Assembly (NCBI RefSeq): GCF_029223285.1 | Contig: NZ_JARHUJ010000004.1 | Coordinates: 558,001-622,000 of the forward strand | DNA: 64,000 nt | Source: Paraflavitalea sp. CAU 1676 | GTDB taxonomy: Bacteria; Bacteroidota; Bacteroidia; Chitinophagales; Chitinophagaceae | Direction: 5' to 3' | Shown: in pieces, positions 1 through 64,000 of the stretch | How positions within the stretch are numbered: the first letter of the stretch is position 1 | Layout: each line of letters begins with the position of its first letter | Program-made: the position numbers and the translations under genes | The notes under the pieces: model-generated | The model's input: only the letters and a program-made list of their open reading frames with translations | Told to the model about the DNA's origin: nothing | Databases searched by the model: none

Positions 1-1509
1 GGTAAGCAATTGCGGGCTTATTTCGATTTCAAGACCACAGCAGGGGAGAAGATCAAGATCAAATTCGCCCTTTCTTCTGTTAGCACCGAAGGCGCTCTGC
101 TGAACCTGCGTACTGAAGTACCGGGTTGGGATTTCAACCAGGTGAAACAACAGGCTCAGGATAGCTGGAACAAAGAACTGTCGAAAGTTACCATCCAGTC
201 TAAGAACAGGGATGATAAGGAGAATTTTTATACCTCCATGTATCATGCCTGCTTAAGCCCGATTACCTATATGGATGTGGATGGCGCTTATCGCGGCCTC
301 GATCAAAACATCCATAAGGCGAAGAATTTTACCAACTACACCATATTTTCTCTGTGGGATACCTATCGTGCGCTGCATCCATTCTTCAACCTGGTACAGC
401 CTTCCCGTAATGCCGACATGATCAAGTCAATGCTGGCCCACTACGACCAGAGTGCGCAGCACATGTTGCCTGTTTGGAGTCATTACGCCAACGAGAACTG
501 GTGCATGATCGGTTATCACAGTGTTTCCCTGATCGCCGACGCGGTAATCAAAGGAAATGCTCCATTCGATGCCAACAAAGCACTGGACGCCTGCGTAGCT
601 ACCGCACGCCATGGTTCTTATGATGGGTTGAGCTATTACATGAGCATGGGCTACGTTCCCGAGGATAAGAATGGTTCGTCTGTGTCAAAGACGCTCGAAT
701 ATGCCTACGATGACTGGAGCATTGCACAGATGGCAAAAAAGCTGGGCCGTACCGAAATATATGACGAGTTTATCAAACGTTCTCAGTATTTCAAGAACGT
801 TTATGACGTGTCTATCGGCTATATGCGTCCTAAATTGAGCGATGGCACTTTCAGAAAAGAATTTGATGTGCTCAGTACGCACAACCAGGGCTTTATTGAA
901 GGCAACGCCTGGAACTACAGCTTGTATGTTCCGCACGAACCCGAACAATTGATCGATATGATGGGGGGCAAGAAGAAGTTTGTTGCGCATCTTGATTCAT
1001 TGTTCACCATGCACCTGCCCGATAAATACTTTGCCGAAACCGAAGACATTACCCGGGATGGTATCATAGGTAACTATGTACATGGCAATGAACCTTCGCA
1101 CCACGTGCCTTATCTGTACAACTGGACCGATCAGCCCTGGAAAACCCAGGAGCGGGTGCGTATGATCCTGAAAAAGCAGTTTAAACCCACCCCTGATGGA
1201 TTGGGTGGAAACGACGACTGTGGCCAGATGAGCGCCTGGTACATTTTTACGGCATTGGGCTTTTACCCAGTGGCGCCCGGCAGCGATCAATATGCCATTG
1301 GTAGTCCGGCAGTGGATGGTGCAACCATTCAGCTGGAAAATGGGAAGACCTTTGTGATCGAGGCGCAGAATCAGGGCGATAAGAATGTATATGTGCAGAA
1401 GATGATCCTGAACGGTCAGCCGCTCAATCGTCTATTCCTGACACATAGCGATATCACGAATGGTGGTAAATTGGTGTTTGTGATGGGGGAGAAGCCTAAA
1501 AAGAAATAA
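1..1509 (+). CDS. GH92 family alpha-1,2-mannosidase, C-terminal part
   Basis: The reading frame is open from base 1, so the gene begins upstream; about 502 C-terminal residues are visible of a family usually near 700-760. Glycoside hydrolase family 92 enzymes are calcium-dependent exo-alpha-mannosidases that trim mannose from N-glycans or yeast mannan, usually in the periplasm or on the surface. The family signatures are present: GNEPSHH near visible residue 361, whose Glu is the general acid, and GNDDCGQMSAW near residue 403, whose Asp pair supplies the base. The protein ends in a lysine-rich tail, and a hairpin terminator follows directly. A LacI regulator gene lies downstream on the same strand and may control mannoside use, which is inference from position only. 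Confidence 0.93.
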   Translation, partial: GKQLRAYFDFKTTAGEKIKIKFALSSVSTEGALLNLRTEVPGWDFNQVKQQAQDSWNKELSKVTIQSKNRDDKENFYTSMYHACLSPITYMDVDGAYRGLDQNIHKAKNFTNYTIFSLWDTYRALHPFFNLVQPSRNADMIKSMLAHYDQSAQHMLPVWSHYANENWCMIGYHSVSLIADAVIKGNAPFDANKALDACVATARHGSYDGLSYYMSMGYVPEDKNGSSVSKTLEYAYDDWSIAQMAKKLGRTEIYDEFIKRSQYFKNVYDVSIGYMRPKLSDGTFRKEFDVLSTHNQGFIEGNAWNYSLYVPHEPEQLIDMMGGKKKFVAHLDSLFTMHLPDKYFAETEDITRDGIIGNYVHGNEPSHHVPYLYNWTDQPWKTQERVRMILKKQFKPTPDGLGGNDDCGQMSAWYIFTALGFYPVAPGSDQYAIGSPAVDGATIQLENGKTFVIEAQNQGDKNVYVQKMILNGQPLNRLFLTHSDITNGGKLVFVMGEKPKKK

Positions 1510-1530
1510 CCGATTCGAAATAACCGGTAA

Positions 1531-1567
1531 ATGCCACGCAGAAGTTGGAACTACTGCGTGGCATTTT
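1531..1567 (+). terminator. Intrinsic terminator after the GH92 gene
   Basis: ATGCCACGCAG (1531-1541) pairs perfectly with CTGCGTGGCAT (1554-1564) across a 12-nt loop, followed by a short T run. It starts 22 bases after the GH92 stop codon. Confidence 0.8.
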
Positions 1568-2164
1568 CGTGTGGGGAGGTGACGGGGCAAGACAGTGCGG
1601 TGATGCAGTGTCGGGTCAAAGCTAATTTAGGGCGAGTCAAAGCCTACGGTTGGCTGCACTAAACTCTAGTGATATTGCCTGCAAACCGCACTGATACTTA
1701 CTGAGAACGGCACTGGAATGCACTAAACAGTGCAATACCCTATAATAGCCTATGCAAACCGGGTAGTATATCTGCTACAGTATCAGTAAGTTAGCAGTGA
1801 ATGCGGCTTGAAGGTAAAAAAAGCCAGTGCGGGTCTCACTAGATTTTCCTTTATAAGAATCGGATAATCTGTCAATTATACGGTTATCAAAAGCTGGCTT
1901 TGGGCAACTGCCCAATCCGGCGATGGTTGTCATCGTTACAATTATTGAAACCAATAGCAAACCGGTTTTGACACGTAATTGTGCGCTTCGCCTTGAAATT
2001 CACAGTGATTATGCGCGATTTCCTAAAAAATTTCACGACCTTGAAGGGGATGCCTTAAATTTGAGAGGCTACGGATTCTTGCCATTTCATCGCACTTAAT
2101 TGCCTAAAAATGTAGCTGCATTGGCACATTTCGGGATCGTGCCGCAAAAACTACCGCCAACATT
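1568..2164. other. Non-coding region upstream of the LacI gene, with short repeats
   Basis: I see no credible gene here. GCAAACCG occurs at 1681 and GCAAACCGG at 1754 and 1957; a further GCAAACCGG lies just after the LacI gene at 3213. The copy at 1957 overlaps the palindrome AAACCGGTTT (1959-1968), whose central CG is typical of LacI-family operators. Two near-identical 'tgcactaaac' repeats also occur around 1655-1730. A role as operators is inference. Confidence 0.3.
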
Positions 2165-3178
2165 ATGAAACGAGTATCGCTCAAAGATATCGCGAAAATG
2201 ACGGGTGCCTCTCCGTCTACCGTATCCTTTGTCCTTAATGGTAAGGCAAGGGAAATGCGGATCAGCGATGATCTGGCCAAGAAGATCGCTACCATCGCCA
2301 AACGGGAAGGGTATCACCCCAACCAGGTGGCTGTGCGGCTGCGAACCGGCAAATCACAAATGCTGGGCCTGGTGGTGGAGAGTATTTCCGGGAACTTTTT
2401 TGCCGCGCTGGCGAAAGTGATCGAGGAGGAGGCCGAGCAATACGGCTATAAAGTGGTGTATTGCGCTACCGAAAATGACGGCAAAAAAGGGCAGGAGCTG
2501 ATCCGGATGTTGTCGCAGCAACAGGTTGATGGCTACATCATTACCCCTGCTATTGGGATGGAACAGGACGTAGAGGAGTTGATCGAGCATAAAAAGCCGG
2601 TGGTCTTATTAGACAGTTATTTTCCTGAAATGGACGTGCCACACGTGCTGGTAGATAATTACGGGGGAGTGGCAAAAGGCATGAAACACCTCATCAGCCG
2701 GGGTTACAAAAAGATTGGCTTTATTACTGTCGACCTCCAGTTGATCCAGATCAAGGACAGATTGCAAGCCTATACCGACAGTCTTAAAGCAGCCAATATA
2801 CCCGCTAATAAAAAGCACGTCCTTTCGCTGGGATATAAGATATCGCGGGCGGAGGCGATTAAACAGATCTCCGCTTTTATTGAAAACAACCCCAACCTGG
2901 ATGCGTTGTTCTTTGCCACCAACTACCTGGGGTTGCTCGGAATTGAAAGCCTGCAGAAGTTAGGCAAAACCATTCCCTCCGATGTGGCCATGATGAGTTT
3001 TGACGATCATGATGTGTTCCGCCTGTTTCCACCGGGTATCACCATTATCGAGCAGCCGGTGGAGGAAATTGCCAAAACGGCCATTAACCTGCTCATGTCG
3101 CAGTTAGGAAAGAACAAACCGACCAGGAAGAATAAGGTCCAGCTTCCGGCAAAGCTGGTGGTGCGGGGTACCACGTAA
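2165..3178 (+). CDS. LacI family transcriptional regulator
   Basis: A 337-residue protein with the standard LacI layout. Residues 3-50 form the N-terminal helix-turn-helix and hinge (VSLKDIAKMTGASPSTVSFV, then the YHPNQVAVRLRTGKS region). Residues 60-335 form a periplasmic-binding-protein-like sugar-sensing domain with the expected DDHDVFRLFPPGIT segment late in the domain. Such proteins bind palindromic operators as dimers and release or bind DNA on sensing a sugar or sugar phosphate. The gene lies between a GH92 mannosidase and rpoB, so its targets are probably the glycoside-use genes upstream. The ligand cannot be read from the sequence. The ATG was chosen because the HTH starts immediately after it. 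Confidence 0.93.
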   Translation: MKRVSLKDIAKMTGASPSTVSFVLNGKAREMRISDDLAKKIATIAKREGYHPNQVAVRLRTGKSQMLGLVVESISGNFFAALAKVIEEEAEQYGYKVVYCATENDGKKGQELIRMLSQQQVDGYIITPAIGMEQDVEELIEHKKPVVLLDSYFPEMDVPHVLVDNYGGVAKGMKHLISRGYKKIGFITVDLQLIQIKDRLQAYTDSLKAANIPANKKHVLSLGYKISRAEAIKQISAFIENNPNLDALFFATNYLGLLGIESLQKLGKTIPSDVAMMSFDDHDVFRLFPPGITIIEQPVEEIAKTAINLLMSQLGKNKPTRKNKVQLPAKLVVRGTT

Positions 3179-3545
3179 AGATGTCCAGCCCTGAAGAATG
3201 CTTCAACCGAGCGCAAACCGGATGCGTGGCACGACCGGAGCTTGGGCCGCCGGAAAACAGCGCTTCAAGTGAGGCTGGGATCGAGGGCGTCACCCAAATG
3301 TGGCCAGCCCGGAAAATCGCTACAGCCTACGGCAAACCCGACACGGGGAACCACTTGAACGTGGGGAAAAGTTCTGTTTCGACGTATCTGTTTGTGTTTG
3401 AATTTTTTGTATTTTTAAACTCCCTGTTACTGAACCGGAAGAAGGATAAAGTGTTTATTAGTTGTTCAAGTTTATCTGAGCGGCGAGGTAACCGGAGCCG
3501 GAATTGTTACCCCCAATTGATCCGGCGCTGCGTTTTGGAACAAAT
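3179..3545. other. Gap between lacI-type gene and the rpoBC promoter
   Basis: A 123-codon frame (3181-3552) crosses this gap but has atypical composition, no recognisable domain and runs into the rpoBC promoter, so I do not call it a gene. A GCAAACCGG repeat sits at 3213-3221. Ribosomal protein genes rplJ/rplL, expected before rpoB in most bacteria, are absent. Confidence 0.4.
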
Positions 3546-3577
3546 TTTGTGAAATGTCGGGTTTTTCGTTACCTTTG
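3546..3577 (+). promoter_or_regulatory. Bacteroidota-type promoter of rpoBC
   Basis: TTTG (3546-3549), a 20-bp spacer and TACCTTTG (3570-3577) match the Bacteroidota -33/-7 consensus TTTG and TAnnTTTG. Transcription would start near 3584, giving an untranslated leader of about 170 nt before rpoB. Confidence 0.75.
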
Positions 3578-3655
3578 CCGTCCATTTTTCACAATGCTAA
3601 TTAGCTGGGGTACGTTATTACATGGCCAAATTTACATAACTACTTCAAATTCAGT

Positions 3656-3691
3656 TCACAGAGAACTTAACTGTTCTCCTGTGATTTTTTT
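3656..3691 (+). promoter_or_regulatory. Terminator-like hairpin in the rpoBC leader
   Basis: TCACAG-AGAAC (3656-3666) pairs with GTTCT-C-CTGTGA (3673-3684) as an 11-bp stem with one bulged C and a six-base loop. Seven T residues (3685-3691) follow. It has the form of an intrinsic terminator, but lies inside the leader 65 bases before the rpoB start, so it could act as an attenuator. Confidence 0.6.
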
Positions 3692-3755
3692 GTGTATAGA
3701 CGATTTTGGTGATTTTTGAACGTTCGAACAACTAAAAAAACCGGTTTTAATCAAT

Positions 3756-6700
3756 ATGTCTTCAACAAAATTGCAAAGCAGGATTAACTTTGGTAAGATC
3801 AAAAATTTAGCCGAAGCTCCTGATCTACTCGAAGTACAGATTCAATCTTTCAAAGAATTTTTCCAGTTAGAGACTACTCCGGACAAGCGTAACATCGAAG
3901 GGCTGTTCAAGGTGTTTAAGGAGAATTTCCCGATCACCGACACCCGGAACATTTTCGTGCTGGAGTTCCTGGATTATTTTATTGATCCGCCCCGCTACAC
4001 CATCGAAGAGTGTATGGAGCGTGGATTGACCTACGCTGTACCGCTGAAAGCGAAACTGCGTTTGAGCTGTAATGACGAGGAACACGTTGATTTCCAAACC
4101 ATCGTACAGGATGTATTCTTAGGAAACATTCCTTACATGACTCCCCGTGGTACTTTCGTGATCAACGGCGCCGAGCGTGTGGTGGTATCGCAGCTGCACC
4201 GTTCACCCGGTGTATTCTTCGGTCAGTCCATTCACCCCAACGGCACCAAGATCTACTCTGCCCGTGTGATCCCCTTCAAGGGAGCCTGGATGGAGTTCGC
4301 CACCGACATCAACAACGTGATGTATGCTTACATCGACCGTAAAAAGAAATTCCCGGTAACAACCCTGTTGCGTTCTATCGGTTATGAAACCGATAAGGAC
4401 ATCCTGGAACTCTTTGGAATGGCCGATGAAGTGAACGGTGACCTTAAGTCCCTGAAAGCCTACCTCGGCAAACGCCTGGCTGCCCGTGTATTGAGAACCT
4501 GGGTAGAAGACTTCGTGGATGAAGATACCGGCGAGGTTGTGTCTATCGAGCGTAATGAAGTGGTACTCGAGCGCGATACCGTGCTGGACGAAGAGGCCAT
4601 CGACATGATCGCCGATATGGACGTTAAGAGCGTATTCGTACAAAAAGAAGATGTGGGTGGTGATTTCGCGATCATCTACAACACATTGAACAAAGATACT
4701 TCCAACAGTGAGCTGGAAGCGGTGCAACACATCTACCGTCAGTTGCGCGGCGCCGATGCTCCCGATGATGAAACCGCCCGCGGTATCATCGACAAACTGT
4801 TCTTCAGCGACAAGCGTTACGACCTCGGTGAGGTTGGTCGTTACAAGATCAACCGCAAGCTGAACCTGAACCAGCCGCTGGAGCAAAAAACATTGACCAA
4901 AGAAGATATCATCGAGATCATCAAATATCTCGTTCGCCTTACCAACGGTAAAGCGGAAATCGATGATATCGATCACTTGAGCAACCGTCGTGTACGTACC
5001 GTAGGTGAGCAGCTGTATGCTCAGTTCGGTGTTGGTTTGGCCCGTATGGCCCGTACCATCCGCGAACGTATGAACGTACGTGACAATGAGGTGTTCACGC
5101 CTGTTGACCTTATCAACGCGAGAACACTGTCTTCAGTGATCAACTCATTCTTCGGTACCTCTCAGTTGTCTCAGTTCCTCGACCAAACCAACCCGCTGAG
5201 TGAGATCACGCACAAGCGTCGTATCTCCGCACTCGGGCCAGGCGGTTTGAGCCGTGAGCGTGCAGGCTTTGAGGTTCGTGACGTACACTATAGCCACTAC
5301 GGCCGTCTGTGTACCATCGAAACTCCTGAAGGTCCGAACATCGGTCTGATCTCTACACTTTGCGTACACGCAAAGATCAATGAGATGGGCTTTATCGAAA
5401 CTCCTTACCACAAGGTTGACAACGGTAAAGTAGACCTGAAAAAACTGACCTTCCTCAGTGCTGAAGAAGAAGATATCGCGAAGATCGCCCAGGCAAGTTC
5501 TCCGCTCGATGAGAAGGGAACTTTTGTTGAAAGCAAGATCTCTTCGCGTCAAACTGGTGACTTCCCCATCCTGGAGCCCAGTGAAGTAGAGTTCATGGAC
5601 GTAGCACCCAACCAGATTGTGGGTCTGAGTGCTTCGCTGATTCCGTTCCTCGAGCACGATGACGCCAACCGTGCCCTGATGGGATCAAACATGCAACGTC
5701 AGGCAGTTCCCCTGATCCGTCCTGAAAACCCGATCGTGGGTACAGGTCTGGAAGGTAAGGCAGCCCGCGATGCAAGGGTACAGATCCTGTCTGAAGGCGA
5801 GGGTATCGTTGAGTACGTAGACGGCAGCGAGATCCATGTTCGTTACGATCGTACAGAAGGTGACCGTCTGGTGAGCTTCGAAGACGATCTCAGAATTTAC
5901 AGACTGACCAAGTTCATAAAGACGAACCAGGAAACCTGTATCAACCATAAGCCTGCCGTTAAGAAAGGCCAAAGGTTGAAGAAAGGCGATTTCCTTACCG
6001 AAGGATACGCTGTACAGGCTGGTGAACTGGCCCTGGGTCGTAACCTCCGCGTGGCATTCATGCCCTGGAAAGGTTACAACTTCGAGGATGCCATCGTAAT
6101 CAATGAGAAAGTAGCCCGCGAAGACTTGTTCACTTCTATCCATATTTCCGAATATGAGCTGGAAGTACGCGACACTAAGCTGGGTGAAGAAGAACTGACA
6201 CCAGATATCCCCAACGTTTCTGAAGAGGCTACCAAAGACCTCGACGAAAATGGTATCATCCGCCTGGGTGCTGCTATCAAGGAAGGCGATATTCTGATCG
6301 GTAAGATCACTCCTAAAGGCGAAAGCGATCCTACTCCTGAAGAGAAGCTGTTAAGGGCCATCTTCGGTGATAAGGCCGGTGATGCCAAGGATGCCTCACT
6401 GAAAGCACCGAACGGTGTAGAAGGTGTGGTGATCGGTAAAAAACTGTTCCAACGCGCCAAGAAAGATAAGAACGCGAAGATCCGTGAGAAGGCCGCACTC
6501 GAAAAACTCGAGAAGGTTCACGAGAAGAACGTAGAAGAGCTGAAGGAACTGTTGCTGAACAAGCTGCAAACCCTGTTGAAGGATAAACCTTCTGCCGGTG
6601 TTAACAACAACTTCGGTGAAGTACAGATCGGTAAGGGTGCTAAGTTCAACCCCAAGAACCTGTCTTCAATCGACTACCAGAACGTTAACCCGCTGGGTTG

Positions 6701-7559
6701 GACTGGTGATGCTGCCATCGATGACAACATCAACATCCTGCTGCACAACTATAACATCAAGTTCAACGAAGAACTGGGTCGTTACAAGAGAGAGAAATTC
6801 AACATCTCGATCGGTGACGAATTACCTGCCGGTGTATTGAAACTGGCTAAAGTATACCTCGCTGTTAAGCGTAAGCTGAAAGTGGGTGATAAGATGGCCG
6901 GTCGTCACGGTAACAAGGGTATCGTTGCGAAGATCGTTCGCGCAGAAGATATGCCGTTCCTGCATGACGGTGAGCCGGTAGATATCGTACTGAACCCGCT
7001 CGGTGTACCTTCCCGTATGAACCTCGGACAGATCTATGAAACTGTACTGGGTTGGGCTGGTCAGAAACTGGGTGTTAAGTTCGCTACGCCGATCTTCGAT
7101 GGTGCTACCGTAGAAGAGATCGCCAACCATATCGATAAGGCAAACCTGCCTAGCTTCGGTCACAGTTATCTGTTCGATGGCGAAACAGGTGAGCGCTTCC
7201 ACCAAAAGGCTACGGTGGGTGTGATCTACATGATCAAACTGCACCACATGGTGGATGATAAGATGCACGCACGTTCGATCGGACCATACAGCTTGATCAC
7301 ACAACAACCGCTGGGTGGTAAAGCTCAGTTTGGTGGTCAGCGTTTCGGTGAGATGGAGGTGTGGGCGCTCGAAGCTTACGGTGCTTCCAACATCCTGCAG
7401 GAATTGCTCACCCTTAAATCGGATGATATCATCGGTCGTGCGAAGACTTATGAGGCCATTGTTAAAGGTGACAATATTCCAAGAGCCGGCATCCCAGAAT
7501 CATTCAACGTATTGGTGCATGAGCTGAGAGGTTTGGGTCTTGACCTGAAGTTTGAATAA
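3756..7559 (+). CDS. rpoB: DNA-directed RNA polymerase subunit beta
   Basis: A 1,267-residue protein of full Bacteroidota length. RpoB forms one pincer of RNA polymerase and contributes to the active site and the rifampicin pocket. The visible hallmarks in order are the rifampicin region with [11 protein letters not shown] and [37 protein letters not shown] near residue 774, the [12 protein letters not shown] segment near residue 1044 that holds active-site lysines, and the C-terminal [20 protein letters not shown] clamp motif near residue 1186. It is followed 127 bases later by rpoC, with which it forms an operon driven from the promoter at 3546. The unusual feature is its upstream neighbour, a LacI gene instead of rplL. 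Confidence 0.99.
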
Positions 7560-7686
7560 GCAAAGCCGTGAGCTGCCGGCGAAAGCCACGCAGCCTGATT
7601 GACAGGAACTGAACAAAATATCAAAAACTTAGCAAGGGACCTTTGGTTGACCGCCGGAGGTCCCGGCTAAAAAGCTAATAAATAAT

Positions 7687-10600
7687 ATGGCTATTAAAAA
7701 AGATAATCGTCCCAGGGCCACCTTTTCGAAGATCACGATCGGTTTGGCTTCACCGGATTCTATTTTAGAGCGTAGCTATGGTGAGGTATTAAAGCCTGAG
7801 ACTATTAACTATCGTACGTACAAGCCTGAACGTGATGGTTTGTTCTGCGAACGTATTTTCGGACCAGTGAAGGATTATGAGTGCGCCTGCGGTAAGTACA
7901 AACGTATCCGTTATAAGGGTATCGTGTGCGACCGTTGCGGTGTAGAAGTTACTGAAAAGAAAGTACGTCGTGAACGTATGGGCCACATCAAACTGGTGGT
8001 GCCTGTAGTTCACATCTGGTACTTCAAGAGCTTACCCAACAAGATCGGTTACCTGCTCGGCGTAAGTTCGAAGAAACTGGAAACCATCGTTTACTATGAA
8101 AGGTTTGTAGTGATCCAGGCTGGTATCCGTGAAGATCGCGGATTAAAGATGGGTGATCTGCTGACTGAAGAAGAATACCTGGAAATTCTGGAGAACCTTC
8201 CAAAGGAGAATCAATACCTGCCTGACGAAGATCCTCAGAAGTTCATTGCTAAAATGGGTGCTGAAGCGGTACATGACATGCTGCAGCGCATCGAGCTCGA
8301 CAGCCTGTCGTTCTCGCTGCGTAACGCTGCTGCTACCGAAACCTCTCAACAACGTAAGGCTGATGCCCTGAAGCGTTTGAGCGTGGTAGAAGCATTCCGT
8401 GAAGCCAACAGCCGCATCACCAACCGCCCCGAGTGGATGGTAATGCAGTACATCCCTGTTATTCCTCCGGAGCTGCGCCCGCTCGTTCCTCTGGACGGTG
8501 GCCGTTTTGCTTCTTCTGACCTGAATGACCTTTACCGTCGTGTGATCATCCGTAACAACCGTCTTAAGAGGCTGTTGGAGATCAAGGCCCCTGAGGTGAT
8601 CCTGCGTAACGAAAAACGTATGTTGCAGGAAGCGGTTGACTCGCTGTTCGATAACAGCCGTAAGTCAAATGCCGTTAAAGCTGAAGGCGGACGTGCACTG
8701 AAATCACTCAGTGACGTACTGAAAGGTAAGCAAGGTCGTTTCCGTCAAAACCTGTTGGGTAAACGTGTTGACTACTCCGGTCGTTCTGTAATCGTAGTAG
8801 GTCCTGAGCTGAAGCTGCACGAGTGCGGTTTGCCAAAGGACATGGCTGCTGAGCTGTTCAAGCCGTTTATCATCCGCAAATTGATTGAAAGGGGTATCGT
8901 AAAAACAGTTAAATCTGCCCGTAAGCTGGTAGACCGTAAGGAAGCTGTGGTCTGGGATATCCTCGAAAATATTCTGAAAGGACACCCTGTGATGCTTAAC
9001 CGTGCCCCTACGCTGCACAGGTTATCGATCCAGGCCTTCCAGCCTAAATTGATTGAAGGTAAAGCGATCCAACTTCACCCGCTCGTGTGTTCTGCGTTCA
9101 ACGCCGACTTCGATGGTGACCAGATGGCGGTTCACGTTCCGTTGAGCAATGCCGCTGTACTGGAAGCCCAGTTGCTGATGCTTTCTTCACACAACATCCT
9201 TAACCCGCAGAATGGTGCGCCGATGACCCTTCCTTCTCAGGACATGGTACTCGGTCTATACTATATCACCAAGGGTAAGAAAACAATGGGCGATGTAGTG
9301 ATGCGTGGTGAAGGTAAAGCCTTCTACAGTGCTGAAGAGGTGATCATCGCTTACAACGAACAACGTGTTGACCTGCACGCGCACATCAAGGTAAAAGTTG
9401 ATGTACGTGAAAATGACGGCACCATTCACAGAAAGCTGATCGAAACTACCGTAGGCCGCGTATTGTTCAACCAGTTTGTTCCTAAAGAAGTAGGTTATAT
9501 CAATGCCCTGCTGACAAAGAAGAGCTTGCGGGAGATTATTGGTGACATCATTAAGATCACCAACGTTCCCAAGACCGCTAAGTTCCTCGATGATATCAAG
9601 CAGCTTGGTTTCCGTACAGCCTTCCAGGGTGGTTTGTCGTTCAACATCAATGACCTGATCATCCCATCTATCAAGGAAGAAGTACTGGACAATGCGAAAG
9701 GTGAAGTAGATGAGGTTTGGGACAACTACAACATGGGTCTTATCACCAACAACGAGCGTTACAACCAGATCGTAGACATCTGGTCACGTGTTGATACCCG
9801 TATCACTGAAACGCTCATTCGTGAGCTGAGCAGCGATAAGCAAGGCTTCAACTCCGTGTACATGATGCTTGACTCCGGTGCCCGTGGTTCCAAACAGCAG
9901 ATCAAACAGCTTTGCGGTATCAGAGGGCTGATGGCTAAGCCCAGAAAGTCTGGTTCCAGCGGAAGTGAGATCATCGAAAACCCGATCCTTTCCAACTTCA
10001 AAGGCGGCCTGAACGTATTGGATTACTTCATTTCCACGCACGGTGCGCGTAAAGGTCTTGCGGATACGGCCCTTAAAACGGCTGATGCCGGTTACCTGAC
10101 CCGTCGTTTGGTGGACGTAGCACAGGACGTTGTTATTACAGAAGAAGATTGTGGAACACTGCGTGGTATTGCCATCAGTGCGCTGAAAGATAACGAAGAG
10201 GTAGTAGAGCCACTGTACGATCGTATCATTGGCCGTACATCACTCCACAACGTATACAATCCTGAGACTGATAAGCTGATTGTTGAAGCCGGTGCACAGA
10301 TCACGGAAGATATCGGTAAAGAAATCGAGGAAAACGGCATTGAAGCTGTTGAGATCCGTTCTGTACTTACCTGCGAAAGCAAACGCGGTGTGTGCGTGAA
10401 GTGTTATGGTAAGAACCTGGCTACCGGTAATATTACGCAGAAGGGTGATGCAGTAGGTATCATCGCTGCGCAGTCGATCGGTGAGCCTGGTACACAGCTT
10501 ACACTGCGTACCTTCCACGTGGGTGGTGTGGCCGGTTCTGCTTCGGTAGAATCTTCATTGATCGCCAAATTCGAGGGTACTGTACAATTCGACGGTCTGC

Positions 10601-11979
10601 GTTCTGTAGCCGCTGAAGATAACGAAGGCAACAAGATCCAGGTGGTTATCGGCCGTACGGGTGAGTTGCGGATCATGGACCTGAAGAATGACCGTTTGCT
10701 TATTACCAACAACGTACCTTATGGTGCAACCCTGTTGGTGAAGGATGGTCAGAATGTGAAGAAGGGCGATGTGATCTGTACATGGGATCCGTTCAACAAC
10801 GTTGTGGTGGCTGAAATTGCCGGTCAGATCAAGTTTGAGAACGTTATTGAAGGTATCACTTACCGTGAAGAGGCCGACGAACAAACAGGTCACCGCGAGA
10901 AAGTGGTTATCGAAACAAAAGATAAGAACAAGATCCCGACCCTGATCGTTGAGGGCAAGGATGTGAAGCAATACAACCTGCCAGTTGGTTCACACATCAT
11001 CGTTGATCAAAGCGAAGATGTACGTGCCGGCCAGGTATTGGTGAAGATTCCTCGTACACTGCGTATGCAGCGAGATATCACGGGTGGTCTGCCACGTGTA
11101 ACTGAGTTGTTTGAAGCACGTAATCCAGGTAACCCTGCGATCGTGTGTGAGATCGACGGTGTGGTAGCATTCGGTGCTATCAAACGTGGTAACCGCGAGA
11201 TTGTGGTAGAAGCGAAGGATGGTGTTGTTAAGAAATACCTGGTGCCGTTGACGCGTCAGATCCTGGTACAGGATGGTGACTTCATCAAAGCTGGTGCATC
11301 ATTGTCCGACGGACAGGTTGCTCCTGGCGATATCCTCTCTATCAAAGGACCGTTTGCAGTACAGGAGTACGTTGTGAATGAGATCCAGGAAGTATATCGT
11401 TTGCAAGGTGTAAAGATCAACGATAAGCACATCGAGGTGATCGTTCGCCAGATGATGAAAAAAGTTGAGATCGTGGATCCGGGTGATACCCGCTTCCTCG
11501 AAGAAGACCTGGAAGATCGTTTTGACTTTAATGAAGAGAATGACTGGATCTTCGATAAGAAGGTGGTTTCCGATTCAGGCGAGAGCACTAAACTGCGCGC
11601 CGGTCAGATCGCCAGCCTGCGTGAGATCCGTGAAGAGAATTCATTACTGCGTCGTTCCGACAAGAAACCGGTAGAGTTCCGCGATGCAAATCCTGCAACT
11701 TCTCACCCTGTATTGTTGGGTATCACGAAAGCGTCTCTGGGTACACAAAGCTGGATCTCGGCTGCTTCGTTCCAGGAAACAACGAAAGTACTTTCGTCTG
11801 CGGCTATCCAGGGTAAGAGCGATGATATGCTCGGTCTGAAAGAGAACGTAATCACAGGTCATCCGATCCCGGCTGGTACTGGTTTGCGTGACTTCGAGAA
11901 CATGGTAGTTGGTAGCAAGGAAGAATATGAACTGCTGCAAACAACCCGTGAGGCCATGAGCTTCGATGACGAAGAGTAA
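7687..11979 (+). CDS. rpoC: DNA-directed RNA polymerase subunit beta'
   Basis: A 1,430-residue protein, normal for Bacteroidota. It carries the catalytic [12 protein letters not shown] motif near residues 473-484, whose three aspartates bind the active-site magnesium. The N-terminal zinc ribbon is at about residues 66-86 (CACG then CDRCG). The second zinc site lies near residue 895 (C, then GVCVKCYG). The C-terminal part contains the bridge/trigger region and jaw, then an acidic tail. It is co-transcribed with rpoB; no other promoter is evident in the 127-base gap. A strong terminator follows 54 bases after the stop. Confidence 0.99.
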
Positions 11980-12032
11980 TTGAAAGTTCGCTTATAAGCT
12001 ACGCCTTCAGCGTGTAGTAAAGAGAATAGATC

Positions 12033-12064
12033 AAGGCAGGAAGTAAAAGCTTCCTGCCTTTTTA
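12033..12064 (+). terminator. Intrinsic terminator of the rpoBC operon
   Basis: AAGGCAGGAAG (12033-12043) pairs perfectly with CTTCCTGCCTT (12050-12060), six-base loop, then a T-rich run. Confidence 0.92.
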
Positions 12065-12252
12065 TTTGTAGCTGTTCTATTACCGGAATACGTGTCGTAA
12101 TATTCCTTGCATACGATCAATTAAGTATAGCTATAGTGTGGCTCAAATGAAATTTATGTATATCTTGTTGGCCTAACGAACTAATTCAGAACTGTTAAAA
12201 GTTTTAACAATTTTCTTTTAACCCAAGAATCTATCTTGCAAAAAAGGCGGGA

Positions 12253-12846
12253 ATGAGAAACATCTCTACTATTTTAAGCATTATTGCCCTGGCACTTATC
12301 GGCGTACTTTTCTATCTGCATTTATCCGGTAAAGGCAAACCGAAAGATGAATCTGTGAGTGCAGGTAAAAAGAATCACACAGAGTTCAAGATCGCTTATT
12401 TCGACATCGATTCATTGCAATCGAGTTACACGTATTACAAGGATGCGCTGGAGGAAATGAAAGGCAAGGAGAGCGCAGCCAATGCCGAATTGCAAGACCT
12501 CAAAGTAAGGTTTCAAAAAAGATATCAGCAACTGCAGAACGAGGTGAATTCACAAGCTGGTCAGGAAGCCGCCCAAAAAGAGTTGGCAACACTTGAGCAG
12601 AGTTACCGCAAACGGGAAGCTCAGTTGCAGGAGAACCTGCAAACGCAGCAAATGGATATGACCAAGAAGATGCGTAAGCAGATCGAGGATTACCTGGCTA
12701 CTTACAATAAGGATAAAGGGTTTGCCTATATTCTCTCGTATGAGCCTGGATTCATTATGTATTATAAGGACTCCCTGTACGATGTAACGGGTGATCTGGT
12801 AAAGGGATTGAACGATCAATACAAGGCCACCAAGCCTGCCAAATAA
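12253..12846 (+). CDS. OmpH/Skp family periplasmic chaperone-like protein
   Basis: A 197-residue protein with an N-terminal hydrophobic segment (residues 5-25) that is a signal peptide or anchor. After a charged linker it contains the OmpH pattern: a short strand with the FDIDSLQSSY motif where OmpH proteins have 'v.V.d...', a long coiled-coil hairpin (about residues 65-145) rich in Glu, Lys and Gln, and a C-terminal segment with LSYEPGFIMYYKDSLYDVT that closes the trimer base. Skp-type proteins escort unfolded outer-membrane proteins across the periplasm. The gene has its own terminator and seems monocistronic. Family assignment is secure from the pattern; the exact client is unknown. Confidence 0.85.
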   Translation: MRNISTILSIIALALIGVLFYLHLSGKGKPKDESVSAGKKNHTEFKIAYFDIDSLQSSYTYYKDALEEMKGKESAANAELQDLKVRFQKRYQQLQNEVNSQAGQEAAQKELATLEQSYRKREAQLQENLQTQQMDMTKKMRKQIEDYLATYNKDKGFAYILSYEPGFIMYYKDSLYDVTGDLVKGLNDQYKATKPAK

Positions 12847-12972
12847 CCGGCAGGTATCGTTTACTGCGCCGGGTTAACCTGCCAGTGATGATGAAAGATG
12901 GAGGATAAAGTATGAAAAGAGTGAAGATGAAGAACCTCCAGTAAATACTGATTATTCTTAGTTAAAATAGGT

Positions 12973-13003
12973 AAACGCAGCTATCCCATAGCTGCGTTTT
13001 TTT
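12973..13003 (+). terminator. Intrinsic terminator after the OmpH-like gene
   Basis: AAACGCAGCTAT (12973-12984) and ATAGCTGCGTTT (12988-12999) form a 12-bp stem with a CCC loop, followed by T residues. Confidence 0.9.
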
Positions 13004-13078
13004 GTGTCTTGCATCAATTTGATTTCCTTATCTTCAGGAATCTTTATTCTAAAACATTTTGACCCTTATTAAACTGCT

Positions 13079-14533
13079 ATGGCTGAAACAAAACCTGCTT
13101 TTAAGCCCTCATTGGGCCTCATCGACGCTACGATGGTGGTGGCCGGCTCGATGATCGGTTCCGGTATCTTCATTGTTAGTACTGATATTACCCGTTATAC
13201 GGGCAGCGCCGGATGGCTAATCATGGTGTGGCTCATCACCGGTTTTATGACCATTACTGCTGCTGTTAGTTATGGCGAGCTAAGCGGTATGTTTCCCAAA
13301 GCAGGTGGTCAGTATGTTTACCTCAAAGAAGCATTCAATCCACTTGCCGGCTTTTTATATGGCTGGAGTTTTTTTGCAGTCATTCAAACAGCTACCATCG
13401 CTGCCGTAGCAGTAGCCTTCAGCAGGTTTACTGCTTATCTTATCCCGGAGTTGGGCGAGAAGAACATTCTCTTCACACTGGGTAAACTGAAGGTCTCTGC
13501 CGCTCAGTTGCTGGGCATAGCATTGATTGCCTTTCTCACTTATACGAATACCAAAGGCATCAAAGGTGGTAAGATCATCCAGACCACCTTCACTACCGTA
13601 AAATTGTTCTCGTTGTTTGGTTTGATTATCCTTGGTTTCCTATTAGCGAAACACAGTTTCTGGGATGAGAACTGGCAAACCGGCCTCAATGCCGTTCAAC
13701 TGGAAAAGGATGCAGATGGAGGCTTTGTTACCAACGGCAACTGGTTGCCTATTGGTGGTACTGCGCTGATCGGAGCGATTGCTGCTGCGATGGTAGGTTC
13801 GATATTCAGCAGCGATTCCTGGAACAACGTGACCTTCATTGCCGGTGAGATCAAGAATCCCAAACGTAATATCGGACTTAGTCTTTTCCTGGGCACACTC
13901 ATCGTAACAGTTATTTATGTAACTACTAACCTGATGTACCTGCACGTGTTGCCCCTGAACGAGATAGCGTTTCCTGAAGGAGATCGCGTAGCAGTAGCAG
14001 CTTCCACTTCGATCTTTGGAGATATCGGTGCCAGGGTCATTGCTGTGATGATCATGATCTCCACGTTCGGTTGTAATAATGGTTTGATCCTGGCAGGTGC
14101 CCGGGTATATTATACCATGGCCAAGGATGGATTGTTCTTTAAGAAGACGGGCACGCTGAACAAAAACTCTGTTCCCGAATATGCTTTGTGGCTGCAGTGC
14201 ATTGTTGCCTCGCTTCTCTGCCTGAGTGGTGGTTATGGCGACCTGCTCGATATGATCTCTTTTGTGGTGGTGATGTTCTACGCACTGACGATCATTGGCA
14301 TTGCCGTACTGCGGAAAAAACGTCCGGATATCGAGCGCCCTTATAAGGCATTTGGTTACCCCGTTTTACCAGCTATCTATGTACTGCTGGCTTTGACATT
14401 CTGCGTATTCCTGATCATCATGAAACCTGCGTATGCGGGTGCTGGTCTGGCTATCGTACTGGTGGGCATTCCCTTGTATTACATAGCGTTATCGAATAAA
14501 AAGAAAGAGGTGGCCGAACAGCAGGTGGCATAG
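13079..14533 (+). CDS. APC superfamily amino acid permease
   Basis: A 484-residue inner-membrane transporter with about 12 transmembrane helices. The first helix holds the APC signature GSMIGSGIF (near residues 23-31), the unwound substrate-binding segment. The helix 6 region has the SIFSSDSWNNVTFIAGEIKNP pattern (quoted part: SDSWNNVTFIAGEIKNP) typical of LAT/SteT-like exchangers. An unusually long loop (about residues 190-225) separates helices 5 and 6. The substrate is probably a neutral or branched amino acid, by family inference. The gene stands alone between two strong terminators. Confidence 0.9.
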   Translation: MAETKPAFKPSLGLIDATMVVAGSMIGSGIFIVSTDITRYTGSAGWLIMVWLITGFMTITAAVSYGELSGMFPKAGGQYVYLKEAFNPLAGFLYGWSFFAVIQTATIAAVAVAFSRFTAYLIPELGEKNILFTLGKLKVSAAQLLGIALIAFLTYTNTKGIKGGKIIQTTFTTVKLFSLFGLIILGFLLAKHSFWDENWQTGLNAVQLEKDADGGFVTNGNWLPIGGTALIGAIAAAMVGSIFSSDSWNNVTFIAGEIKNPKRNIGLSLFLGTLIVTVIYVTTNLMYLHVLPLNEIAFPEGDRVAVAASTSIFGDIGARVIAVMIMISTFGCNNGLILAGARVYYTMAKDGLFFKKTGTLNKNSVPEYALWLQCIVASLLCLSGGYGDLLDMISFVVVMFYALTIIGIAVLRKKRPDIERPYKAFGYPVLPAIYVLLALTFCVFLIIMKPAYAGAGLAIVLVGIPLYYIALSNKKKEVAEQQVA

Positions 14534-14572
14534 TCTGCCGGCTGGTTAATGGTCCAATTTTCCAGAAAATAC

Positions 14573-14604
14573 AATACCTTGCAAGCTTTGCAAGGTATTT
14601 TTTA
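14573..14604 (+). terminator. Intrinsic terminator after the APC permease gene
   Basis: AATACCTTGCAA (14573-14584) pairs with TTGCAAGGTATT (14588-14599), three-base loop, then TTTTT. It ends about 18 bases before the next start codon. Confidence 0.9.
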
Positions 14605-14621
14605 TTTAATGTTAGCACTAT

Positions 14622-15617
14622 ATGAGTGGGGTTAATTTTGATAAGCTTTTTGCTCAGTTCGAAGGGATCAAGGTGGGTGTTATCGGCGATGTGATGCTGG
14701 ATACATATTGGTGGGGACACGTGGATCGTATATCGCCCGAAGCACCGGTGCCTGTGGTGGCGTTGGATAAGAGAGAGTACAGAATAGGAGGCGCAGGCAA
14801 TGTGGCGCTGAACCTGGTTTCATTGGGGGCCCAGGTAGCAGCCTTGTCGGTAACAGGTGCAGATGATGATGGGCAATTGTTGAACGGATTGTTTGAGGAA
14901 GCCGGTATCAAGACCAGTTATTTGTTGCAGTCAGCTTCCCGCATCACGACCAATAAAGTGCGTATCATCAGCCGCAACCAGCAAATGATGCGGCTTGATT
15001 CGGAAACAACCAAGGACCTGGCTGGTGCTGACGAACAAGCTTTATTGAAACAAGTGGAACGATACATTCTCGAGGAAAAGCCGCAGGCCATTGTTCTTGA
15101 GGATTATAATAAAGGGGTATTGACCGAACAGGTGATCAAATCGGTAATCGCGCTCTGCAAACAGCACGACGTGATTACAACGGTCGACCCCAAGCGAAAG
15201 AACTTCTTTGCCTATGAAGGGGTAGATATCTTCAAGCCCAATATGAAAGAGGTTAAAGATGGCCTGAACCTGCTGGTAGAGGATGTGAACTTAAACACCC
15301 TTACCGATATTCACAGGAAGCTGCAGGAAAAGCTGGGCCACCAGATATCCTTTATCACCTTATCAGAAAAAGGAGTTTTCTATCACAACCACGAAAATGC
15401 GCGCATCATTCCATCGCATTTACGCAATATAGCCGATGTATCAGGTGCTGGTGATACCGTGATCGCAGTGGCCTCACTCATTTATACGGCAACCAAAAGC
15501 ATTGAGTTGATGGCGCAGGTGGCCAACATTGCGGGTGGGCTGGTCTGCGAAGAAGTAGGCACGGTAGCCATCAATAAAGAGAAGCTGCTGAACGAATGCA
15601 AGGTGTTGTTGGGATAA
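14622..15617 (+). CDS. hldA: D-glycero-beta-D-manno-heptose-7-phosphate kinase (RfaE domain I)
   Basis: A 331-residue PfkB/ribokinase-family kinase matching domain I of RfaE/HldE. It phosphorylates D-glycero-D-manno-heptose 7-phosphate at C1 on the way to ADP-heptose for lipopolysaccharide inner core. Markers are GDVMLDTYWWG with RISPEAPVPVV near residues 21-45, the GGAGNVALNL substrate loop near residue 56, DPKRKNFFAYEGVDIFKPN near residue 188 and the ATP-site signature DVSGAGDTV near residue 271, whose Asp is the catalytic base. The nucleotidyltransferase domain II found in bifunctional HldE is absent, so a separate HldC/RfaE2 protein is expected elsewhere. Confidence 0.9.
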   Translation: MSGVNFDKLFAQFEGIKVGVIGDVMLDTYWWGHVDRISPEAPVPVVALDKREYRIGGAGNVALNLVSLGAQVAALSVTGADDDGQLLNGLFEEAGIKTSYLLQSASRITTNKVRIISRNQQMMRLDSETTKDLAGADEQALLKQVERYILEEKPQAIVLEDYNKGVLTEQVIKSVIALCKQHDVITTVDPKRKNFFAYEGVDIFKPNMKEVKDGLNLLVEDVNLNTLTDIHRKLQEKLGHQISFITLSEKGVFYHNHENARIIPSHLRNIADVSGAGDTVIAVASLIYTATKSIELMAQVANIAGGLVCEEVGTVAINKEKLLNECKVLLG

Positions 15618-15694
15618 GCTTACGTGCCGTAGCCCAGTTTTGGGGCTTGTCTGTAAGAGCGCTATGACTTTGTATATGTTCACCATTCATAAGC

Positions 15695-16603
15695 ATGGTA
15701 CCTGTTCCCGTTTATCAATATATTCTTGAACTGCTACGATCGGTAGCAGGAAATGTTATCACCTCTCTCCGTCTGATTCCGGTAGGCGGAGGTTCTATCA
15801 ACGAAACATATCAGGCGCTGGCCAATAACGGCCAGCGTTTTTTTGTGAAGGTCAACCGGGCGGCTGAACTGCCCGGACTGTTCCGTAGCGAAAAAGAGGG
15901 GCTGGAGCTGTTGGCGGCTGCGGGCGCCATTCGCACTCCGTTAATGCTAGGTTGTGCCGAAACAGAAGATCATCAGGTGCTGGTGCTGGAGTGGATTGAG
16001 CAGGGTCTTAAATCGGCCACCTTTTGGGAGCGATTCGGAGAACAGCTGGCAGTCCTTCATGGACAGACTCAAACAGTCGCCCCGTCCAATCAGGATCTTG
16101 CTGTTTTTGGCTTACCCTTCAACAACTATATGGGCGCTTTGCCACAGCAGAATGGGCCGCTGGCCGATTGGGACCAATTTTTCATCGTAAGGCGATTGGA
16201 GCCTCAAGTAAAGCTGGCGTTTGACAGGCACTTAATTTCAGCAGAGCAAGCCAAGGGTTTTGAAGGGGTGTACAAAGCGCTGCCCGTTATCTTCGGTAAA
16301 ACAGCGCCTGTGTTGGTGCACGGCGATCTTTGGAGCGGTAATTTTCTTTGTGATACCGATAGCCGGCCAGTTTTGATTGACCCAGCCGTCTATTATGGCC
16401 ACCCGGCAGTGGATCTGGGGATGACTACCTTATTTGGCGGGTTTGAGGCCCTTTTTTATGAAAGTTACCACCAGCATGCACCGCCTCCTGCGAATTACCG
16501 GGAACAATGGGAGGTTGCGAACCTGTATCCGCTGCTGATCCACCTCAATTTATTTGGAAAAGGCTACCTGCCCGATATTTTAAGTACAATTGATCGTTAT
16601 TGA
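15695..16603 (+). CDS. Fructosamine-3-kinase family protein
   Basis: A 302-residue protein of the fructosamine/ketosamine-3-kinase family, which has a protein-kinase-like fold and phosphorylates sugar adducts on proteins so that they decompose. The sequence shows GGGSINETYQ near residue 28 (glycine loop), FFVKVN with the ATP-binding Lys, VHGDLWSGNFL near residue 208 as the catalytic HGD/N loop, and LIDPAVYYGHPAVDLGM near residue 227 with the metal-binding Asp. It lies 77 bases downstream of hldA on the same strand, possibly co-transcribed. The ATG start leads straight into the helix before the glycine loop. Confidence 0.88.
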   Translation: MVPVPVYQYILELLRSVAGNVITSLRLIPVGGGSINETYQALANNGQRFFVKVNRAAELPGLFRSEKEGLELLAAAGAIRTPLMLGCAETEDHQVLVLEWIEQGLKSATFWERFGEQLAVLHGQTQTVAPSNQDLAVFGLPFNNYMGALPQQNGPLADWDQFFIVRRLEPQVKLAFDRHLISAEQAKGFEGVYKALPVIFGKTAPVLVHGDLWSGNFLCDTDSRPVLIDPAVYYGHPAVDLGMTTLFGGFEALFYESYHQHAPPPANYREQWEVANLYPLLIHLNLFGKGYLPDILSTIDRY

Positions 16604-16636
16604 TTTGCGTTATTATATGGTAATCAGTTAATTTAG
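16604..16636 (+). promoter_or_regulatory. Candidate promoter for rnz
   Basis: TTTG (16604-16607), 21 bp, then TAATTTAG (16629-16636), one mismatch from TAnnTTTG. A start near 16643 lies upstream of the chosen ATG at 16701. Confidence 0.45.
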
Positions 16637-16700
16637 CCGTGATAAGCAGCAGAAGGCCCTGTGTGTGCGTCTTACAGCAGTCAAAAACCTACATTTCCGC

Positions 16701-17603
16701 ATGCTCGCAGTCACTATCCTGGGAAATAATTCAGCGTTGCCAGCTTATGACCGGCATCCCACGTCGCAATTGGTGACGCTGGATGATCAGCTTTTCCTGG
16801 TAGACTGCGGGGAGGGAACTCAGGTTCAACTGTCAAAGTACCGGATCCGCTGGGGTCGTATCAACCATATTTTTATCTCTCACCTGCATGGCGACCATTA
16901 TTTCGGCCTGCCAGGTTTCATCAACAGTATGGGACTGCTGCACCGGGAAAACGACCTGCACTTATTTGCCCCCGCCCCACTTAAAGAGATACTCGACCTG
17001 CAGTTAAAGGCGGCAGCTACCGTGTTACCGTACCCGCTGCATTTTCATCCTCTGGAGGAAGAAGGTGTGCTGGTAAAGACGGATCGTTTCAAGGTAACCT
17101 GCTTTCCGACCAAGCACCGGATTCCATGCTGGGGATTTCGTTTCGATCAGGTGAAGGCGCCACGCCGTGTAAATCCGGATAAGGCAATTCTGCGTGGAGT
17201 ACCGGCAGCATTCTACGACCGGCTGAAAGTGGGAGAAGACTATGAGACCAAGACAGGCGAAGTGATCCGTAACGAGTGGGTGACAGAGCCTGCTCCCAAA
17301 CCTCAGTCATATGCCTATAGCGCCGATACGCTTTATGATGAAGAGTTGATCGATAGGGTGAAGGGGGTAGATATTTTGTATCATGAAACCACCTATCTCA
17401 AGGATCTCAATGATCGTGCGGCGAGCCGTTTCCATTCCACGACCACACAAGCGGCCTGTATTGCAAAAAAGGCGGGAGTTGGCCGTTTACTGATCGGGCA
17501 TTTCAGTTCGAAGTACGATAAGCTGGATATATTCAAAGAGGAGGCTTGCGAAGTGTTTCCCAATACCGATCTGGCGTTGGAAGGAGTAACCTACAAAGTG
17601 TAA
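16701..17603 (+). CDS. rnz: Ribonuclease Z
   Basis: A 300-residue metallo-beta-lactamase-fold endonuclease that removes 3' trailers from tRNA precursors. I chose the ATG at 16701 because the protein then begins MLAVTILGNNSALPAYDRHP, the usual RNase Z N-terminus; a GTG at 16665 would add 12 unrelated residues. The zinc motif SHLHGDH covers H61, H63, D65 and H66. More zinc ligands follow in SADT near residue 208 and GHFSSKY near residue 267. The length is typical of the short ELAC1-type enzyme. A 17-bp bidirectional terminator separates it from the convergent dapA. Confidence 0.95.
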   Translation: MLAVTILGNNSALPAYDRHPTSQLVTLDDQLFLVDCGEGTQVQLSKYRIRWGRINHIFISHLHGDHYFGLPGFINSMGLLHRENDLHLFAPAPLKEILDLQLKAAATVLPYPLHFHPLEEEGVLVKTDRFKVTCFPTKHRIPCWGFRFDQVKAPRRVNPDKAILRGVPAAFYDRLKVGEDYETKTGEVIRNEWVTEPAPKPQSYAYSADTLYDEELIDRVKGVDILYHETTYLKDLNDRAASRFHSTTTQAACIAKKAGVGRLLIGHFSSKYDKLDIFKEEACEVFPNTDLALEGVTYKV

Positions 17604-17624
17604 CAAGTTACTGAAGATATTATT

Positions 17625-17664
17625 AAGCGATCGGCCCGGTGGAACACCGGGCCGATCGCTTTTA
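17625..17664. terminator. Terminator shared by convergent rnz and dapA
   Basis: A perfect 17-bp stem (17625-17641 with 17645-17661) and a GAA loop, followed by TTTA on the plus strand and AT-rich sequence on the minus strand. Confidence 0.88.
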
Positions 17665-17667
17665 TAC

Positions 17668-18549
17668 TTACGAATTCAGGTATTCGCGTACTTTATCGTG
17701 AAGCTGGCTGCTCAACGGTGTCATGGGCAAACGCAGGATGTTCTCCAGCAGATTCAGTTCTGTTAAGAATGCCTTTACACCGGCAGGATTGTTCTCTGCA
17801 AACATCAGGTCATAGGCTTCGATCAATGGATCGTTGAGCTTTTTAGCCATGGCGAGATCCTGTTTGAGCGCGAAGCGTACCATATCGGAGAATTGCTTGG
17901 GGAAGGCGTTACCGGCCACGCTGATCACACCATCCATGCCCGTTGCTACCTGTGCAAACGTGAGCGCATCGTCGCCGCTGACTACCAGGAAGTTTTCGGG
18001 CCGGTCGCGAAGAATTAGGCTGCATTGTGCCATATCGCCGCTGGCTTCTTTGATACCTGCGATGTTGGCCACTTCATTGGCCAGGCGCAGCGTTGTGGCA
18101 GCAGTCATATTCCTACCTGTTCTTCCGGGTACGTTGTATAACAAAATGGGCTTGGGAGAAGCTTCAGCCAGCAATTTGTAGTGCTGGAAGATCCCCTCCT
18201 GTGATGGCTTATTATAATAGGGACTTGCACTCAGTACCGCTGTTGCTTTATCCAGCGGGAAGTACTGCAGATCCTGCAACAGCTCTTGTGTATTGTTGCC
18301 CCCGATACCTACCACTACAGGCACACGTGCCGCTACCTTCTCATAAGTGAACTGGATGATATCCTTCTTTTCTTCCTTGGAGAGAGTAGGGGTTTCACCG
18401 GTGGTTCCCAGCGTAACTACGTATTCAACGCCTCCCTTGATCACGAAATCGATCAGCTTTCCTAAGGAATCGTAATCGACTGCCGTGGTGGAGGTGAATG
18501 GAGTAACCAGCGCTACTCCCGTGCCTTGTAATGTTTGTCTAAGCGACAT
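17668..18549 (-). CDS. dapA: 4-hydroxy-tetrahydrodipicolinate synthase
   Basis: A 293-residue class I aldolase that condenses pyruvate with aspartate semialdehyde, the committed step to diaminopimelate and lysine. The Schiff-base lysine is K167 in GIKEASGD. The proton-relay Tyr is Y138 in LLYNVPGRTG, whose Arg binds the substrate carboxylate, and the catalytic threonine pair is in LGTTGE (T49-T50). Length and motifs are complete. It lies downstream of accA on the same strand, but a hairpin in the gap suggests separate transcription. Confidence 0.97.
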   Translation of the reverse strand: MSLRQTLQGTGVALVTPFTSTTAVDYDSLGKLIDFVIKGGVEYVVTLGTTGETPTLSKEEKKDIIQFTYEKVAARVPVVVGIGGNNTQELLQDLQYFPLDKATAVLSASPYYNKPSQEGIFQHYKLLAEASPKPILLYNVPGRTGRNMTAATTLRLANEVANIAGIKEASGDMAQCSLILRDRPENFLVVSGDDALTFAQVATGMDGVISVAGNAFPKQFSDMVRFALKQDLAMAKKLNDPLIEAYDLMFAENNPAGVKAFLTELNLLENILRLPMTPLSSQLHDKVREYLNS

Positions 18550-18931
18550 TGCTGTAGTTGGGTTTTAATATGAGTGATCGAATGTTTGTTATGGATTCAC
18601 CAGCAAAACAAAAGCCTTCCGTTGCAGGAAGGCTTTATGATTATTTAGACATACAATTCTGTCCTCAACCTTCCCGCTTACCGGAACGCTTCTTGGATTG
18701 CTTTGTATGTTTCTTTATCAATTGCATGATGAGTACCAAAAATAATCAGCAATTATATTCCGCCCAAATTTTTTCTGAAGGAATCTGCTGTTGTTGTTGC
18801 TATCAACTAGTTAATAACCCACACCGGATGCAAAAAAACGGAATGTAATAGTCGTCCTGTAAGGTGGACTTCATCCTTTGCTATCACTGTGTTATGGAAA
18901 ACTGTAGCGTACCGGCAGCAACAGGCCGAGT
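18550..18931 (-). other. accA-dapA intergenic region with minus-strand terminator
   Basis: On the minus strand AAAGCCTTCC and GGAAGGCTTT (18627-18636 with 18611-18620) form a 10-bp stem with a six-base loop followed by TGTTTTG, which fits an intrinsic terminator for accA about 60 bases before dapA. The rest is AT-rich; I see no gene and no clear promoter. Confidence 0.6.
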
Positions 18932-19909
18932 TTATTGCGCAACCTCATCATAGAAGCCCATTTTATTGAACTTCTCGATACGCTTTTCGATGCGTTGCTC
19001 AGGCGTCAACTGTCCCAGCTCGTTGAGCGTATTCAACAGATAGGGTTTCAGCAGGTTGGCTGCTTCCTGGTAGTCCCAGTGGGCGCCACCTACAGGCTCA
19101 GGAATGATCTCATCGATCAAACCGAACTGGTGCATATAATCAGGAGTGAGTTTCAGTTGTTCTGCGGCTTTCTCTTTTTGGTCCCAGCTGCGCCACAGGA
19201 TAGAACTGCAGCTTTCGGGTGAGATCACCGTATACCAGGTATTTTCAAGCATGAATACGCGGTCGCCAACTCCAATGCCGAGGGCGCCACCGGAAGCTCC
19301 TTCCCCGATCACCACACAGATCACAGGTACTTTGAGGCGCATCATTTCATAGATGTTGCGGGCGATGGCTTCGCCTTGTCCGCGCTCTTCTGCTTCGAGA
19401 CCTGGATATGCTCCGGGCGTATCTATGAGGGTAATTACAGGCTTGTTGAACTTCTCCGCAAGTTTCATTAAACGGAGGGCTTTGCGGTATCCTTCGGGAT
19501 TGGCCATACCAAAGTTGCGCAATTGGCGAGCCTTAGTATTGATACCTTTTTGCTGACCAATGATCATGACGGTGCGTCCGTCAAGCGAGGCAAAACCGCC
19601 TACCATGGCCTTGTCGTCGCGCACATTGCGATCGCCGAAAAGTTCCACGAAATCAGTGGTCAGTTTATCAATATATTTCAGTGTATAGGGACGATCGGGG
19701 TGGCGGCTCAACTGTACCTTTTGCCAGGGGGTAAGGTTTTGAGTGATGGCCTTGCGGGTTTCTATAACCCGCTCTTCGAGCTTTCTGATGGGGTCGCTCA
19801 GGTCGATCTTACTCTTTTCAGCTTTCTGCTTCAGCCCTTCAATATCATCGAACAGTTCTTTAATGGGTTTCTCAAATTCAAGAAATTGGCGGTTTTTGTC
19901 TTGCGGCAT
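18932..19909 (-). CDS. accA: Acetyl-CoA carboxylase carboxyltransferase subunit alpha
   Basis: A 325-residue alpha subunit of the carboxyltransferase that, with AccD, transfers CO2 from biotin to acetyl-CoA to form malonyl-CoA for fatty acid synthesis. The N-terminal helix region includes FEKPIKEL and [16 protein letters not shown], and the crotonase-like core has [32 protein letters not shown] near residue 161 and [17 protein letters not shown] near residue 200 (oxyanion glycines). The ending [11 protein letters not shown] is typical of Bacteroidota. It appears to be a single-gene unit. Confidence 0.97.
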
Positions 19910-19984
19910 AAACAGGGAATATAAAGCTGTAAAATTAAGGGTTGAGACCTTTTCTGACTAATGTTTTCTTAATGTGGTGATTAT

Positions 19985-20020
19985 AAGCAAAAAGCCCACC
20001 TTCACGGAAAGGGCGGGCTT
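19985..20020 (-). terminator. Terminator downstream of the M56 gene
   Basis: On the minus strand AAGCCCGCC (from 20020) pairs, with one mismatch and a wobble, to GGTGGGCTT ending at 19992, then TTTTTGC. It lies about 50 bases after the M56 stop codon. Confidence 0.6.
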
Positions 20021-20071
20021 GTTCTATCGATTATGCTTTACAAACGTGTAATGAGCTGATAATGAATAATA

Positions 20072-21568
20072 TCATTTAGTTGACGGGACGTTTTTCGCTG
20101 CTCTGGTCTGTAATATGATCAACATTTCGGGGTTTTTGCCAAATACATTCTTGTAATGTTCCTGTGTGTAAAGGTCTACCTGTACGTAGTGCTTACCATA
20201 GTTTACAGCATTTTTGGCGAGCTTGCTGGAGCTGAAGTAGGCGAAGTCTCCTGGCTCGTGCCGGGCCAATACTTCATTATTAACCCGTTTGCCATCGATC
20301 CATAGACCGTAGGTTTTAGCATCCGTCCAGCTTTGCAGCTGGCTGGCAGTGGGCGTTTTGGGGCCGGGTGGTTTCGTGAAGATCAGGGGCGGATAAGAAG
20401 CGCGTTGATCCTGGTTCATGGCGCTATAGATCGATTTGATAGTGGCTACTTCTTCCTGGCTCAACTTGCTGCTTTTGCGCTGGGTGCCATCGATGGCATC
20501 TTTGCCGAATAGCTTTTCAAATTGCTCCAGTTGTTCCACCGAAGCGCCGGGACCCGGAGGCGGTACATTATTACTCCATACATATTTGACGATCCTGGGC
20601 GCTGTGTCACCTTTGGCATCGTATGTTTTTGTCCAGGCTACAGTTTGTTCCTGCGGTGATGCCTTTTGGGGTGCCTGCGCATAGGTCCGGTCGCTAAACA
20701 GGGTGATGGAGACAAGCAGTACGGGCAGCGATGCTAACTGCAGTAAAATGATCCGTTTCATGTTGGGGGTGGTGGTCATCATGGTCAATCGTTTTTTGGT
20801 GATCAGATAATTGAAGCTGCTGGCGAGCGGTACACGGCCTTGCATTTCTAATTTTTCCAATAACAGGTGTTGGTAGCTGCGCACGTTGCCGAGCTTGGTA
20901 ATGACAGAATTGTCTGCCAGTAACTCATGATTGAATTGCATGGCTTTTTTATAGAAAGGCAGTAGTGGGTTGAACCAGTATACTACCCTTAGGATCTCAA
21001 TCAGTAAAATGTCCCAGGAATGTTTTTGGCGTACGTGCAATAGCTCATGGGTAAGCAGTGCATCACGTGCGCCTGGATCATCGTAGTCGCCTTTACTCAT
21101 GAATATGCTGCCCAGAAATGAGTAAGCTGGTGTATCGGAGTCGAGCAATATAAGCCGCGCTCCCTGGTAAAAACTTTGTTGATTGCGGCTGGCAATTCGT
21201 TGAAGGAGGAAAAGATTGCGCAGGAAGCGGATAAATAATATCAGTGCAACGAGTGTATAGAGTGCAATGAAGAGGTTCGTCCAGGTGAACAGTGTGCTTT
21301 GTGACAAGGGCGCGGTCGTTGCCGCTTGCGGGGGCGTTGACGTGGCAGGTGGTTCAAAGATATTGGAAGGCAGGTACAGGCTTTCTACCGGTGCCGGTGT
21401 ATCGGCCGTAATGCTGAAAGTGAATAAGGGAATGATCAGCGAAGTCAATAGACTGGCTAACAGATAAACCCTGTTGAAGACATACATTTTTTCACGCTGC
21501 AGCAGGATCCTGTAGACCAGCAAGAACAGGAGGGCACAGGTTGTGGAGCGAATGATGTAGGTGATCAT
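20072..21568 (-). CDS. M56 family (BlaR1/MecR1-like) membrane metallopeptidase
   Basis: A 498-residue protein with transmembrane helices at about residues 5-22, 33-53 and 93-118 and a fourth at about 278-297. The zinc peptidase motif HELLH (174-178) is in the loop between helices three and four. BlaR1-type proteins sense an extracellular signal and trigger removal of a BlaI repressor from DNA. The C-terminal extracytoplasmic part (about 200 residues) does not resemble a penicillin-binding domain, so beta-lactam sensing is unlikely; Bacteroidota use such pairs for other stresses. Its start overlaps the blaI-type stop by four bases (ATGA), indicating translational coupling. Confidence 0.88.
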   Translation of the reverse strand: MITYIIRSTTCALLFLLVYRILLQREKMYVFNRVYLLASLLTSLIIPLFTFSITADTPAPVESLYLPSNIFEPPATSTPPQAATTAPLSQSTLFTWTNLFIALYTLVALILFIRFLRNLFLLQRIASRNQQSFYQGARLILLDSDTPAYSFLGSIFMSKGDYDDPGARDALLTHELLHVRQKHSWDILLIEILRVVYWFNPLLPFYKKAMQFNHELLADNSVITKLGNVRSYQHLLLEKLEMQGRVPLASSFNYLITKKRLTMMTTTPNMKRIILLQLASLPVLLVSITLFSDRTYAQAPQKASPQEQTVAWTKTYDAKGDTAPRIVKYVWSNNVPPPGPGASVEQLEQFEKLFGKDAIDGTQRKSSKLSQEEVATIKSIYSAMNQDQRASYPPLIFTKPPGPKTPTASQLQSWTDAKTYGLWIDGKRVNNEVLARHEPGDFAYFSSSKLAKNAVNYGKHYVQVDLYTQEHYKNVFGKNPEMLIILQTRAAKNVPSTK

Positions 21569-21936
21569 TTTTTCTTTTTTTCAATTTCCTGGTCGATAAG
21601 GTTTCTCAGTTCCTCCAACTCTTTAGTGGTGAGCTTGGTCGATTTGGTGAAGAAGCTGGCAAACTGCAGGGCAGAATCATTGAAGTAGTTCCTGATCATC
21701 CCGTTTACGTGTTTGGCGAAATAGTCGGTCTTCTTCACTTTGGGAAAATACTGGCGGGAATTGCCGTAAACCTTGTGGTCTGCAAACCCTTTCTCCTGCA
21801 TGCGCTTAAGCAGAGTAACGACTGTAGTCGTGGCAGGTTTAGGTTCAGGAAAACAATCCAGCAGGTCTTTGAGGAAGGCTTTGTCCAACTGCCACAGGTA
21901 CTCCATGATCTGCTCTTCGGCTTTGGTAAGTTGCAT
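21565..21936 (-). CDS. BlaI/MecI/CopY family transcriptional repressor
   Basis: A 123-residue winged-helix repressor. Residues 1-75 form the DNA-binding domain (LTKAEEQIMEYLWQLDKAF, then TTTVVTLLKRMQEKGF as the recognition region and a wing at HKVYGNSRQYFPKV). The C-terminal half is the dimerisation and cleavage region, ending in a lysine-rich tail. The first gene of a two-gene operon with the M56 sensor peptidase. It very probably represses its own promoter, because a TACAnnTGTA-type palindrome covers the -7 element 22 bases before its start. Confidence 0.92.
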   Translation of the reverse strand: MQLTKAEEQIMEYLWQLDKAFLKDLLDCFPEPKPATTTVVTLLKRMQEKGFADHKVYGNSRQYFPKVKKTDYFAKHVNGMIRNYFNDSALQFASFFTKSTKLTTKELEELRNLIDQEIEKKKK

Positions 21937-21958
21937 GCTCTACGTTTTTAGATATTGT

Positions 21959-21993
21959 TCTACAAATGTAGAATAAAGGGTGATCCGGCCAAA
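21959..21993 (-). promoter_or_regulatory. BlaI operator overlapping the blaI-M56 promoter
   Basis: On the minus strand TTTG (21993-21990), a 19-bp spacer and TACATTTG (21970-21963) give a perfect Bacteroidota promoter. The palindrome TCTACAAATGTAGA (21959-21972) matches the BlaI/MecI operator core TACAnnTGTA and covers the -7 element, so repressor binding would exclude polymerase. The divergent esterase gene starts about 110 bases away and could also be affected. Confidence 0.75.
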
Positions 21994-22080
21994 TATTTTT
22001 TTCCGGCAGGGGTGGAGGAGAGCGCAGGGCTGTGGTACGGAAGTAGTTATATTTACAAACTGTACTTATTATCTTATCAA

Positions 22081-22911
22081 ATGATTTTTTTTAACGTTAT
22101 GTACAACAAGATTGCTTTTACCTGTTTGTTGTTATTGATGGTGCTGGGCGTATTTGCCGGCACGGTAGATACGGTTACCACCCATAGTGCCTCGATGAAA
22201 AAGGATATCCGGGCGGTGGTGATCAGGCCAACCTCTTATGATAAAAGCAAAACCTACCCGGTGGTATATCTACTGCATGGGCATAGCGGCAATTATGCCG
22301 ACTGGATCTCAAAGGTGAAGCGCCTACCAACCCTGTGCGACCAGCTCGATATCATGATCGTATGTCCGGACGGAAATTTCTCCAGTTGGTATTTTGATAG
22401 CCCGCTCGATAAGAGCTGGCAATATGAAACCTATGTTTCAAAAGAGCTGGTGAACTGGATTGATGAGCATTACAGTACGGTGAAGGGGCCCAAAGGGCGC
22501 GCTATAACAGGATTGAGTATGGGCGGACATGGAGCTTTGTACCTGGCCTTCCGCCACCAGGAGGTGTATGGAGCGGCAGGCAGTATGAGTGGCGGCGTAG
22601 ACCTGCGTCCGTTTCCCATGAACTGGGATATTTCAAAGCGCATCGGGACTTACAAAGACAATCCGGAACAATGGGAGAAGAACAGCGTGATCAACCTAAC
22701 CCATTTGCTGGTGAACAATGCACTGGCGCTGATCATCGATTGCGGTACAGGCGATTTCTTTTACAAGGTGAATGTGAACCTGCACGAAAAGCTGCGGGAA
22801 AGGAATATCAATCACGATTTTATCAGCAGACCAGGTGCCCATAACTGGGAGTATTGGGAGAATGCAGTAGAATATCAACTGCTGTTCATGAACCGGTATT
22901 TCAGAAAGTAG
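22081..22911 (+). CDS. Secreted alpha/beta-hydrolase esterase (esterase D-like)
   Basis: About 276 residues from the ATG at 22081; another ATG at 22099 (MYNKIAFTCLLLLMVLGVFA) gives an equally good signal peptide. The long open frame begins at 21955 but its first 42 codons look non-coding and overlap the BlaI operator. The fold is that of putative esterases such as S-formylglutathione hydrolase and feruloyl or acetyl-xylan esterases. It has the YPVVYLLHGHSGN oxyanion segment, the nucleophile elbow GLSMGGHG (Ser about residue 146), IIDCGTGD with the acid, and GAHNWEYW with the catalytic His. It is likely periplasmic. The substrate is unknown. Confidence 0.88.
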   Translation: MIFFNVMYNKIAFTCLLLLMVLGVFAGTVDTVTTHSASMKKDIRAVVIRPTSYDKSKTYPVVYLLHGHSGNYADWISKVKRLPTLCDQLDIMIVCPDGNFSSWYFDSPLDKSWQYETYVSKELVNWIDEHYSTVKGPKGRAITGLSMGGHGALYLAFRHQEVYGAAGSMSGGVDLRPFPMNWDISKRIGTYKDNPEQWEKNSVINLTHLLVNNALALIIDCGTGDFFYKVNVNLHEKLRERNINHDFISRPGAHNWEYWENAVEYQLLFMNRYFRK

Positions 22912-22926
22912 TGTGGTACTAAAAGC

Positions 22927-22963
22927 AGCGGGGCGTGCCGGTAACCGGCACGCCCCGCTTTAT
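22927..22963. terminator. Bidirectional terminator between esterase and M1 peptidase genes
   Basis: A 15-bp GC-rich stem (22927-22941 with 22945-22959) with a TAA loop. The plus strand continues TTATTG and the minus strand GCTTTTAG. Confidence 0.88.
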
Positions 22964-22980
22964 TGTTGACCCAATCAGGA

Positions 22981-24948
22981 TTAGAAACCCTGCAAAGGCC
23001 AGTTGTTGTTTTTGTTGTTGACATCGGGCAGGGTGTTGTCGGGATCGACAGTCACCTTGGTCACTTTAGAGGTTGACTTATAAGCAAACTTCCATTCGCT
23101 GCCATGCTGCCATATTTCTACAGGCAGTTTTACCCTGTCTTTCTTTCCATTCTCTTCAATAACTTCTACTACGATCGGCATGGGCAGTTTTTCGAAGTTA
23201 CCCACAGTGATAATGCTGCCCTTGGTGGCATCGTCCTGTACATAGGCAACATCCACAACGCCTTGATCTATTTTCCAGTTGTTGAGGTACCAGCCTCTCC
23301 AGAACCAGTCAAGCGTTTCACCGGCATGGTTCTCGATGCAATGGAAGAAATCGTAGGGAGTGGGATGTTTGAAAGCCCATTTGGTTACATAGTAACGGAA
23401 GGCGCTGTCGAAGCGTGCTTCGCCAAGTACATTCTCACGCAACAGCTGTAAACCAAATCCTGGCTTGCGGTAGGCGATGGTGCCCAGGTTGGCGGGATTG
23501 GTAACATCCGGCACTGTAGAAATGCTTTCGGAGTTGGGACCGAAGAAGGGAGTCACGAAATTGCGTGCGTTCATAGCACGGTTTCCATAGTACTCTCCGT
23601 TGTTGAATTTCTTTTCGGCGAGGGTATTGATGAAGGTGTTGAAGCCTTCGTCCATCCAGGGATACTTTCTTTCGTTGCTGCCCACGATCATGGGGAACCA
23701 GTTGTGGCCAAACTCGTGGGAAGTAACGCCCCATAAACCACCTCTTTTCGCACGTGCACTGCAAAATACGATACCGGGGTATTCCATACCGCCTACGATA
23801 CCAGCCACGTTAACGGCCACCGGGTAGGTGTAGGGATATAAATAGTCGGAATAGAACTCGATGGCGCCTTTTACATATTCAGTGGAACGGCCCCAGGCAG
23901 AATCGGTAGCTGCTTCAGCAGGGTAGGCACTCATAGCGAGCGATTTCTTGCCGCCAGGCAGGTTGATGCGGGCTGCATCCCATACAAATGAAGTAGAGCT
24001 GGCCCAGGCAACGTCGCGTGTATTGATACACTTGAATTTCCAGGTAAGCGACTTGCTGCCGGAAGGGCGGGTAGCGGGATTGGTGACCTCGTCGGCGCTA
24101 CGCAGTATAACTGTTTTGTCGCTGTTCTTGGCAGCGTTCCAACGTTTGAGCTGATCGGCGGTGAGTACTTCCTGCGGGTTGAGCAATTCGCCGGAACCTA
24201 CTACGATATGGTTGGAAGGTGCAGTGATGTTGTAAGTAACATCGCCATATTCGAGATAGAATTCGCCTTGTCCGAGGTAGGGCAGGGTATTCCATCCTTG
24301 TACATTGTCATATACGCACAGGCGGGGAAACCATTGGGCGATCTCATAGATCCACCCGTTCTTGGTGTTCAGGCGTCCGGTGCGGTCGGTGCCGTATTCA
24401 GGCACGATGAACTCGTAGGTAATCTTTACCTGTGTGCTACCACCGTTGCCTTTAACGGCCTGGGGCAGGTTGATCTTCATGCGGGTGTCAACCACTTCAT
24501 ATGGTACGTTGCTGGACTTACCATTTTCGATGAGGGTAACCGATTTGATAGTATAACCACCATCGAATGCGTTGCGGTTGGCCCAGCGACCACCCGATAC
24601 CGCTGTTGCCGCTACGCCTCTAGATTGCAGGCTATAGATATTTTGATCCAATTGCAGCCAGAGGAAGGACAGCGCCTGTGGGCTGTTGTTGGTATAAGTG
24701 ATCTGCACGGAACCGGCTACCTGGTGTTGTGCGTCGTTGATAGAAGCATCGATCTTATAGTCGGCCCTGTTTTGCCAGTATTTAGGACCGGGTGTGCCAT
24801 CGGCAGTTCTCACTTCATCTCCATAAGATGGATAAAAGAAGGGAGCAAATGCTTCGTGCTGATCGTACACGGAAGTGGTTTGGGCGGCAGCCTGCAGTCC
24901 CGCAACCAGGAGGCAACCAGTAAGAAACCTTTTAGAGTGCAACATCAT
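22981..24948 (-). CDS. M1 family metallopeptidase, secreted
   Basis: A 655-residue zinc aminopeptidase-like protein with an N-terminal signal peptide (about residues 1-22, ending AAAQ). An aminopeptidase-N-type beta domain occupies roughly residues 60-330. The catalytic domain has GGMEYPG (386-392) in place of the usual GAMEN exopeptidase motif, HEFGH (411-415) with the zinc histidines and catalytic Glu, and the third zinc ligand E434 in WMDEGFN. The gene stands alone. The modified GxMEN motif is common in this secreted Bacteroidota branch, so aminopeptidase activity is likely but its specificity unclear. Confidence 0.92.
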
Positions 24949-25142
24949 GATGAAATGTAGATTTTAGTTGAAAATGAAGGTCTAAATATAGGAAAATGGA
25001 CAGGTTAGGACTTGCCATTAATCAAATAATGCTCATTTTTTAATAGAACGGTGTCATTTGCAGGGTGATGCGTGGCCGATTGAATGCTACTTGTGGCGGC
25101 CCGGTGGAGATTGATGGGAATAGTTGTTAATTTGCAGCGCTT

Positions 25143-26006
25143 ATGTCGTTATATATCACCTCCCTCAATTCCGGCAGCAATGGCAATTGCTACTACATCG
25201 GCAACGATGAGGAGGCGATATTTATAGATGCGGGCATCTCATGCCGGGAAACGGAGCGGCGCATGCAAAGGCTCGGCTTGACGATGGAGAAGGTGAAAGC
25301 CATCTTTGTGTCGCACGAGCATTCGGATCATATTGCCGGTATTCCGGTGCTGGCGCGTAAATATAAAATACCCGTATACATTACCGATCGCACATTAAAG
25401 CACGGTGGGATGGAACTGGCACAAGATCAGGTGAAGGCGTTCCAGGCTTATGAAGCGGTAAAGATCGGCGGCCTGTCGATCACCGGATTTCCAAAATTTC
25501 ATGATGCTTACGACCCGCACAGTTTTGTAGTGGCCTCCGATTCTGTCAGGGTTGGAATATTTACTGATATCGGTAAACCCTGCGCGCATTTGATCAATCA
25601 TTTCAGGCAATGTCATGCTGCGTTTCTGGAAACCAACTACGACGAGGAGATGTTGATGAAAGGTCGGTATCCAGCCTCCTTGAAGAATCGTATTCGCGGA
25701 GGCAATGGCCATTTGTCGAATGCGCAGGCGCTGGATCTGTTCAAAACACACCGACCGGCATTCATGAGCCACCTGTTGCTGGCGCATCTTTCTAAAGACA
25801 ACAACAACCCCCAATTGGTACAGGATCTTTTCGATGCACATCGCGAAGATACTTCCATCGTGGTGGCGTCCCGTTTTGCAGAAACTGCAGTGTATCATAT
25901 TCAATCCACTGGCGAATTACTGAACGATATAAAAAGGCCGGTGGAACCCCGGCCAGTATCTGCATTTCCTGCGCAACCGCCTGTACAGCAGCTGCGATTG
26001 TTTTGA
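25143..26006 (+). CDS. YycJ/WalJ-like metallo-beta-lactamase-fold hydrolase
   Basis: A 287-residue protein of the metallo-beta-lactamase superfamily. SLNSGSNGNCYYI at the N-terminus, DAGISCRETERRM and the metal site SHEHSDHIAG (H58, H60, D62, H63) match the YycJ family. GIFTDIGKPC and ETNYDEEML with the downstream HLSNAQAL complete the set. YycJ-type proteins are linked to DNA mismatch-repair exonuclease activity and cell-wall control in Gram-positives. In Bacteroidota the role is less clear. The final 25 residues are proline-rich and not conserved. It is monocistronic as far as can be seen. Confidence 0.85.
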   Translation: MSLYITSLNSGSNGNCYYIGNDEEAIFIDAGISCRETERRMQRLGLTMEKVKAIFVSHEHSDHIAGIPVLARKYKIPVYITDRTLKHGGMELAQDQVKAFQAYEAVKIGGLSITGFPKFHDAYDPHSFVVASDSVRVGIFTDIGKPCAHLINHFRQCHAAFLETNYDEEMLMKGRYPASLKNRIRGGNGHLSNAQALDLFKTHRPAFMSHLLLAHLSKDNNNPQLVQDLFDAHREDTSIVVASRFAETAVYHIQSTGELLNDIKRPVEPRPVSAFPAQPPVQQLRLF

Positions 26007-26195
26007 TTAGATTCCAGTTAATGGTTTTGAAGTTGCCGGAGCCGTACGTTGTATGGCGGAATAGCGTCGTTGTTACACCCCGGCACACTAAAATGATGAC
26101 TAAGTGGTCAAATTGGAGGATTGATAGGTTGTTTTTCGCCGGGATGCATACATCCGGAAAGTGCTGTTGTCATTAGAGTAATAAATACTGGATGG

Positions 26196-27047
26196 ATGAA
26201 AGCGATCATCATAACATTTTTTTGCCTGGCCTCCTTATGTTCAATTGGTCAGCAGGATACTGCCCAACTCAAGCTCAAAACATTTGCCCAAGGCATCGTG
26301 GGAGAAGAGAGTTCTCCTTTTGAAAAAGCCAGGATCCTGCTTCATTGGCTAAGTGCCAACTTCGAATGGACTGCGACCGACTACCAATCGCGTACCGCCA
26401 AGGAGATCATTGTGCTTAAGGGCGGTAACTGCTTTGAACTGGCCAAAGTGTACATGGCATTGGCTGGCGAGTTGTCCTTACCGCTACGGCCTGTTGCAGA
26501 GATCAATTTGCATGTGCCGAAGTCTTCGAGAGAAGAAACAGCTACCCGGAAGATCGCAGAACGTGGAAACCGGATGTCGGTATTCGGTTATCAACACAAC
26601 GACCATCGATGGATAGAAGTATATGACGAAAAAATGGGGGAGTGGATCCCTGTCGACCCAACCATGAATTTGTTCGGCTACGAGCAGTGGTTGAAAGGGA
26701 GGGCCTGGTTTGGCGACCGTCATACGCAGAATAAGGAGATCAGTCAGGATATGATTGCACCGTTTGCCATTTTTGTGGTTGATAAACAGAACAACAGCTT
26801 GATGGTGGAGAGTAGGGCGGAAGTATACATGGTTAAGAAACTGGATTCGTTATATGGGGGTAGGTTGTCGGGATTGCCGTCGTGGCAAACTTGGGTAGAG
26901 CAGTTACAGCAGATCACACCGCACGCGCAGGCGGCTTTTGGAGGAAAGGAGAATCTGCATGCGTATGCCGGGCAGATCGACGCCTTGCGGAAGACCTACG
27001 ACAAACTGAAAAAAGAATATGCATTGAAATTCGAGGAGTCGAAGTAG
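26196..27047 (+). CDS. Secreted transglutaminase-like cysteine protease fold protein
   Basis: I place the start at the ATG at 26196, which gives 283 residues beginning with a clean signal peptide (about residues 1-19, MKAIIITFFCLASLCSIGQQ); the open frame itself extends back to 26121. The transglutaminase-core triad is visible: C79 in KGGNCFELAK, H137 in NDHRWIEVY and D154 in IPVDPTMN. Such domains hydrolyse or rearrange peptide or isopeptide bonds. The C-terminal 90 residues are helical and charged. It is the last host gene before the tRNA-Asp integration site. The biological substrate is unknown. Confidence 0.82.
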   Translation: MKAIIITFFCLASLCSIGQQDTAQLKLKTFAQGIVGEESSPFEKARILLHWLSANFEWTATDYQSRTAKEIIVLKGGNCFELAKVYMALAGELSLPLRPVAEINLHVPKSSREETATRKIAERGNRMSVFGYQHNDHRWIEVYDEKMGEWIPVDPTMNLFGYEQWLKGRAWFGDRHTQNKEISQDMIAPFAIFVVDKQNNSLMVESRAEVYMVKKLDSLYGGRLSGLPSWQTWVEQLQQITPHAQAAFGGKENLHAYAGQIDALRKTYDKLKKEYALKFEESK

Positions 27048-27169
27048 GGTGAATTTTGTTTCGAGGAGGTCGAACGGGGAGCAAAAAATGGCCGGGCTGG
27101 CAGATGTCGCCAGGCACTTTGTATCGATGGATTTTTGGCCGTCAAGATTTTTTTTAAAATTCTTGAAAT

Positions 27170-27203
27170 TTTGTTGGGCCGAATCAAAAAACTCCTATCT
27201 TTG
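27170..27203 (+). promoter_or_regulatory. Promoter of tRNA-Asp
   Basis: TTTGTTG (27170-27176) and TATCTTTG (27196-27203) fit the Bacteroidota -33/-7 pattern (spacer 19-22 bp depending on alignment). Transcription would begin near 27210, about 130 bases before the tRNA. A 64-codon frame over this site (27049-27243) is not credible. Confidence 0.6.
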
Positions 27204-27341
27204 CCATCCCAAAAACGACGGAACGGTAGCGAGAAAAGGTTGAAAGAGAAAGAGTTGCGGGTTTGGGAAGCTGAAAAGGGGTAAGACCTGGAACAGCACA
27301 AAAAAAGAAGTTCTTTAGCGATAAAATCGCACAAAATATTG

Positions 27342-27415
27342 GATCGGTAGTTCAGTCGGTTAGAATGCCGCCCTGTCACGGCGGAGGTCGCGGGTTCGAG
27401 TCCCGTCCGGTCCGC
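27342..27415 (+). tRNA. tRNA-Asp (anticodon GTC)
   Basis: A full cloverleaf. The acceptor GGATCGG pairs with CCGGTCC, with one wobble. The anticodon stem-loop is CCGCC-CTGTCAC-GGCGG, with anticodon GTC. The T arm is GCGGG-TTCGAGT-CCCGT, and the discriminator is G. The CCA end is not encoded. The 3' end doubles as the attachment site for two tandem integrative elements. Confidence 0.97.
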
Positions 27416-27416
27416 A
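27404..27416. repeat. Attachment core copy 1 (left end of element 1)
   Basis: CCGTCCGGTCCGC is the 3' end of tRNA-Asp. Identical copies lie at 45828-45840 and 61465-61477. It marks the left junction of element 1; integration keeps the tRNA intact. Confidence 0.9.
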
Positions 27417-27419
27417 TCG

Positions 27420-27449
27420 AAGGTTCATCAGCAATGATGAACCTTTTTT
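27420..27449 (+). terminator. Element-supplied terminator for tRNA-Asp
   Basis: AAGGTTCATCA and TGATGAACCTT with a GCAA loop, then six T residues, directly after the attachment core. The equivalent hairpin at 45843 has the same loop and covarying stem bases. Confidence 0.88.
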
Positions 27450-27477
27450 GTTTTTATCCATCCTTACTTTCAGTAGG

Positions 27478-27499
27478 TTGATTTTCAGTTTTTAGCAAC
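27478..27499 (+). repeat. Conserved left-end box of element 1
   Basis: A 22-bp stretch identical to 45903-45924 of element 2, at nearly the same distance (62 versus 63 bases) from the attachment core. It probably belongs to the recombination site; this is inference. Confidence 0.6.
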
Positions 27500-27550
27500 A
27501 AGATCGGCATCACATTCTTCCTACCTTTATTTCAGCTTGACAATTTAAAA

Positions 27551-27580
27551 ACTCGACCTGAACTCGACCAAAACTCGACC
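27551..27580 (+). repeat. Three ACTCGACC direct repeats, likely integrase arm sites
   Basis: ACTCGACC at 27551, 27562 and 27573, an exact 11-bp period that puts the copies on one face of the helix, 30 bases before the integrase start. Two more copies lie near the right end of element 1 (45758, 45770). Confidence 0.7.
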
Positions 27581-27609
27581 AAGGTTTCGAATCTTAAAAT
27601 GTCAGGATT

Positions 27610-28998
27610 ATGAAGCTACCGATCAAGCTCATTTGCCGTAAAAACAAGCTGAACGGCGACGGTACTACGACAGTATTTATTCAATACTGTTACGATGCAG
27701 ACCATAAGACTTTACTGCATACGGGTATCAAAATCCCTCCTCTCTATTGGAACAAAGCTCAAGGTTCCATTTCAAACAAACTCCCTGTAGAATTTGGAAA
27801 TGCTGACTCTTTGAACAAAGAACTTTGGCGACAACTGCGCGTTGTTGAGAGCCTTGCGACCCATGCTATCCAAACAAAAATGGATAACAAGGGCGAGTTT
27901 GTAAAAAAGACCTTTCACCCCGACATGCATGCCGTCACAGTAGAAGAACGTATTAGCGAAGCTGCAAAAAGAGAAGTCGAGGCAAAGCGCTCGAAACTGG
28001 ATATCTATTTCCAGTTTGATGAATACATAAAAAGCAAGCAACGGAAAGTCGGAAAGGCTACGCTTACCGTATATGGAAATGTGAAGTCGCACCTATTGGC
28101 ATTCCAGGAATACAGGCAAAAGAAGATCACGTTCGGTTGTCTTGATTTTAGCTTCTACGAAGATTTTGTCGACTATCTGACTTTCGAGCACGTGCACATG
28201 CGCCGGCAAACTGAAATAACCGGCCTCAAGCTAAATACTATTGGTAAGACTATTAAGCACCTTAGAGGTTTTATAAAGGACCGGGTGAAAAGAAAGATTA
28301 GTGCTCCTATCGATCTGACTGATTTCAAAATCCCCGAAGAGGATAGCGACGCTATTTACCTTACCCACGAAGAAATTGGGACAATCTATCAAACAGATTT
28401 GTCTGACCAACCACACCTGGTAGAATATCGTGACCTATTTGTATTAGCATGCTTGACTGGTCTGCGCTTCTCTGACTTCTCCACCCTGAAGCCGGAAGAT
28501 CTGCAGCGTGATATGTTGTATAAAAAGCAGGAGAAGTCTGACCACTGGGTGATTATTCCGCTTCGTGAAGAAGCCAAGCAAATCTTCACGCGGCAATTCC
28601 GGGATCGGATACCTGCACTCACGAATCCAGAATTCAACCGTCATATAAAAACTATTGGAAGGTTGGCTGGTATTACCCGGCTGGTTAAGTTCTCTTACAA
28701 AAGGGGAAATCAAAATGTAGTTGTGACCAGGGCTAAGTATGATTGGATCACTTCACACACTGCCAGACGATCCTTTTGTACAAATGAATTTCTTGCGGGT
28801 ACTCCTGTAGAATTGATCATGAAGATCAGCGGCCACAAGCGAACTAAGGATTTCTATAAGTATATCCGGATTACACCGGAAGAAGCCGCCAACAGGATCA
28901 AGGAATTATGGCTGGCCAGGGATGATATGAAGTTAATTAAGGAAAAGGTGGAGAAGGGTCGAAATGGTGACTTGAGGGCCGCAATCTTAAGACAGTAG
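27610..28998 (+). CDS. Tyrosine site-specific integrase of element 1
   Basis: A 462-residue integrase of the Bacteroidetes type. It has an N-terminal arm-binding region, a SAM-like core-binding domain (about residues 135-245) and a C-terminal catalytic domain. The catalytic set is visible: Arg in ACLTGLRFSDF, HTARRSF with the His-x-x-Arg, the His in ISGHKRTKDF, and the nucleophile Tyr in FYKYIRI. It sits about 190 bases from the attachment site, as expected for the enzyme that recombines this site. About half of its residues match the element 2 integrase in the catalytic domain. It very probably catalyses insertion into tRNA-Asp. Confidence 0.96.
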   Translation: MKLPIKLICRKNKLNGDGTTTVFIQYCYDADHKTLLHTGIKIPPLYWNKAQGSISNKLPVEFGNADSLNKELWRQLRVVESLATHAIQTKMDNKGEFVKKTFHPDMHAVTVEERISEAAKREVEAKRSKLDIYFQFDEYIKSKQRKVGKATLTVYGNVKSHLLAFQEYRQKKITFGCLDFSFYEDFVDYLTFEHVHMRRQTEITGLKLNTIGKTIKHLRGFIKDRVKRKISAPIDLTDFKIPEEDSDAIYLTHEEIGTIYQTDLSDQPHLVEYRDLFVLACLTGLRFSDFSTLKPEDLQRDMLYKKQEKSDHWVIIPLREEAKQIFTRQFRDRIPALTNPEFNRHIKTIGRLAGITRLVKFSYKRGNQNVVVTRAKYDWITSHTARRSFCTNEFLAGTPVELIMKISGHKRTKDFYKYIRITPEEAANRIKELWLARDDMKLIKEKVEKGRNGDLRAAILRQ

Positions 28999-29025
28999 TA
29001 TTGGATATCGTCGCATTAAAAAAAC

Positions 29026-29107
29026 TTTTAAGATCACAATTTGTGATCTTAAAATAAAGCCGCCTGTTACCTTTATGCTTAAAAATGTAACACATTTTGT
29101 TACATTT
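29026..29107 (+). promoter_or_regulatory. Palindromes upstream of abiE, candidate AbiEi operators
   Basis: A perfect 14-bp-arm palindrome spans 29026-29054 (single central base). A second inverted repeat has arms AAATGTAAC (29083-29091) and GTTACATTT (29099-29107); GTAACA recurs at the start codon. AbiEi-type antitoxins repress their own operon by binding inverted repeats, so these are likely operators. The first may also end integrase transcription. TAAATTTG at 29113-29120 is a possible -7 element. Confidence 0.5.
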
Positions 29108-29124
29108 TTGGATAAATTTGTAAC

Positions 29125-29757
29125 ATGGATTCTGTTCATGAAAATATAAGACGTTATTTATCAGCATTTTACCCAGGCCAAATATTAGTGCCAGCAGATT
29201 TTAGGGGGCGAGGTTCGCAAGATGCGATCAAGATGTCATTGTCAAGGCTAGTAAAAAGCGGGGAGCTAAAGAGAATAGCACATGGTATATACTACAAGCC
29301 TATGTTTCATACACAATTGGGCGAAATGTTGCCGTCACCTGAAGCAATTGCTGAGCAGCTTGCGGAAAAGGAGAAGGTGCGGATTCGTCCCACTGGATCT
29401 TTTGCTCTTAATAAGCTTGGCCTTAGCACACAAGTACCGACAAAGCTTACTTATTTAACGGACGGACATCCACGCAAAATTAGAGTGGGAAAGATGTCTA
29501 TAGAATTTAAGGCCTCTACTCCAAAAAAAATGGCTTTATCAGGAACTATCAGCGGCTCTTTGATACTTGCCCTTGAAGAGCTCGACCTAGACAATCTCGA
29601 ACCAGACCAGGAAAAAAGGATTAGGTATCTAATTCAAATTAGCAGAGATCAATTTTATAACGACCTTAAACTGGCACCTGCAAAAGTATATAACTATATT
29701 TCAAAAATTATAACCGAACTCGATGACACAATATTTAACATTATCTCAGAGGCTTAG
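29125..29757 (+). CDS. AbiEi-like antitoxin (DUF6088 family)
   Basis: A 210-residue protein with an N-terminal winged-helix domain (about residues 1-70: a helix, the SQDAIKMSLSRLVKSGELK recognition region, the wing RIAHGIYYKP). It ends with the C-terminal AbiEi-like region. AbiEi proteins are the antitoxins of type IV toxin-antitoxin systems and also autorepressors. The gene overlaps the AbiEii toxin gene by 35 bases, the usual arrangement. It sits directly behind the integrase of element 1 and may stabilise the element or block phage. Confidence 0.82.
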   Translation: MDSVHENIRRYLSAFYPGQILVPADFRGRGSQDAIKMSLSRLVKSGELKRIAHGIYYKPMFHTQLGEMLPSPEAIAEQLAEKEKVRIRPTGSFALNKLGLSTQVPTKLTYLTDGHPRKIRVGKMSIEFKASTPKKMALSGTISGSLILALEELDLDNLEPDQEKRIRYLIQISRDQFYNDLKLAPAKVYNYISKIITELDDTIFNIISEA

Positions 29758-30940
29758 GCGCAATCTACTTGCTCAAGCTGCTCTGATTAGTGGCATCAGA
29801 GAAAAAGCAATCGAAAAGGACTGGTGGGTAACACTATCTCTAAAAGCACTATTCACTACGCCGTACGCACAGTACTGCATATTTAAGGGAGGCACATCGC
29901 TTAGCAAGGGATGGAAGTTAATTGAGCGTTTTTCGGAAGATGTAGATATAGCACTTGAGCCGCAGGCATTCGGCATGACTTATAAGACTACACCAAGCCA
30001 CAGTTATGTAAAGAAACTGAAAAGAGAAGGGTGTAAATTCACAAGCACGGAATTAAAGCAGGCCCTTGAAAATGCGTTTATAGAACTTGGCGTGCCCAAA
30101 TCGGAAATTAGTATAGTTGCAGAGGCCATAGAAGCAGACAGGCCGGACAAAGATCCTCAAACTCTATTTATTCGTTATCAAACTGTGCTAGGGAGTGATC
30201 CATACCTTGCGGATGAGGTGAGGATCGAATTCGGTGTTCGGTCGCTTAAGGATCCATTTAGCGTCATTCAGATAAAATCAATCCTTGGTGATGTTTACCC
30301 CAACCCAGCTTACCAGGAGGAACCGTTTGAAGTTTCGGTAGTAGATCCCATGAAAACGCTGTTAGAGAAAATGTTTCTCTTGCATGAAAAATTCACTCAG
30401 GGATATCCCCAAGCAGCGCGTGGAGATCGGCAGTCGAGGCACCTGTATGATATAGTTTCATTGATTGGAACAGCAGCTGGAAAGGCAGTATTGGAGGATA
30501 CTCCCCTTTTTCAACAGTTATTACAACATCGTAAACATTATGTAAGGATAAATGGCATTGACTATGATCAGCTGATGAACAGAACTCTCCGATTTGTGCC
30601 GACGCCAGAATTGCTACAAGACTTTGAAAGCGATTATAAGGAGATGCAGCGTTCTATGATTTATGGAAATTCTCCAAACTTTAAAGATTTAGTTTTTTCC
30701 CTAAAATATTTTAATGCTCGCTTTTTGTTGGCAGGGTTTGGCCTCAACATTGAACAAATAGAGGAAAAATTCGTTGACGAATATCAAATCGAAAAGGCAA
30801 GTGAATCTGAAAATGTGATCATACGTAGGATCGTTTCAGTGGAAACAGTTAATGCTGATATTCATCGATTTAACGTTGCAATGTATAACCACGGCGATAA
30901 TTGGATGCTTCATGAATTGGGATATGTTCAACAATCCTAG
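29723..30940 (+). CDS. AbiEii/AbiGii family nucleotidyltransferase toxin
   Basis: A 405-residue toxin of the AbiEii family. The nucleotidyltransferase motif is KGGTSLSKGW at residues 55-64 followed by RFSEDVDIAL (69-78), whose D73 and D75 bind the metal. Members of this family modify tRNA acceptor ends and stop translation when the antitoxin is lost or a phage attacks. The C-terminal half is helical and specific to the DUF6088-paired branch. The ATG at 29723 overlaps the antitoxin gene, so expression is coupled. Confidence 0.9.
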   Translation: MTQYLTLSQRLRRNLLAQAALISGIREKAIEKDWWVTLSLKALFTTPYAQYCIFKGGTSLSKGWKLIERFSEDVDIALEPQAFGMTYKTTPSHSYVKKLKREGCKFTSTELKQALENAFIELGVPKSEISIVAEAIEADRPDKDPQTLFIRYQTVLGSDPYLADEVRIEFGVRSLKDPFSVIQIKSILGDVYPNPAYQEEPFEVSVVDPMKTLLEKMFLLHEKFTQGYPQAARGDRQSRHLYDIVSLIGTAAGKAVLEDTPLFQQLLQHRKHYVRINGIDYDQLMNRTLRFVPTPELLQDFESDYKEMQRSMIYGNSPNFKDLVFSLKYFNARFLLAGFGLNIEQIEEKFVDEYQIEKASESENVIIRRIVSVETVNADIHRFNVAMYNHGDNWMLHELGYVQQS

Positions 30941-31268
30941 CACGTAAAACTATTAATGCTTCCCATTAAACACATTACTAGCAATCTACTCACATCTTAT
31001 TTAGTTTTGCAATTCCGCTATCAACGCAAGCAGTTCTGTTTATTCGCCGCTGGCGATCATGATGTGCCATGAAGGTGAACACTTCGGGAAGAAAATCTGT
31101 TGCGAATCTGTGAAGCTCATTGACATTGTGCGCAGACATCTTGTATCCGGTAACCATTACATTCAATGTCGCCATGCAGTATTCTATACATTGAAGTAAT
31201 GAAGAGGCCGCTATCGGGTGCTCGACTTTAAGGTGCTCGGCTCATAATTAGAATGTTGCCTTGCATGA
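30941..31268. other. Non-coding gap between abiE and the RadC-like operon
   Basis: I see nothing convincing here. A 61-codon minus-strand frame (30990-31175) has no recognisable family and no terminator or promoter was found. Confidence 0.4.
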
Positions 31269-31850
31269 TCATAATGGCCACTTTATACTCAGGAAATCAG
31301 TTTGCATAAGCCCATTGTCGGCGAAAGAGAAGCACGCCTCTTTCGAGAAAATCAGGTGATCCACCACTTCAATTCCGATCAGCCGACCGGAAAGGACTAA
31401 AGACCTGGTAGCATTAAAATCTTCACGGGAAGGCTTTACATTGCCGCTTGTGTTATTATTACCTAAAATGATCTTTCCCGCACCCGACAGCAAGGCAGCC
31501 GAAAAAATAAACTTTGGGTCGAAAAGCGCCTTGTCCATACACCCGGTAGCAACTTCCGAAATCCCTAAGACCTTATTGGCGTTGGTTAATAGCAGGATCT
31601 TGAGCTGCTTCACGAGCTCGATCTTATTCCAGTCCCATTGCACCATGAAGATTTCGAAGGCATCCACGGAGTTGCTGATAGTAGCCCGCTTTGAGCGGTC
31701 GGCATCCGCTTTGTATATTAGCTCTAACAAGGGCACTTGAAGTCCTTGTACCTTTTCAAGTTTTACCTTCTTTGCCTTAGCAGGCAGTGAAACGGACGGC
31801 AAAATGTTTGCCGGCGCTTTAATGAGTTGATTTTTTCCTTTTACTGACAT
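31269..31850 (-). CDS. RadC-like JAB-domain protein lacking its catalytic residues
   Basis: About 193 residues from the internal ATG at 31850 (the open frame reaches 31955, but those residues overlap the upstream gene and look unrelated). It matches the RadC/JAB proteins common in Bacteroidota mobile elements: WNKIELVKQLKILLLTNANK, then LFDPKFIFSAAL and VKPSREDF. The normal metal site HNHPSG is replaced by NNNTSG (131-136). The usual Glu of 'ELVEQF' is Lys (K81). All metal-binding side chains therefore appear lost, implying a structural or regulatory role or decay. It is the last gene of a three-gene overlapping operon. Confidence 0.8.
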   Translation of the reverse strand: MSVKGKNQLIKAPANILPSVSLPAKAKKVKLEKVQGLQVPLLELIYKADADRSKRATISNSVDAFEIFMVQWDWNKIELVKQLKILLLTNANKVLGISEVATGCMDKALFDPKFIFSAALLSGAGKIILGNNNTSGNVKPSREDFNATRSLVLSGRLIGIEVVDHLIFSKEACFSFADNGLMQTDFLSIKWPL

Positions 31851-32166
31851 GGCTGTTCTTTTTATTGATTTTAGATTTTCGTTTGGATTGATCTTTCTGC
31901 ACCGATTTTCGGTAAAGTAGATAGGAGGCTTCGGCCAGCTTTTCGAGGTTCTCATACAGGAAAATCAGATTACTGCGATGCAAGCCTTCCTGGAACCAGC
32001 TTTCGTCATGGCATAGACCAGAGCATAGCCATTCCCACAATACTTCCCGCAAATCATTCAGGTGATAGTTAATGAAAAACTCGCTTAGCACGGCCTGTGG
32101 ATCTTTTTGCTCCTCCTTTGAAAGTCGCCAAGGCTGGTTAGATATATCAAGGATTTCCGGTTTCAT
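31819..32166 (-). CDS. Conserved-type hypothetical protein, middle gene of RadC-like operon
   Basis: About 115 residues from the ATG at 32166 (the frame extends to 32217). I do not recognise a family. It is an all-helical, Leu- and Glu-rich protein with a tryptophan-rich stretch (LREVLWEWLCSGLCHDESWF) and a strongly basic tail. Its end overlaps the RadC-like start by 32 bases and its start overlaps the upstream gene end by 20 bases, so the three genes are translationally coupled. The basic tail could contact nucleic acid; that is inference. Confidence 0.65.
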   Translation of the reverse strand: MKPEILDISNQPWRLSKEEQKDPQAVLSEFFINYHLNDLREVLWEWLCSGLCHDESWFQEGLHRSNLIFLYENLEKLAEASYLLYRKSVQKDQSKRKSKINKKNSHVSKRKKSTH

Positions 32167-32557
32167 GGTAATTGTTTTTACGTTTTTCAATGGCGTGGGA
32201 AATGTGTTCCTCACCAATTACTTCTAATACTTTCTGTACACGGTCATGGTGACCGCGCTCTTTTAAATAGCGGATCGTAACCTGCATAGTTGTTCGGAAT
32301 AACCAGCCACTATTGTATTGAAGGAAATCGTCCCGGCTACCCCAGAGTTGGAGAAATACCGATTCCGTAAGGAGGCAAAGAATGTCTAGGTCTTGTAAGC
32401 CAGAAAAGCGGGCTATGATAGAAAAGGTGGGGTTGTAGAAGTAGTCGCAATAGCTAGCATAGGCCCTGCGGTCACCGTTCGCGATAGCGGGAAAATCAAA
32501 TTGAGGTAGTGCGGGCTTGTGGTCTTTGTCGCCGGTTGAGTCGATAAGGTTGCACAT
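32147..32557 (-). CDS. ECF-sigma-like protein with region 2 only
   Basis: About 136 residues from the ATG at 32557 (the frame reaches 32605). The stretch GDRRAYASYCDYFYNPTFSI, then LTESVFLQLWGSRDDF and GWLFRTTMQVTIRYLKERG, resembles sigma-70 region 2 of ECF factors, which binds core polymerase and the -10 element. There is no region 4 helix-turn-helix after it; the protein ends with a short charged tail. It may be a truncated sigma-like regulator, an anti-sigma decoy or a remote relative. It is the first gene of an overlapping operon behind an unusual structured leader. Confidence 0.6.
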   Translation of the reverse strand: MCNLIDSTGDKDHKPALPQFDFPAIANGDRRAYASYCDYFYNPTFSIIARFSGLQDLDILCLLTESVFLQLWGSRDDFLQYNSGWLFRTTMQVTIRYLKERGHHDRVQKVLEVIGEEHISHAIEKRKNNYHETGNP

Positions 32558-32591
32558 ACGTCGCAATTTTTGTGGATGGATAAAATTGCAC

Positions 32592-32734
32592 GTAAGGGCC
32601 AACAAAGAAAATTGCGTGGGTTGGTCCTTACCGTCTCGAGGGCTGCGACACCCTATCCCGAATAAGAACGCCCACGCAATAGCGTGAGCGATTTACCTTA
32701 CTTCTCGGGATCTTGAATGTCGCAGTTCGAGACG
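32592..32734 (-). ncRNA. Candidate structured leader RNA or cis element
   Basis: Nested inverted repeats: CGTCTCG (32632) with CGAGACG (32728), CTGCGACA (32643) with TGTCGCAG (32718), ATCCCGA (32655) with TCGGGAT (32705), and an inner CACGC-AATA-GCGTG hairpin (32673-32686). A second hairpin pairs 32592-32603 with 32620-32631. Its loop holds ATTGCGTGGG (32611-32620), the exact complement of CCCACGCAAT (32671-32680) in the inner hairpin, so the two could switch or kiss. It lies in the leader of the minus-strand operon; TATTTTTG at 32780-32773 is a possible -7 element. The strand is inferred. Confidence 0.55.
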
Positions 32735-32859
32735 AGAATAAAGCAAACACGCTTCAATATCTTATGTGTTCGCAAAAATAGTGTATCAATTTTCAACTAT
32801 CATCATAACATGAAGGCATGACTGTAAATTTCTATTTGAAGATACGAAAGAATATCAAT

Positions 32860-32871
32860 ATATCGCGATAT
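32860..32871. promoter_or_regulatory. 12-bp palindrome, candidate operator of the XRE regulator
   Basis: ATATCGCGATAT is a perfect palindrome 88 bases before the XRE gene, between two divergent operons. The role as operator is inference from position. Confidence 0.35.
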
Positions 32872-32958
32872 GCTATATTAATATTCTGTCACGCTATACA
32901 ATTGCATGATTTTCAATTTCTTGAAGTTTTTTCCGTTCTTTAATTCGGAATAAACTGT

Positions 32959-33186
32959 ATGGCTAAGCAAAAAAGGACAAATAAACAAGTTAGCATCAAT
33001 CGAATTAAAGCAGTTTTGGCAGATTGCAACAAAACCAGCGAGGATTTACGTGCGCATTTTGGTGTGGCCCAATCTACGGTCTCTAACTGGGTTACTAATA
33101 AAATTCAACCCGACGTCTATACTTTCCTGGAAATTGCACGTTTTTTAGATGTTGATATTCGCGACCTCTTTGTTTCGACAAAATAA
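32959..33186 (+). CDS. XRE family HTH regulator
   Basis: A 75-residue protein consisting of one Cro/C1-type helix-turn-helix: INRIKAVLADCNKTSEDLRA, HFGVAQSTVSNWVTNKIQPD as helices 2-3, then TFLEIARFLDVDIRDLFV. Small regulators of this type control mobile-element genes. It is divergent from the RadC-like operon and 97 bases before the next gene. It could repress either unit, and the palindrome at 32860 is a plausible target. Confidence 0.88.
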   Translation: MAKQKRTNKQVSINRIKAVLADCNKTSEDLRAHFGVAQSTVSNWVTNKIQPDVYTFLEIARFLDVDIRDLFVSTK

Positions 33187-33283
33187 TTGTCAACAAAAGG
33201 GCGAAAACGTTATTCGTCGAGTTTTGGGTGGTGCGAAACAGATTTAGTAGAAAGACGCTAAATTTAAGTCTGAAAGTGTTAAT

Positions 33284-34159
33284 ATGTATATCTCAGAAAC
33301 CGACTTCGCTGTATTTCTAGCAGATGCGCCTCTTTATTCGAAGGTTGAATTGTTTGAAGATCCAAATTTAGACCTCAAGTGGGAATTATTTACTTTCCTT
33401 TCGGAAAAGGCATTTAAAACGTATTGCCCCAATGATAAGGAGTATCACACTTTTAAATTGCAGAAAAACTATGGGCAACAATTTTTGTTTGCCAATGCAA
33501 ACTATGACAATAACTATTTTCGCAAAGATGGCACATTTTCTTTCCCTTTCCGAATTCGAAGCTATTGCCAGTTCTGCAATTTTCCGATCGATTTTATGCT
33601 CGATGCCTTTACCTTAAAACCTCGCGGAGTGAGCGGTGAATGGCCAAAGGTTTATATCAGAAAAGCAGGTCAACTTCCCGCCATTCAGAGAAGACCCGAC
33701 AATGATGTGTATAATTATTTGACAGAAACAGATAAAGATCTTTATGGGAAGGCGTTGTCCAGCCTTTCACATGGCTATGGAATCGGGGCGTTTGCCTATC
33801 TACGCCGAATTGTTGAAAATGAAATAAAACATATAGTCGCGGATATTTCAGAGCTTGACTACGAAAATGCGCTCAAAGTAAAGGATGCAAATGAAAAGTT
33901 CAACAGAGACCATAACATGACAAATTTAATAGATTGCATTTATCCACTATTGCCAATATCTCTGAGAGACATGGGACAAAATCCACTCAAGATTCTTTAT
34001 CAACAAACATCCGAAGGGATCCACCAATTGTCGGAAGAAGAATGTATTTCCAAGGCGCAACATATTGACAAGTTGTTACAATTTGTAATTCGACGAACCA
34101 AAAGCTTGAAATTCGAATATCAGCAAGTTCGTGAAGCTCTTAAAGAATTAGGCAAATAA
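33284..34159 (+). CDS. Zinc-ribbon-like protein with DUF4145/HEPN-like C-terminus
   Basis: A 291-residue protein I cannot name. The N-terminal half contains Cys pairs in an arrangement like a zinc ribbon (TYCPND near residue 46, then RSYCQFCNFPIDF near residue 92). The C-terminal half (about residues 155-285) has the feel of DUF4145, a HEPN-related helical domain: GYGIGAFAYLRRIVENEIKH and later YQQTSEGIHQLSEEECI. The canonical HEPN R-x4-6-H motif is not evident. It follows an XRE regulator on the same strand. A role in defence or element maintenance is possible but only by context. Confidence 0.6.
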   Translation: MYISETDFAVFLADAPLYSKVELFEDPNLDLKWELFTFLSEKAFKTYCPNDKEYHTFKLQKNYGQQFLFANANYDNNYFRKDGTFSFPFRIRSYCQFCNFPIDFMLDAFTLKPRGVSGEWPKVYIRKAGQLPAIQRRPDNDVYNYLTETDKDLYGKALSSLSHGYGIGAFAYLRRIVENEIKHIVADISELDYENALKVKDANEKFNRDHNMTNLIDCIYPLLPISLRDMGQNPLKILYQQTSEGIHQLSEEECISKAQHIDKLLQFVIRRTKSLKFEYQQVREALKELGK

Positions 34160-34236
34160 CTTACCGCTTCAACACAAGAATGAACCTGGGTCGCTCTGAC
34201 CGGTAAAGTTTATGGAGCTTCGGGCGGTATAGCTCT

Positions 34237-34824
34237 CTATCTATCGGTAGAATTAGAAGTTTCTGGTAAAATGCCGCCGGGTTTTTTGATTGCACTTAGC
34301 AGGATAGAATCCATTTTTTGCCGAAGGTTTTTGCCAGAACTGTTGTACAGGTTATGCCAGCCCTTAATGATGGGACCTTTTTCGAGCCTGAGTATTTCCA
34401 AAGTGGTTTGACTGTTTTGCCAATGAACAACATACTGATACAGGTACATGACCCCGACGACAATCGCTAACCACATCAGCCACCGCCCGAAAACAATCTT
34501 ATAGAACAGTTTCGCATCCTGGGGAGGGAATAACAGGATTTCGAATTTTCGGACGACGGCTTGTGGTTTCTGGATGATTGCATGTATCACCTTATAAATA
34601 CCACGGTTGACCTCTGCTTTTACGGGCGCCAGATCGACGGGCGGCATCTCCACCTTGATTCCTTCCACACGATTTTTAAAGGTAGCAATCTCTTGATGTA
34701 GCTGTCCTACTTTGTCTGCCACATTGGCCAAGGCACCTGAAATCATTTCCTGCTGTTCGATGACCTGAGAAAGTAATAATTCCAGGTTATCAATCTTGGT
34801 TTGTTCTTGATCTTTTGTACTCAT
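34237..34824 (-). CDS. Membrane protein of the mobilisation module
   Basis: About 195 residues from the ATG at 34824 (the frame reaches 34932 but would overlap the relaxase). I do not recognise a named family, but proteins like this follow relaxase genes in many Bacteroidota mobilisable elements. Residues 1-60 look coiled-coil (DNLELLLSQVIEQQEMISGA). A single transmembrane helix lies at about residues 122-140 (RWLMWLAIVVGVMYLYQYVV). The start is 20 bases after the relaxase stop, so it is the last gene of the mob operon. It might link the relaxosome to a membrane coupling protein, by inference. Confidence 0.65.
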   Translation of the reverse strand: MSTKDQEQTKIDNLELLLSQVIEQQEMISGALANVADKVGQLHQEIATFKNRVEGIKVEMPPVDLAPVKAEVNRGIYKVIHAIIQKPQAVVRKFEILLFPPQDAKLFYKIVFGRWLMWLAIVVGVMYLYQYVVHWQNSQTTLEILRLEKGPIIKGWHNLYNSSGKNLRQKMDSILLSAIKKPGGILPETSNSTDR

Positions 34825-34843
34825 AATTTTTCGTATAAATGAT

Positions 34844-35899
34844 TTATGAAGGACGTTGTGACTGTTTCTTCTTCTTTTTCTGTTTGAAGTGAAATTCCGG
34901 ATCGATAGACTGAGAGGCGTACACCGGCTCAACCAAACCTTGCAGCAGGTTACCTACCGTCTTGGTTAGCGCGTCTATCTGCTGGCTTACCATATAAGCT
35001 GGTGAGGATTTGTGCCGGTGCTCCTGCCTTGCTCGTGCGAGTAGCTGCTCGGTAGCGGTCACGGGTCTTGGCATTTCTGGTTCGGCAGAAGCCTGCTTCT
35101 GCAGCCGTTCTAGTTCGGCCAACTTTTCGAATCGCTGGGAATTAAGACAAAGTACTTTCTCGATGGTCGCGAGGGAGAACCCAACCTCACTGCCTTTTGT
35201 CATGACTTTCTTATCATCGATGAAGGAGATTCCTCGACCTTTCAATACTTGGTAGCCTAGGTCTTTCATCCCCTGTTCAAATCCCTGGTAGGTAGAATGG
35301 CGCGAGAGGGTTTGGGCGATGTCTACCCGCAATCTTTCTTTCCGCGAATCATGTCGCTGCTGCTGTCGTTGTTCCTGGGTCTGGAACTGTCGGGGGCTTT
35401 GCACTTCGGTCAACCGGTATTCCTTTTCTATTCGCCGGCAGAATTCGGCTGTTCTCCTGTAATTGTTCCTGTCGCTGGCCACCTTGCCGTAAAAGCCGAC
35501 CCGGTTAGCGACAATATGAATATGCTGTTCCGGGGTGTCTTTATGCAGGATCACCATGTACTGGTTATCCTGAAAGTTGAATTCGCGGGCCAGCTTCTGG
35601 GCAATATCAACCCACTGTTCTTTGGAAAGACTATCGCCGGGAGCCAGGCGCAATGAAAAGTGGAAGACAGGATTTACTACCCGGTCGTTTTGCTTAACGA
35701 CCCGATTGCATTCTTTTGAAAGTTGCGCGGCGTTGCCGTAACACCTATTATAATACAGCACCTCGGCCCGGTCCTTATGCTGCAGACCATCATCCTGGGC
35801 TATCCGTAGCTTATCCTCATCAGATAACTCCCGTTTATCATTCAGGTTGTAGCTGATGCAACCGTAGAACCCTTTGCCGACTTTGGAGCGACCGATCAT
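34844..35899 (-). CDS. Relaxase / mobilisation nuclease (PF03432 type)
   Basis: A 351-residue relaxase that nicks oriT and stays bound to the DNA end for conjugative transfer. Motif III with the metal-binding histidines is HKDTPEQHIHIVANRV (H119, H126, H128). The N-terminal GFYGCISYNLN contains the likely nucleophile Tyr (Y17). Middle residues are rich in Gln and Arg; the C-terminus is very basic. Its start overlaps the mobC stop by four bases (ATGA). It should act on the candidate oriT at 36312-36394. Confidence 0.92.
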   Translation of the reverse strand: MIGRSKVGKGFYGCISYNLNDKRELSDEDKLRIAQDDGLQHKDRAEVLYYNRCYGNAAQLSKECNRVVKQNDRVVNPVFHFSLRLAPGDSLSKEQWVDIAQKLAREFNFQDNQYMVILHKDTPEQHIHIVANRVGFYGKVASDRNNYRRTAEFCRRIEKEYRLTEVQSPRQFQTQEQRQQQRHDSRKERLRVDIAQTLSRHSTYQGFEQGMKDLGYQVLKGRGISFIDDKKVMTKGSEVGFSLATIEKVLCLNSQRFEKLAELERLQKQASAEPEMPRPVTATEQLLARARQEHRHKSSPAYMVSQQIDALTKTVGNLLQGLVEPVYASQSIDPEFHFKQKKKKKQSQRPS

Positions 35900-36297
35900 T
35901 GCAGGTAATCTTGAAGTTGTTTAATGATCTTCCAAAGACTTTCGATGAGGTCATGGACCCGTTTACGGTCTTCGGAAGTGAACACGTGCGCCCTGGTATG
36001 CCAGTACCTTACAAGTTGGTTCAGGTTATTTCCGATAGGACCAAGGTGGCCGTTTAATTCCAAGAGCATACTTTGCGGTACCCTCAATTGCCTAGTTGCC
36101 GGACTGTCAACCTGTCTATTCATGGCAATTGTTACCAGGAACTTGGACACCGAACAGCTCGATGCCTTCGCCTTTCCCTGTATCAACTGCTTTTCATAGG
36201 TCGAGCATTTGAAGGTGATGATCTTCGTTTTTCGCTTCCGGCTGTCTTTCAGAGGGCGTCCGCCCTTGCCTTTACCGGCCTGTTTTTGTGGTTCCAT
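35896..36297 (-). CDS. MobC-like mobilisation relaxosome protein
   Basis: A 133-residue DNA-binding accessory protein. The N-terminus is basic and leads to a ribbon-helix-helix-like segment (KTKIITFKCSTYEKQLIQGK). The C-terminal half has the MobC motif GPIGNNLNQLVRYWH (residues 86-100). MobC proteins bind oriT and help to open DNA at the nick site. It is the first gene of the mob operon, with the candidate oriT immediately upstream. Confidence 0.88.
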   Translation of the reverse strand: MEPQKQAGKGKGGRPLKDSRKRKTKIITFKCSTYEKQLIQGKAKASSCSVSKFLVTIAMNRQVDSPATRQLRVPQSMLLELNGHLGPIGNNLNQLVRYWHTRAHVFTSEDRKRVHDLIESLWKIIKQLQDYLQ

Positions 36298-36311
36298 GTC
36301 TTTGATTTTTT

Positions 36312-36394
36312 GAATGCGATAGCATGAGAAAAATCACCCCGAATGCGCTAGCATGAGGGGCCAGCAGTTTTGGTATTACCAAAACATAGCTGGC
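36312..36394. other. Candidate origin of transfer (oriT)
   Basis: Two 17-bp repeats, GAATGCGATAGCATGAG (36312-36328) and GAATGCGCTAGCATGAG (36341-36357), differ at one base. Next to them is a long hairpin with outer arms GCCAGC/GCTGGC (36360-36365, 36389-36394) and inner arms GTTTTGGTA/TACCAAAAC (36367-36375, 36377-36385). Direct repeats plus an inverted repeat just upstream of mobC-relaxase genes are the usual plan of an oriT. The nick site is not identified. Confidence 0.6.
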
Positions 36395-36692
36395 TACTCC
36401 AACTTCGAAAAACGCTCCTACCCACCAGCAGGTAGCCTGTAATGGCTTCATAGCCTTTACACCCCCTACAAGGCGCTTATGTTGCCGCTTACCCTATGGG
36501 CAAAGCGGTACCACACCGGCGATCAGTATCGCGGCATCCGTGGAGCGCTCTGGCTACCACGTTGCATGCTGTTTCAGGTGTGTGGAAAGGGCCTACCTTG
36601 CGGGATGCGGGTTAATACTTTAGGCTGCACCTTCTAAAAAGCCGAGCGGACTTTCTGGCAGATTGGCAATTTAACCGGAGGTGAACTTTCGG
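36395..36692. other. Non-coding, hairpin-prone region beyond oriT
   Basis: About 300 bases without a gene, richer in GC than the surrounding element. CCGCTT...CCC and GGG...AAGCGG (about 36484-36511) form an imperfect hairpin. It may be the rest of the oriT or a leader; no more can be said. Confidence 0.35.
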
Positions 36693-37067
36693 TTATCCGT
36701 TAGTATCGCTGTTAAACAATTTGTGTGTTAAGCCATTTCTGCGGAGGCTATCTTTGAACTCTACCCAAATCCTAATTTGAAAATCTGCAACTTCAAATAG
36801 CTCTTCCTCCGTCAAGTTGTACGGATTGAAGATGGTGATCCGTGATTTCCTTGAAGGTTCCTTCTTTTGGGGTTCGCTCCCTTCTGCAGCAGGTTCTTTT
36901 GGCTTCTCCGGTTTTGTTTTTTCGGAGGGCAGTTCGGTGAAGGAAAGAATATTGGGTGTGCCACCCTCTCCAATTTGAAAACTTTTGTTGATGGCAATAC
37001 TGTTGCCGAAAAGTTTTAGCTCTTTGCCATTCAGTAGGATCAGGGAACGCCTTTTGATGTCGGCCAT
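36693..37067 (-). CDS. Hypothetical protein of the element core
   Basis: A 124-residue protein I cannot assign. It begins with a compact beta-rich segment (SLILLNGKELKLFGNSIAIN), has a Pro/Lys/Glu-rich low-complexity middle (about residues 48-72), and ends in a helical part with TEEELFEVADFQIRIWVEFK. Its place between oriT and a primase gene suggests a role in replication or transfer, as inference only. Confidence 0.55.
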   Translation of the reverse strand: MADIKRRSLILLNGKELKLFGNSIAINKSFQIGEGGTPNILSFTELPSEKTKPEKPKEPAAEGSEPQKKEPSRKSRITIFNPYNLTEEELFEVADFQIRIWVEFKDSLRRNGLTHKLFNSDTNG

Positions 37068-37126
37068 AATTGTAGGTTTTTAAAAGTTATTAAATGGTAA
37101 CTGATAAATTAATTTAAATGGAAGTG

Positions 37127-38131
37127 CTACAGTTTTAACTTAGGAGGTTTGCCGTCCTGATTACGGATATGGTTAATTTCACTGGCGATTTTTCGGGCAT
37201 GCTCCAGGGACTGGTATTCTTTATGTAAATGAACCAGCCAGCCGTTCAGGTCCTTATGTACCTGATATATGGAACTACAATCTTTGTAAAGGGAATTACT
37301 TACCGTAAGTTCCTTGGTTCGGTTCCTGCCTGCGTCGTCCTGATCGAGATAAAGGTTGACCTGCGTGTGTCGCTCCATTAGTGGCTTACTGGATTCGACA
37401 AAGGAGAGTGAGTTCAGCACCAGGTAATTACTCTCGGGATTCTGCCATACCTGATTAAGGGTCTGGTAGGAGAGAAAGCTAAAAAATCCTTCAAAAACGG
37501 CTACTTCATCTGCCTTACGGTCTAGAAAGGTCGATCCTTTAGGTGAGCTACTTCCCTTGAAATACGGGTTTCGTAATTCGTAGCCGCCCGCGTTGTTGGG
37601 AAAACCAATGGCATAATACCGGTGACCGCCCAATTCATAGATCACTTCCTTGCAATACTGTCCTGCCATATCTAGGGGAATGCTGCGCTGGCCCAAATAA
37701 CGGAGAAGCGCTGGTGCCGACAGGGGACGGGCCGAAACCACTATGATCTTCCTCTTTTCACCGGCGAGGGCGTTAGGCTGAAGGAAGGGCAGCTGAGTGG
37801 AGGATTGAATACATGTTTGGGAAAAAGCTTGGGTAGGCCGGTGAAAAGAAACAAAATGGGTAAGCTTGGCCAGCGCTTCGGAGAGACTACAAGCATGGAT
37901 AGCCATAACAAGGTCGATCACACTCCCTCCTTTACCGATTCCGTGATCGTACCATAGGTTTAACTGAAGATCAACTTTAAAAGACGGGGTCTTCTCGTTG
38001 CGGAGCGGCGACAGGTAAAAAAGACTTCTGTTATTGCTCATTTTGGGGTCAGGAAGAATACCCATAGAGGCCAGAAATCGATCTATGTGCGCTGCCTTTT
38101 TCACTTCCGCTGTTGTTAGTATCTGAGTCAT
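37127..38131 (-). CDS. Toprim-domain primase-like protein with lost zinc finger
   Basis: A 334-residue protein with the layout of a DnaG-type primase used by Bacteroidota mobile elements. The CHC2-type N-terminal domain retains NEKTPSFKV and DHGIGKGGSVIDLVM (about residues 45-76), but where the zinc ligands of 'CPFH' would be it reads SPLR (41-44), and no second Cys pair exists. The toprim domain follows with VAVFEGFFSFLS (catalytic Glu) and LYLDQDDAGRNR (the Asp pair). It would synthesise primers for the transferred strand. Loss of the zinc ligands is seen in the sequence; its effect on activity is unknown. Confidence 0.85.
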   Translation of the reverse strand: MTQILTTAEVKKAAHIDRFLASMGILPDPKMSNNRSLFYLSPLRNEKTPSFKVDLQLNLWYDHGIGKGGSVIDLVMAIHACSLSEALAKLTHFVSFHRPTQAFSQTCIQSSTQLPFLQPNALAGEKRKIIVVSARPLSAPALLRYLGQRSIPLDMAGQYCKEVIYELGGHRYYAIGFPNNAGGYELRNPYFKGSSSPKGSTFLDRKADEVAVFEGFFSFLSYQTLNQVWQNPESNYLVLNSLSFVESSKPLMERHTQVNLYLDQDDAGRNRTKELTVSNSLYKDCSSIYQVHKDLNGWLVHLHKEYQSLEHARKIASEINHIRNQDGKPPKLKL

Positions 38132-38161
38132 CGCGAGCTTTTTAGGGTTTTAAAAAGGTGT

Positions 38162-38530
38162 CTAGTGGAGATTGTTTGGCATTTGGGTATCTAGTTGGCC
38201 GGGTTTGAGCAAGGCCTGAATATCTTGCCAGAGGAAATAAACCCTTGACCTGATCTTGTAAGGTTTTAGTTTTCCGTGTTTTATCCAGTCATAGACAGTT
38301 GGCTTGGTGACCTGGAACATACTGCATACCTCCGCGATCTTGTACAAGGGTTTGTAGGACATACCCGGCGTTTGGTAAGTCGGAGTAGAAATGGCCGGAA
38401 GGGATTTTTCCAATTGCATCACTTCTTCCCGGACAATTAGCCTTACCCGTTGCCAGAATTGATCGGGTTCAAAAGGGAATAACATGGGAGTAGTTGACTG
38501 GCTGCTTTCTGTTTTTACTATTTCTTTCAT
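38162..38530 (-). CDS. Helix-turn-helix excisionase-like protein
   Basis: A 122-residue protein with a MerR/Xis-type winged helix in the C-terminal half: YKIAEVCSMFQVTKPTVYDW then IKHGKLKPYKIRSRVYFLWQ. The N-terminal half is helical and probably mediates self-association. Such proteins bend attachment-site DNA and direct the integrase toward excision, or regulate transfer genes. It lies 31 bases upstream of the primase-like gene in the same orientation. Confidence 0.8.
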   Translation of the reverse strand: MKEIVKTESSQSTTPMLFPFEPDQFWQRVRLIVREEVMQLEKSLPAISTPTYQTPGMSYKPLYKIAEVCSMFQVTKPTVYDWIKHGKLKPYKIRSRVYFLWQDIQALLKPGQLDTQMPNNLH

Positions 38531-38734
38531 GTCTTTGTGATTTAGAAAGGCAATCTACCATTTGGAGCAGGCGAAAAAAAGCTAACTATAGATAATGTAT
38601 GTCGGAATGAGTGGGTGGGAGAAATCGCTTCAGATTGTTGAATGAGATGGCAAGAAAAGTGAGCTGGGTCGGGTAGGGGCAAAAAGAACGCCATTGCATA
38701 AGTGCAATGGCGACATTAGTTTATAGAGTGAGCG

Positions 38735-39544
38735 TTATGGCTTGAATACTTTCATTTCCAGGGCTTTCAAAATTTGGGTACCCTCTGCATAGTTCTGATT
38801 TTCGAAGAATTGGAAGGCTTCCTCGAATCGGCTGCGGGTTTCTGTTGCCTTTCGGCCGCTCAGTTTCTTACCTTTCCCGCCTGCACCGGTGATTAATTCC
38901 AGATTTTGCCGGATACTAACGGGGCTAATCCCGTACAGTTGCATAAGCAATTGGGAGGTTTGGTTATCAGCCTTGAGGTCTGGTAAACCCGCTTTTTGGG
39001 CGAATATATAATATATAAGGACAACGGCTAAATTCGAAAGCTGAGCTTCCCGACATTTTTTCGCCTCTTCTACCGACTTGGATACGGCCAGTTTCAATCG
39101 TTCAATTTCCTTTTTTTGTTGGCCAATATTGAGTTGTAGCTGGGCAATCTCCTGTTGGGCCAACTCCCGTTGGTAAGTACTTGTGACGGTTTCCAGTTTG
39201 GGTAAAAAGTCGTGCATAAACCGCGGCAGGTATTGGGAAAACAACAATACTCCAAAACTGAGGACTGCTGCGATCAGTATAGCCGGGAAATGACCCAATT
39301 CAACTGTATTGCTTGTAAATAGTACAATCAACAGGGCCAGGATTAATAATAACCCGAAATGTCCCAGAACCTGGGTAAACCAGTAATGGGATATAAGCCT
39401 TACTCGAGTGGAACCCACTGCCCAATGCGGCACTTTGTTCTGTTGCTGGTGGTGAGTAGTGGCGAATAAACCGCTGATATAGCCGATTTCCAGCTGAGAT
39501 TCGAAGGTCATAAAGGACTGAGCTTTCTTCACAATTTCCTTCAT
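38735..39544 (-). CDS. Two-helix membrane protein with coiled coil
   Basis: About 269 residues from the ATG at 39544 (the open frame begins at 39637). I do not recognise a family. Two transmembrane helices lie at about residues 65-82 and 87-106 (LLLILALLIVLF and ILIAAVLSFGVLLF). A coiled coil runs over about residues 115-170 (QQEIAQLQLNIGQQKKEIER). A helical domain with a basic stretch (GAGGKGKKLSGRKATETRSR) follows. The first residues, MKEIVK, match the start of the excisionase-like protein. It is probably part of the conserved core of this element type; the function is unknown. Confidence 0.6.
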   Translation of the reverse strand: MKEIVKKAQSFMTFESQLEIGYISGLFATTHHQQQNKVPHWAVGSTRVRLISHYWFTQVLGHFGLLLILALLIVLFTSNTVELGHFPAILIAAVLSFGVLLFSQYLPRFMHDFLPKLETVTSTYQRELAQQEIAQLQLNIGQQKKEIERLKLAVSKSVEEAKKCREAQLSNLAVVLIYYIFAQKAGLPDLKADNQTSQLLMQLYGISPVSIRQNLELITGAGGKGKKLSGRKATETRSRFEEAFQFFENQNYAEGTQILKALEMKVFKP

Positions 39545-39655
39545 TTCTTTATGTTTCCTTAAATATACAGCTAAGGGAGTTAAGAAAATCACAGTCTTAT
39601 ACCAGTTTGGGGATTTAGGAAGCGGAAACCCAATCAAGAATTTTGCTGCTTAGTT

Positions 39656-39811
39656 GTGACTTTTCTCCATATTTCAATTGCAGTGTTCGGCACGTATTGG
39701 GGTATGGCAGCATCCTTAAGATACAGAGGCGATACTCCCCCCATCATGCTTATGAATGTGATCAGGGAAAGCCGTGAACTTATCCAACCCGACCTGGAAC
39801 AGGTAAGCTGA
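39656..39811 (+). CDS. Possible small membrane protein or gene remnant
   Basis: A GTG-started frame of 51 codons. It has a short hydrophobic stretch (VTFLHISIAVFGTYWGMA) followed by a charged helix ending IRESRELIQPDLEQVS. The frame stays open upstream, so it may be the tail of a decayed gene. No family is recognised and the call is weak. Confidence 0.2.
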   Translation: MTFLHISIAVFGTYWGMAASLRYRGDTPPIMLMNVIRESRELIQPDLEQVS

Positions 39812-39981
39812 GTTCGACAAGCTAAGCCAAAGGAGGGGGCATCACCGTCCTTTGCAATCGCAGCAAAGGATTGAAACGGATAGCTGCTTAGTCTTGACTT
39901 TATAATACCCTTTCGAATTGATAAATGTCAAAAAACAATTGAGTTTTAAAAAATTACTCAAATCGATTAGTACAAACATAT

Positions 39982-40068
39982 GGGTTTGTTGTTTCTATAG
40001 AAAAGAATGAGGCTCAATGGCTAACGAATTTTATTTGTATTAGCCCTGCATCTGCATGCGGGGCTTCC
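39982..40068 (+). repeat. Conserved non-coding block, copy in element 1
   Basis: About 85 bases closely similar to 60855-60944 in element 2. Both read GTTGTTTCTATA, then AATGG(c/t)TAACGA and a GCCCTGC-based hairpin. In each a very short frame starts at the ATGG (Met-Ala-Asn-Glu-Phe here, Met-Val-Asn-Glu-Phe there) and stops just before the hairpin. This resembles a leader peptide plus terminator or a small RNA. Confidence 0.5.
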
Positions 40069-40444
40069 CGTTTTGGGGGCTGAAGAGCTGAAAATCAATA
40101 ATTGCCGCATGCTCGTTAGTGAGAGTCTGAAGTATTTGGATTGCCGAAAGCGAGGATAAACTATAAAAGATAGGGAGTTGAGTGAGAAATCAAGAAAAAC
40201 CATTTTATTATTTGGGCATTAGTTAGTAAAATAGAGATATACATAGAATGAGCGCATTCGTATATAAGCAAGGGCTCGGTCTTGTAATGTGGCTGAGGTG
40301 GCGAAGCTTTGTTCTTTTTTGCGATAGCCTACCTTCAGGCTAGCCCACAATACCGATTATTGGAAGGGTGTGCCGGTAATATTAGCAGACTATTGTTTCT
40401 AGGGATGGTGGCATGTCAACATATTTTTAGAAAGAAAGAATACT

Positions 40445-41071
40445 ATGATGACCTTCAAAGAAATTGACGAAAGGATTAACCATTATGAAGATGAATTAAA
40501 GGGCTGTTATCAAGTAATTATTAGATTAGATAAAGCCACATTAATAGAAATAGACAATTCTAAAAAAGAAAGTATTAGAATTCGGAAAATGAAAATCGAA
40601 TTCTTTTGCTTCGTAACGACAAGCTACATTGATTTACTTTGTACCTATCGAAACATAAAGCGAGCGAAATCTGATTGGGAGAGGAATTTTAGTATTAAAA
40701 TCGCTTATTTGATTGCATATGAAACTATCAATACTTACCATAAGTATAAAGGCGAAATTTACAAAGCTGTATTAAAAGAGGAAAAGGACTTCTACAAGAA
40801 CTTTTTCGATATGCTCAATAGAGAACTTGCGGAATTTAAATACGATTTTGATTACGACAATCTAATGCCAAAAATTAGAAACAAATCTACAGCACATTAC
40901 GACAAAAATTTTTCCGAATATTATTTAAGTTATGGGCTAATTGAAAAATATGGTGATAAAGATATTGTTAGGAGCTTTTTATATTTCATCAACCCATTGC
41001 ACTATTTTACCAATGCATTAATGAATGACGAAATTGATGAGTTTTTGTTTCTCAATAGCTGGCTATCCTAA
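40445..41071 (+). CDS. Putative HEPN-type ribonuclease
   Basis: A 208-residue, all-helical, Lys- and Glu-rich protein. Its key feature is R145-N146-KSTA-H151, an exact R-N-x4-H motif of HEPN nucleases, which cleave RNA in many toxin and defence systems. A helix with FFCFVTTSYIDLLCTYRNIK precedes it. The second start codon (40448) would remove one residue. It stands alone, 160 bases before the winged-helix operon, at the edge of the AT-rich cargo. I do not recognise a named family; the HEPN call rests on the motif, helical pattern and context. Confidence 0.5.
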   Translation: MMTFKEIDERINHYEDELKGCYQVIIRLDKATLIEIDNSKKESIRIRKMKIEFFCFVTTSYIDLLCTYRNIKRAKSDWERNFSIKIAYLIAYETINTYHKYKGEIYKAVLKEEKDFYKNFFDMLNRELAEFKYDFDYDNLMPKIRNKSTAHYDKNFSEYYLSYGLIEKYGDKDIVRSFLYFINPLHYFTNALMNDEIDEFLFLNSWLS

Positions 41072-41230
41072 CGCAAATATACCAATGTTAAAAACTTCAG
41101 CTGGCGGCATGTATCTAACCTTTGTAAATGTATACAGAGAAAGCTGTTTAAGTGTATAAGTATTTGTATGTTAAAGCTATTGACAATGTCTGCTTGTCTA
41201 TAGAAAAAATATAAAAATAACCGTCAATTT

Positions 41231-42196
41231 ATGGCCGAGACTAATCTGCTAAAAATGAAATTCAAATTGCATCAATTAGAATTTGAATTGGAAGGTGACC
41301 AAAAGGTTGTAATTGAGCAATTTGACAATTTTAAGTCATTCATAGCTAATGACCTATTGCCAAAAATAAGTGTGCCGCCACTATCGCCTGTTAATGTGAC
41401 ACCGGAGATTGGAGCAAAACAACTAACAGAAAACGCCGGTATTGCAACTGCCGAGATTAATGATTTCCCAGCATTAAAAGAAGTTGTTCTTAGAGATCTT
41501 CCAAATTCCGAGACGGATTGGATACTCATTTACGCTTGTTACAAAACTAGCTTTGGTAAAGAGTCATTTTCGGAACAAGATATCAAAGACCAGTATGAAA
41601 AAACTGGGAGGTCAAACAAAAGCCGACTTGCTAATCTTTCAAATAATATTAAATCATTGTTGAACAAAAAGTTTATCAAAGTTCACAATGACACTCAGTA
41701 TTTAATAAAGTCAGATGGACTAGACTATGCCTACAAGATATTAGAGGGAAAGTCGACAACCAAGAGTTCTACAAAAAAATCGAAGAAGGATTCCAAAGAG
41801 GAGACGGAGTCTAAGATGCAAAGTGCAAGAAGAGACAATAGAAGTATTGTTAAGGTAAATAAGTTTTCTTTGGACAAGCAACTGAACCTTAGACCTGATC
41901 ATGTGGAAAGTTTAAAAGAGTTTGCTGCTAAATATCATATGGATTCCAGCGCTAAGCAAATTGTTGTCATTGTTTACTACCTTAAGGAAATATTGAAGCT
42001 TCCAAGAGCAAATGCAAATCATATCTACACTGCTCTAGATGAGCTCGATATTAGGATACCAAAAAGCCTCAACCAAATTATTGTCAATACAAAAGCGCGT
42101 GAAGGATGGCTAGACTACAAGGTGACAGATGATATTAATCTATCGATGCAAGGCAGAAATGCGATCAAATTCGACCTTCAACGCAAATCTAAGTAA
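41231..42196 (+). CDS. Protein with two winged-helix-like repeats
   Basis: A 321-residue protein not matching a family I know. After a beta-rich N-terminus (residues 8-50) it has two related repeats of about 75-80 residues, at roughly 95-175 and 237-318. Each starts with a hydrophobic helix (ILIYACYKTSFGKESFSEQD and VVIVYYLKEILKLPRANANH), has a middle helix with Asn/Ser (SRLANLSNNIKSLL), and ends in a wing-like strand pair before a small helix. They are joined by a Ser/Lys-rich linker (STTKSSTKKSKKDSK). The same domain occurs in the next two repeat proteins. The stop overlaps the next start by one base. A DNA- or protein-binding role is inferred. Confidence 0.6.
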   Translation: MAETNLLKMKFKLHQLEFELEGDQKVVIEQFDNFKSFIANDLLPKISVPPLSPVNVTPEIGAKQLTENAGIATAEINDFPALKEVVLRDLPNSETDWILIYACYKTSFGKESFSEQDIKDQYEKTGRSNKSRLANLSNNIKSLLNKKFIKVHNDTQYLIKSDGLDYAYKILEGKSTTKSSTKKSKKDSKEETESKMQSARRDNRSIVKVNKFSLDKQLNLRPDHVESLKEFAAKYHMDSSAKQIVVIVYYLKEILKLPRANANHIYTALDELDIRIPKSLNQIIVNTKAREGWLDYKVTDDINLSMQGRNAIKFDLQRKSK

Positions 42197-42939
42197 TGGT
42201 ACGGTTAGAAGTATTTGTTGGAAAAATTGAAAAATTCGACGAGATTTCGCCAAGTAATAGAATTGATATGTTTGCCTACTTTCTCTTAGTCGAAAACAAA
42301 ATCGACGGAATTGTCGCTAAAAATATTGCAAAATGCTTTGATGAATTGCACTTAGTCCCATACTCAAACATCTCGGCTTACCTGGCTGCAAAAGCAAAAG
42401 GTAAGGATAAAAAATTCATTAGAAAGAATGGTGGCAAATACTATCTTGAGCGTTCGTTTAAAGATGTGCTTGAGAATAAATTAGGAGTACCAGCATTGCC
42501 TGCTAAGGTTCAGTCGGATTTTTTCCCTATTGAATTGTTTGACAACACTAGAGGATATCTAATTGCTTTGGCAAATCAAACTCTGGCAAGCTTCAATAAT
42601 GGAATATATGACGGATGTTCTGTGTTAAGCCGAAAAATAGTCGAAATACTGATTATAGAATGTTTTGAAAAACATAAGTGCGAGAATTTAATTAAAAAGC
42701 CAGATGGAGCTTTTTTTTATTTAAGCGACCTTATAGGTGAATTCCTTAAGGAGCCAAAGTGGAATGTCGGACGAAATGCTAAAAATGGGTTGCCAAAAAT
42801 CAAAAAGATCGGTGATCAGTCCGCACATAATAGAAGGTACATCGCTCGGAAAAATGATTTAGAGCACATTAAAGAAGAATTGAGGGTAGTAATAGAAGAG
42901 TTAGTTCACTTAATTGACTACCCAACGTGGAAGTCGTAG
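42196..42939 (+). CDS. Winged-helix-like repeat fused to DUF4145/HEPN-like domain
   Basis: A 247-residue protein. Residues 20-98 repeat the winged-helix-like domain of the preceding gene (IDMFAYFLLVENKIDGIVAK, ending KFIRKNGGKYYL). Residues 120-245 are helical and look like a DUF4145/HEPN relative: ANQTLASFNNGIYDGCSVLS, then KIKKIGDQSAHNRRYIARK. A His is present (QSAHN), but the upstream Arg of the HEPN motif is replaced (KIGDQSAH), so RNase activity is doubtful. The start ATG overlaps the previous stop codon by one base, showing tight coupling. Confidence 0.6.
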   Translation: MVRLEVFVGKIEKFDEISPSNRIDMFAYFLLVENKIDGIVAKNIAKCFDELHLVPYSNISAYLAAKAKGKDKKFIRKNGGKYYLERSFKDVLENKLGVPALPAKVQSDFFPIELFDNTRGYLIALANQTLASFNNGIYDGCSVLSRKIVEILIIECFEKHKCENLIKKPDGAFFYLSDLIGEFLKEPKWNVGRNAKNGLPKIKKIGDQSAHNRRYIARKNDLEHIKEELRVVIEELVHLIDYPTWKS

Positions 42940-43113
42940 AATGTTTGGAGGTTACAGGAATATCGACCGGAGTTGGTCTTACGCTCAGTCTGAACACCTT
43001 ACACTACAGCTATTGAAGAAAGCAAGGAGAAGAATTTAATAATTTTTGGCCTTTTTAAATAGCTTAATTGGTTGAGGTGGACTATTTAATACGAAAAATA
43101 TATATTTTTATGT

Positions 43114-43149
43114 CTATTAAAAATAGTACATTTATTTTTCTATAAATAG
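43114..43149 (+). promoter_or_regulatory. Small inverted repeats before the wHTH-ParA-RSH operon
   Basis: CTATTAAAAATAG (43114-43126) and CTATAAATAG (43140-43149) are related inverted repeats just before the start at 43154; TACATTTA (43127-43134) between them resembles a -7 element with one mismatch. They could be an operator for one of the winged-helix proteins. Confidence 0.35.
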
Positions 43150-43153
43150 CAGT

Positions 43154-43714
43154 ATGGCAGACAATAAGACAAATGTTGAAGCTCTTACAACAATTCTATC
43201 TGTATTAAAGGATTTGGATGTTGAGGCACAGAGAAGGACAATCCAGGCGGTAATTACATTTTTAGATATTCCCTCTTTACCAAAAGCGCTGACAACAATT
43301 GATAATCAGGCTACGGAAATTTCAAAGAATGAGGTTTCTTTTTCCGAAAATAGATCGATCTCTCCCAAAAACTTCATTCGGGATAAGGCTCCAAAAACAG
43401 ATATTGAAAGGATTGCATGCTTGGCGTATTATCTTACGCACTACCGGGACACTCCCCAATTCAAAACAATTGATTTGAGTAGTTTGAACACCGAAGCAGC
43501 TCAGCCTAAACTATCAAATGCGGCTTATGCTGTAGACAACGCTACTAAGGCAGGGCTACTAGCACAAGCGCTCAAAGGAGCAAAGCAATTGAGTGCTGCT
43601 GGAGAGTATTTTGTTCAAGCGCTTCCAGATCGAGATGCCGCAAAGGCAACTCTTACAAATATGCGACCAAAGCGTCGGTCAAAGAAATCTATTACAAAAA
43701 AAAATGGTGAGTAG
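43154..43714 (+). CDS. Winged-helix-like repeat protein preceding ParA
   Basis: A 186-residue protein. An N-terminal helical segment (TNVEALTTILSVLKDLDVEA, then RRTIQAVITFLDI) precedes a Ser/Asn-rich linker and one copy of the winged-helix-like domain (about residues 78-165: DIERIACLAYYLTHYRDTPQ, ending LSAAGEYFVQAL). The basic tail is KRRSKKSITKK. Its stop overlaps the GTG start of the ParA gene by one base, so it is probably a ParA partner, like ParB- or adaptor-type proteins in position only. The family is not recognised. Confidence 0.6.
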   Translation: MADNKTNVEALTTILSVLKDLDVEAQRRTIQAVITFLDIPSLPKALTTIDNQATEISKNEVSFSENRSISPKNFIRDKAPKTDIERIACLAYYLTHYRDTPQFKTIDLSSLNTEAAQPKLSNAAYAVDNATKAGLLAQALKGAKQLSAAGEYFVQALPDRDAAKATLTNMRPKRRSKKSITKKNGE

Positions 43715-44715
43715 TGCCTAATTCTAATCTAAAGAGACATACATCAAAAAGAATTACATTATACAATCATAAGGGGGGGGTTGGTAAAACAACTTTGCTA
43801 GTAAATATCGCAGCTGCTTTGGCTGATTTAGGTAAGCGAGTTCTATTGGTGGATGCTGACCCTCAATGTAATTTAACTTCTTACCTTGTTGAAGCGGAAG
43901 TTGTGGACGGATGGTTGGACAACTCCGATGCTGAAAATGGAGCTACTATTTGGTCGGCTTTAAAACCCTTTATTGAAGGAACTGGCGACATTCAAAAGAT
44001 ACCAGTTCAAGAAAGGCGAGAAGGCGTTTTCTTGATACCCGGGGATATAAGGCTTTCTGAATTTGAGCAAGAATTGAATCAAATTTGGGTTGAATGTTTG
44101 CAGAGGAAAATCCGGGGATTTAAAGGGGCGTCGGCCATAAGCCACATTGTTAACGAAATAGCCAAGCAAAAGAAGGTTGATTATGTCTTTTATGATATAG
44201 GCCCTAATATTGGTCCCTTGAATAGGGTTGTCCTTTTAGATTGCGATTATTTTATAATCCCTGCTGCTTGTGATTTGTTTTCTGTTCGAGCATTAAAAAC
44301 TCTTGGGAAGACTTTGTTTTCTTGGATACAGGAATGGGATATAGTTTATCAATTAGCTCCAGACAATACTCTTCTTCTACCAGGGAAGCCAAACTATATT
44401 GGCTATATTTTACAAAGATTTAGGATGTATGGGGACGCTATTGCAAGTCAATTTGCTAGCTATGCGAGTAAACTAGAAAAGAGCACTTATAGCGATGTAA
44501 CCGAGGTGCTTCGAAGGATAGATAAAAATCTTGCAAAGGGTTCGTTGAGTCAAAACCGACTAGGTCAAGTAAAAGACTTTGCAAGTCTAGTCCCATATTC
44601 ACAAACTCAAGGGGTGTCATTTTTTGATGTTGAAGGCGGCAGTGTTCAACAAAAATATGAGGCCAAGAGAGAGTTTACCTCAATTGCAAATAAAATAATA
44701 ACTCTTACTGCTTAG
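43714..44715 (+). CDS. ParA/Soj family ATPase
   Basis: A 333-residue P-loop ATPase of the ParA/MinD class. The deviant Walker A is KGGVGKTT (residues 20-27) and Walker A' is VDADPQCNLT (46-55). Walker B is YDIGPNIGPLNR near residue 160, and DLFSVRALKTLG follows. The start is GTG at 43714. ParA proteins move cargo over DNA or act as ATP-driven switches. No centromere-like repeats or parB gene are visible, and the gene is wedged between a winged-helix protein and a RelA/SpoT synthetase. A regulatory or defence role is therefore more likely than partition. Confidence 0.88.
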   Translation: MPNSNLKRHTSKRITLYNHKGGVGKTTLLVNIAAALADLGKRVLLVDADPQCNLTSYLVEAEVVDGWLDNSDAENGATIWSALKPFIEGTGDIQKIPVQERREGVFLIPGDIRLSEFEQELNQIWVECLQRKIRGFKGASAISHIVNEIAKQKKVDYVFYDIGPNIGPLNRVVLLDCDYFIIPAACDLFSVRALKTLGKTLFSWIQEWDIVYQLAPDNTLLLPGKPNYIGYILQRFRMYGDAIASQFASYASKLEKSTYSDVTEVLRRIDKNLAKGSLSQNRLGQVKDFASLVPYSQTQGVSFFDVEGGSVQQKYEAKREFTSIANKIITLTA

Positions 44716-44727
44716 ATCGTTCTGCCG

Positions 44728-45498
44728 ATGGAAAGGAAAATTGGGACAAAAAGGCTCCAACTTATTGATGACCTTGTAAATCATTTTGTAATCCATAAAG
44801 GACAATTTTCGATTTTGCTTGAGAGCATCAACAGCAATATTGAACACTCGATTGCACTCAAGAAATTGATTCATTCGACGAAAGCAAGAATTAAGGATCC
44901 TGATCATCTTAGGGATAAATTGATACGTAAGGCGAAAGAAGCCGAGGCGAGTAAAACCCCATTTCATTATACTAAAGAAAACTTGTTCGCCACAATTAAT
45001 GATCTGGCTGGATTTAGGATTATTCACCTTCATACAAAGCAATTTCAAAAGATTGACGAAGAACTTAAGAAAATATTTACGGAACAGAGATGGAAAATAG
45101 TTGAAGGTCCCAATGCCAGAACCTGGGATGATGAATCGAGAAGCTATTTCACGAGTATTGGTGTTCAAATTTCTACAAATTCGAATATGTACACCAGCGT
45201 GCATTACATCATTTCCCCAAACACAAGTTCGGCTATAACTTTTGAGATTCAAGTCCGAACGTTAATGGAGGAAGTTTGGGGGGAAGTTGATCATACAATA
45301 AATTACCCACACAAATCAGAGAGCTTATCATGCCGGGAACAGATCAAAACGCTTGCGCGAGTTACGTCAAGTTGTAGCCGGCTTGTGGATTCAATATTTG
45401 CGACTGATGAATATGAGAGAAATAGAAATGTGAATATAGTCGAGCGCATACCAAGTAAAAAAACGGCAAAATCTGCTCCAAAACAAAAAAGGAAATAA
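44728..45498 (+). CDS. RelA/SpoT-type nucleotide synthetase domain protein
   Basis: A 256-residue small alarmone-synthetase-like protein without hydrolase or regulatory domains. Conserved residues are in place: D92 in INDLAGFRIIH, the stacking Tyr Y155 in MYTSVHY (the usual GYxSxH has Met for Gly), catalytic E173 in FEIQVRTLMEEVW, and H189 in EVDHTINY. It starts 12 bases after the ParA stop. Such proteins make (p)ppGpp or ppApp, or act as toxSAS toxins that pyrophosphorylate tRNA. A very basic tail (KKTAKSAPKQKRK) could bind RNA. The activity cannot be told from sequence alone. Confidence 0.85.
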   Translation: MERKIGTKRLQLIDDLVNHFVIHKGQFSILLESINSNIEHSIALKKLIHSTKARIKDPDHLRDKLIRKAKEAEASKTPFHYTKENLFATINDLAGFRIIHLHTKQFQKIDEELKKIFTEQRWKIVEGPNARTWDDESRSYFTSIGVQISTNSNMYTSVHYIISPNTSSAITFEIQVRTLMEEVWGEVDHTINYPHKSESLSCREQIKTLARVTSSCSRLVDSIFATDEYERNRNVNIVERIPSKKTAKSAPKQKRK

Positions 45499-45757
45499 CT
45501 GGGGTCCTACTTTCTTGAATTGCTGCTTAAGCCGTGATTAATAGATAACGAGGATGTGGGGGAAATTTAGAGTCGAGTTGTAATCTTAGTCACGGCGAAG
45601 GCAATCGATATATTGAAGTTTCTATAAAAGTTTAAGCTGGTCAAGGCCTAGGTATTTTTGATAACAAAAAGTGAACAACCATTTAGATTAGTTACTTTTA
45701 CATTGTCCACGTCAAGCTGCATAAAAGCAGGTAAAAGGGACCGGTTTTGGGCGTAAA

Positions 45758-45777
45758 ACTCGACCAAAAACTCGACC
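45758..45777 (+). repeat. Two ACTCGACC repeats at the right end of element 1
   Basis: ACTCGACC at 45758-45765 and 45770-45777, identical to the three copies beside the integrase of element 1. This supports 45840 as the right end of that element. Confidence 0.7.
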
Positions 45778-45827
45778 TAAAAAGAGAAGAAGCTGATTTA
45801 CAAAGATATACGACCGAAACGGTTATC

Positions 45828-45840
45828 CCGTCCGGTCCGC
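45828..45840. repeat. Attachment core copy 2 (junction of elements 1 and 2)
   Basis: CCGTCCGGTCCGC, identical to the tRNA-Asp 3' end; one more base upstream (C) also matches copy 1. There is no tRNA body here, as expected for an internal junction of a tandem array. Confidence 0.88.
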
Positions 45841-45842
45841 TC

Positions 45843-45874
45843 AAAAGGGTTATCAGCAATGGTAACCCTTTTTT
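45843..45874 (+). terminator. Terminator at the left end of element 2
   Basis: AAAAGGGTTATCA pairs with TGGTAACCCTTTT, GCAA loop, then T residues. When element 2 alone occupies the tRNA gene this would end tRNA-Asp transcription. Confidence 0.82.
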
Positions 45875-45902
45875 GTTTTTACTCCACTTTACTTTTAGCA
45901 TA

Positions 45903-45924
45903 TTGATTTTCAGTTTTTAGCAAC
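45903..45924 (+). repeat. Conserved left-end box of element 2
   Basis: Identical over 22 bases to 27478-27499 of element 1, at matching distance from the attachment core. Confidence 0.6.
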
Positions 45925-45987
45925 ATTCTGAGACGCTAGTCGCAGCGTAACTTTATTCTGCTTGGATTTTACGTTACGTCCGAAAAA

Positions 45988-46018
45988 ACGGGACGAATAA
46001 CGGGACGAAAACGGGACG
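45988..46018 (+). repeat. Three ACGGGACG direct repeats, likely arm sites of integrase 2
   Basis: ACGGGACG at 45988, 46000 and 46011 (spacing 12 and 11 bp), 27 bases before the integrase start. Number, phasing and position match the ACTCGACC set of element 1, but the sequence differs. Confidence 0.68.
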
Positions 46019-46044
46019 GATTTTAAGAACAAAAAACCAAGCAT

Positions 46045-47430
46045 ATGTCTCAATTAATTTATCCAACCTGCGACAAAAAGCGCATCAGAAAAATCGATGG
46101 AACTAGCAAAGTGTATCTTCAGTATAACTTCAATTCTGATATCAGACCATTGCTAGATACAAATATTTCCATTCCTCCGCAATATTGGGATAGGGTCACC
46201 AGGCGGGTTAATCATAAACTACCAAACGATTGTGGGAGCTATAAGGAGTTAAATAAGGAAATCAAACGACAAGAAGATCTAGCCCGCGACTTAGTTAGGC
46301 TTGGGATTCGGATGAAGGTTGTGGACATGGTAGCGTTTGTAAAGCAATTCTACAACCCTGAGCTTGACGTAACGGACCTTACTTTAAAGAAGGAATTATT
46401 TGAAAGACTATCAAAAAGTCCAGAAGAAAGAAACAATGATGACCTATTTTTCCAACTAGAAGAATATATAAAAGCCAAAAAGGGGCGTGTGTCCGACAAG
46501 ACGATAAATATTTTTGAGCAGGTCGGTCAACATCTCAGAGCGTTTGAAAAACATTCAGGTTCTAAAGTTTGCTTTGAAGCTCTGGATTTTAATTTTTACG
46601 ATGCTTATACCAGGTTTCTAACCTTCGAATATGTGCAAGAGCGGAGAAAAACACCTGTTATTGGTTTAAAGCAAAATTCAATAGCAAAGACCATTAAGCA
46701 GCTCCGAATATTTGTGAAGGATAGAATCAAGCGAAAAATTATCGCTCCCATCGATTTGTCGGACTTCAAATCCCAAGAAGAAAATACAGACGCTATCTAT
46801 CTAAATTTTGACGAAATCCGAAAGTTATACAACCTTGATTTGAATAATTCTCCTGTCCTGGCTCAATATCGGAGGATTTTCATTGTCGCTTGCTTAACGG
46901 GGTTACGCTTCTCAGATTTCTCCACGATCACCCCCGAAAATATTGTCGGCGAAAAATTCATTTTAAAGCGCCAGGAAAAATCGGACAGCCCTGTGATGGT
47001 TCCGCTACGAGAGGAAGCTAAACAATTGCTGCTGGAGTATTTTGAGAACAAGGGCGTAGTCCATATCACAAACCCTGATCTAAATGCCAATGTAAAAGTG
47101 ATAGGAAGGATGGCAGGGATAACAGATTCGGTTACGTTCAGCTACAAAAAGGGCGCGCAAACCATAAAGGACACCAGAGCAAAGTGCGATTGGATTTCGA
47201 CACACACTGCCCGGCGATCATTCTGTACCAATGAATTTCTGGCAGGAACGCCGATTAAGCTAATAATGAAGATTAGCGGTCATAAAAAGGAGAAAGATTT
47301 CTATAGATATATACGTATTACGGAAAAGGAAGCTGCCTTGTTGATCGAGCGTATATGGCTGGCAAGAGATGGAATGCAACCGCTAACCATGGTGACAAGT
47401 GAGCCTGGGGAAGCTAAAGATACCGTTTGA
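46045..47430 (+). CDS. Tyrosine site-specific integrase of element 2
   Basis: A 461-residue integrase, homologous along its length to the element 1 enzyme; the catalytic domains share long identical runs such as ACLTGLRFSDFST and HTARRSFCTNEFLAGTP. The catalytic residues are complete: Arg in TGLRFSD, His-x-x-Arg in HTARRSF, His in ISGHKKEKDF, Tyr in FYRYIRI. The N-terminal arm-binding part differs more, in keeping with the different arm repeats upstream. It should recombine the same tRNA-Asp site. Confidence 0.95.
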   Translation: MSQLIYPTCDKKRIRKIDGTSKVYLQYNFNSDIRPLLDTNISIPPQYWDRVTRRVNHKLPNDCGSYKELNKEIKRQEDLARDLVRLGIRMKVVDMVAFVKQFYNPELDVTDLTLKKELFERLSKSPEERNNDDLFFQLEEYIKAKKGRVSDKTINIFEQVGQHLRAFEKHSGSKVCFEALDFNFYDAYTRFLTFEYVQERRKTPVIGLKQNSIAKTIKQLRIFVKDRIKRKIIAPIDLSDFKSQEENTDAIYLNFDEIRKLYNLDLNNSPVLAQYRRIFIVACLTGLRFSDFSTITPENIVGEKFILKRQEKSDSPVMVPLREEAKQLLLEYFENKGVVHITNPDLNANVKVIGRMAGITDSVTFSYKKGAQTIKDTRAKCDWISTHTARRSFCTNEFLAGTPIKLIMKISGHKKEKDFYRYIRITEKEAALLIERIWLARDGMQPLTMVTSEPGEAKDTV

Positions 47431-48136
47431 GATTAAGTGCCGATAAAATTTGCAACTTACAAAGGCGTTTACTTTCATTTTGTTTTCGGTGCAAGTTGAA
47501 TGGCCAATTGAAGTCAAAGAGCAGACTGGTATCCAAATATTTTAAAGGGGTATTACATATGTTAATCGTTGAGATGTTAGAAGTCGATTGTGTTTACAAA
47601 TAGATTGCGTTTAGAATGCCTTCGCACAATCAGGGTCCTGCTCTGCTGGATAAAGAATTATACTCATTGATATATCACTATCAACTGCAGTTCATGCTAA
47701 AGAATCACGGGCACCAGCACAACGGAGAAGCCGTGGTCGATTGCCGCTTTTTTATCTAACTGAGGCGGGGGGCCTATCTTTGAGAGGTAACTTGCAAGTA
47801 AATGGAGTTTTGTATGGCTCGGTCGGAAGCCATGCGGCTGGACTGATCTCGGAAAGGGTTGTGTTCGATAGCAAGCTACTTCAACAGCTTTTTGATCAGT
47901 CCAAAAATATTCCCGTTGATATTATGTCAGTGGTTTATGATCACCTCGATAAGCGGCTAAGCTTATCGACACTAAAGTTGAAAACAATTGCACTGGCTCT
48001 CGCATTTGTTTGCCAGAGTGTATACAACTAACCATTATTTCTTACAAGCATTGCACCGATCGGGACAATAAGCACATGCAGGACATATAGACTTATATGT
48101 TAGCTAGCTGTCTATTACGGCGATGATGGGCCAGTA
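47431..48136. other. Region between integrase 2 and the nuclease operon
   Basis: About 700 bases without a convincing gene. A TTG-started 96-codon plus-strand frame (47741-48031) has a plausible helical C-terminus but no recognised family. It could be a remnant. No clear promoter or terminator. Confidence 0.35.
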
Positions 48137-48796
48137 TCACCGATTTTCCTTTGCTATTTTATCGACTATGTCCACAAGTTTTTCAACAGTATTTTTGTCT
48201 AAGTCAGATGACTGATAGCCATGAACAACTTGATTACGTATTTCAAATAGATTTTCTAGTGTCCTTAACTCTGGAAGTGAAATATATCCAAAAGAGAATA
48301 ATGTCTTTATAAGTGTTAAAGGGTTTCTATTCTTTAGATTCTTCTTATCGTTCAGAAGTAATTGTCTTGATAGGCTTTCTAAATAACTCCAGGTAAGTAC
48401 AAAAGCTGCATTATAATGTTTTAACTTACTAAGCTCTTTTATTTCCTTTAAAAGTTTGTCAAGATTATTTATTTGCAAGCCTTCTAGTAGTGGTCTGCCT
48501 TTGGATTCTGTTTCTTGCTTTGATGAGGTTATAATTAATTCAAATCTCCAACCACTTTTTTCATTGATAACATCAGCAACATTCTTAAGTCGCTCAATAG
48601 CTGAAATGTCTGCTCTTGACTTGACTTCAATAACTACCGTTTCTGATTTATTCGAAGCGATAATATCAGGTTGATAGTTTTTGATAAATTCTGGTATGTC
48701 TTTCCCTTTAGGTTCAATAATTACATTGTAACCTTTCTTCTCGTAGTCACGAGCCACTTGCTTAATTCTGCTTATTTCAGTTGTTTTTGTTTCCAT
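48137..48796 (-). CDS. Restriction endonuclease-like / HEPN fusion protein
   Basis: 219 residues from the ATG at 48796, one base after the RusA stop (a start at 48811 would add five residues and overlap). The N-terminal domain has the PD-(D/E)XK nuclease signature: D44 in YQPDIIAS and E57-V-K59 in VVIEVKSRADIS. The C-terminal helices (about 125-215) end in R187-N-Q-V-V-H192, a HEPN R-x4-H motif. This two-domain layout, reminiscent of AHJR-type REase-HEPN proteins, occurs in defence islands. It could cut DNA and RNA, or use HEPN as a sensor. It is the last gene of the minus-strand operon. Confidence 0.72.
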   Translation of the reverse strand: METKTTEISRIKQVARDYEKKGYNVIIEPKGKDIPEFIKNYQPDIIASNKSETVVIEVKSRADISAIERLKNVADVINEKSGWRFELIITSSKQETESKGRPLLEGLQINNLDKLLKEIKELSKLKHYNAAFVLTWSYLESLSRQLLLNDKKNLKNRNPLTLIKTLFSFGYISLPELRTLENLFEIRNQVVHGYQSSDLDKNTVEKLVDIVDKIAKENR

Positions 48797-48797
48797 T

Positions 48798-49199
48798 TTA
48801 AATCTCTTCAAAGTTACCAGATAATACTACTTTCACATGAACGAAGTCTGCATTCATCATAAATCCGTCGGCCATTGCTCTTGAAAGCCCTTTAACTTTA
48901 AATGAACCGGTGATATTTCTTTTTTTGGTAATGGAGTCTGTTAATTGGTCATCGTCATTATATACCAAACCAATAAGTGCATCTTGAATAGGCTTGACAA
49001 TGTTGTCTACATCAGGGGCTGCATTTTCATAAAAGTTTGTCACGATAATTGTCAGTTGTTCTCCTGATGGCGGGTCACCTGCTGGCCAATATGCTTGGGC
49101 AGCTTGCCTCACCCTTTGCTTCCATGCTTGCAACCTTTGTCTATTTTTAGTTTGTTGCGAAACAGGAGGGCCTTGTACTATAAAATCAAATGGTATCAT
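48798..49199 (-). CDS. RusA family Holliday junction resolvase
   Basis: A 133-residue RusA-like endonuclease. RusA enzymes are dimers that cut four-way DNA junctions and are typical of prophages. The catalytic acidic motif is DVDNIVKPIQDALIGLVYND (D63, D65, K69, D73), followed by D82-D84. All expected residues are present. It is unusual to find it within an operon of defence-like genes; it may process DNA intermediates for the neighbouring nuclease. The start is 57 bases after the winged-helix gene stop. Confidence 0.9.
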   Translation of the reverse strand: MIPFDFIVQGPPVSQQTKNRQRLQAWKQRVRQAAQAYWPAGDPPSGEQLTIIVTNFYENAAPDVDNIVKPIQDALIGLVYNDDDQLTDSITKKRNITGSFKVKGLSRAMADGFMMNADFVHVKVVLSGNFEEI

Positions 49200-49256
49200 G
49201 AAATTATGAGGTTCGTTGTCGGATACACCTAACGATCGGGATTTACGATTTAGGGT

Positions 49257-50609
49257 TTATTCCAGGAGTTTGTTGAGTACGGGTTTAATTCCATCAGCAA
49301 TTGGTTCAGACATGATTGAACTCACTACGCCACCCGCCGTCATGTCTGCGATTTTCGCAGCGAGAAGACGTCTCCAATCTTTCTTCTTCAAACCATAAAG
49401 GTCTTTCAATTCGCTAAACTCCTGCATCATGTCATCATAAGTAAATTCCTGGCTTAGCGTTACTTTCTTCATCATTTCCATCAGAAGATCAAGCTTTTCA
49501 TTTAATGACTCTCGTTCACTTTTAGAGAAATAGTCATGACCGTTCCCATTGACTGCTTCAGTCTTTTTTTGCAGGTAATATTGAATTCCTTCAAAATGAA
49601 GATAGGTATAGAAGATACTCTCACTGCCTCCGACGTCTATTGATAGCAGGATAGTAGAGTTCTCCTTATAGCTTGATTCATTAAAAAGGTTGATATAATA
49701 TCTTGCCAACTCTAAGCAAAGGCTTATATCTAATTTAGGTAAACCGGTTGCAAGAGCAATTTCGTCAATGGGAATATTGCGCACTTCGCCATTGTTCAAA
49801 ATCATTTTCCGTATGGCATTGATCACGATATTGATTTGATCAATAATGCGGTTATTGCCTTCGAGGGCAACGACTCCAAGAATCCTAATGGTCGCACCAT
49901 CGCTGGACATTAATCGATCATCTACAGCAGCAGTTTTAAAGGTGGTAGGAATTTGGGAGTTAAGTTTTGCCCACAATTGGCGATAGGTGAATCTTTCTCC
50001 CTTTACAGTGAATTTATAGAGTTCGGAAAGCCATAGGCGTTCAGACTCCTTCAAAACAGGAATATCTAAATCGCCGGTTGTTGAATTTGAATGGGGCGCA
50101 CTATTAGTTTGCTGTGTTGGACTGAGGTTGGGGTTACGACGCTTATAAAAGGCCTTACCTGTATCATTGATAATATACCATTGATATTGGTCATCGATAT
50201 AGGGCTTTAACCGGTATAATGATTGCAAGAGATTGCCATCGTTTATAGCCTTGCCATGTTGTGGCGCCATCGTCTTGAGTATTTCGGGAAAGTCTTCAAG
50301 TCGTACAAAATCGTTACGGTTGTATAAAAATCCAATGAGGGCTAAGTCATAGTCATCAAAAACTAGGTTATGAATAAATTCTAGTTCTCTTTGTTCAAGG
50401 TCTTCGATATAGTTTTTCCCGGAATCTGAAATTTGCAGCCGGTTGCCTTCGATGGATACATAGCCTTCGGACTTTAATCGTTCTATTACTTCTGTGCCAG
50501 AGACATCTTTATACCCCAACATTTGGGATTTTATGTCGCCAGTTGAGATATCATATTTCCTTGTTGCCATGTATTTTAGAAAGTGGATAATAAAAGCATT
50601 AAGGGTCAT
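49257..50609 (-). CDS. Winged-helix-containing protein of unknown function
   Basis: A 450-residue protein I do not recognise. Residues 5-70 look like a winged helix (FIIHFLKYMATRKYDISTGD, then VIERLKSEGYVSIEGNRLQI). Residues 75-160 may hold a second one (ALIGFLYNRNDFVRLEDFPE). A Ser/Thr/Asn-rich linker (about 162-185) separates a C-terminal helical part with several Met-rich helices and an amphipathic tail. It starts one base after the GGCT-like stop codon, so it is certainly part of the same operon. It may be a regulator or a nucleic-acid adaptor; this is inference. Confidence 0.6.
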   Translation of the reverse strand: MTLNAFIIHFLKYMATRKYDISTGDIKSQMLGYKDVSGTEVIERLKSEGYVSIEGNRLQISDSGKNYIEDLEQRELEFIHNLVFDDYDLALIGFLYNRNDFVRLEDFPEILKTMAPQHGKAINDGNLLQSLYRLKPYIDDQYQWYIINDTGKAFYKRRNPNLSPTQQTNSAPHSNSTTGDLDIPVLKESERLWLSELYKFTVKGERFTYRQLWAKLNSQIPTTFKTAAVDDRLMSSDGATIRILGVVALEGNNRIIDQINIVINAIRKMILNNGEVRNIPIDEIALATGLPKLDISLCLELARYYINLFNESSYKENSTILLSIDVGGSESIFYTYLHFEGIQYYLQKKTEAVNGNGHDYFSKSERESLNEKLDLLMEMMKKVTLSQEFTYDDMMQEFSELKDLYGLKKKDWRRLLAAKIADMTAGGVVSSIMSEPIADGIKPVLNKLLE

Positions 50610-50610
50610 A

Positions 50611-51216
50611 TTATTGATTTCGGTTTGTTCGACAAAAATTATAGGCCTCTTCGAGATTGGATGCGCCTGTTAAATGCAGTATTTGCTGTTCGTAATCGTT
50701 GGAGAGAGCCGTTTTAATGCCGTTTCTACGTGCTGTCATTAAATAGTTGATGCCATCCATCCTGTTAGCTCCGGCAGGACTACTTGCGCTTTGGATCGCG
50801 AACTCTGCGAGGGTATGAGGTGTCAGGTTGGGTATGTTTGAGCCAATGCGGGTGAAGAGAACAGTTTGTACGTCTTCGAATTCAGATAAGCTATCAATAA
50901 GCACTGTATTTATTGTAATAGCTTCATCAGCCGGCCTCCGGTAATTGCGCCTGGTTTGCCGGGTTTCTCTTTGATATAAAATATCAGCAGCCTGCTCAAA
51001 AGTAGTATCGGGCTGTAGTACCAGTATCTGTGCTCTGCTACCTTTGCCATGGGCAACGGGTATTAAGGTCGGTGCGTTATCCCTGGTGCTGCTTGTCCTT
51101 GCAAACTCAATGGGGAATGGAGTTGTGGTAGTGATCCGGCGAATAGACAAATTCAGGATTTTTTGACCGGGATCTTCGATCAAAGAGCCGTACGCTAAAA
51201 TTCCAATGGTATTCAT
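50611..51216 (-). CDS. Gamma-glutamylcyclotransferase-fold protein
   Basis: A 201-residue protein whose N-terminus GILAYGSLIEDPG (residues 5-17) carries the YGSLxxxxG substrate-binding signature of the GGCT fold. A beta-rich core follows (IEFARTSSTRDNAPTLIPV, then SRAQILVLQP) and a helix with an acidic residue (ILYQRETRQ), the likely catalytic Glu. GGCT enzymes cyclise gamma-glutamyl amines or lyse epsilon-amides. It sits 14 bases after the giant PRTase-nucleosidase gene, so a joint metabolic or modification role is likely. The C-terminal 50 residues are extra. Confidence 0.72.
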   Translation of the reverse strand: MNTIGILAYGSLIEDPGQKILNLSIRRITTTTPFPIEFARTSSTRDNAPTLIPVAHGKGSRAQILVLQPDTTFEQAADILYQRETRQTRRNYRRPADEAITINTVLIDSLSEFEDVQTVLFTRIGSNIPNLTPHTLAEFAIQSASSPAGANRMDGINYLMTARRNGIKTALSNDYEQQILHLTGASNLEEAYNFCRTNRNQ

Positions 51217-51230
51217 AAGAAATTGCTATC

Positions 51231-54200
51231 TCAATCAAGGTAATTTGATTTAAAAATTTCCACAAGAACTTTCATGGCATTTTTTGAGGCAGCCAATCTC
51301 CATTCATTTTTCTTTTCCATATCCGCCTTATCGGAAATCCCCCTGATGATCATTATTCCCCGGGCTCTTCTGGAATAACTAAGGCCGTCTTCATAAAACT
51401 GTTGGGCTGCGCCACCTGCCTCAGTTTCAACCGCGAGGGTCTTGTCGTTGACTGCTAAGAGCCATATCCTTTCTTCTGCCTCTTTAAATTTGATCACAGC
51501 TTCACCAGTTCCAATGGGGCCACAGAAACTTGTAAATGTATTTGAGGGGCTATTTTCTGATGCAGCAAATGATGGTTCTTCACTCTTGTTCTCATGGTGA
51601 TACCTCCTTATAAATTCTTTCGTCCAGGCATTCATTTTGAAAGAGTCCATTCTGTGATTTGTTCCGTTTTCGGTTTCAGCTCTCTTGTCGTAGTAATATG
51701 TGCTGTCACCGATTGCAACGTCGCCAATCTGCAAATCTTTGTGTATTGAACCTGCGATGCCTAATAGAACAATGACAGTCGGGTTAAACTCCTCAGATAA
51801 AGCATTGTACGCTGAGATAACGGAACGGTTTCCTTGCTCAACTGCCTGTACCGTTGCGACTTCAAGACTCTTGCCATTTTTATCTTTTATCTCGCCAAAA
51901 TAATAAGTCCGTGCTGATTGAGTCCCTCGTTTTTCAGCAAAGGTGTTGTTCTCTTTAAAATAATCTGTAACCGCTGCCAGTTCCTCGGCAACAATCGTGA
52001 TGATTCCAATGTCCATAAGATTTTTTATTGGTTCGACTTTCGATTTTGTAAAATGATTTGATCTAAAAGTGATATTATAAGGTGTGGCGATGGTCATGTT
52101 CTTTTTACCTGCAGGGTTATGCTCAACGAAGCCCGATAGTTCACTTTTAATTTCATCTTCTATTGACGCTTTATTCGATTCTGAGCTTGTGAAATATATT
52201 AATTCATGTCCCACCAAGGGTTTGAATTTACTTTTTAACAGCTCCTTGGCGACATCCCAGAACAAAGGGGCATAACATTGATTCGATGAAACTTTCTTAA
52301 TAATCCGAAAAGCATCCAGGTGAAAGAAAAAAGTAAATTTCAACGTAGCATTATTATCCAGAGCTTCGGCCATTCTGGCACTTAATCGAAGAAGCCACCT
52401 TCTCGAATTCTTTCCCTGTGAGCATATCCAAATGCCTGTCTTAATCGCTGAAAATTGTATAGGTATTTCAAATAAATAGGTTTGATCCTGTTTTTTAGCC
52501 TCTATCCCTAATTGATGAATTACCTTTTTAAATTTGGCCGCTATCTGCTTTTTAGGGATATTGAAGTTCTTGAAATCGACTACAAGGGCATGATCATAAT
52601 AGGAGATCCTTTCAATTTTTCCGAAGCTACTTGCTATCGCATCCACTTCCGATAAAACTTGCCTGCCAGTCTGAAAGTTTTCTTTTATTTTTTCAGTGGA
52701 GAAAATATATAGGTCTTCTTTTTTTAATTCACTTGTTCTATACCTTTCAATCGCCCTGTCATAAACGTGTTTCAGGTTTATATGTAAATTAGGCAGGAAC
52801 TCTTTTGTTTTCTTTAAAATGTCCTGTGATTCAGTATTGGCCTCAGTTTCCCTGAACTGGTTTAGGCTTTTGGAAAATGATAGTTCTATCAAATTAATAT
52901 AGAACCTGGTGGAGAATAGAAGATTTGCCAATCTGTTAATTAACTCAATTACTTGCGGATTTGCAGATCCAAGGCTTGTTTCTTTGCCGGTAGTGGGCCA
53001 AAAACTTTTCCAAACTTCGCTATACAATTCATTAGGAAATGACTTTGCTGCTTTTTCAATTGCTTTCCAGGGAATACCCGCCATAAAACTCTCGAACTTC
53101 CAGGTCCCGCTGTTGATAGCGGTGAAAGCTCTTTGTTTTCTTAGTTTAGAGAACTGGTCACCATTATTATCCGGATATGGGTTGAAATATTTTTGTTCCT
53201 GGAATAGATAAAATCCCTGGAATATATTTATTTCAGCAGCTAATGCACCCATTAAATCAATTACATAAGGGCATGTTGATAAAAGAACTAATTCATCAAG
53301 GCTTAACCTGGATTTGCGAGGATTCATTAGATTGCCTACTACCAGGCCCAGCTGATTGGCATGATTAAGCCCGCTGGTATCTACGCCGGATTTGGGGCTT
53401 TCAGTTAAGGTATAGAAATCTTCAAACTTATCTCTATGCAAATAACCCGCTTCTTCCAATAGATGTGTCAATGAACGATCAAAGTTTACCTTATAAAGAC
53501 TTTTATCAAAGGAGCCTACGACCGCACCATGCAAATAATATCTTATTCCAACTGTACTGAATTCACTTAGGGGATTGGTGGAAATAGTCAAAAAGTCCTT
53601 TTCAATGCCTACCCGAATTAATAGTACCAATAATTTTTCAACTATTGTGTGCGGCAAATTATTATTCCCATACTCCTTAGTGAATTTTTCAAGCATTGAA
53701 ACACATAAGCGAATCTCATTTTCAGAAAACTCCACATCCTCGCCATGACGAAAAGCCCGGTATATAAGGCCCTTATTTACATATGTTATTGGAACGACAG
53801 CTCCTTTGTCAATATAAAGGTCCAGAAAGTAGGAAACGAGCTTGCCGGGATTAATTTGGGTCGAGATTCCCGATAAGAAGGATTTTAAGTCGCCAATAGA
53901 ATAGCCCTGGTTAAGTCTGTTGATCGTGCTTTTATATTCCTCGTCCTCAAAAGCCTTAATGCCGAGTTCCTTGACAAGCCTTCTTGCTTTCAATTCTTTG
54001 TCACGGTACAAATCAAGAAATGGTTTTGATAATTTATGTAGCGCCACTCCTTCCTCAAACGTATTTTCTTCTGATTGTACTATCAGCGGCTCAGTTTGAT
54101 GAGCAAATTGTATATTCAAATCTACAAAACTAATTTTTCTATTGTCGGATGCGATTCTGATAGCATCAGTGATAGGGGGTGGAAAAAGAAAATTTATGTT

Positions 54201-55178
54201 TTTGAAATCTTGTTCCAGTATGATATTGCTGTCAATTTTGCTGACTATGTCACGATACCAATGTTGACTTAACCTGCTACCCAAATAATACTGAACTAAA
54301 CGGAGTTTACTTTTTAATGAATCTTCTTTTGAGTCATTCTCAAACCAATTCTTGATGTTATTGTCCTCAAATGAACTGCAAATTCTAAGAAACATTTTCT
54401 CCAACTCCTCCTCCGCCAGGGGAGGTAGAATTACAATGGGCAATGCCTGACACCAATAGACGTCCTGTATATTCAAAGCGTACAATCTCAATTTGAATAA
54501 CGAGTTGTTGGCTATTGAGAGCCCCAAATCGTCCAGGAGAGACAATAGAGCGGGTTCGCTTGGTACGATAGTCAGGTTTAAAATATTGTGTTTTTCCTGA
54601 TGAGACGAGGTAGATTCATATACAATCCAATCAGCAGAATTGCTTATTTCCTGGAAGTCTTTTTCCTTTATTCTTATATTCTTAAATAATGGATAATCTA
54701 TGGTGTAAGGCCTTGGTACCACAGAAATGGCATTTACAATGTTTGAACATATCAGTGATGTTTGTTCAGAATTCAGTGTAAAATAGGGAGGCTTGGGATC
54801 TACAAGTTCTTTTACCCACCAATGTCCATCGACGCTCAGAACATAAACATCAACTTTATCAATTCCAAATGTATTTAGCTTGCCTAAGGCCTCATTTATC
54901 GTCGTTCCACTGATTAGCGCATCGTCAACAATCGCAACCTTTTTTGATTTCAGCCAGTTAAGATCCATATCCAGAATCCGGCTTGAGGTGACGACACAAT
55001 GAAAGCTTGATAATTCCAATTCGTCGAGGCAATCCGCCAAGCAAGCTGCTTTGCGAGCAAGAAAAATTAAAACATCATACTTCTGTGATAAAGCAGTCAG
55101 TCTTTTTGAGAATTCGATTATATGCGTCCTGAAACTTGAATCAAACTGTTCAAGAAAATAGGTGCGTCTTAAACTCAT
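51231..55178 (-). CDS. Giant phosphoribosyltransferase-nucleosidase fusion protein
   Basis: A 1,315-residue protein with recognisable enzymes at both ends. The N-terminus is a type I phosphoribosyltransferase: VAIVDDALISGTT (81-93) is the PRPP-binding motif, preceded by VLIFLARKAACLAD (36-49). Residues about 1055-1315 are a purine nucleosidase/phosphorylase domain of the MTA/SAH nucleosidase type. It starts MDIGIITIVAEELAA, has IVLLGIAGS and IGDVAIGD, and ends with AVETEAGG and RGISDKAD (base-binding Glu and catalytic Asp). The 900 residues between are helical and unknown. Making and breaking N-glycosidic bonds in one chain suggests nucleotide depletion or a nucleotide signal. First gene of a minus-strand operon. 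Confidence 0.8.
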   Translation of the reverse strand: MSLRRTYFLEQFDSSFRTHIIEFSKRLTALSQKYDVLIFLARKAACLADCLDELELSSFHCVVTSSRILDMDLNWLKSKKVAIVDDALISGTTINEALGKLNTFGIDKVDVYVLSVDGHWWVKELVDPKPPYFTLNSEQTSLICSNIVNAISVVPRPYTIDYPLFKNIRIKEKDFQEISNSADWIVYESTSSHQEKHNILNLTIVPSEPALLSLLDDLGLSIANNSLFKLRLYALNIQDVYWCQALPIVILPPLAEEELEKMFLRICSSFEDNNIKNWFENDSKEDSLKSKLRLVQYYLGSRLSQHWYRDIVSKIDSNIILEQDFKNINFLFPPPITDAIRIASDNRKISFVDLNIQFAHQTEPLIVQSEENTFEEGVALHKLSKPFLDLYRDKELKARRLVKELGIKAFEDEEYKSTINRLNQGYSIGDLKSFLSGISTQINPGKLVSYFLDLYIDKGAVVPITYVNKGLIYRAFRHGEDVEFSENEIRLCVSMLEKFTKEYGNNNLPHTIVEKLLVLLIRVGIEKDFLTISTNPLSEFSTVGIRYYLHGAVVGSFDKSLYKVNFDRSLTHLLEEAGYLHRDKFEDFYTLTESPKSGVDTSGLNHANQLGLVVGNLMNPRKSRLSLDELVLLSTCPYVIDLMGALAAEINIFQGFYLFQEQKYFNPYPDNNGDQFSKLRKQRAFTAINSGTWKFESFMAGIPWKAIEKAAKSFPNELYSEVWKSFWPTTGKETSLGSANPQVIELINRLANLLFSTRFYINLIELSFSKSLNQFRETEANTESQDILKKTKEFLPNLHINLKHVYDRAIERYRTSELKKEDLYIFSTEKIKENFQTGRQVLSEVDAIASSFGKIERISYYDHALVVDFKNFNIPKKQIAAKFKKVIHQLGIEAKKQDQTYLFEIPIQFSAIKTGIWICSQGKNSRRWLLRLSARMAEALDNNATLKFTFFFHLDAFRIIKKVSSNQCYAPLFWDVAKELLKSKFKPLVGHELIYFTSSESNKASIEDEIKSELSGFVEHNPAGKKNMTIATPYNITFRSNHFTKSKVEPIKNLMDIGIITIVAEELAAVTDYFKENNTFAEKRGTQSARTYYFGEIKDKNGKSLEVATVQAVEQGNRSVISAYNALSEEFNPTVIVLLGIAGSIHKDLQIGDVAIGDSTYYYDKRAETENGTNHRMDSFKMNAWTKEFIRRYHHENKSEEPSFAASENSPSNTFTSFCGPIGTGEAVIKFKEAEERIWLLAVNDKTLAVETEAGGAAQQFYEDGLSYSRRARGIMIIRGISDKADMEKKNEWRLAASKNAMKVLVEIFKSNYLD

Positions 55179-55320
55179 TCAGCAGTTATTTAGAGGTTCG
55201 GGTTTGTGGCAGGGCAGGAAATAAGCAATTGTTTAAATATACATTAATTAATTGTATATAATGCAAAAATGAAGCTGATTTTGAGTGCTTTATCAGTTCT
55301 TAAATCTTGATTACCGAAGG
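55179..55320 (-). promoter_or_regulatory. Promoter region of the PRTase-nucleosidase operon
   Basis: The region is AT-rich. ATATACA (55237-55243) and TGTATAT (55253-55259) form an inverted repeat around TTAATTAAT. On the minus strand TTTG (near 55270) and TATATTTA (near 55240), 22 bp apart, are a near-match to a promoter. The inverted repeat overlaps it and could be an operator. Confidence 0.4.
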
Positions 55321-55547
55321 CTATAATTTCATGATTTTCAGGCTGCACAGCTCTGAACTGAGAGAAGCCAGGCCTGGGCTTGCTGAGGCCCGGCGAAAAC
55401 GAAGGAAGAGTATGCAGCCGTAGTGTTGGAAGCCCTGCTGCAGGTTGATTCGGCGGGGGGATGCGGGAGACGAAATCACCTTTGGCGGTGCAGTGGTCCC
55501 GCCTGAGTGGGACGGCTGCACAGGCCTAGCGCGGGGCATTTAGTGAT
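55321..55547. other. GC-rich patch of unknown nature
   Basis: A strikingly GC-rich block within an AT-rich island. GGCTGCACAG occurs near both ends (55341-55350 and 55514-55523) and the palindrome CCAGGCCTGG at 55368-55377. A 72-codon minus-strand frame covers it but looks like composition-driven chance. It may be a small inserted repeat sequence. Confidence 0.35.
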
Positions 55548-56213
55548 TTACGGGTAGACTTCCTGGTATAAATTATATAGATCGGCAGTTTGGGGTGTTA
55601 GAAAGGACAGGTTGGTGGGCCGGAACAGGATTATCTGAACGGAAGGGTCAGCGTTGTTTACCGCCAGTCCGAAAGGGAAGCCAAGGGGATGGTTGTTGCC
55701 GGAGGGCGTATTTAGGTAACTGAGGTGTCGTCTGAATCCCAGCAGTTCCCGCAGCTGGGATTTATGATAAGCCCCGAATTTGCACTCGTAGGCTGCGTTG
55801 AGGTGTTGGGGAGCTGGAAGACCGCCAAACTGGTTTAAGATTTCAGAAACATGGCTTTCCTCGATCACCACGACATCGGCTTCAAAGATATCTCCCGCCG
55901 GACCTTTTGTCCCCATTGCAGCAAGGCCGTAGCATTCTACGTCAGTTGCGAAATAAAAGGTTGTTGTCGGGAACTGCACTTTAAATGCCTTAGCTGGGTC
56001 AAACCTTCCTGGTTTCTGGTTGAGGAACTGGACCGGAGGGGTGACAGCCAGCGGCTGGCCATACACCTTTGCGTATTCATTGATTGCTTTAGCGCAGATC
56101 ACCGCTTCAAATGCCATTTCTGCCATCTTCGTGAATTGAGCGGTGGGTTGTCCCTTTACATTCTGCAATAAGCGATCAAACTCTTTTTTGAGGTCATTGA
56201 CGTTGCTAATCAT
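55548..56213 (-). CDS. Putative PD-(D/E)XK nuclease-like protein
   Basis: A 221-residue protein without a recognised name. It has an N-terminal helical segment, then a possible nuclease core: D113 in FEADVVVIEES and E143-C-K145 in AAYECKFGAY, spaced and flanked by beta strands as in PD-(D/E)XK folds. A helix (KSQLRELLGFRRHLSYL) follows, then an aromatic C-terminus. It directly follows the gene at 56214-56663 with no gap, so the two are a pair. The fold assignment is an inference from motif and pattern. Confidence 0.5.
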   Translation of the reverse strand: MISNVNDLKKEFDRLLQNVKGQPTAQFTKMAEMAFEAVICAKAINEYAKVYGQPLAVTPPVQFLNQKPGRFDPAKAFKVQFPTTTFYFATDVECYGLAAMGTKGPAGDIFEADVVVIEESHVSEILNQFGGLPAPQHLNAAYECKFGAYHKSQLRELLGFRRHLSYLNTPSGNNHPLGFPFGLAVNNADPSVQIILFRPTNLSFLTPQTADLYNLYQEVYP

Positions 56214-56663
56214 CTATAAATTGTTATTCAGGTTGTTGAAAAAATCCTGGTCGTCGGTTGAGATAAATTCCGCCGTCATACTTAATAGTTGCTCCAATTG
56301 CTGCAGTGACGGGTTATTCAGTACCGTTGCGAGGTTGACCGGTAAGTTGGCATTTTCAGTGTATAGGTTTAACTGTGGGCGGGGACCTATAGAGCGGTCG
56401 CTGAAACCCTGGACTTCCTGTTCAAATTGAGCCGGAAGATCTGCGGCTGATCTCAGATAGTTCCGGGTGGCATCGATCAACTGGCGAAGCGCCGTAAGAG
56501 CATAATCGGGGTCTTGTGCACGGCGGTATAACTGATCGAGGGCAGTGCTGGAATCTTCGTAAAAGCCACCGTTTAAACGGTCGCTGAGTAAATAGGTGCC
56601 GACTTCATCAAAGTTATTTTCCCTGATCGCATTAAACAGAGCGTTGAAGATCTCTTGTGCCAT
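56214..56663 (-). CDS. Hypothetical partner of the nuclease-like protein
   Basis: A helical protein of about 149 residues (start ATG at 56663; the frame extends to 56675). It contains EIFNALFNAIRENNFDEVG, a stretch with SSTALDQLYRRAQDPDYALT, and an Asn/Gln-rich acidic end (FISTDDQDFFNNLNNNL). I recognise no family. Its stop codon abuts the next start, so it is probably co-translated with the putative nuclease, perhaps as an inhibitor or adaptor; that is inference. Confidence 0.5.
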   Translation of the reverse strand: MAQEIFNALFNAIRENNFDEVGTYLLSDRLNGGFYEDSSTALDQLYRRAQDPDYALTALRQLIDATRNYLRSAADLPAQFEQEVQGFSDRSIGPRPQLNLYTENANLPVNLATVLNNPSLQQLEQLLSMTAEFISTDDQDFFNNLNNNL

Positions 56664-56967
56664 TGATGGACTCATGATAAATGGTTTGAATGTACTGGCT
56701 GAAAATGTCCGTTCCAGAAGATTGTCTGGTTAAGTCATCACATAAATTTATAAAAGTCCAGGGGATGAGGGATAGAAAATGGGAAATCAATTTGCGTATA
56801 TGGCACGCATTGTATTGCGAATTTAATGGTAGGGGGATTTTTGAATAGTATCGGACCTTATTTTTCTTAAACAAGCCGGGATAAATACCATTTCATTCGT
56901 TCGTATGGAGGATACACCTGTATGTAATAGTTTTTCATGCAGGCAATTGGCTTCAACGTACGAAAAC
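56664..56967. other. Gap before the broken sigma factor gene
   Basis: About 300 bases between divergent genes. I see no gene, strong hairpin or clear promoter. Confidence 0.4.
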
Positions 56968-57546
56968 ATGGAAAATGACAACCCGGCCAACATCACTGAA
57001 ATAACCGAGCAGTAGATCATCAAGATATATCTGCAAGATTCTGAAGCGTTGAAAAGGTTGGCTGTACGCATCATTCACAATGAAATTGAAGCGGACGATC
57101 TCATAGGGCAATCTTTCGCCATACTTGCCAGGGAACTCGGGAACAATCCCAATAAGTTTTCTTTCCCTGCAAACGCAAAAGCTTCTCTTATAACAGTCAT
57201 TAGAAACAAATGCTACTCCTTGCTCCGCAAAAAGCGCCTGGTTACAGTTGGTGAACCGCCCGAAATGATCATTGATGAGCATTTCCTGGTACCCGACCTT
57301 GAAAAGCGGGATCTGTCGAAGCATCTCATTTCCTTGATTGATCAACTCCCTCCGAAATTGCAGCAGTTCGCAATTCTCTTTTTTAAAGAAGGTCTAAACA
57401 ACGAAGAAGTAGCCAATCGCCTGCAACTCAGTAGGCAATCCCTGCTTGTATATAAAAGTACAGACAAGACACCTCGATGCTCGTTAGTGTGTTTAACCTT
57501 TGACACAGTTTATATACAGTCTCGCAAAAGACCACCGCGGAATTAG
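56968..57546 (+). pseudogene. Broken ECF sigma-70 family gene
   Basis: An ATG at 56968 opens MENDNPANITEITEQ and is then stopped by TAG at 57013. The same frame goes on with IIKIYLQDSEALKRLAVRII (region 2), then DLIGQSFAILARE, ASLITVIRNKCYSLLRKKR, and region 4 (LPPKLQQFAILFFKEGLNNE, then VANRLQLSRQSLLVYKS). The protein would therefore be a normal ECF sigma factor apart from the in-frame stop. After LVYKS the expected final helix is replaced by unrelated residues, suggesting 3' damage too. A TTG start at 57049 would give a protein lacking the front of region 2. Confidence 0.65.
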
Positions 57547-57554
57547 TTCGCCAA

Positions 57555-58637
57555 CTAATATTCATTAAACCTAAAAGCGGAGGGTTTTAAGGATACTTTG
57601 ATGCCACAGACTTCTGCATCGATGGAAATTGATCCGGGGGTACAGATACTACCGGAAAATTTAAGTTCACATTTTTTCAACGGGTAATTAATATCCGCTT
57701 TATTCTTTTTTGAATCGACTTCTATAGCAACGCTACTTTCAATGCTTATGCCGGGAACGAGGTCAACTTCTTTTTGAATACTTGTTGTGACGAGAATTTC
57801 GCTGGATGAACTGTTTTCAATCTCGAATGGAACAATATTTCTATACTTTCCGGATATGGTGAATGATAGCAAAGATGAATCGGCGGGGTCAAAGTTTAAG
57901 CACACTTGCAGATCATCATAGTCTTCAACCCCGAGCCTTTTTAAGTTATAAAGCATGAGCGATTCGGTAGAATAGAAATCACTGACGAGTTTTAAATTAT
58001 TTCCCTTGTCGTACAACTTTATCATCCCCGGGCCTCCAAATGTCAGTTCCAACCCCTTTTTATTTTTGAATGTTTGTTCCGCTATCTCCCGGATGGTGCT
58101 CATTGCATCCTGCTTACCGGATTCGTGAATGGCCCGCCACCAATTTTGCTGGTATCCCAAATAATAAGTGATATGTTCATTCTTATCATACATTGTCAAA
58201 CCGGGCATCATCTGCGTATATTCTTCCCTTGTGAGAGGCGGTAACTCGCTAGTCATCCCGACTAGAAACCCTTCAGATTGAAGCCGTACTAATTTTACAC
58301 CGGTAGAAGTGGGGTGAATGGAGATGCTACGGGCTTCGGCCATCAGCTTTACGAGGTGGTATATAAACATGGCAGCATCGAGACTTATATCTTTCGTTTT
58401 TCCATTCACTATAAGTTTAATTTTTGTTTCCTTCGCGCCCCAGTAAATTTTCTTTATGATGCTACCTGTTTCGGGCCAAATCCTGGATATGTCTGAACAA
58501 TAGGCCGGTAGTTCAATGACCCCGTTTTTTGCCATAATGGGTTTTTCAATACGTGGAACTAGTAAACGTTGCGGCGCGTCGGCCCTGGCTTCAATACAGC
58601 AGAATAAGAAGATGAGGATGGTTAGTTTGGCGGACAT
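57555..58637 (-). CDS. Secreted protein of unknown function
   Basis: A 360-residue protein with a signal peptide (about residues 1-19, AKLTILIFLFCCIEARA). A middle region with helices (KDISLDAAMFIYHLVKLMAE) lies before a C-terminal beta-rich half containing Cys residues (KKCELKFSGSICTPG). It is convergent with the broken sigma factor and has no other close partner. No family is recognised. It could be cargo unrelated to defence. Confidence 0.6.
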   Translation of the reverse strand: MSAKLTILIFLFCCIEARADAPQRLLVPRIEKPIMAKNGVIELPAYCSDISRIWPETGSIIKKIYWGAKETKIKLIVNGKTKDISLDAAMFIYHLVKLMAEARSISIHPTSTGVKLVRLQSEGFLVGMTSELPPLTREEYTQMMPGLTMYDKNEHITYYLGYQQNWWRAIHESGKQDAMSTIREIAEQTFKNKKGLELTFGGPGMIKLYDKGNNLKLVSDFYSTESLMLYNLKRLGVEDYDDLQVCLNFDPADSSLLSFTISGKYRNIVPFEIENSSSSEILVTTSIQKEVDLVPGISIESSVAIEVDSKKNKADINYPLKKCELKFSGSICTPGSISIDAEVCGIKVSLKPSAFRFNEY

Positions 58638-58874
58638 GGTAATAGTTTTTAGTTACAAGGAGGAGGTTAAGGTAAGTTGTTTTTTAAGATGGTAGTACCC
58701 GTGTTTTCACGTGATGGTGAGGAGTGTTTTGACGGGGCAAGAGGCTTGCTCCAGTTTCAAGAAAGAGCTTGGTTCATGTTGGAGCGAATCCTCTGCATTA
58801 TTGAGCTTTGAGATTAGCGTGGTTACTAATTGTTCCACATCACTGAATTTAGAAGGAAGTTCAGTTGAAATTCG

Positions 58875-60641
58875 CTAATTGATAATTATAACAAACAAAT
58901 TCCGTAATTGGTAGGGAAGATTTCCGGCGTCTTGCGCCTGCTCGCCAAAACCGAAATCTGTAGCTGCCTTTGTGAAATAACTCATCGGATCTCCAGTCGG
59001 GTAAGCCTGTTCCATGAAGCGCATAAAGGAAAACTGGGCAGTAAGATAGGTCCAGGGGTTAGCTTTTTTGATAGCTTCTTTTAATTCCTTCTTTTTACGA
59101 TCATGATACTCAGTAACCCTGTCACGTAGGAAAAAGCGTTCGGTTTTTAACTGCGGGTAATATTTAATAAAAAAATGTAGATGAATCAGCGTAAGCGGAT
59201 GAGTTTTTATGAAAGAAGATCGCTCATCTGAAATGATGGCATCAAATTGTTCATCAAGAAAAGTATTGACACCTGAAATGTCAAGGGATGGTTCCGTGTA
59301 AACGATTATTGGAAAAAGCCTGAATTTGCTACCAAGCGATTTGAGATGCCGGATTTGATTTCTTAGCTGATAAATCCCCTTATTTTTTTCTCCTGCGAAT
59401 TTCTTTTCAGTGGCGAACTGGTCATATAAGAATTGCTGGAGACCTTGCGTATCGGCCCTGTCTACTACCGTTCCATGTATTCTTGTAGATTTCACTTCAA
59501 TGACAAATACATCTTTGTTATTCTGCATAATCAGGATGTCGGGATATTGCGGGTCATCTTTGTCGGTCTTGATGGTATCGTACCGGTGCGTAAATATTTG
59601 CCTGACTAACTGCAGCGTGATATACTCCTCAAAAAAATATTTTCCAATTATGCCCAGGTACTCGTTGTAATTGTTTATACCATGATTTTTCTTCAGCGAG
59701 GTGACTTTATAAAAATGATAAATGAGACTTATATCAGTTAAATTCGAGAAGAAATCAAAATCGAGCACAGCTACGCCTTCCGAAAAACGGTAAAAGGGTT
59801 GGTTGATCAGTGCAAAGGACTCGCCTGAAAAAGAGCTACCGGATGCAGCAGCAGGATCATAGATAAAGGGTTCGAGCACGCGTTCCAGTGTCGCATCTAC
59901 TATGCAATACCGGGGCTGCCTGTCCTGTTCATAACCAGTATAAGAAGAGATTATAGTTTGCAGGAACACGAAATAGAAATTATAGGGAGACACTACACTG
60001 AACGCGGCGGCAAATTCCTTTAAAGGGGCTTCGCCGTATCGCTCTCCCACAAAACGAAAGAATAAAAAAGCCTTCAATGCATTGACACCATACATGTCGG
60101 CTTTCTTCCTTGCGAACTCCTGCTGAAATAGTTCCAGCTTCCAAAGGAAATCTATCGACAACAAGTTTTTAGTATCGGCCCGATTGTAATACGCCTCGTT
60201 AATGGCTAGAAGTGTATCGAACAAATCCTTCTGCAAGAGCGCCTCACTTTCTTCATTGATGCTGTCCTGATCATCTATCGGCCTGTAACGGGCGATGAGT
60301 TTCGCCATGAGGTTCACAATGACCTGCGAACTAAAGACCGCAGCATACTTGCCTTCCGGAGTTGAGCGTATTTTAATCAACCTCTCATAGATCGATCTGT
60401 GCAGTTTGTTAAATACGAGACTGAATGTATCGTTATCAATTTGATTGGGATCGCCGCCGCACTCAAAGATGATCGCATTTATTTTTGAGAGCATAATGAT
60501 CAACACGTCGGTAGGATATTTTAAAAGCTGCCCAATCGGATCTACGGCCGCGGCCTTGCCGTAAAACTGACGATAAGCCAGTACTCCAAATATGGAGAAG
60601 GTGGGATTTTTTGATCCAGAAGATGAGTTAGTATTTTTCAT
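58875..60641 (-). CDS. Large protein with C-terminal PD-(D/E)XK nuclease domain
   Basis: About 588 residues from the ATG at 60641 (the frame reaches 60698, but the preceding residues look non-coding). The N-terminal 330 residues are helical and aromatic-rich with no known domain. A nuclease core lies at about residues 365-385: PDILIMQ with the Asp, then VFVIEVKSTR with the E-x-K pair. A further helical part follows (LRNQIRHLKSLGSKFRLFPI). This layout, a large helical sensor plus a restriction-type nuclease, is seen in many single-gene defence proteins. It is transcribed alone at the right end of element 2. Confidence 0.6.
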   Translation of the reverse strand: MKNTNSSSGSKNPTFSIFGVLAYRQFYGKAAAVDPIGQLLKYPTDVLIIMLSKINAIIFECGGDPNQIDNDTFSLVFNKLHRSIYERLIKIRSTPEGKYAAVFSSQVIVNLMAKLIARYRPIDDQDSINEESEALLQKDLFDTLLAINEAYYNRADTKNLLSIDFLWKLELFQQEFARKKADMYGVNALKAFLFFRFVGERYGEAPLKEFAAAFSVVSPYNFYFVFLQTIISSYTGYEQDRQPRYCIVDATLERVLEPFIYDPAAASGSSFSGESFALINQPFYRFSEGVAVLDFDFFSNLTDISLIYHFYKVTSLKKNHGINNYNEYLGIIGKYFFEEYITLQLVRQIFTHRYDTIKTDKDDPQYPDILIMQNNKDVFVIEVKSTRIHGTVVDRADTQGLQQFLYDQFATEKKFAGEKNKGIYQLRNQIRHLKSLGSKFRLFPIIVYTEPSLDISGVNTFLDEQFDAIISDERSSFIKTHPLTLIHLHFFIKYYPQLKTERFFLRDRVTEYHDRKKKELKEAIKKANPWTYLTAQFSFMRFMEQAYPTGDPMSYFTKAATDFGFGEQAQDAGNLPYQLRNLFVIIIN

Positions 60642-60854
60642 ATAATATTTCTGTAATGTGAAGATCCGACACCCAAAAGATATAGCGTAGTTTGTCATCC
60701 TGGTAAAAGAAGCCGAAAAAAGTGGAATTCAATTCTAATGACAGAATATAGGCCCGCCCCCTTTTTTAGCAACCCTTAGTCCAAGTGTGGGTTGACGAAT
60801 ATCAAAACATGAGGAAGTTTTAAAGATAGTTGCATTTCGCTTAGTACGCCGGGG

Positions 60855-60944
60855 TGGTTTTGTTGTTTCTATAATAAAGGATAAGGTTTAATGGTTAACG
60901 AGTTTGATTAGTGTACGCCCTGCGTTTTCACGCAGGGTTTTTGG
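60855..60944 (+). repeat. Conserved non-coding block, copy in element 2
   Basis: Homologous to 39982-40068. The terminal hairpin GCCCTGC...GCAGGG is better paired here, and the short frame is Met-Val-Asn-Glu-Phe-Asp-stop. The block keeps the same orientation relative to each integrase. Confidence 0.5.
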
Positions 60945-61044
60945 GGCACGCAGGGATTGTTTTTTACCACCACCTGAAAGAGAATTATTTGGGGAGCCTA
61001 AAGAATTGGTTATAAAAATTACACAAAAGCGTTAGCTTAGTAGA

Positions 61045-61205
61045 ATGGCCGCAGTAAGAATAATCGGTATCGTTATTATGTTTTAGGTCTGGCGCTTAAA
61101 ATAGCAGATTTACCAGGCTATACTCCCGCCTTCATTACAGGAGCTATTCTGATAATTTTTGCCCGCCTTTATTATTGGCGTAGCTCTGAGAGGACCCTTA
61201 GATAA
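61045..61205 (+). pseudogene. Frameshifted small membrane protein remnant
   Basis: ATG at 61045 gives MAAVRIIGIVIMF and a stop at 61084. In the next frame the sequence goes on GLALKIADLPGYTPAFITGA then ILIIFARLYYWRSSERTLR to a stop at 61205. Joined by a one-base shift this would be a two-helix membrane protein of about 53 residues, loosely like the N-terminal helices of GldL. The homology is only a visual impression. Confidence 0.3.
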
Positions 61206-61464
61206 TACCCCGAATCGATAAGGTTTTTTTTACACCTATCTTGACTCCAACGGCTAGGTTGATCAAAAAAGCTTTTTTTCAAACTGAGACACTACCTTTT
61301 GTAAAATACTTGATTAAAGTGTCTGCAAACAGTTTCTTTGGAAAGTCATGTCAAGTGCTGTAAAGGCATGTAAGTTTTTTGAAAAATCACGGATTGATCG
61401 AGAAAAATCGTGATAAAAGAAATAAATACTTCTTTTTCAATAAGTTATAAGGAGGTCTGGATTT

Positions 61465-61477
61465 CCGTCCGGTCCGC
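61465..61477. repeat. Attachment core copy 3 (right end of element 2)
   Basis: CCGTCCGGTCCGC again, followed at once by a terminator hairpin. This is the likely original chromosomal sequence behind tRNA-Asp before integration. Confidence 0.88.
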
Positions 61478-61508
61478 AAAAAGCCTCACAGTAATGTGAG
61501 GCTTTTTT
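61478..61508 (+). terminator. Probable original terminator of tRNA-Asp
   Basis: AAAAAGCCTCACA (61478-61490) pairs with TGTGAGGCTTTTT (61495-61507), GTAA loop. It lies directly after the attachment core but is now 34 kb from the tRNA body. Confidence 0.85.
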
Positions 61509-61740
61509 GTTTTACGACGCACCGGTTCATCATATTTCCGTGAACATATAGCCTCTACATTCCGCAGCAACCGATCGTCAGCGCCCTCCAAAATTCATCC
61601 TCTCAGCTGTCTTGAAACCACTACCGGCATAGCCGCCGCTACCGCTTAAATAATCATGCAATCGATTACGCACTTCCCCGGCGGCTACCATTTAGTGTTT
61701 AATTTTACCGGAATCGATATTAAAGCAATCTTCTGCGATC

Positions 61741-64000
61741 ATGAAACACTCATTCCGGATTTCAATCACCTGTCTGCTGCTCCTATTACTTCAGGTAACT
61801 GTTAACAACAACATATCGGCACAGGCCCCCATCAGCAAGCTCAGTAAAGCACCAATAAATACAGCGAAGATCGTCAGTGCTAAAAAGGTCAATAGCACTA
61901 CGGTAGAGATCACCTATTCCAATCGGAGTCATATGTTATTGGATTTCTACGGCGACAACATCTTCCGGTTATTGTACGATAGCATCGGCAAGGAGTTCCG
62001 CGATCCTGCTGCAACCCCCGCGGCCAATATTCTGGTAGAGAATCCACGTAAACAGGTGACCGCATTGAACATCAGCGATAAGGGAACAAAAATGATTATC
62101 ACCAGCGCGAAGATCACTGTTCAGCTGGACAAGAAATCGCTGAGCCTTAGCATCCTCAACGGCGAAAACAAAAGCGTCGTTGAAGTAACCAATCTTTTTG
62201 AGCTTACGAAGAAACAAGCTACGCTGAGGTTAAAGGAACAACCCCAGGAATACTTCTATGGCGGCGGTGTTCAAAATGGTAGGTTCTCACATAAAGGGAA
62301 ATCCATCGCCATCGAAAATCAAAACAGCTGGACCGATGGTGGCGTCGCTTCTCCAACTCCTTATTACTGGTCTACCAATGGGTACGGTTTTATGTGGTAC
62401 ACCTTTAAGAAAGGCAAGTACGATTTCGGCGCCCATGAAAAAGGGGTAGTCACCCTTTCGCACGAAACCGACTACCTCGATGTCTTTTTTATGGTAAATG
62501 CAAAGCCGGTATCCCTGCTCAATGACTTTTACCAACTTACCGGCAACCCGGTCCTCATACCCAAATTTGGTTTCTACGAAGGCCACCTCAATGCCTATAA
62601 CCGTGATTATTGGAAGCAGGATTCGTCCGGCATCGCATTCGAAGATGGAAAACGCTATAAAGAAAACCAGAAAGACAATGGCGGCACCAAAGAGTCTTTG
62701 AACGGAGAAAAGAACAACTACCAATTCTCAGCCCGTGCCGTGATCGATCGTTATAAAGCACACGATATGCCATTTGGGTGGATCCTGCCCAACGATGGCT
62801 ACGGAGCTGGCTATGGCCAAACGGGTACTTTGGACAGCAATATCCTAAACCTGAAATCCTTCGGTGATTATGCCAGGCAGCAAGGCGTACAAATAGGCCT
62901 TTGGACACAGTCGGACCTGCACCCCAAAGACGGCATCAGTGCATTGTTGCAACGGGATATCGAGAAAGAAGTTGGCGTTGCCGGTGTACGGGTGCTTAAA
63001 ACGGATGTGGCCTGGGTAGGCAGAGGATATTCCTTCGGCCTCAATGGCGTTGCCGACGCAGCCCATATTATGCCGAAGTTTGGCAATGAGGCGCGTCCCT
63101 TCATCATTTCCCTCGACGGCTGGGCCGGCACCCAACGTTACGCAACGATATGGTCCGGCGATCAAACCGGCGGCGTGTGGGAGTACATACGCTTTCACAT
63201 CCCTACCTACCTGGGCACTGGCTTATCTGGCCAGCCCAACATCACATCGGATATGGATGGCATATTTGGCGGTAAGAGTACTCCGGTGAATGTTCGGGAT
63301 TTTCAATGGAAGACATTTACGCCCATGCAATTGAACATGGATGGTTGGGGTGCCAACGAGAAATACCCGCACGCGCTCGGTGAACCAGCTACTTCCATCA
63401 ACCGCACGTATTTAAAACTGAAATCCTCCCTGCTCCCTTATGCCTACAGTATCGCTAAAGAAGCGGTGCACGGGCTGCCCATGATCCGGGCCATGTTCCT
63501 GGAATATCCAAATCAGTATACGCTGGGGAAAGCAACACAATATCAATACTTGTATGGTCCGGGCTTCCTGGTGGCACCCATTTACAAAGAAACCAGGGCA
63601 GATGCTGCAGGCAATGATATCCGCAACGGCATTTACCTGCCCAAGGGCGAATGGATCGATTATTTCTCCGGCAATAGGTATGAAGGCAACCGCATCATCA
63701 ACAATTATGAAGTACCCCTTTGGAAATTGCCTGTATTTGTAAAAGCCGGCGCCATCATCCCGATGGTACAGCCCAATAACCAGGTTGTTGCGATCAACAA
63801 GGCCTTGCGCATCTATGAAGTTTATCCCGCTGGAAAAAATTCCTTTACTGAATACGACGATGACGGACTTACAGAGTCATATAAGAATGGCAAAGGAGTC
63901 ACCACCTTCATCGAGTCTGCCGTAGCGGGCAATACAGCCATGATCACGGTTCACCCCGCAAAAGGTAACTTCGATGGCTTTGAAAAGAATAAGGCGACTG
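61741..64000 (+). CDS. GH31 family glycoside hydrolase, N-terminal part
   Basis: The frame opens at ATG 61741 and runs off the window after about 753 residues. A signal peptide is at residues 1-28 (cleavage after ISAQA). The N-terminal beta-sandwich region includes YFYGGGVQNGRFSHKGK. The catalytic barrel has the nucleophile segment VLKTDVAWVG and the acid/base segment WSGDQTGGVWEYIRFHIPTY. The proximal C-terminal domain has GIYLPKGEWIDYFSG. GH31 enzymes are alpha-glucosidases, alpha-xylosidases or transglycosylases acting in the periplasm. The variant around the nucleophile argues against assigning a substrate. It belongs to the host chromosome beyond the islands. Confidence 0.93.
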   Translation, partial: MKHSFRISITCLLLLLLQVTVNNNISAQAPISKLSKAPINTAKIVSAKKVNSTTVEITYSNRSHMLLDFYGDNIFRLLYDSIGKEFRDPAATPAANILVENPRKQVTALNISDKGTKMIITSAKITVQLDKKSLSLSILNGENKSVVEVTNLFELTKKQATLRLKEQPQEYFYGGGVQNGRFSHKGKSIAIENQNSWTDGGVASPTPYYWSTNGYGFMWYTFKKGKYDFGAHEKGVVTLSHETDYLDVFFMVNAKPVSLLNDFYQLTGNPVLIPKFGFYEGHLNAYNRDYWKQDSSGIAFEDGKRYKENQKDNGGTKESLNGEKNNYQFSARAVIDRYKAHDMPFGWILPNDGYGAGYGQTGTLDSNILNLKSFGDYARQQGVQIGLWTQSDLHPKDGISALLQRDIEKEVGVAGVRVLKTDVAWVGRGYSFGLNGVADAAHIMPKFGNEARPFIISLDGWAGTQRYATIWSGDQTGGVWEYIRFHIPTYLGTGLSGQPNITSDMDGIFGGKSTPVNVRDFQWKTFTPMQLNMDGWGANEKYPHALGEPATSINRTYLKLKSSLLPYAYSIAKEAVHGLPMIRAMFLEYPNQYTLGKATQYQYLYGPGFLVAPIYKETRADAAGNDIRNGIYLPKGEWIDYFSGNRYEGNRIINNYEVPLWKLPVFVKAGAIIPMVQPNNQVVAINKALRIYEVYPAGKNSFTEYDDDGLTESYKNGKGVTTFIESAVAGNTAMITVHPAKGNFDGFEKNKAT

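Follow-up and report, generated by a model that had tools for sequence, protein, structure and literature searches.

The five minus-strand genes between positions 48137 and 55178 of the window, the 64,000-nucleotide stretch of Paraflavitalea sp. CAU 1676 DNA analyzed here, are best read as two modules lying side by side (49257–55178 and 48137–49199), the larger of which stands, in our estimate, an even chance of being an abortive-infection nucleosidase system that uses a winged-helix (WH) protein as adaptor. The five open reading frames and their intergenic gaps of 14, 1, 57, and 1 bases are as given in the preliminary description and in the ORF list, with the proviso that the last 1-base gap requires the fifth gene to start at ATG 48796 (219 aa) and not at TTG 48811 (224 aa). 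We judge that chance alone would not produce intact reading frames of 1,315, 450, and 201 codons. The genes are the following:

51231..55178, minus strand, giant protein of 1,315 aa, with a phosphoribosyltransferase (PRTase)-like N-terminus, an unassigned middle of ~900 aa, and a C-terminal nucleosidase
50611..51216, minus strand, ChaC-like protein of the gamma-glutamyl-cyclotransferase family, 201 aa (profile match; YGSL and E84)
49257..50609, minus strand, WH protein, 450 aa, the N-terminal winged helix being read from weak PADLOC matches
48798..49199, minus strand, RusA-family resolvase, 133 aa, module 2 (Pfam, plasmid pairing)
48137..48796, minus strand, AHJR-like REase fused to HEPN, module 2 (Pfam; ATG 48796 preferred)

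This gene set goes unnamed among the models of Pfam, PADLOC, NCBIfam, and PHROGs, in keeping with the earlier remark that it is not a named system, and among the titles and abstract openings covered none describes it, much subscription literature being outside that scope. The set formed by the giant, ChaC-like, and WH genes (module 1) is very rare. No second locus with all three was found, and their linkage rests on spacing in one genome.

The separation of the two modules is drawn from the plasmid homologues of the REase-HEPN protein. A search of 72,556 plasmid records at E ≤1e-3 returned six matches, all of which were taken with their 8-kb flanks. A RusA gene lies directly upstream of the REase-HEPN gene in 6/6, the two overlapping by 1–4 bases in the three annotated records, and giant, ChaC-like, and WH homologues are found within 8 kb in 0/6 (tblastn E ≤1e-3). 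Because the pair is thus conserved by itself, the single five-gene system put forward previously is not supported, and module 2 is very probably separate from module 1. The alternative, in which all five genes form one system that combines depletion of the nucleotide pool by module 1 with cleavage of phage or host nucleic acid by module 2, draws on the common strand, on the short gaps listed above, and on the lack of a minus-strand terminator-like site between the WH and RusA genes among the scan matches, which numbered 9 overall against 9.4 by chance; the promoter and terminator pattern scans of the locus as a whole also gave matches at chance level. We consider this alternative improbable, since the RusA and REase-HEPN genes occur without the other three in every plasmid homologue; their G+C content (0.349, against 0.394 for the giant, ChaC-like, and WH genes) adds a weak hint in the same direction. 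The separateness of the pair leans towards the case, named in the preliminary description as contrary to its proposal, of the last two genes being unrelated to the rest.

Both products of module 2 belong to the families first suggested for them. The Holliday-junction resolvase matches the RusA family (Pfam E 2e-9) and has five aspartates, D63, D65, D73, D82, and D83, invariant in four aligned sequences, which we take to be the Asp-rich positions of the active site. The two-nuclease fusion consists of an AHJR-like REase (Pfam E 3.4e-29) and a HEPN domain, whose motifs are PD-(D/E)xK and RxxxxH, respectively: D44 and E57 of the former and R187 and H192 of the latter (numbering from ATG) are invariant in four aligned sequences, and the lysine of the REase motif is replaced by Arg in one of the four. 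Among solved structures, the fusion gave only weak matches to NucS/EndoMS-type proteins and to one hypothetical protein (E 0.33–0.62), and a search of 99 related genomes found it only in the genome carrying the window. The same type of fusion, an archaeal Holliday-junction-resolvase-like REase joined to HEPN, is noted in a passage of PMC3710099, whose main text mentions RusA 0 times; the constant RusA partner, here and in 6/6 plasmid homologues, distinguishes module 2 from the fusions noted there. Module 2 is most likely an independent nuclease pair of defence-like character and, once set apart from module 1, becomes another candidate open to testing by itself.

In module 1, the firmest assignment is that of the giant protein's C-terminus.

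51255..52013, minus strand, PNP_UDP_1 nucleosidase domain, giant aa 1056–1308 (Pfam, MTN alignment)

The purine nucleosidase recognized earlier is well founded: the domain matches PF01048 with an E of 2.3e-14 (53.8 bits, cut-off 25.1), and E1066, E1253, and D1283 align with E12, E174, and D197 of E. coli MTN, which we take to be its catalytic positions. When the domain was compared with 11 proteins, the best scores were those of a Streptomyces plasmid protein (121 bits) and of a fusion in genome G305 (93 bits), followed by a Nostoc SAVED-PNP effector (79 bits) and an N-terminally extended protein from genome G449 (64.3 bits), while E. coli MTN scored lowest (40 bits). The Streptomyces protein matches the PADLOC PN-superfamily effector (7.7e-21), the Nostoc gene directly precedes one annotated as a CBASS cyclase, and the front part of the G305 fusion looks HNH-like by eye. 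The giant nucleosidase thus appears nearer to effector-type PNP proteins than to E. coli MTN, a placing that is suggestive only, since 10 of the 11 proteins entered the comparison as matches to the giant and a plain MTN-like protein (L003, 62.8 bits) comes close behind the fourth. The PADLOC models nearest to the giant are PDC-M60C (1.3e-15) and the PN-superfamily effector (9.5e-15). Of 38 plasmid records matching the giant, the 20 listed comprise 15 TIR-domain proteins, one SAVED protein, one phosphorylase, and three hypothetical proteins; the 15 TIR records are near-identical Klebsiella/Raoultella copies and therefore count as about one protein.

These placings bear on the substrate. The best NCBIfam name for the giant's domain is MTA/SAH nucleosidase (56.8 bits, cut-off 169), which makes a metabolic substrate possible, and the solved-structure matches are mostly MTA/SAH nucleosidases as well (best E 4.3e-4). 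Together with the retained catalytic residues, they are what speaks for module 1 as a metabolic or salvage unit, in which an MTA/SAH-type nucleosidase would release a base and the PRTase would re-use it. We find such a unit unlikely, given that the domain matches effector-type PNP proteins with higher scores than it does E. coli MTN, the occurrence of the giant's N-terminal part beyond its own genome in only one other of 395 phylum genomes, and the position of module 1 on a mobile element. Less likely still is a signalling role, in which the nucleosidase would produce a freed base or ribose phosphate to which other parts respond, with no depletion of the pool. A role of this kind is proposed for PNP domains in conflict systems in a passage of PMC7159879, but no pore or signal-receptor match was found with Pfam among the eight proteins scanned, and PNP effectors are given as degrading (d)ATP in part of PMC10952713.

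The same part of PMC10952713 presents PF01048 as a defence domain degrading (d)ATP in CBASS (Cap17), Detocs, pAgo, DRT8, and NLR-like systems, and the giant likewise carries it at the C-terminus. It further resembles these effectors in its retained catalytic positions, its location on a mobile element, and its better scores with effector-type PNP proteins than with E. coli MTN. Unlike them as described in that part, it has no TIR/PNP-associating SLOG domain (PF18178) at Pfam E ≤1. Moreover, no cyclase, Argonaute, or reverse transcriptase was found among the scanned proteins, and a PRTase-like motif stands at the N-terminus instead. In Detocs, two-component-like sensor genes lie beside the effector; module 1 differs in that neither the five genes nor the two ORFs upstream match a kinase or receiver domain.

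The phosphoribosyltransferase part of the original reading stands for one loop only.

54900..54938, minus strand, PRPP-binding loop, giant aa 81–93, VAIVDDALISGTT (hhalign to three PRTase groups)

In Pfam, the Pribosyltran match at aa 72–115 (E 8.6e-4, 19.1 bits) falls below the cut-off of 26.3. A two-sequence profile of giant aa 1–200 was aligned with three PRTase groups from related genomes at hhalign probabilities of 25.1%, 88.9%, and 83.6%, against 0.06% with the ChaC profile as negative control. All three alignments fall at the PRPP loop, which contains two acidic residues as in type I phosphoribosyltransferases, and they cover only 36–42 columns, whereas two of the groups align with one another along 131 columns (97.1%); the loop is therefore well supported and the remaining fold unproven. 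The structure model of aa 1–1056, made with one relative, is unusably weak (mean pLDDT 33.3).

The one near-full-length relative of the giant, with 1,319 aa and 30% identity, comes from a Kapaibacterium MAG, where its 7.9-kb contig stops 124 bases beyond the gene, too early to show downstream neighbors. The nucleosidase end of this relative looks cut short, and an IS transposase lies upstream. Matches to the giant were found in 4/99 relatives (own genome included; three of these in the nucleosidase only), in 7/395 phylum genomes, with the N-terminal part only in the own and the Kapaibacterium genomes, and in 1/118 genomes around the Kapaibacterium one, namely itself; the N-terminal alignment matched 1/294 family genomes, namely its own. 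These counts are lower bounds, as the genome sets overlap and the 395- and 294-genome searches scored no more than two or three candidates in each genome. The Kapaibacterium locus was also the sole relative in a scan of genome contigs, which relied on just two peptide patterns and is hence not exhaustive. Pattern-limited scans of viral contigs gave no relative of the giant or of its N-terminal alignment, and among plasmids its N-terminal half matched nothing beyond three Ensifer records, all weakly (best E 3).

The second protein of module 1 was described beforehand as a cyclotransferase-fold enzyme, and a domain-long profile match now suggests more precisely that it is of a ChaC-like family. 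By itself it has nothing significant in Pfam, NCBIfam, or solved structures. The family profile, consisting of the window protein and three plasmid relatives (n = 4), aligns along 169 columns with a ChaC profile built from seven sequences (93.8%, E 1.7e-7), against 0.1% for an unrelated profile; the YGSL motif and the glutamate of an RE pair (E84), which we take to be catalytic features of ChaC/GGCT, are invariant in the four aligned sequences and in register with ChaC. E. coli ChaC alone reaches 12.2% against the family, and as a further control, ChaC and GGACT match each other at only 7.6%. Assignment of the gene to GGACT (PF06094) was rejected at 4.3%. No solved structure matched the family better than E 0.98, and the single-sequence structure model is weak (mean pLDDT 53.3).

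All three plasmid relatives were examined for their surroundings. In Rhizobium BT04, the ChaC-like domain is the C-terminus of a PARIS AriAB protein (PADLOC 2.1e-117) with metabolic genes around it, and in Mesorhizobium WSM4875 its gene adjoins HamA-like (E 0.0064) and HamB (7.5e-45) genes, i.e., Hachiman; the latter region also holds toxin-antitoxin and restriction genes. For the Salinibacter M1 relative, no defence neighbor was seen. Compared with ChaC, the family therefore shares the domain-long match, YGSL, and the RE glutamate but has no significant Pfam match and occurs in PARIS or beside Hachiman in two of three plasmid relatives. The five window genes themselves have no AriAB or HamAB match (PADLOC, E ≤0.1). 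Among 198 phylum genomes the family is found only in the own one, and it has no match in phages or in pattern-limited scans of viral contigs. ChaC itself is present in 0/99 phylum genomes, which makes glutathione doubtful as a substrate here. The company kept by these relatives makes a link of the ChaC-like gene to defence likely.

The winged helix assigned to the third protein is supported by weak PADLOC matches at the N-terminus, MkoB first (E 0.00081) and WH_III-A second (E 0.0016, 34 residues), and not by any significant Pfam match. Matches to the protein were obtained in 7/296 genomes, own included; none of the others is full length, and they are partial and weak (E 7e-18 to 4e-4). They delimit two further domains:

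49680..50054, minus strand, central domain of the WH protein, aa 186–310, recurring N-terminal to NDT/TIR-like domains in two genomes
49260..49595, minus strand, C-terminal domain of the WH protein, aa 339–450, also present in three small proteins

The two relatives of the central domain have 22–23% identity. In both, the C-terminal domain that follows matches the PADLOC TIR effector (7.9e-12 and 1.9e-13) and, below cut-off, the Pfam nucleoside deoxyribosyltransferase. One of them adjoins an AbiEii gene and lies near a GajA-like gene; the neighbors of the other look housekeeping by eye. The central domain elsewhere thus fronts a probable base-cleaving domain; here the base-cleaving enzyme would be the giant, acting in trans. 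As for the C-terminal domain, one of the small proteins (L033) has an OLD-type ATPase on one side and a type III R-M system on the other, a second (L034) gave no PADLOC match for itself or for the one neighbor scanned, and the third (L032) is on a 3.5-kb contig. An additional match with three internal stops (G156, E 3.8e-4) was dropped; its neighbors are not defence-like by eye. Plasmids contained no match to the WH protein, nor to the two domains queried through L036 and L033.

A PRTase beside a winged helix recalls type III-A retrons, and type III-A1 retrons are given in part of PMC12548924 as pairing a PRTase with a WH protein. Descent of module 1 from such a retron, after loss of the reverse transcriptase and the ncRNA, would also agree with the faint WH_III-A match. 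That match, however, spans only 34 residues and comes second to MkoB, PADLOC assigns no PRTase to the giant, which opens with its PRTase-like motif as part of a giant nucleosidase, no reverse transcriptase is present among the window ORFs scanned, and the only Rfam match in the window at gathering thresholds is a tRNA-Asp. We rejected retron descent as the main reading on these grounds and hold it to be very unlikely. A PRTase is also named in a figure legend of the DefensePredictor paper (PMC13092281).

In the abortive-infection system that we favor for module 1, the WH protein would detect or relay an infection signal through its winged-helix and central domains and then release the giant. 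The C-terminal nucleosidase of the giant would deprive adenine nucleotides or nucleosides of their base and in this way halt growth and phage replication. The PRTase-like N-terminus would most likely bind or consume PRPP and thereby gate the nucleosidase or keep the freed base from being salvaged. An accessory role may fall to the ChaC-like protein, which would cleave a gamma-glutamyl compound or hold the system in check. The spacing of the three genes (14 and 1 bases) and the position of their element next to one with AbiE speak for this reading. The proposal of a conflict system is retained for module 1, three of whose parts have defence-type relatives, but is not supported for the five genes as one system. 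A bolder version, in which the PRTase and nucleosidase of one chain form a base-swapping or salvage-blocking immune enzyme controlled by the WH protein and a defence-specific ChaC-like protein, seems doubtful to us; the giant would then be the first seen of a rare class, and the ChaC-like enzyme would have been acquired by several unrelated defence systems. If true, the PRTase-nucleosidase fusion would add to the nucleotide-depleting immune effectors, whose number is growing, and would raise the handling of PRPP and base salvage during abortive infection as a question. The ChaC-like family, found with PARIS, Hachiman, and the giant, makes gamma-glutamyl chemistry in phage defence testable.

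The mobile island noted in the preliminary description is supported by att repeats and an integrase, and all five genes are cargo of the second of two elements.

27341..27415, plus strand, tRNA-Asp, integration target of the tandem elements (Rfam)
45826..45840, plus strand, left att of element B, matching the 3' end of tRNA-Asp at 15/15 bases, with a hairpin and T run behind it
46045..47430, plus strand, tyrosine recombinase of element B (Pfam)
61465..61478, plus strand, right att of element B, matching the 3' end of tRNA-Asp at 14/14 bases, with a hairpin and T run behind it

The left att of element B lies in a longer tRNA-Asp match of 84% spanning 101 columns. The hairpins were judged by eye. 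As a control for the att copies, 0/200 mononucleotide shuffles of 28000–64000 contained any of the ten 14-mers tried. A tyrosine recombinase is encoded just inside each left end (27610–28998 in element A, 46045–47430 in element B), which, with the att repeats, indicates two elements inserted in tandem at tRNA-Asp: element A from 27.4 to 45.8 kb and element B from 45.8 to 61.5 kb (15.6 kb). Their G+C contents of 0.414 and 0.406, respectively, compare with 0.483 in the left flank and 0.484 in the right. Element A bears AbiEi and AbiEii genes (PADLOC E 3.6e-58 and 3.4e-90). The genome carrying the window comprises 8.84 Mb in 23 contigs.

The tRNA-Asp site (27341-61478) is occupied by two integrative elements arranged in tandem, each of which carries one tyrosine recombinase, and the 3' end of tRNA-Asp is present three times across this interval. 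The cargo of the first element includes:

29125-30940, AbiEi/AbiEii pair

At 43714-45498 of the same element, an ORF that appears ParA-like by eye is followed by a RelA/SpoT-domain protein.

In the second element, the two neighbouring minus-strand ORFs at 55548-56675 returned no family matches; the one of 221 residues reads, by eye only, like a candidate restriction-fold nuclease. A 607-residue protein (58875-60698) gave a weak match to NERD/Hjc-like nucleases.

Outside the window, a ChaC-like domain forms the C-terminal part of PARIS AriAB on a plasmid of Rhizobium sp. BT04 (L015:8402-10624). The nucleosidase domain of the 1,315-residue giant has counterparts in genomes of the phylum (L006 and L007), where it lies behind N-terminal regions of other kinds. 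On the Kapaibacterium contig encoding a near-full-length relative of the giant, the region upstream of that relative and of the transposase encodes a protein of 372 residues (L011:5597-6715) that matches HamA weakly, at E 4.7e-4.
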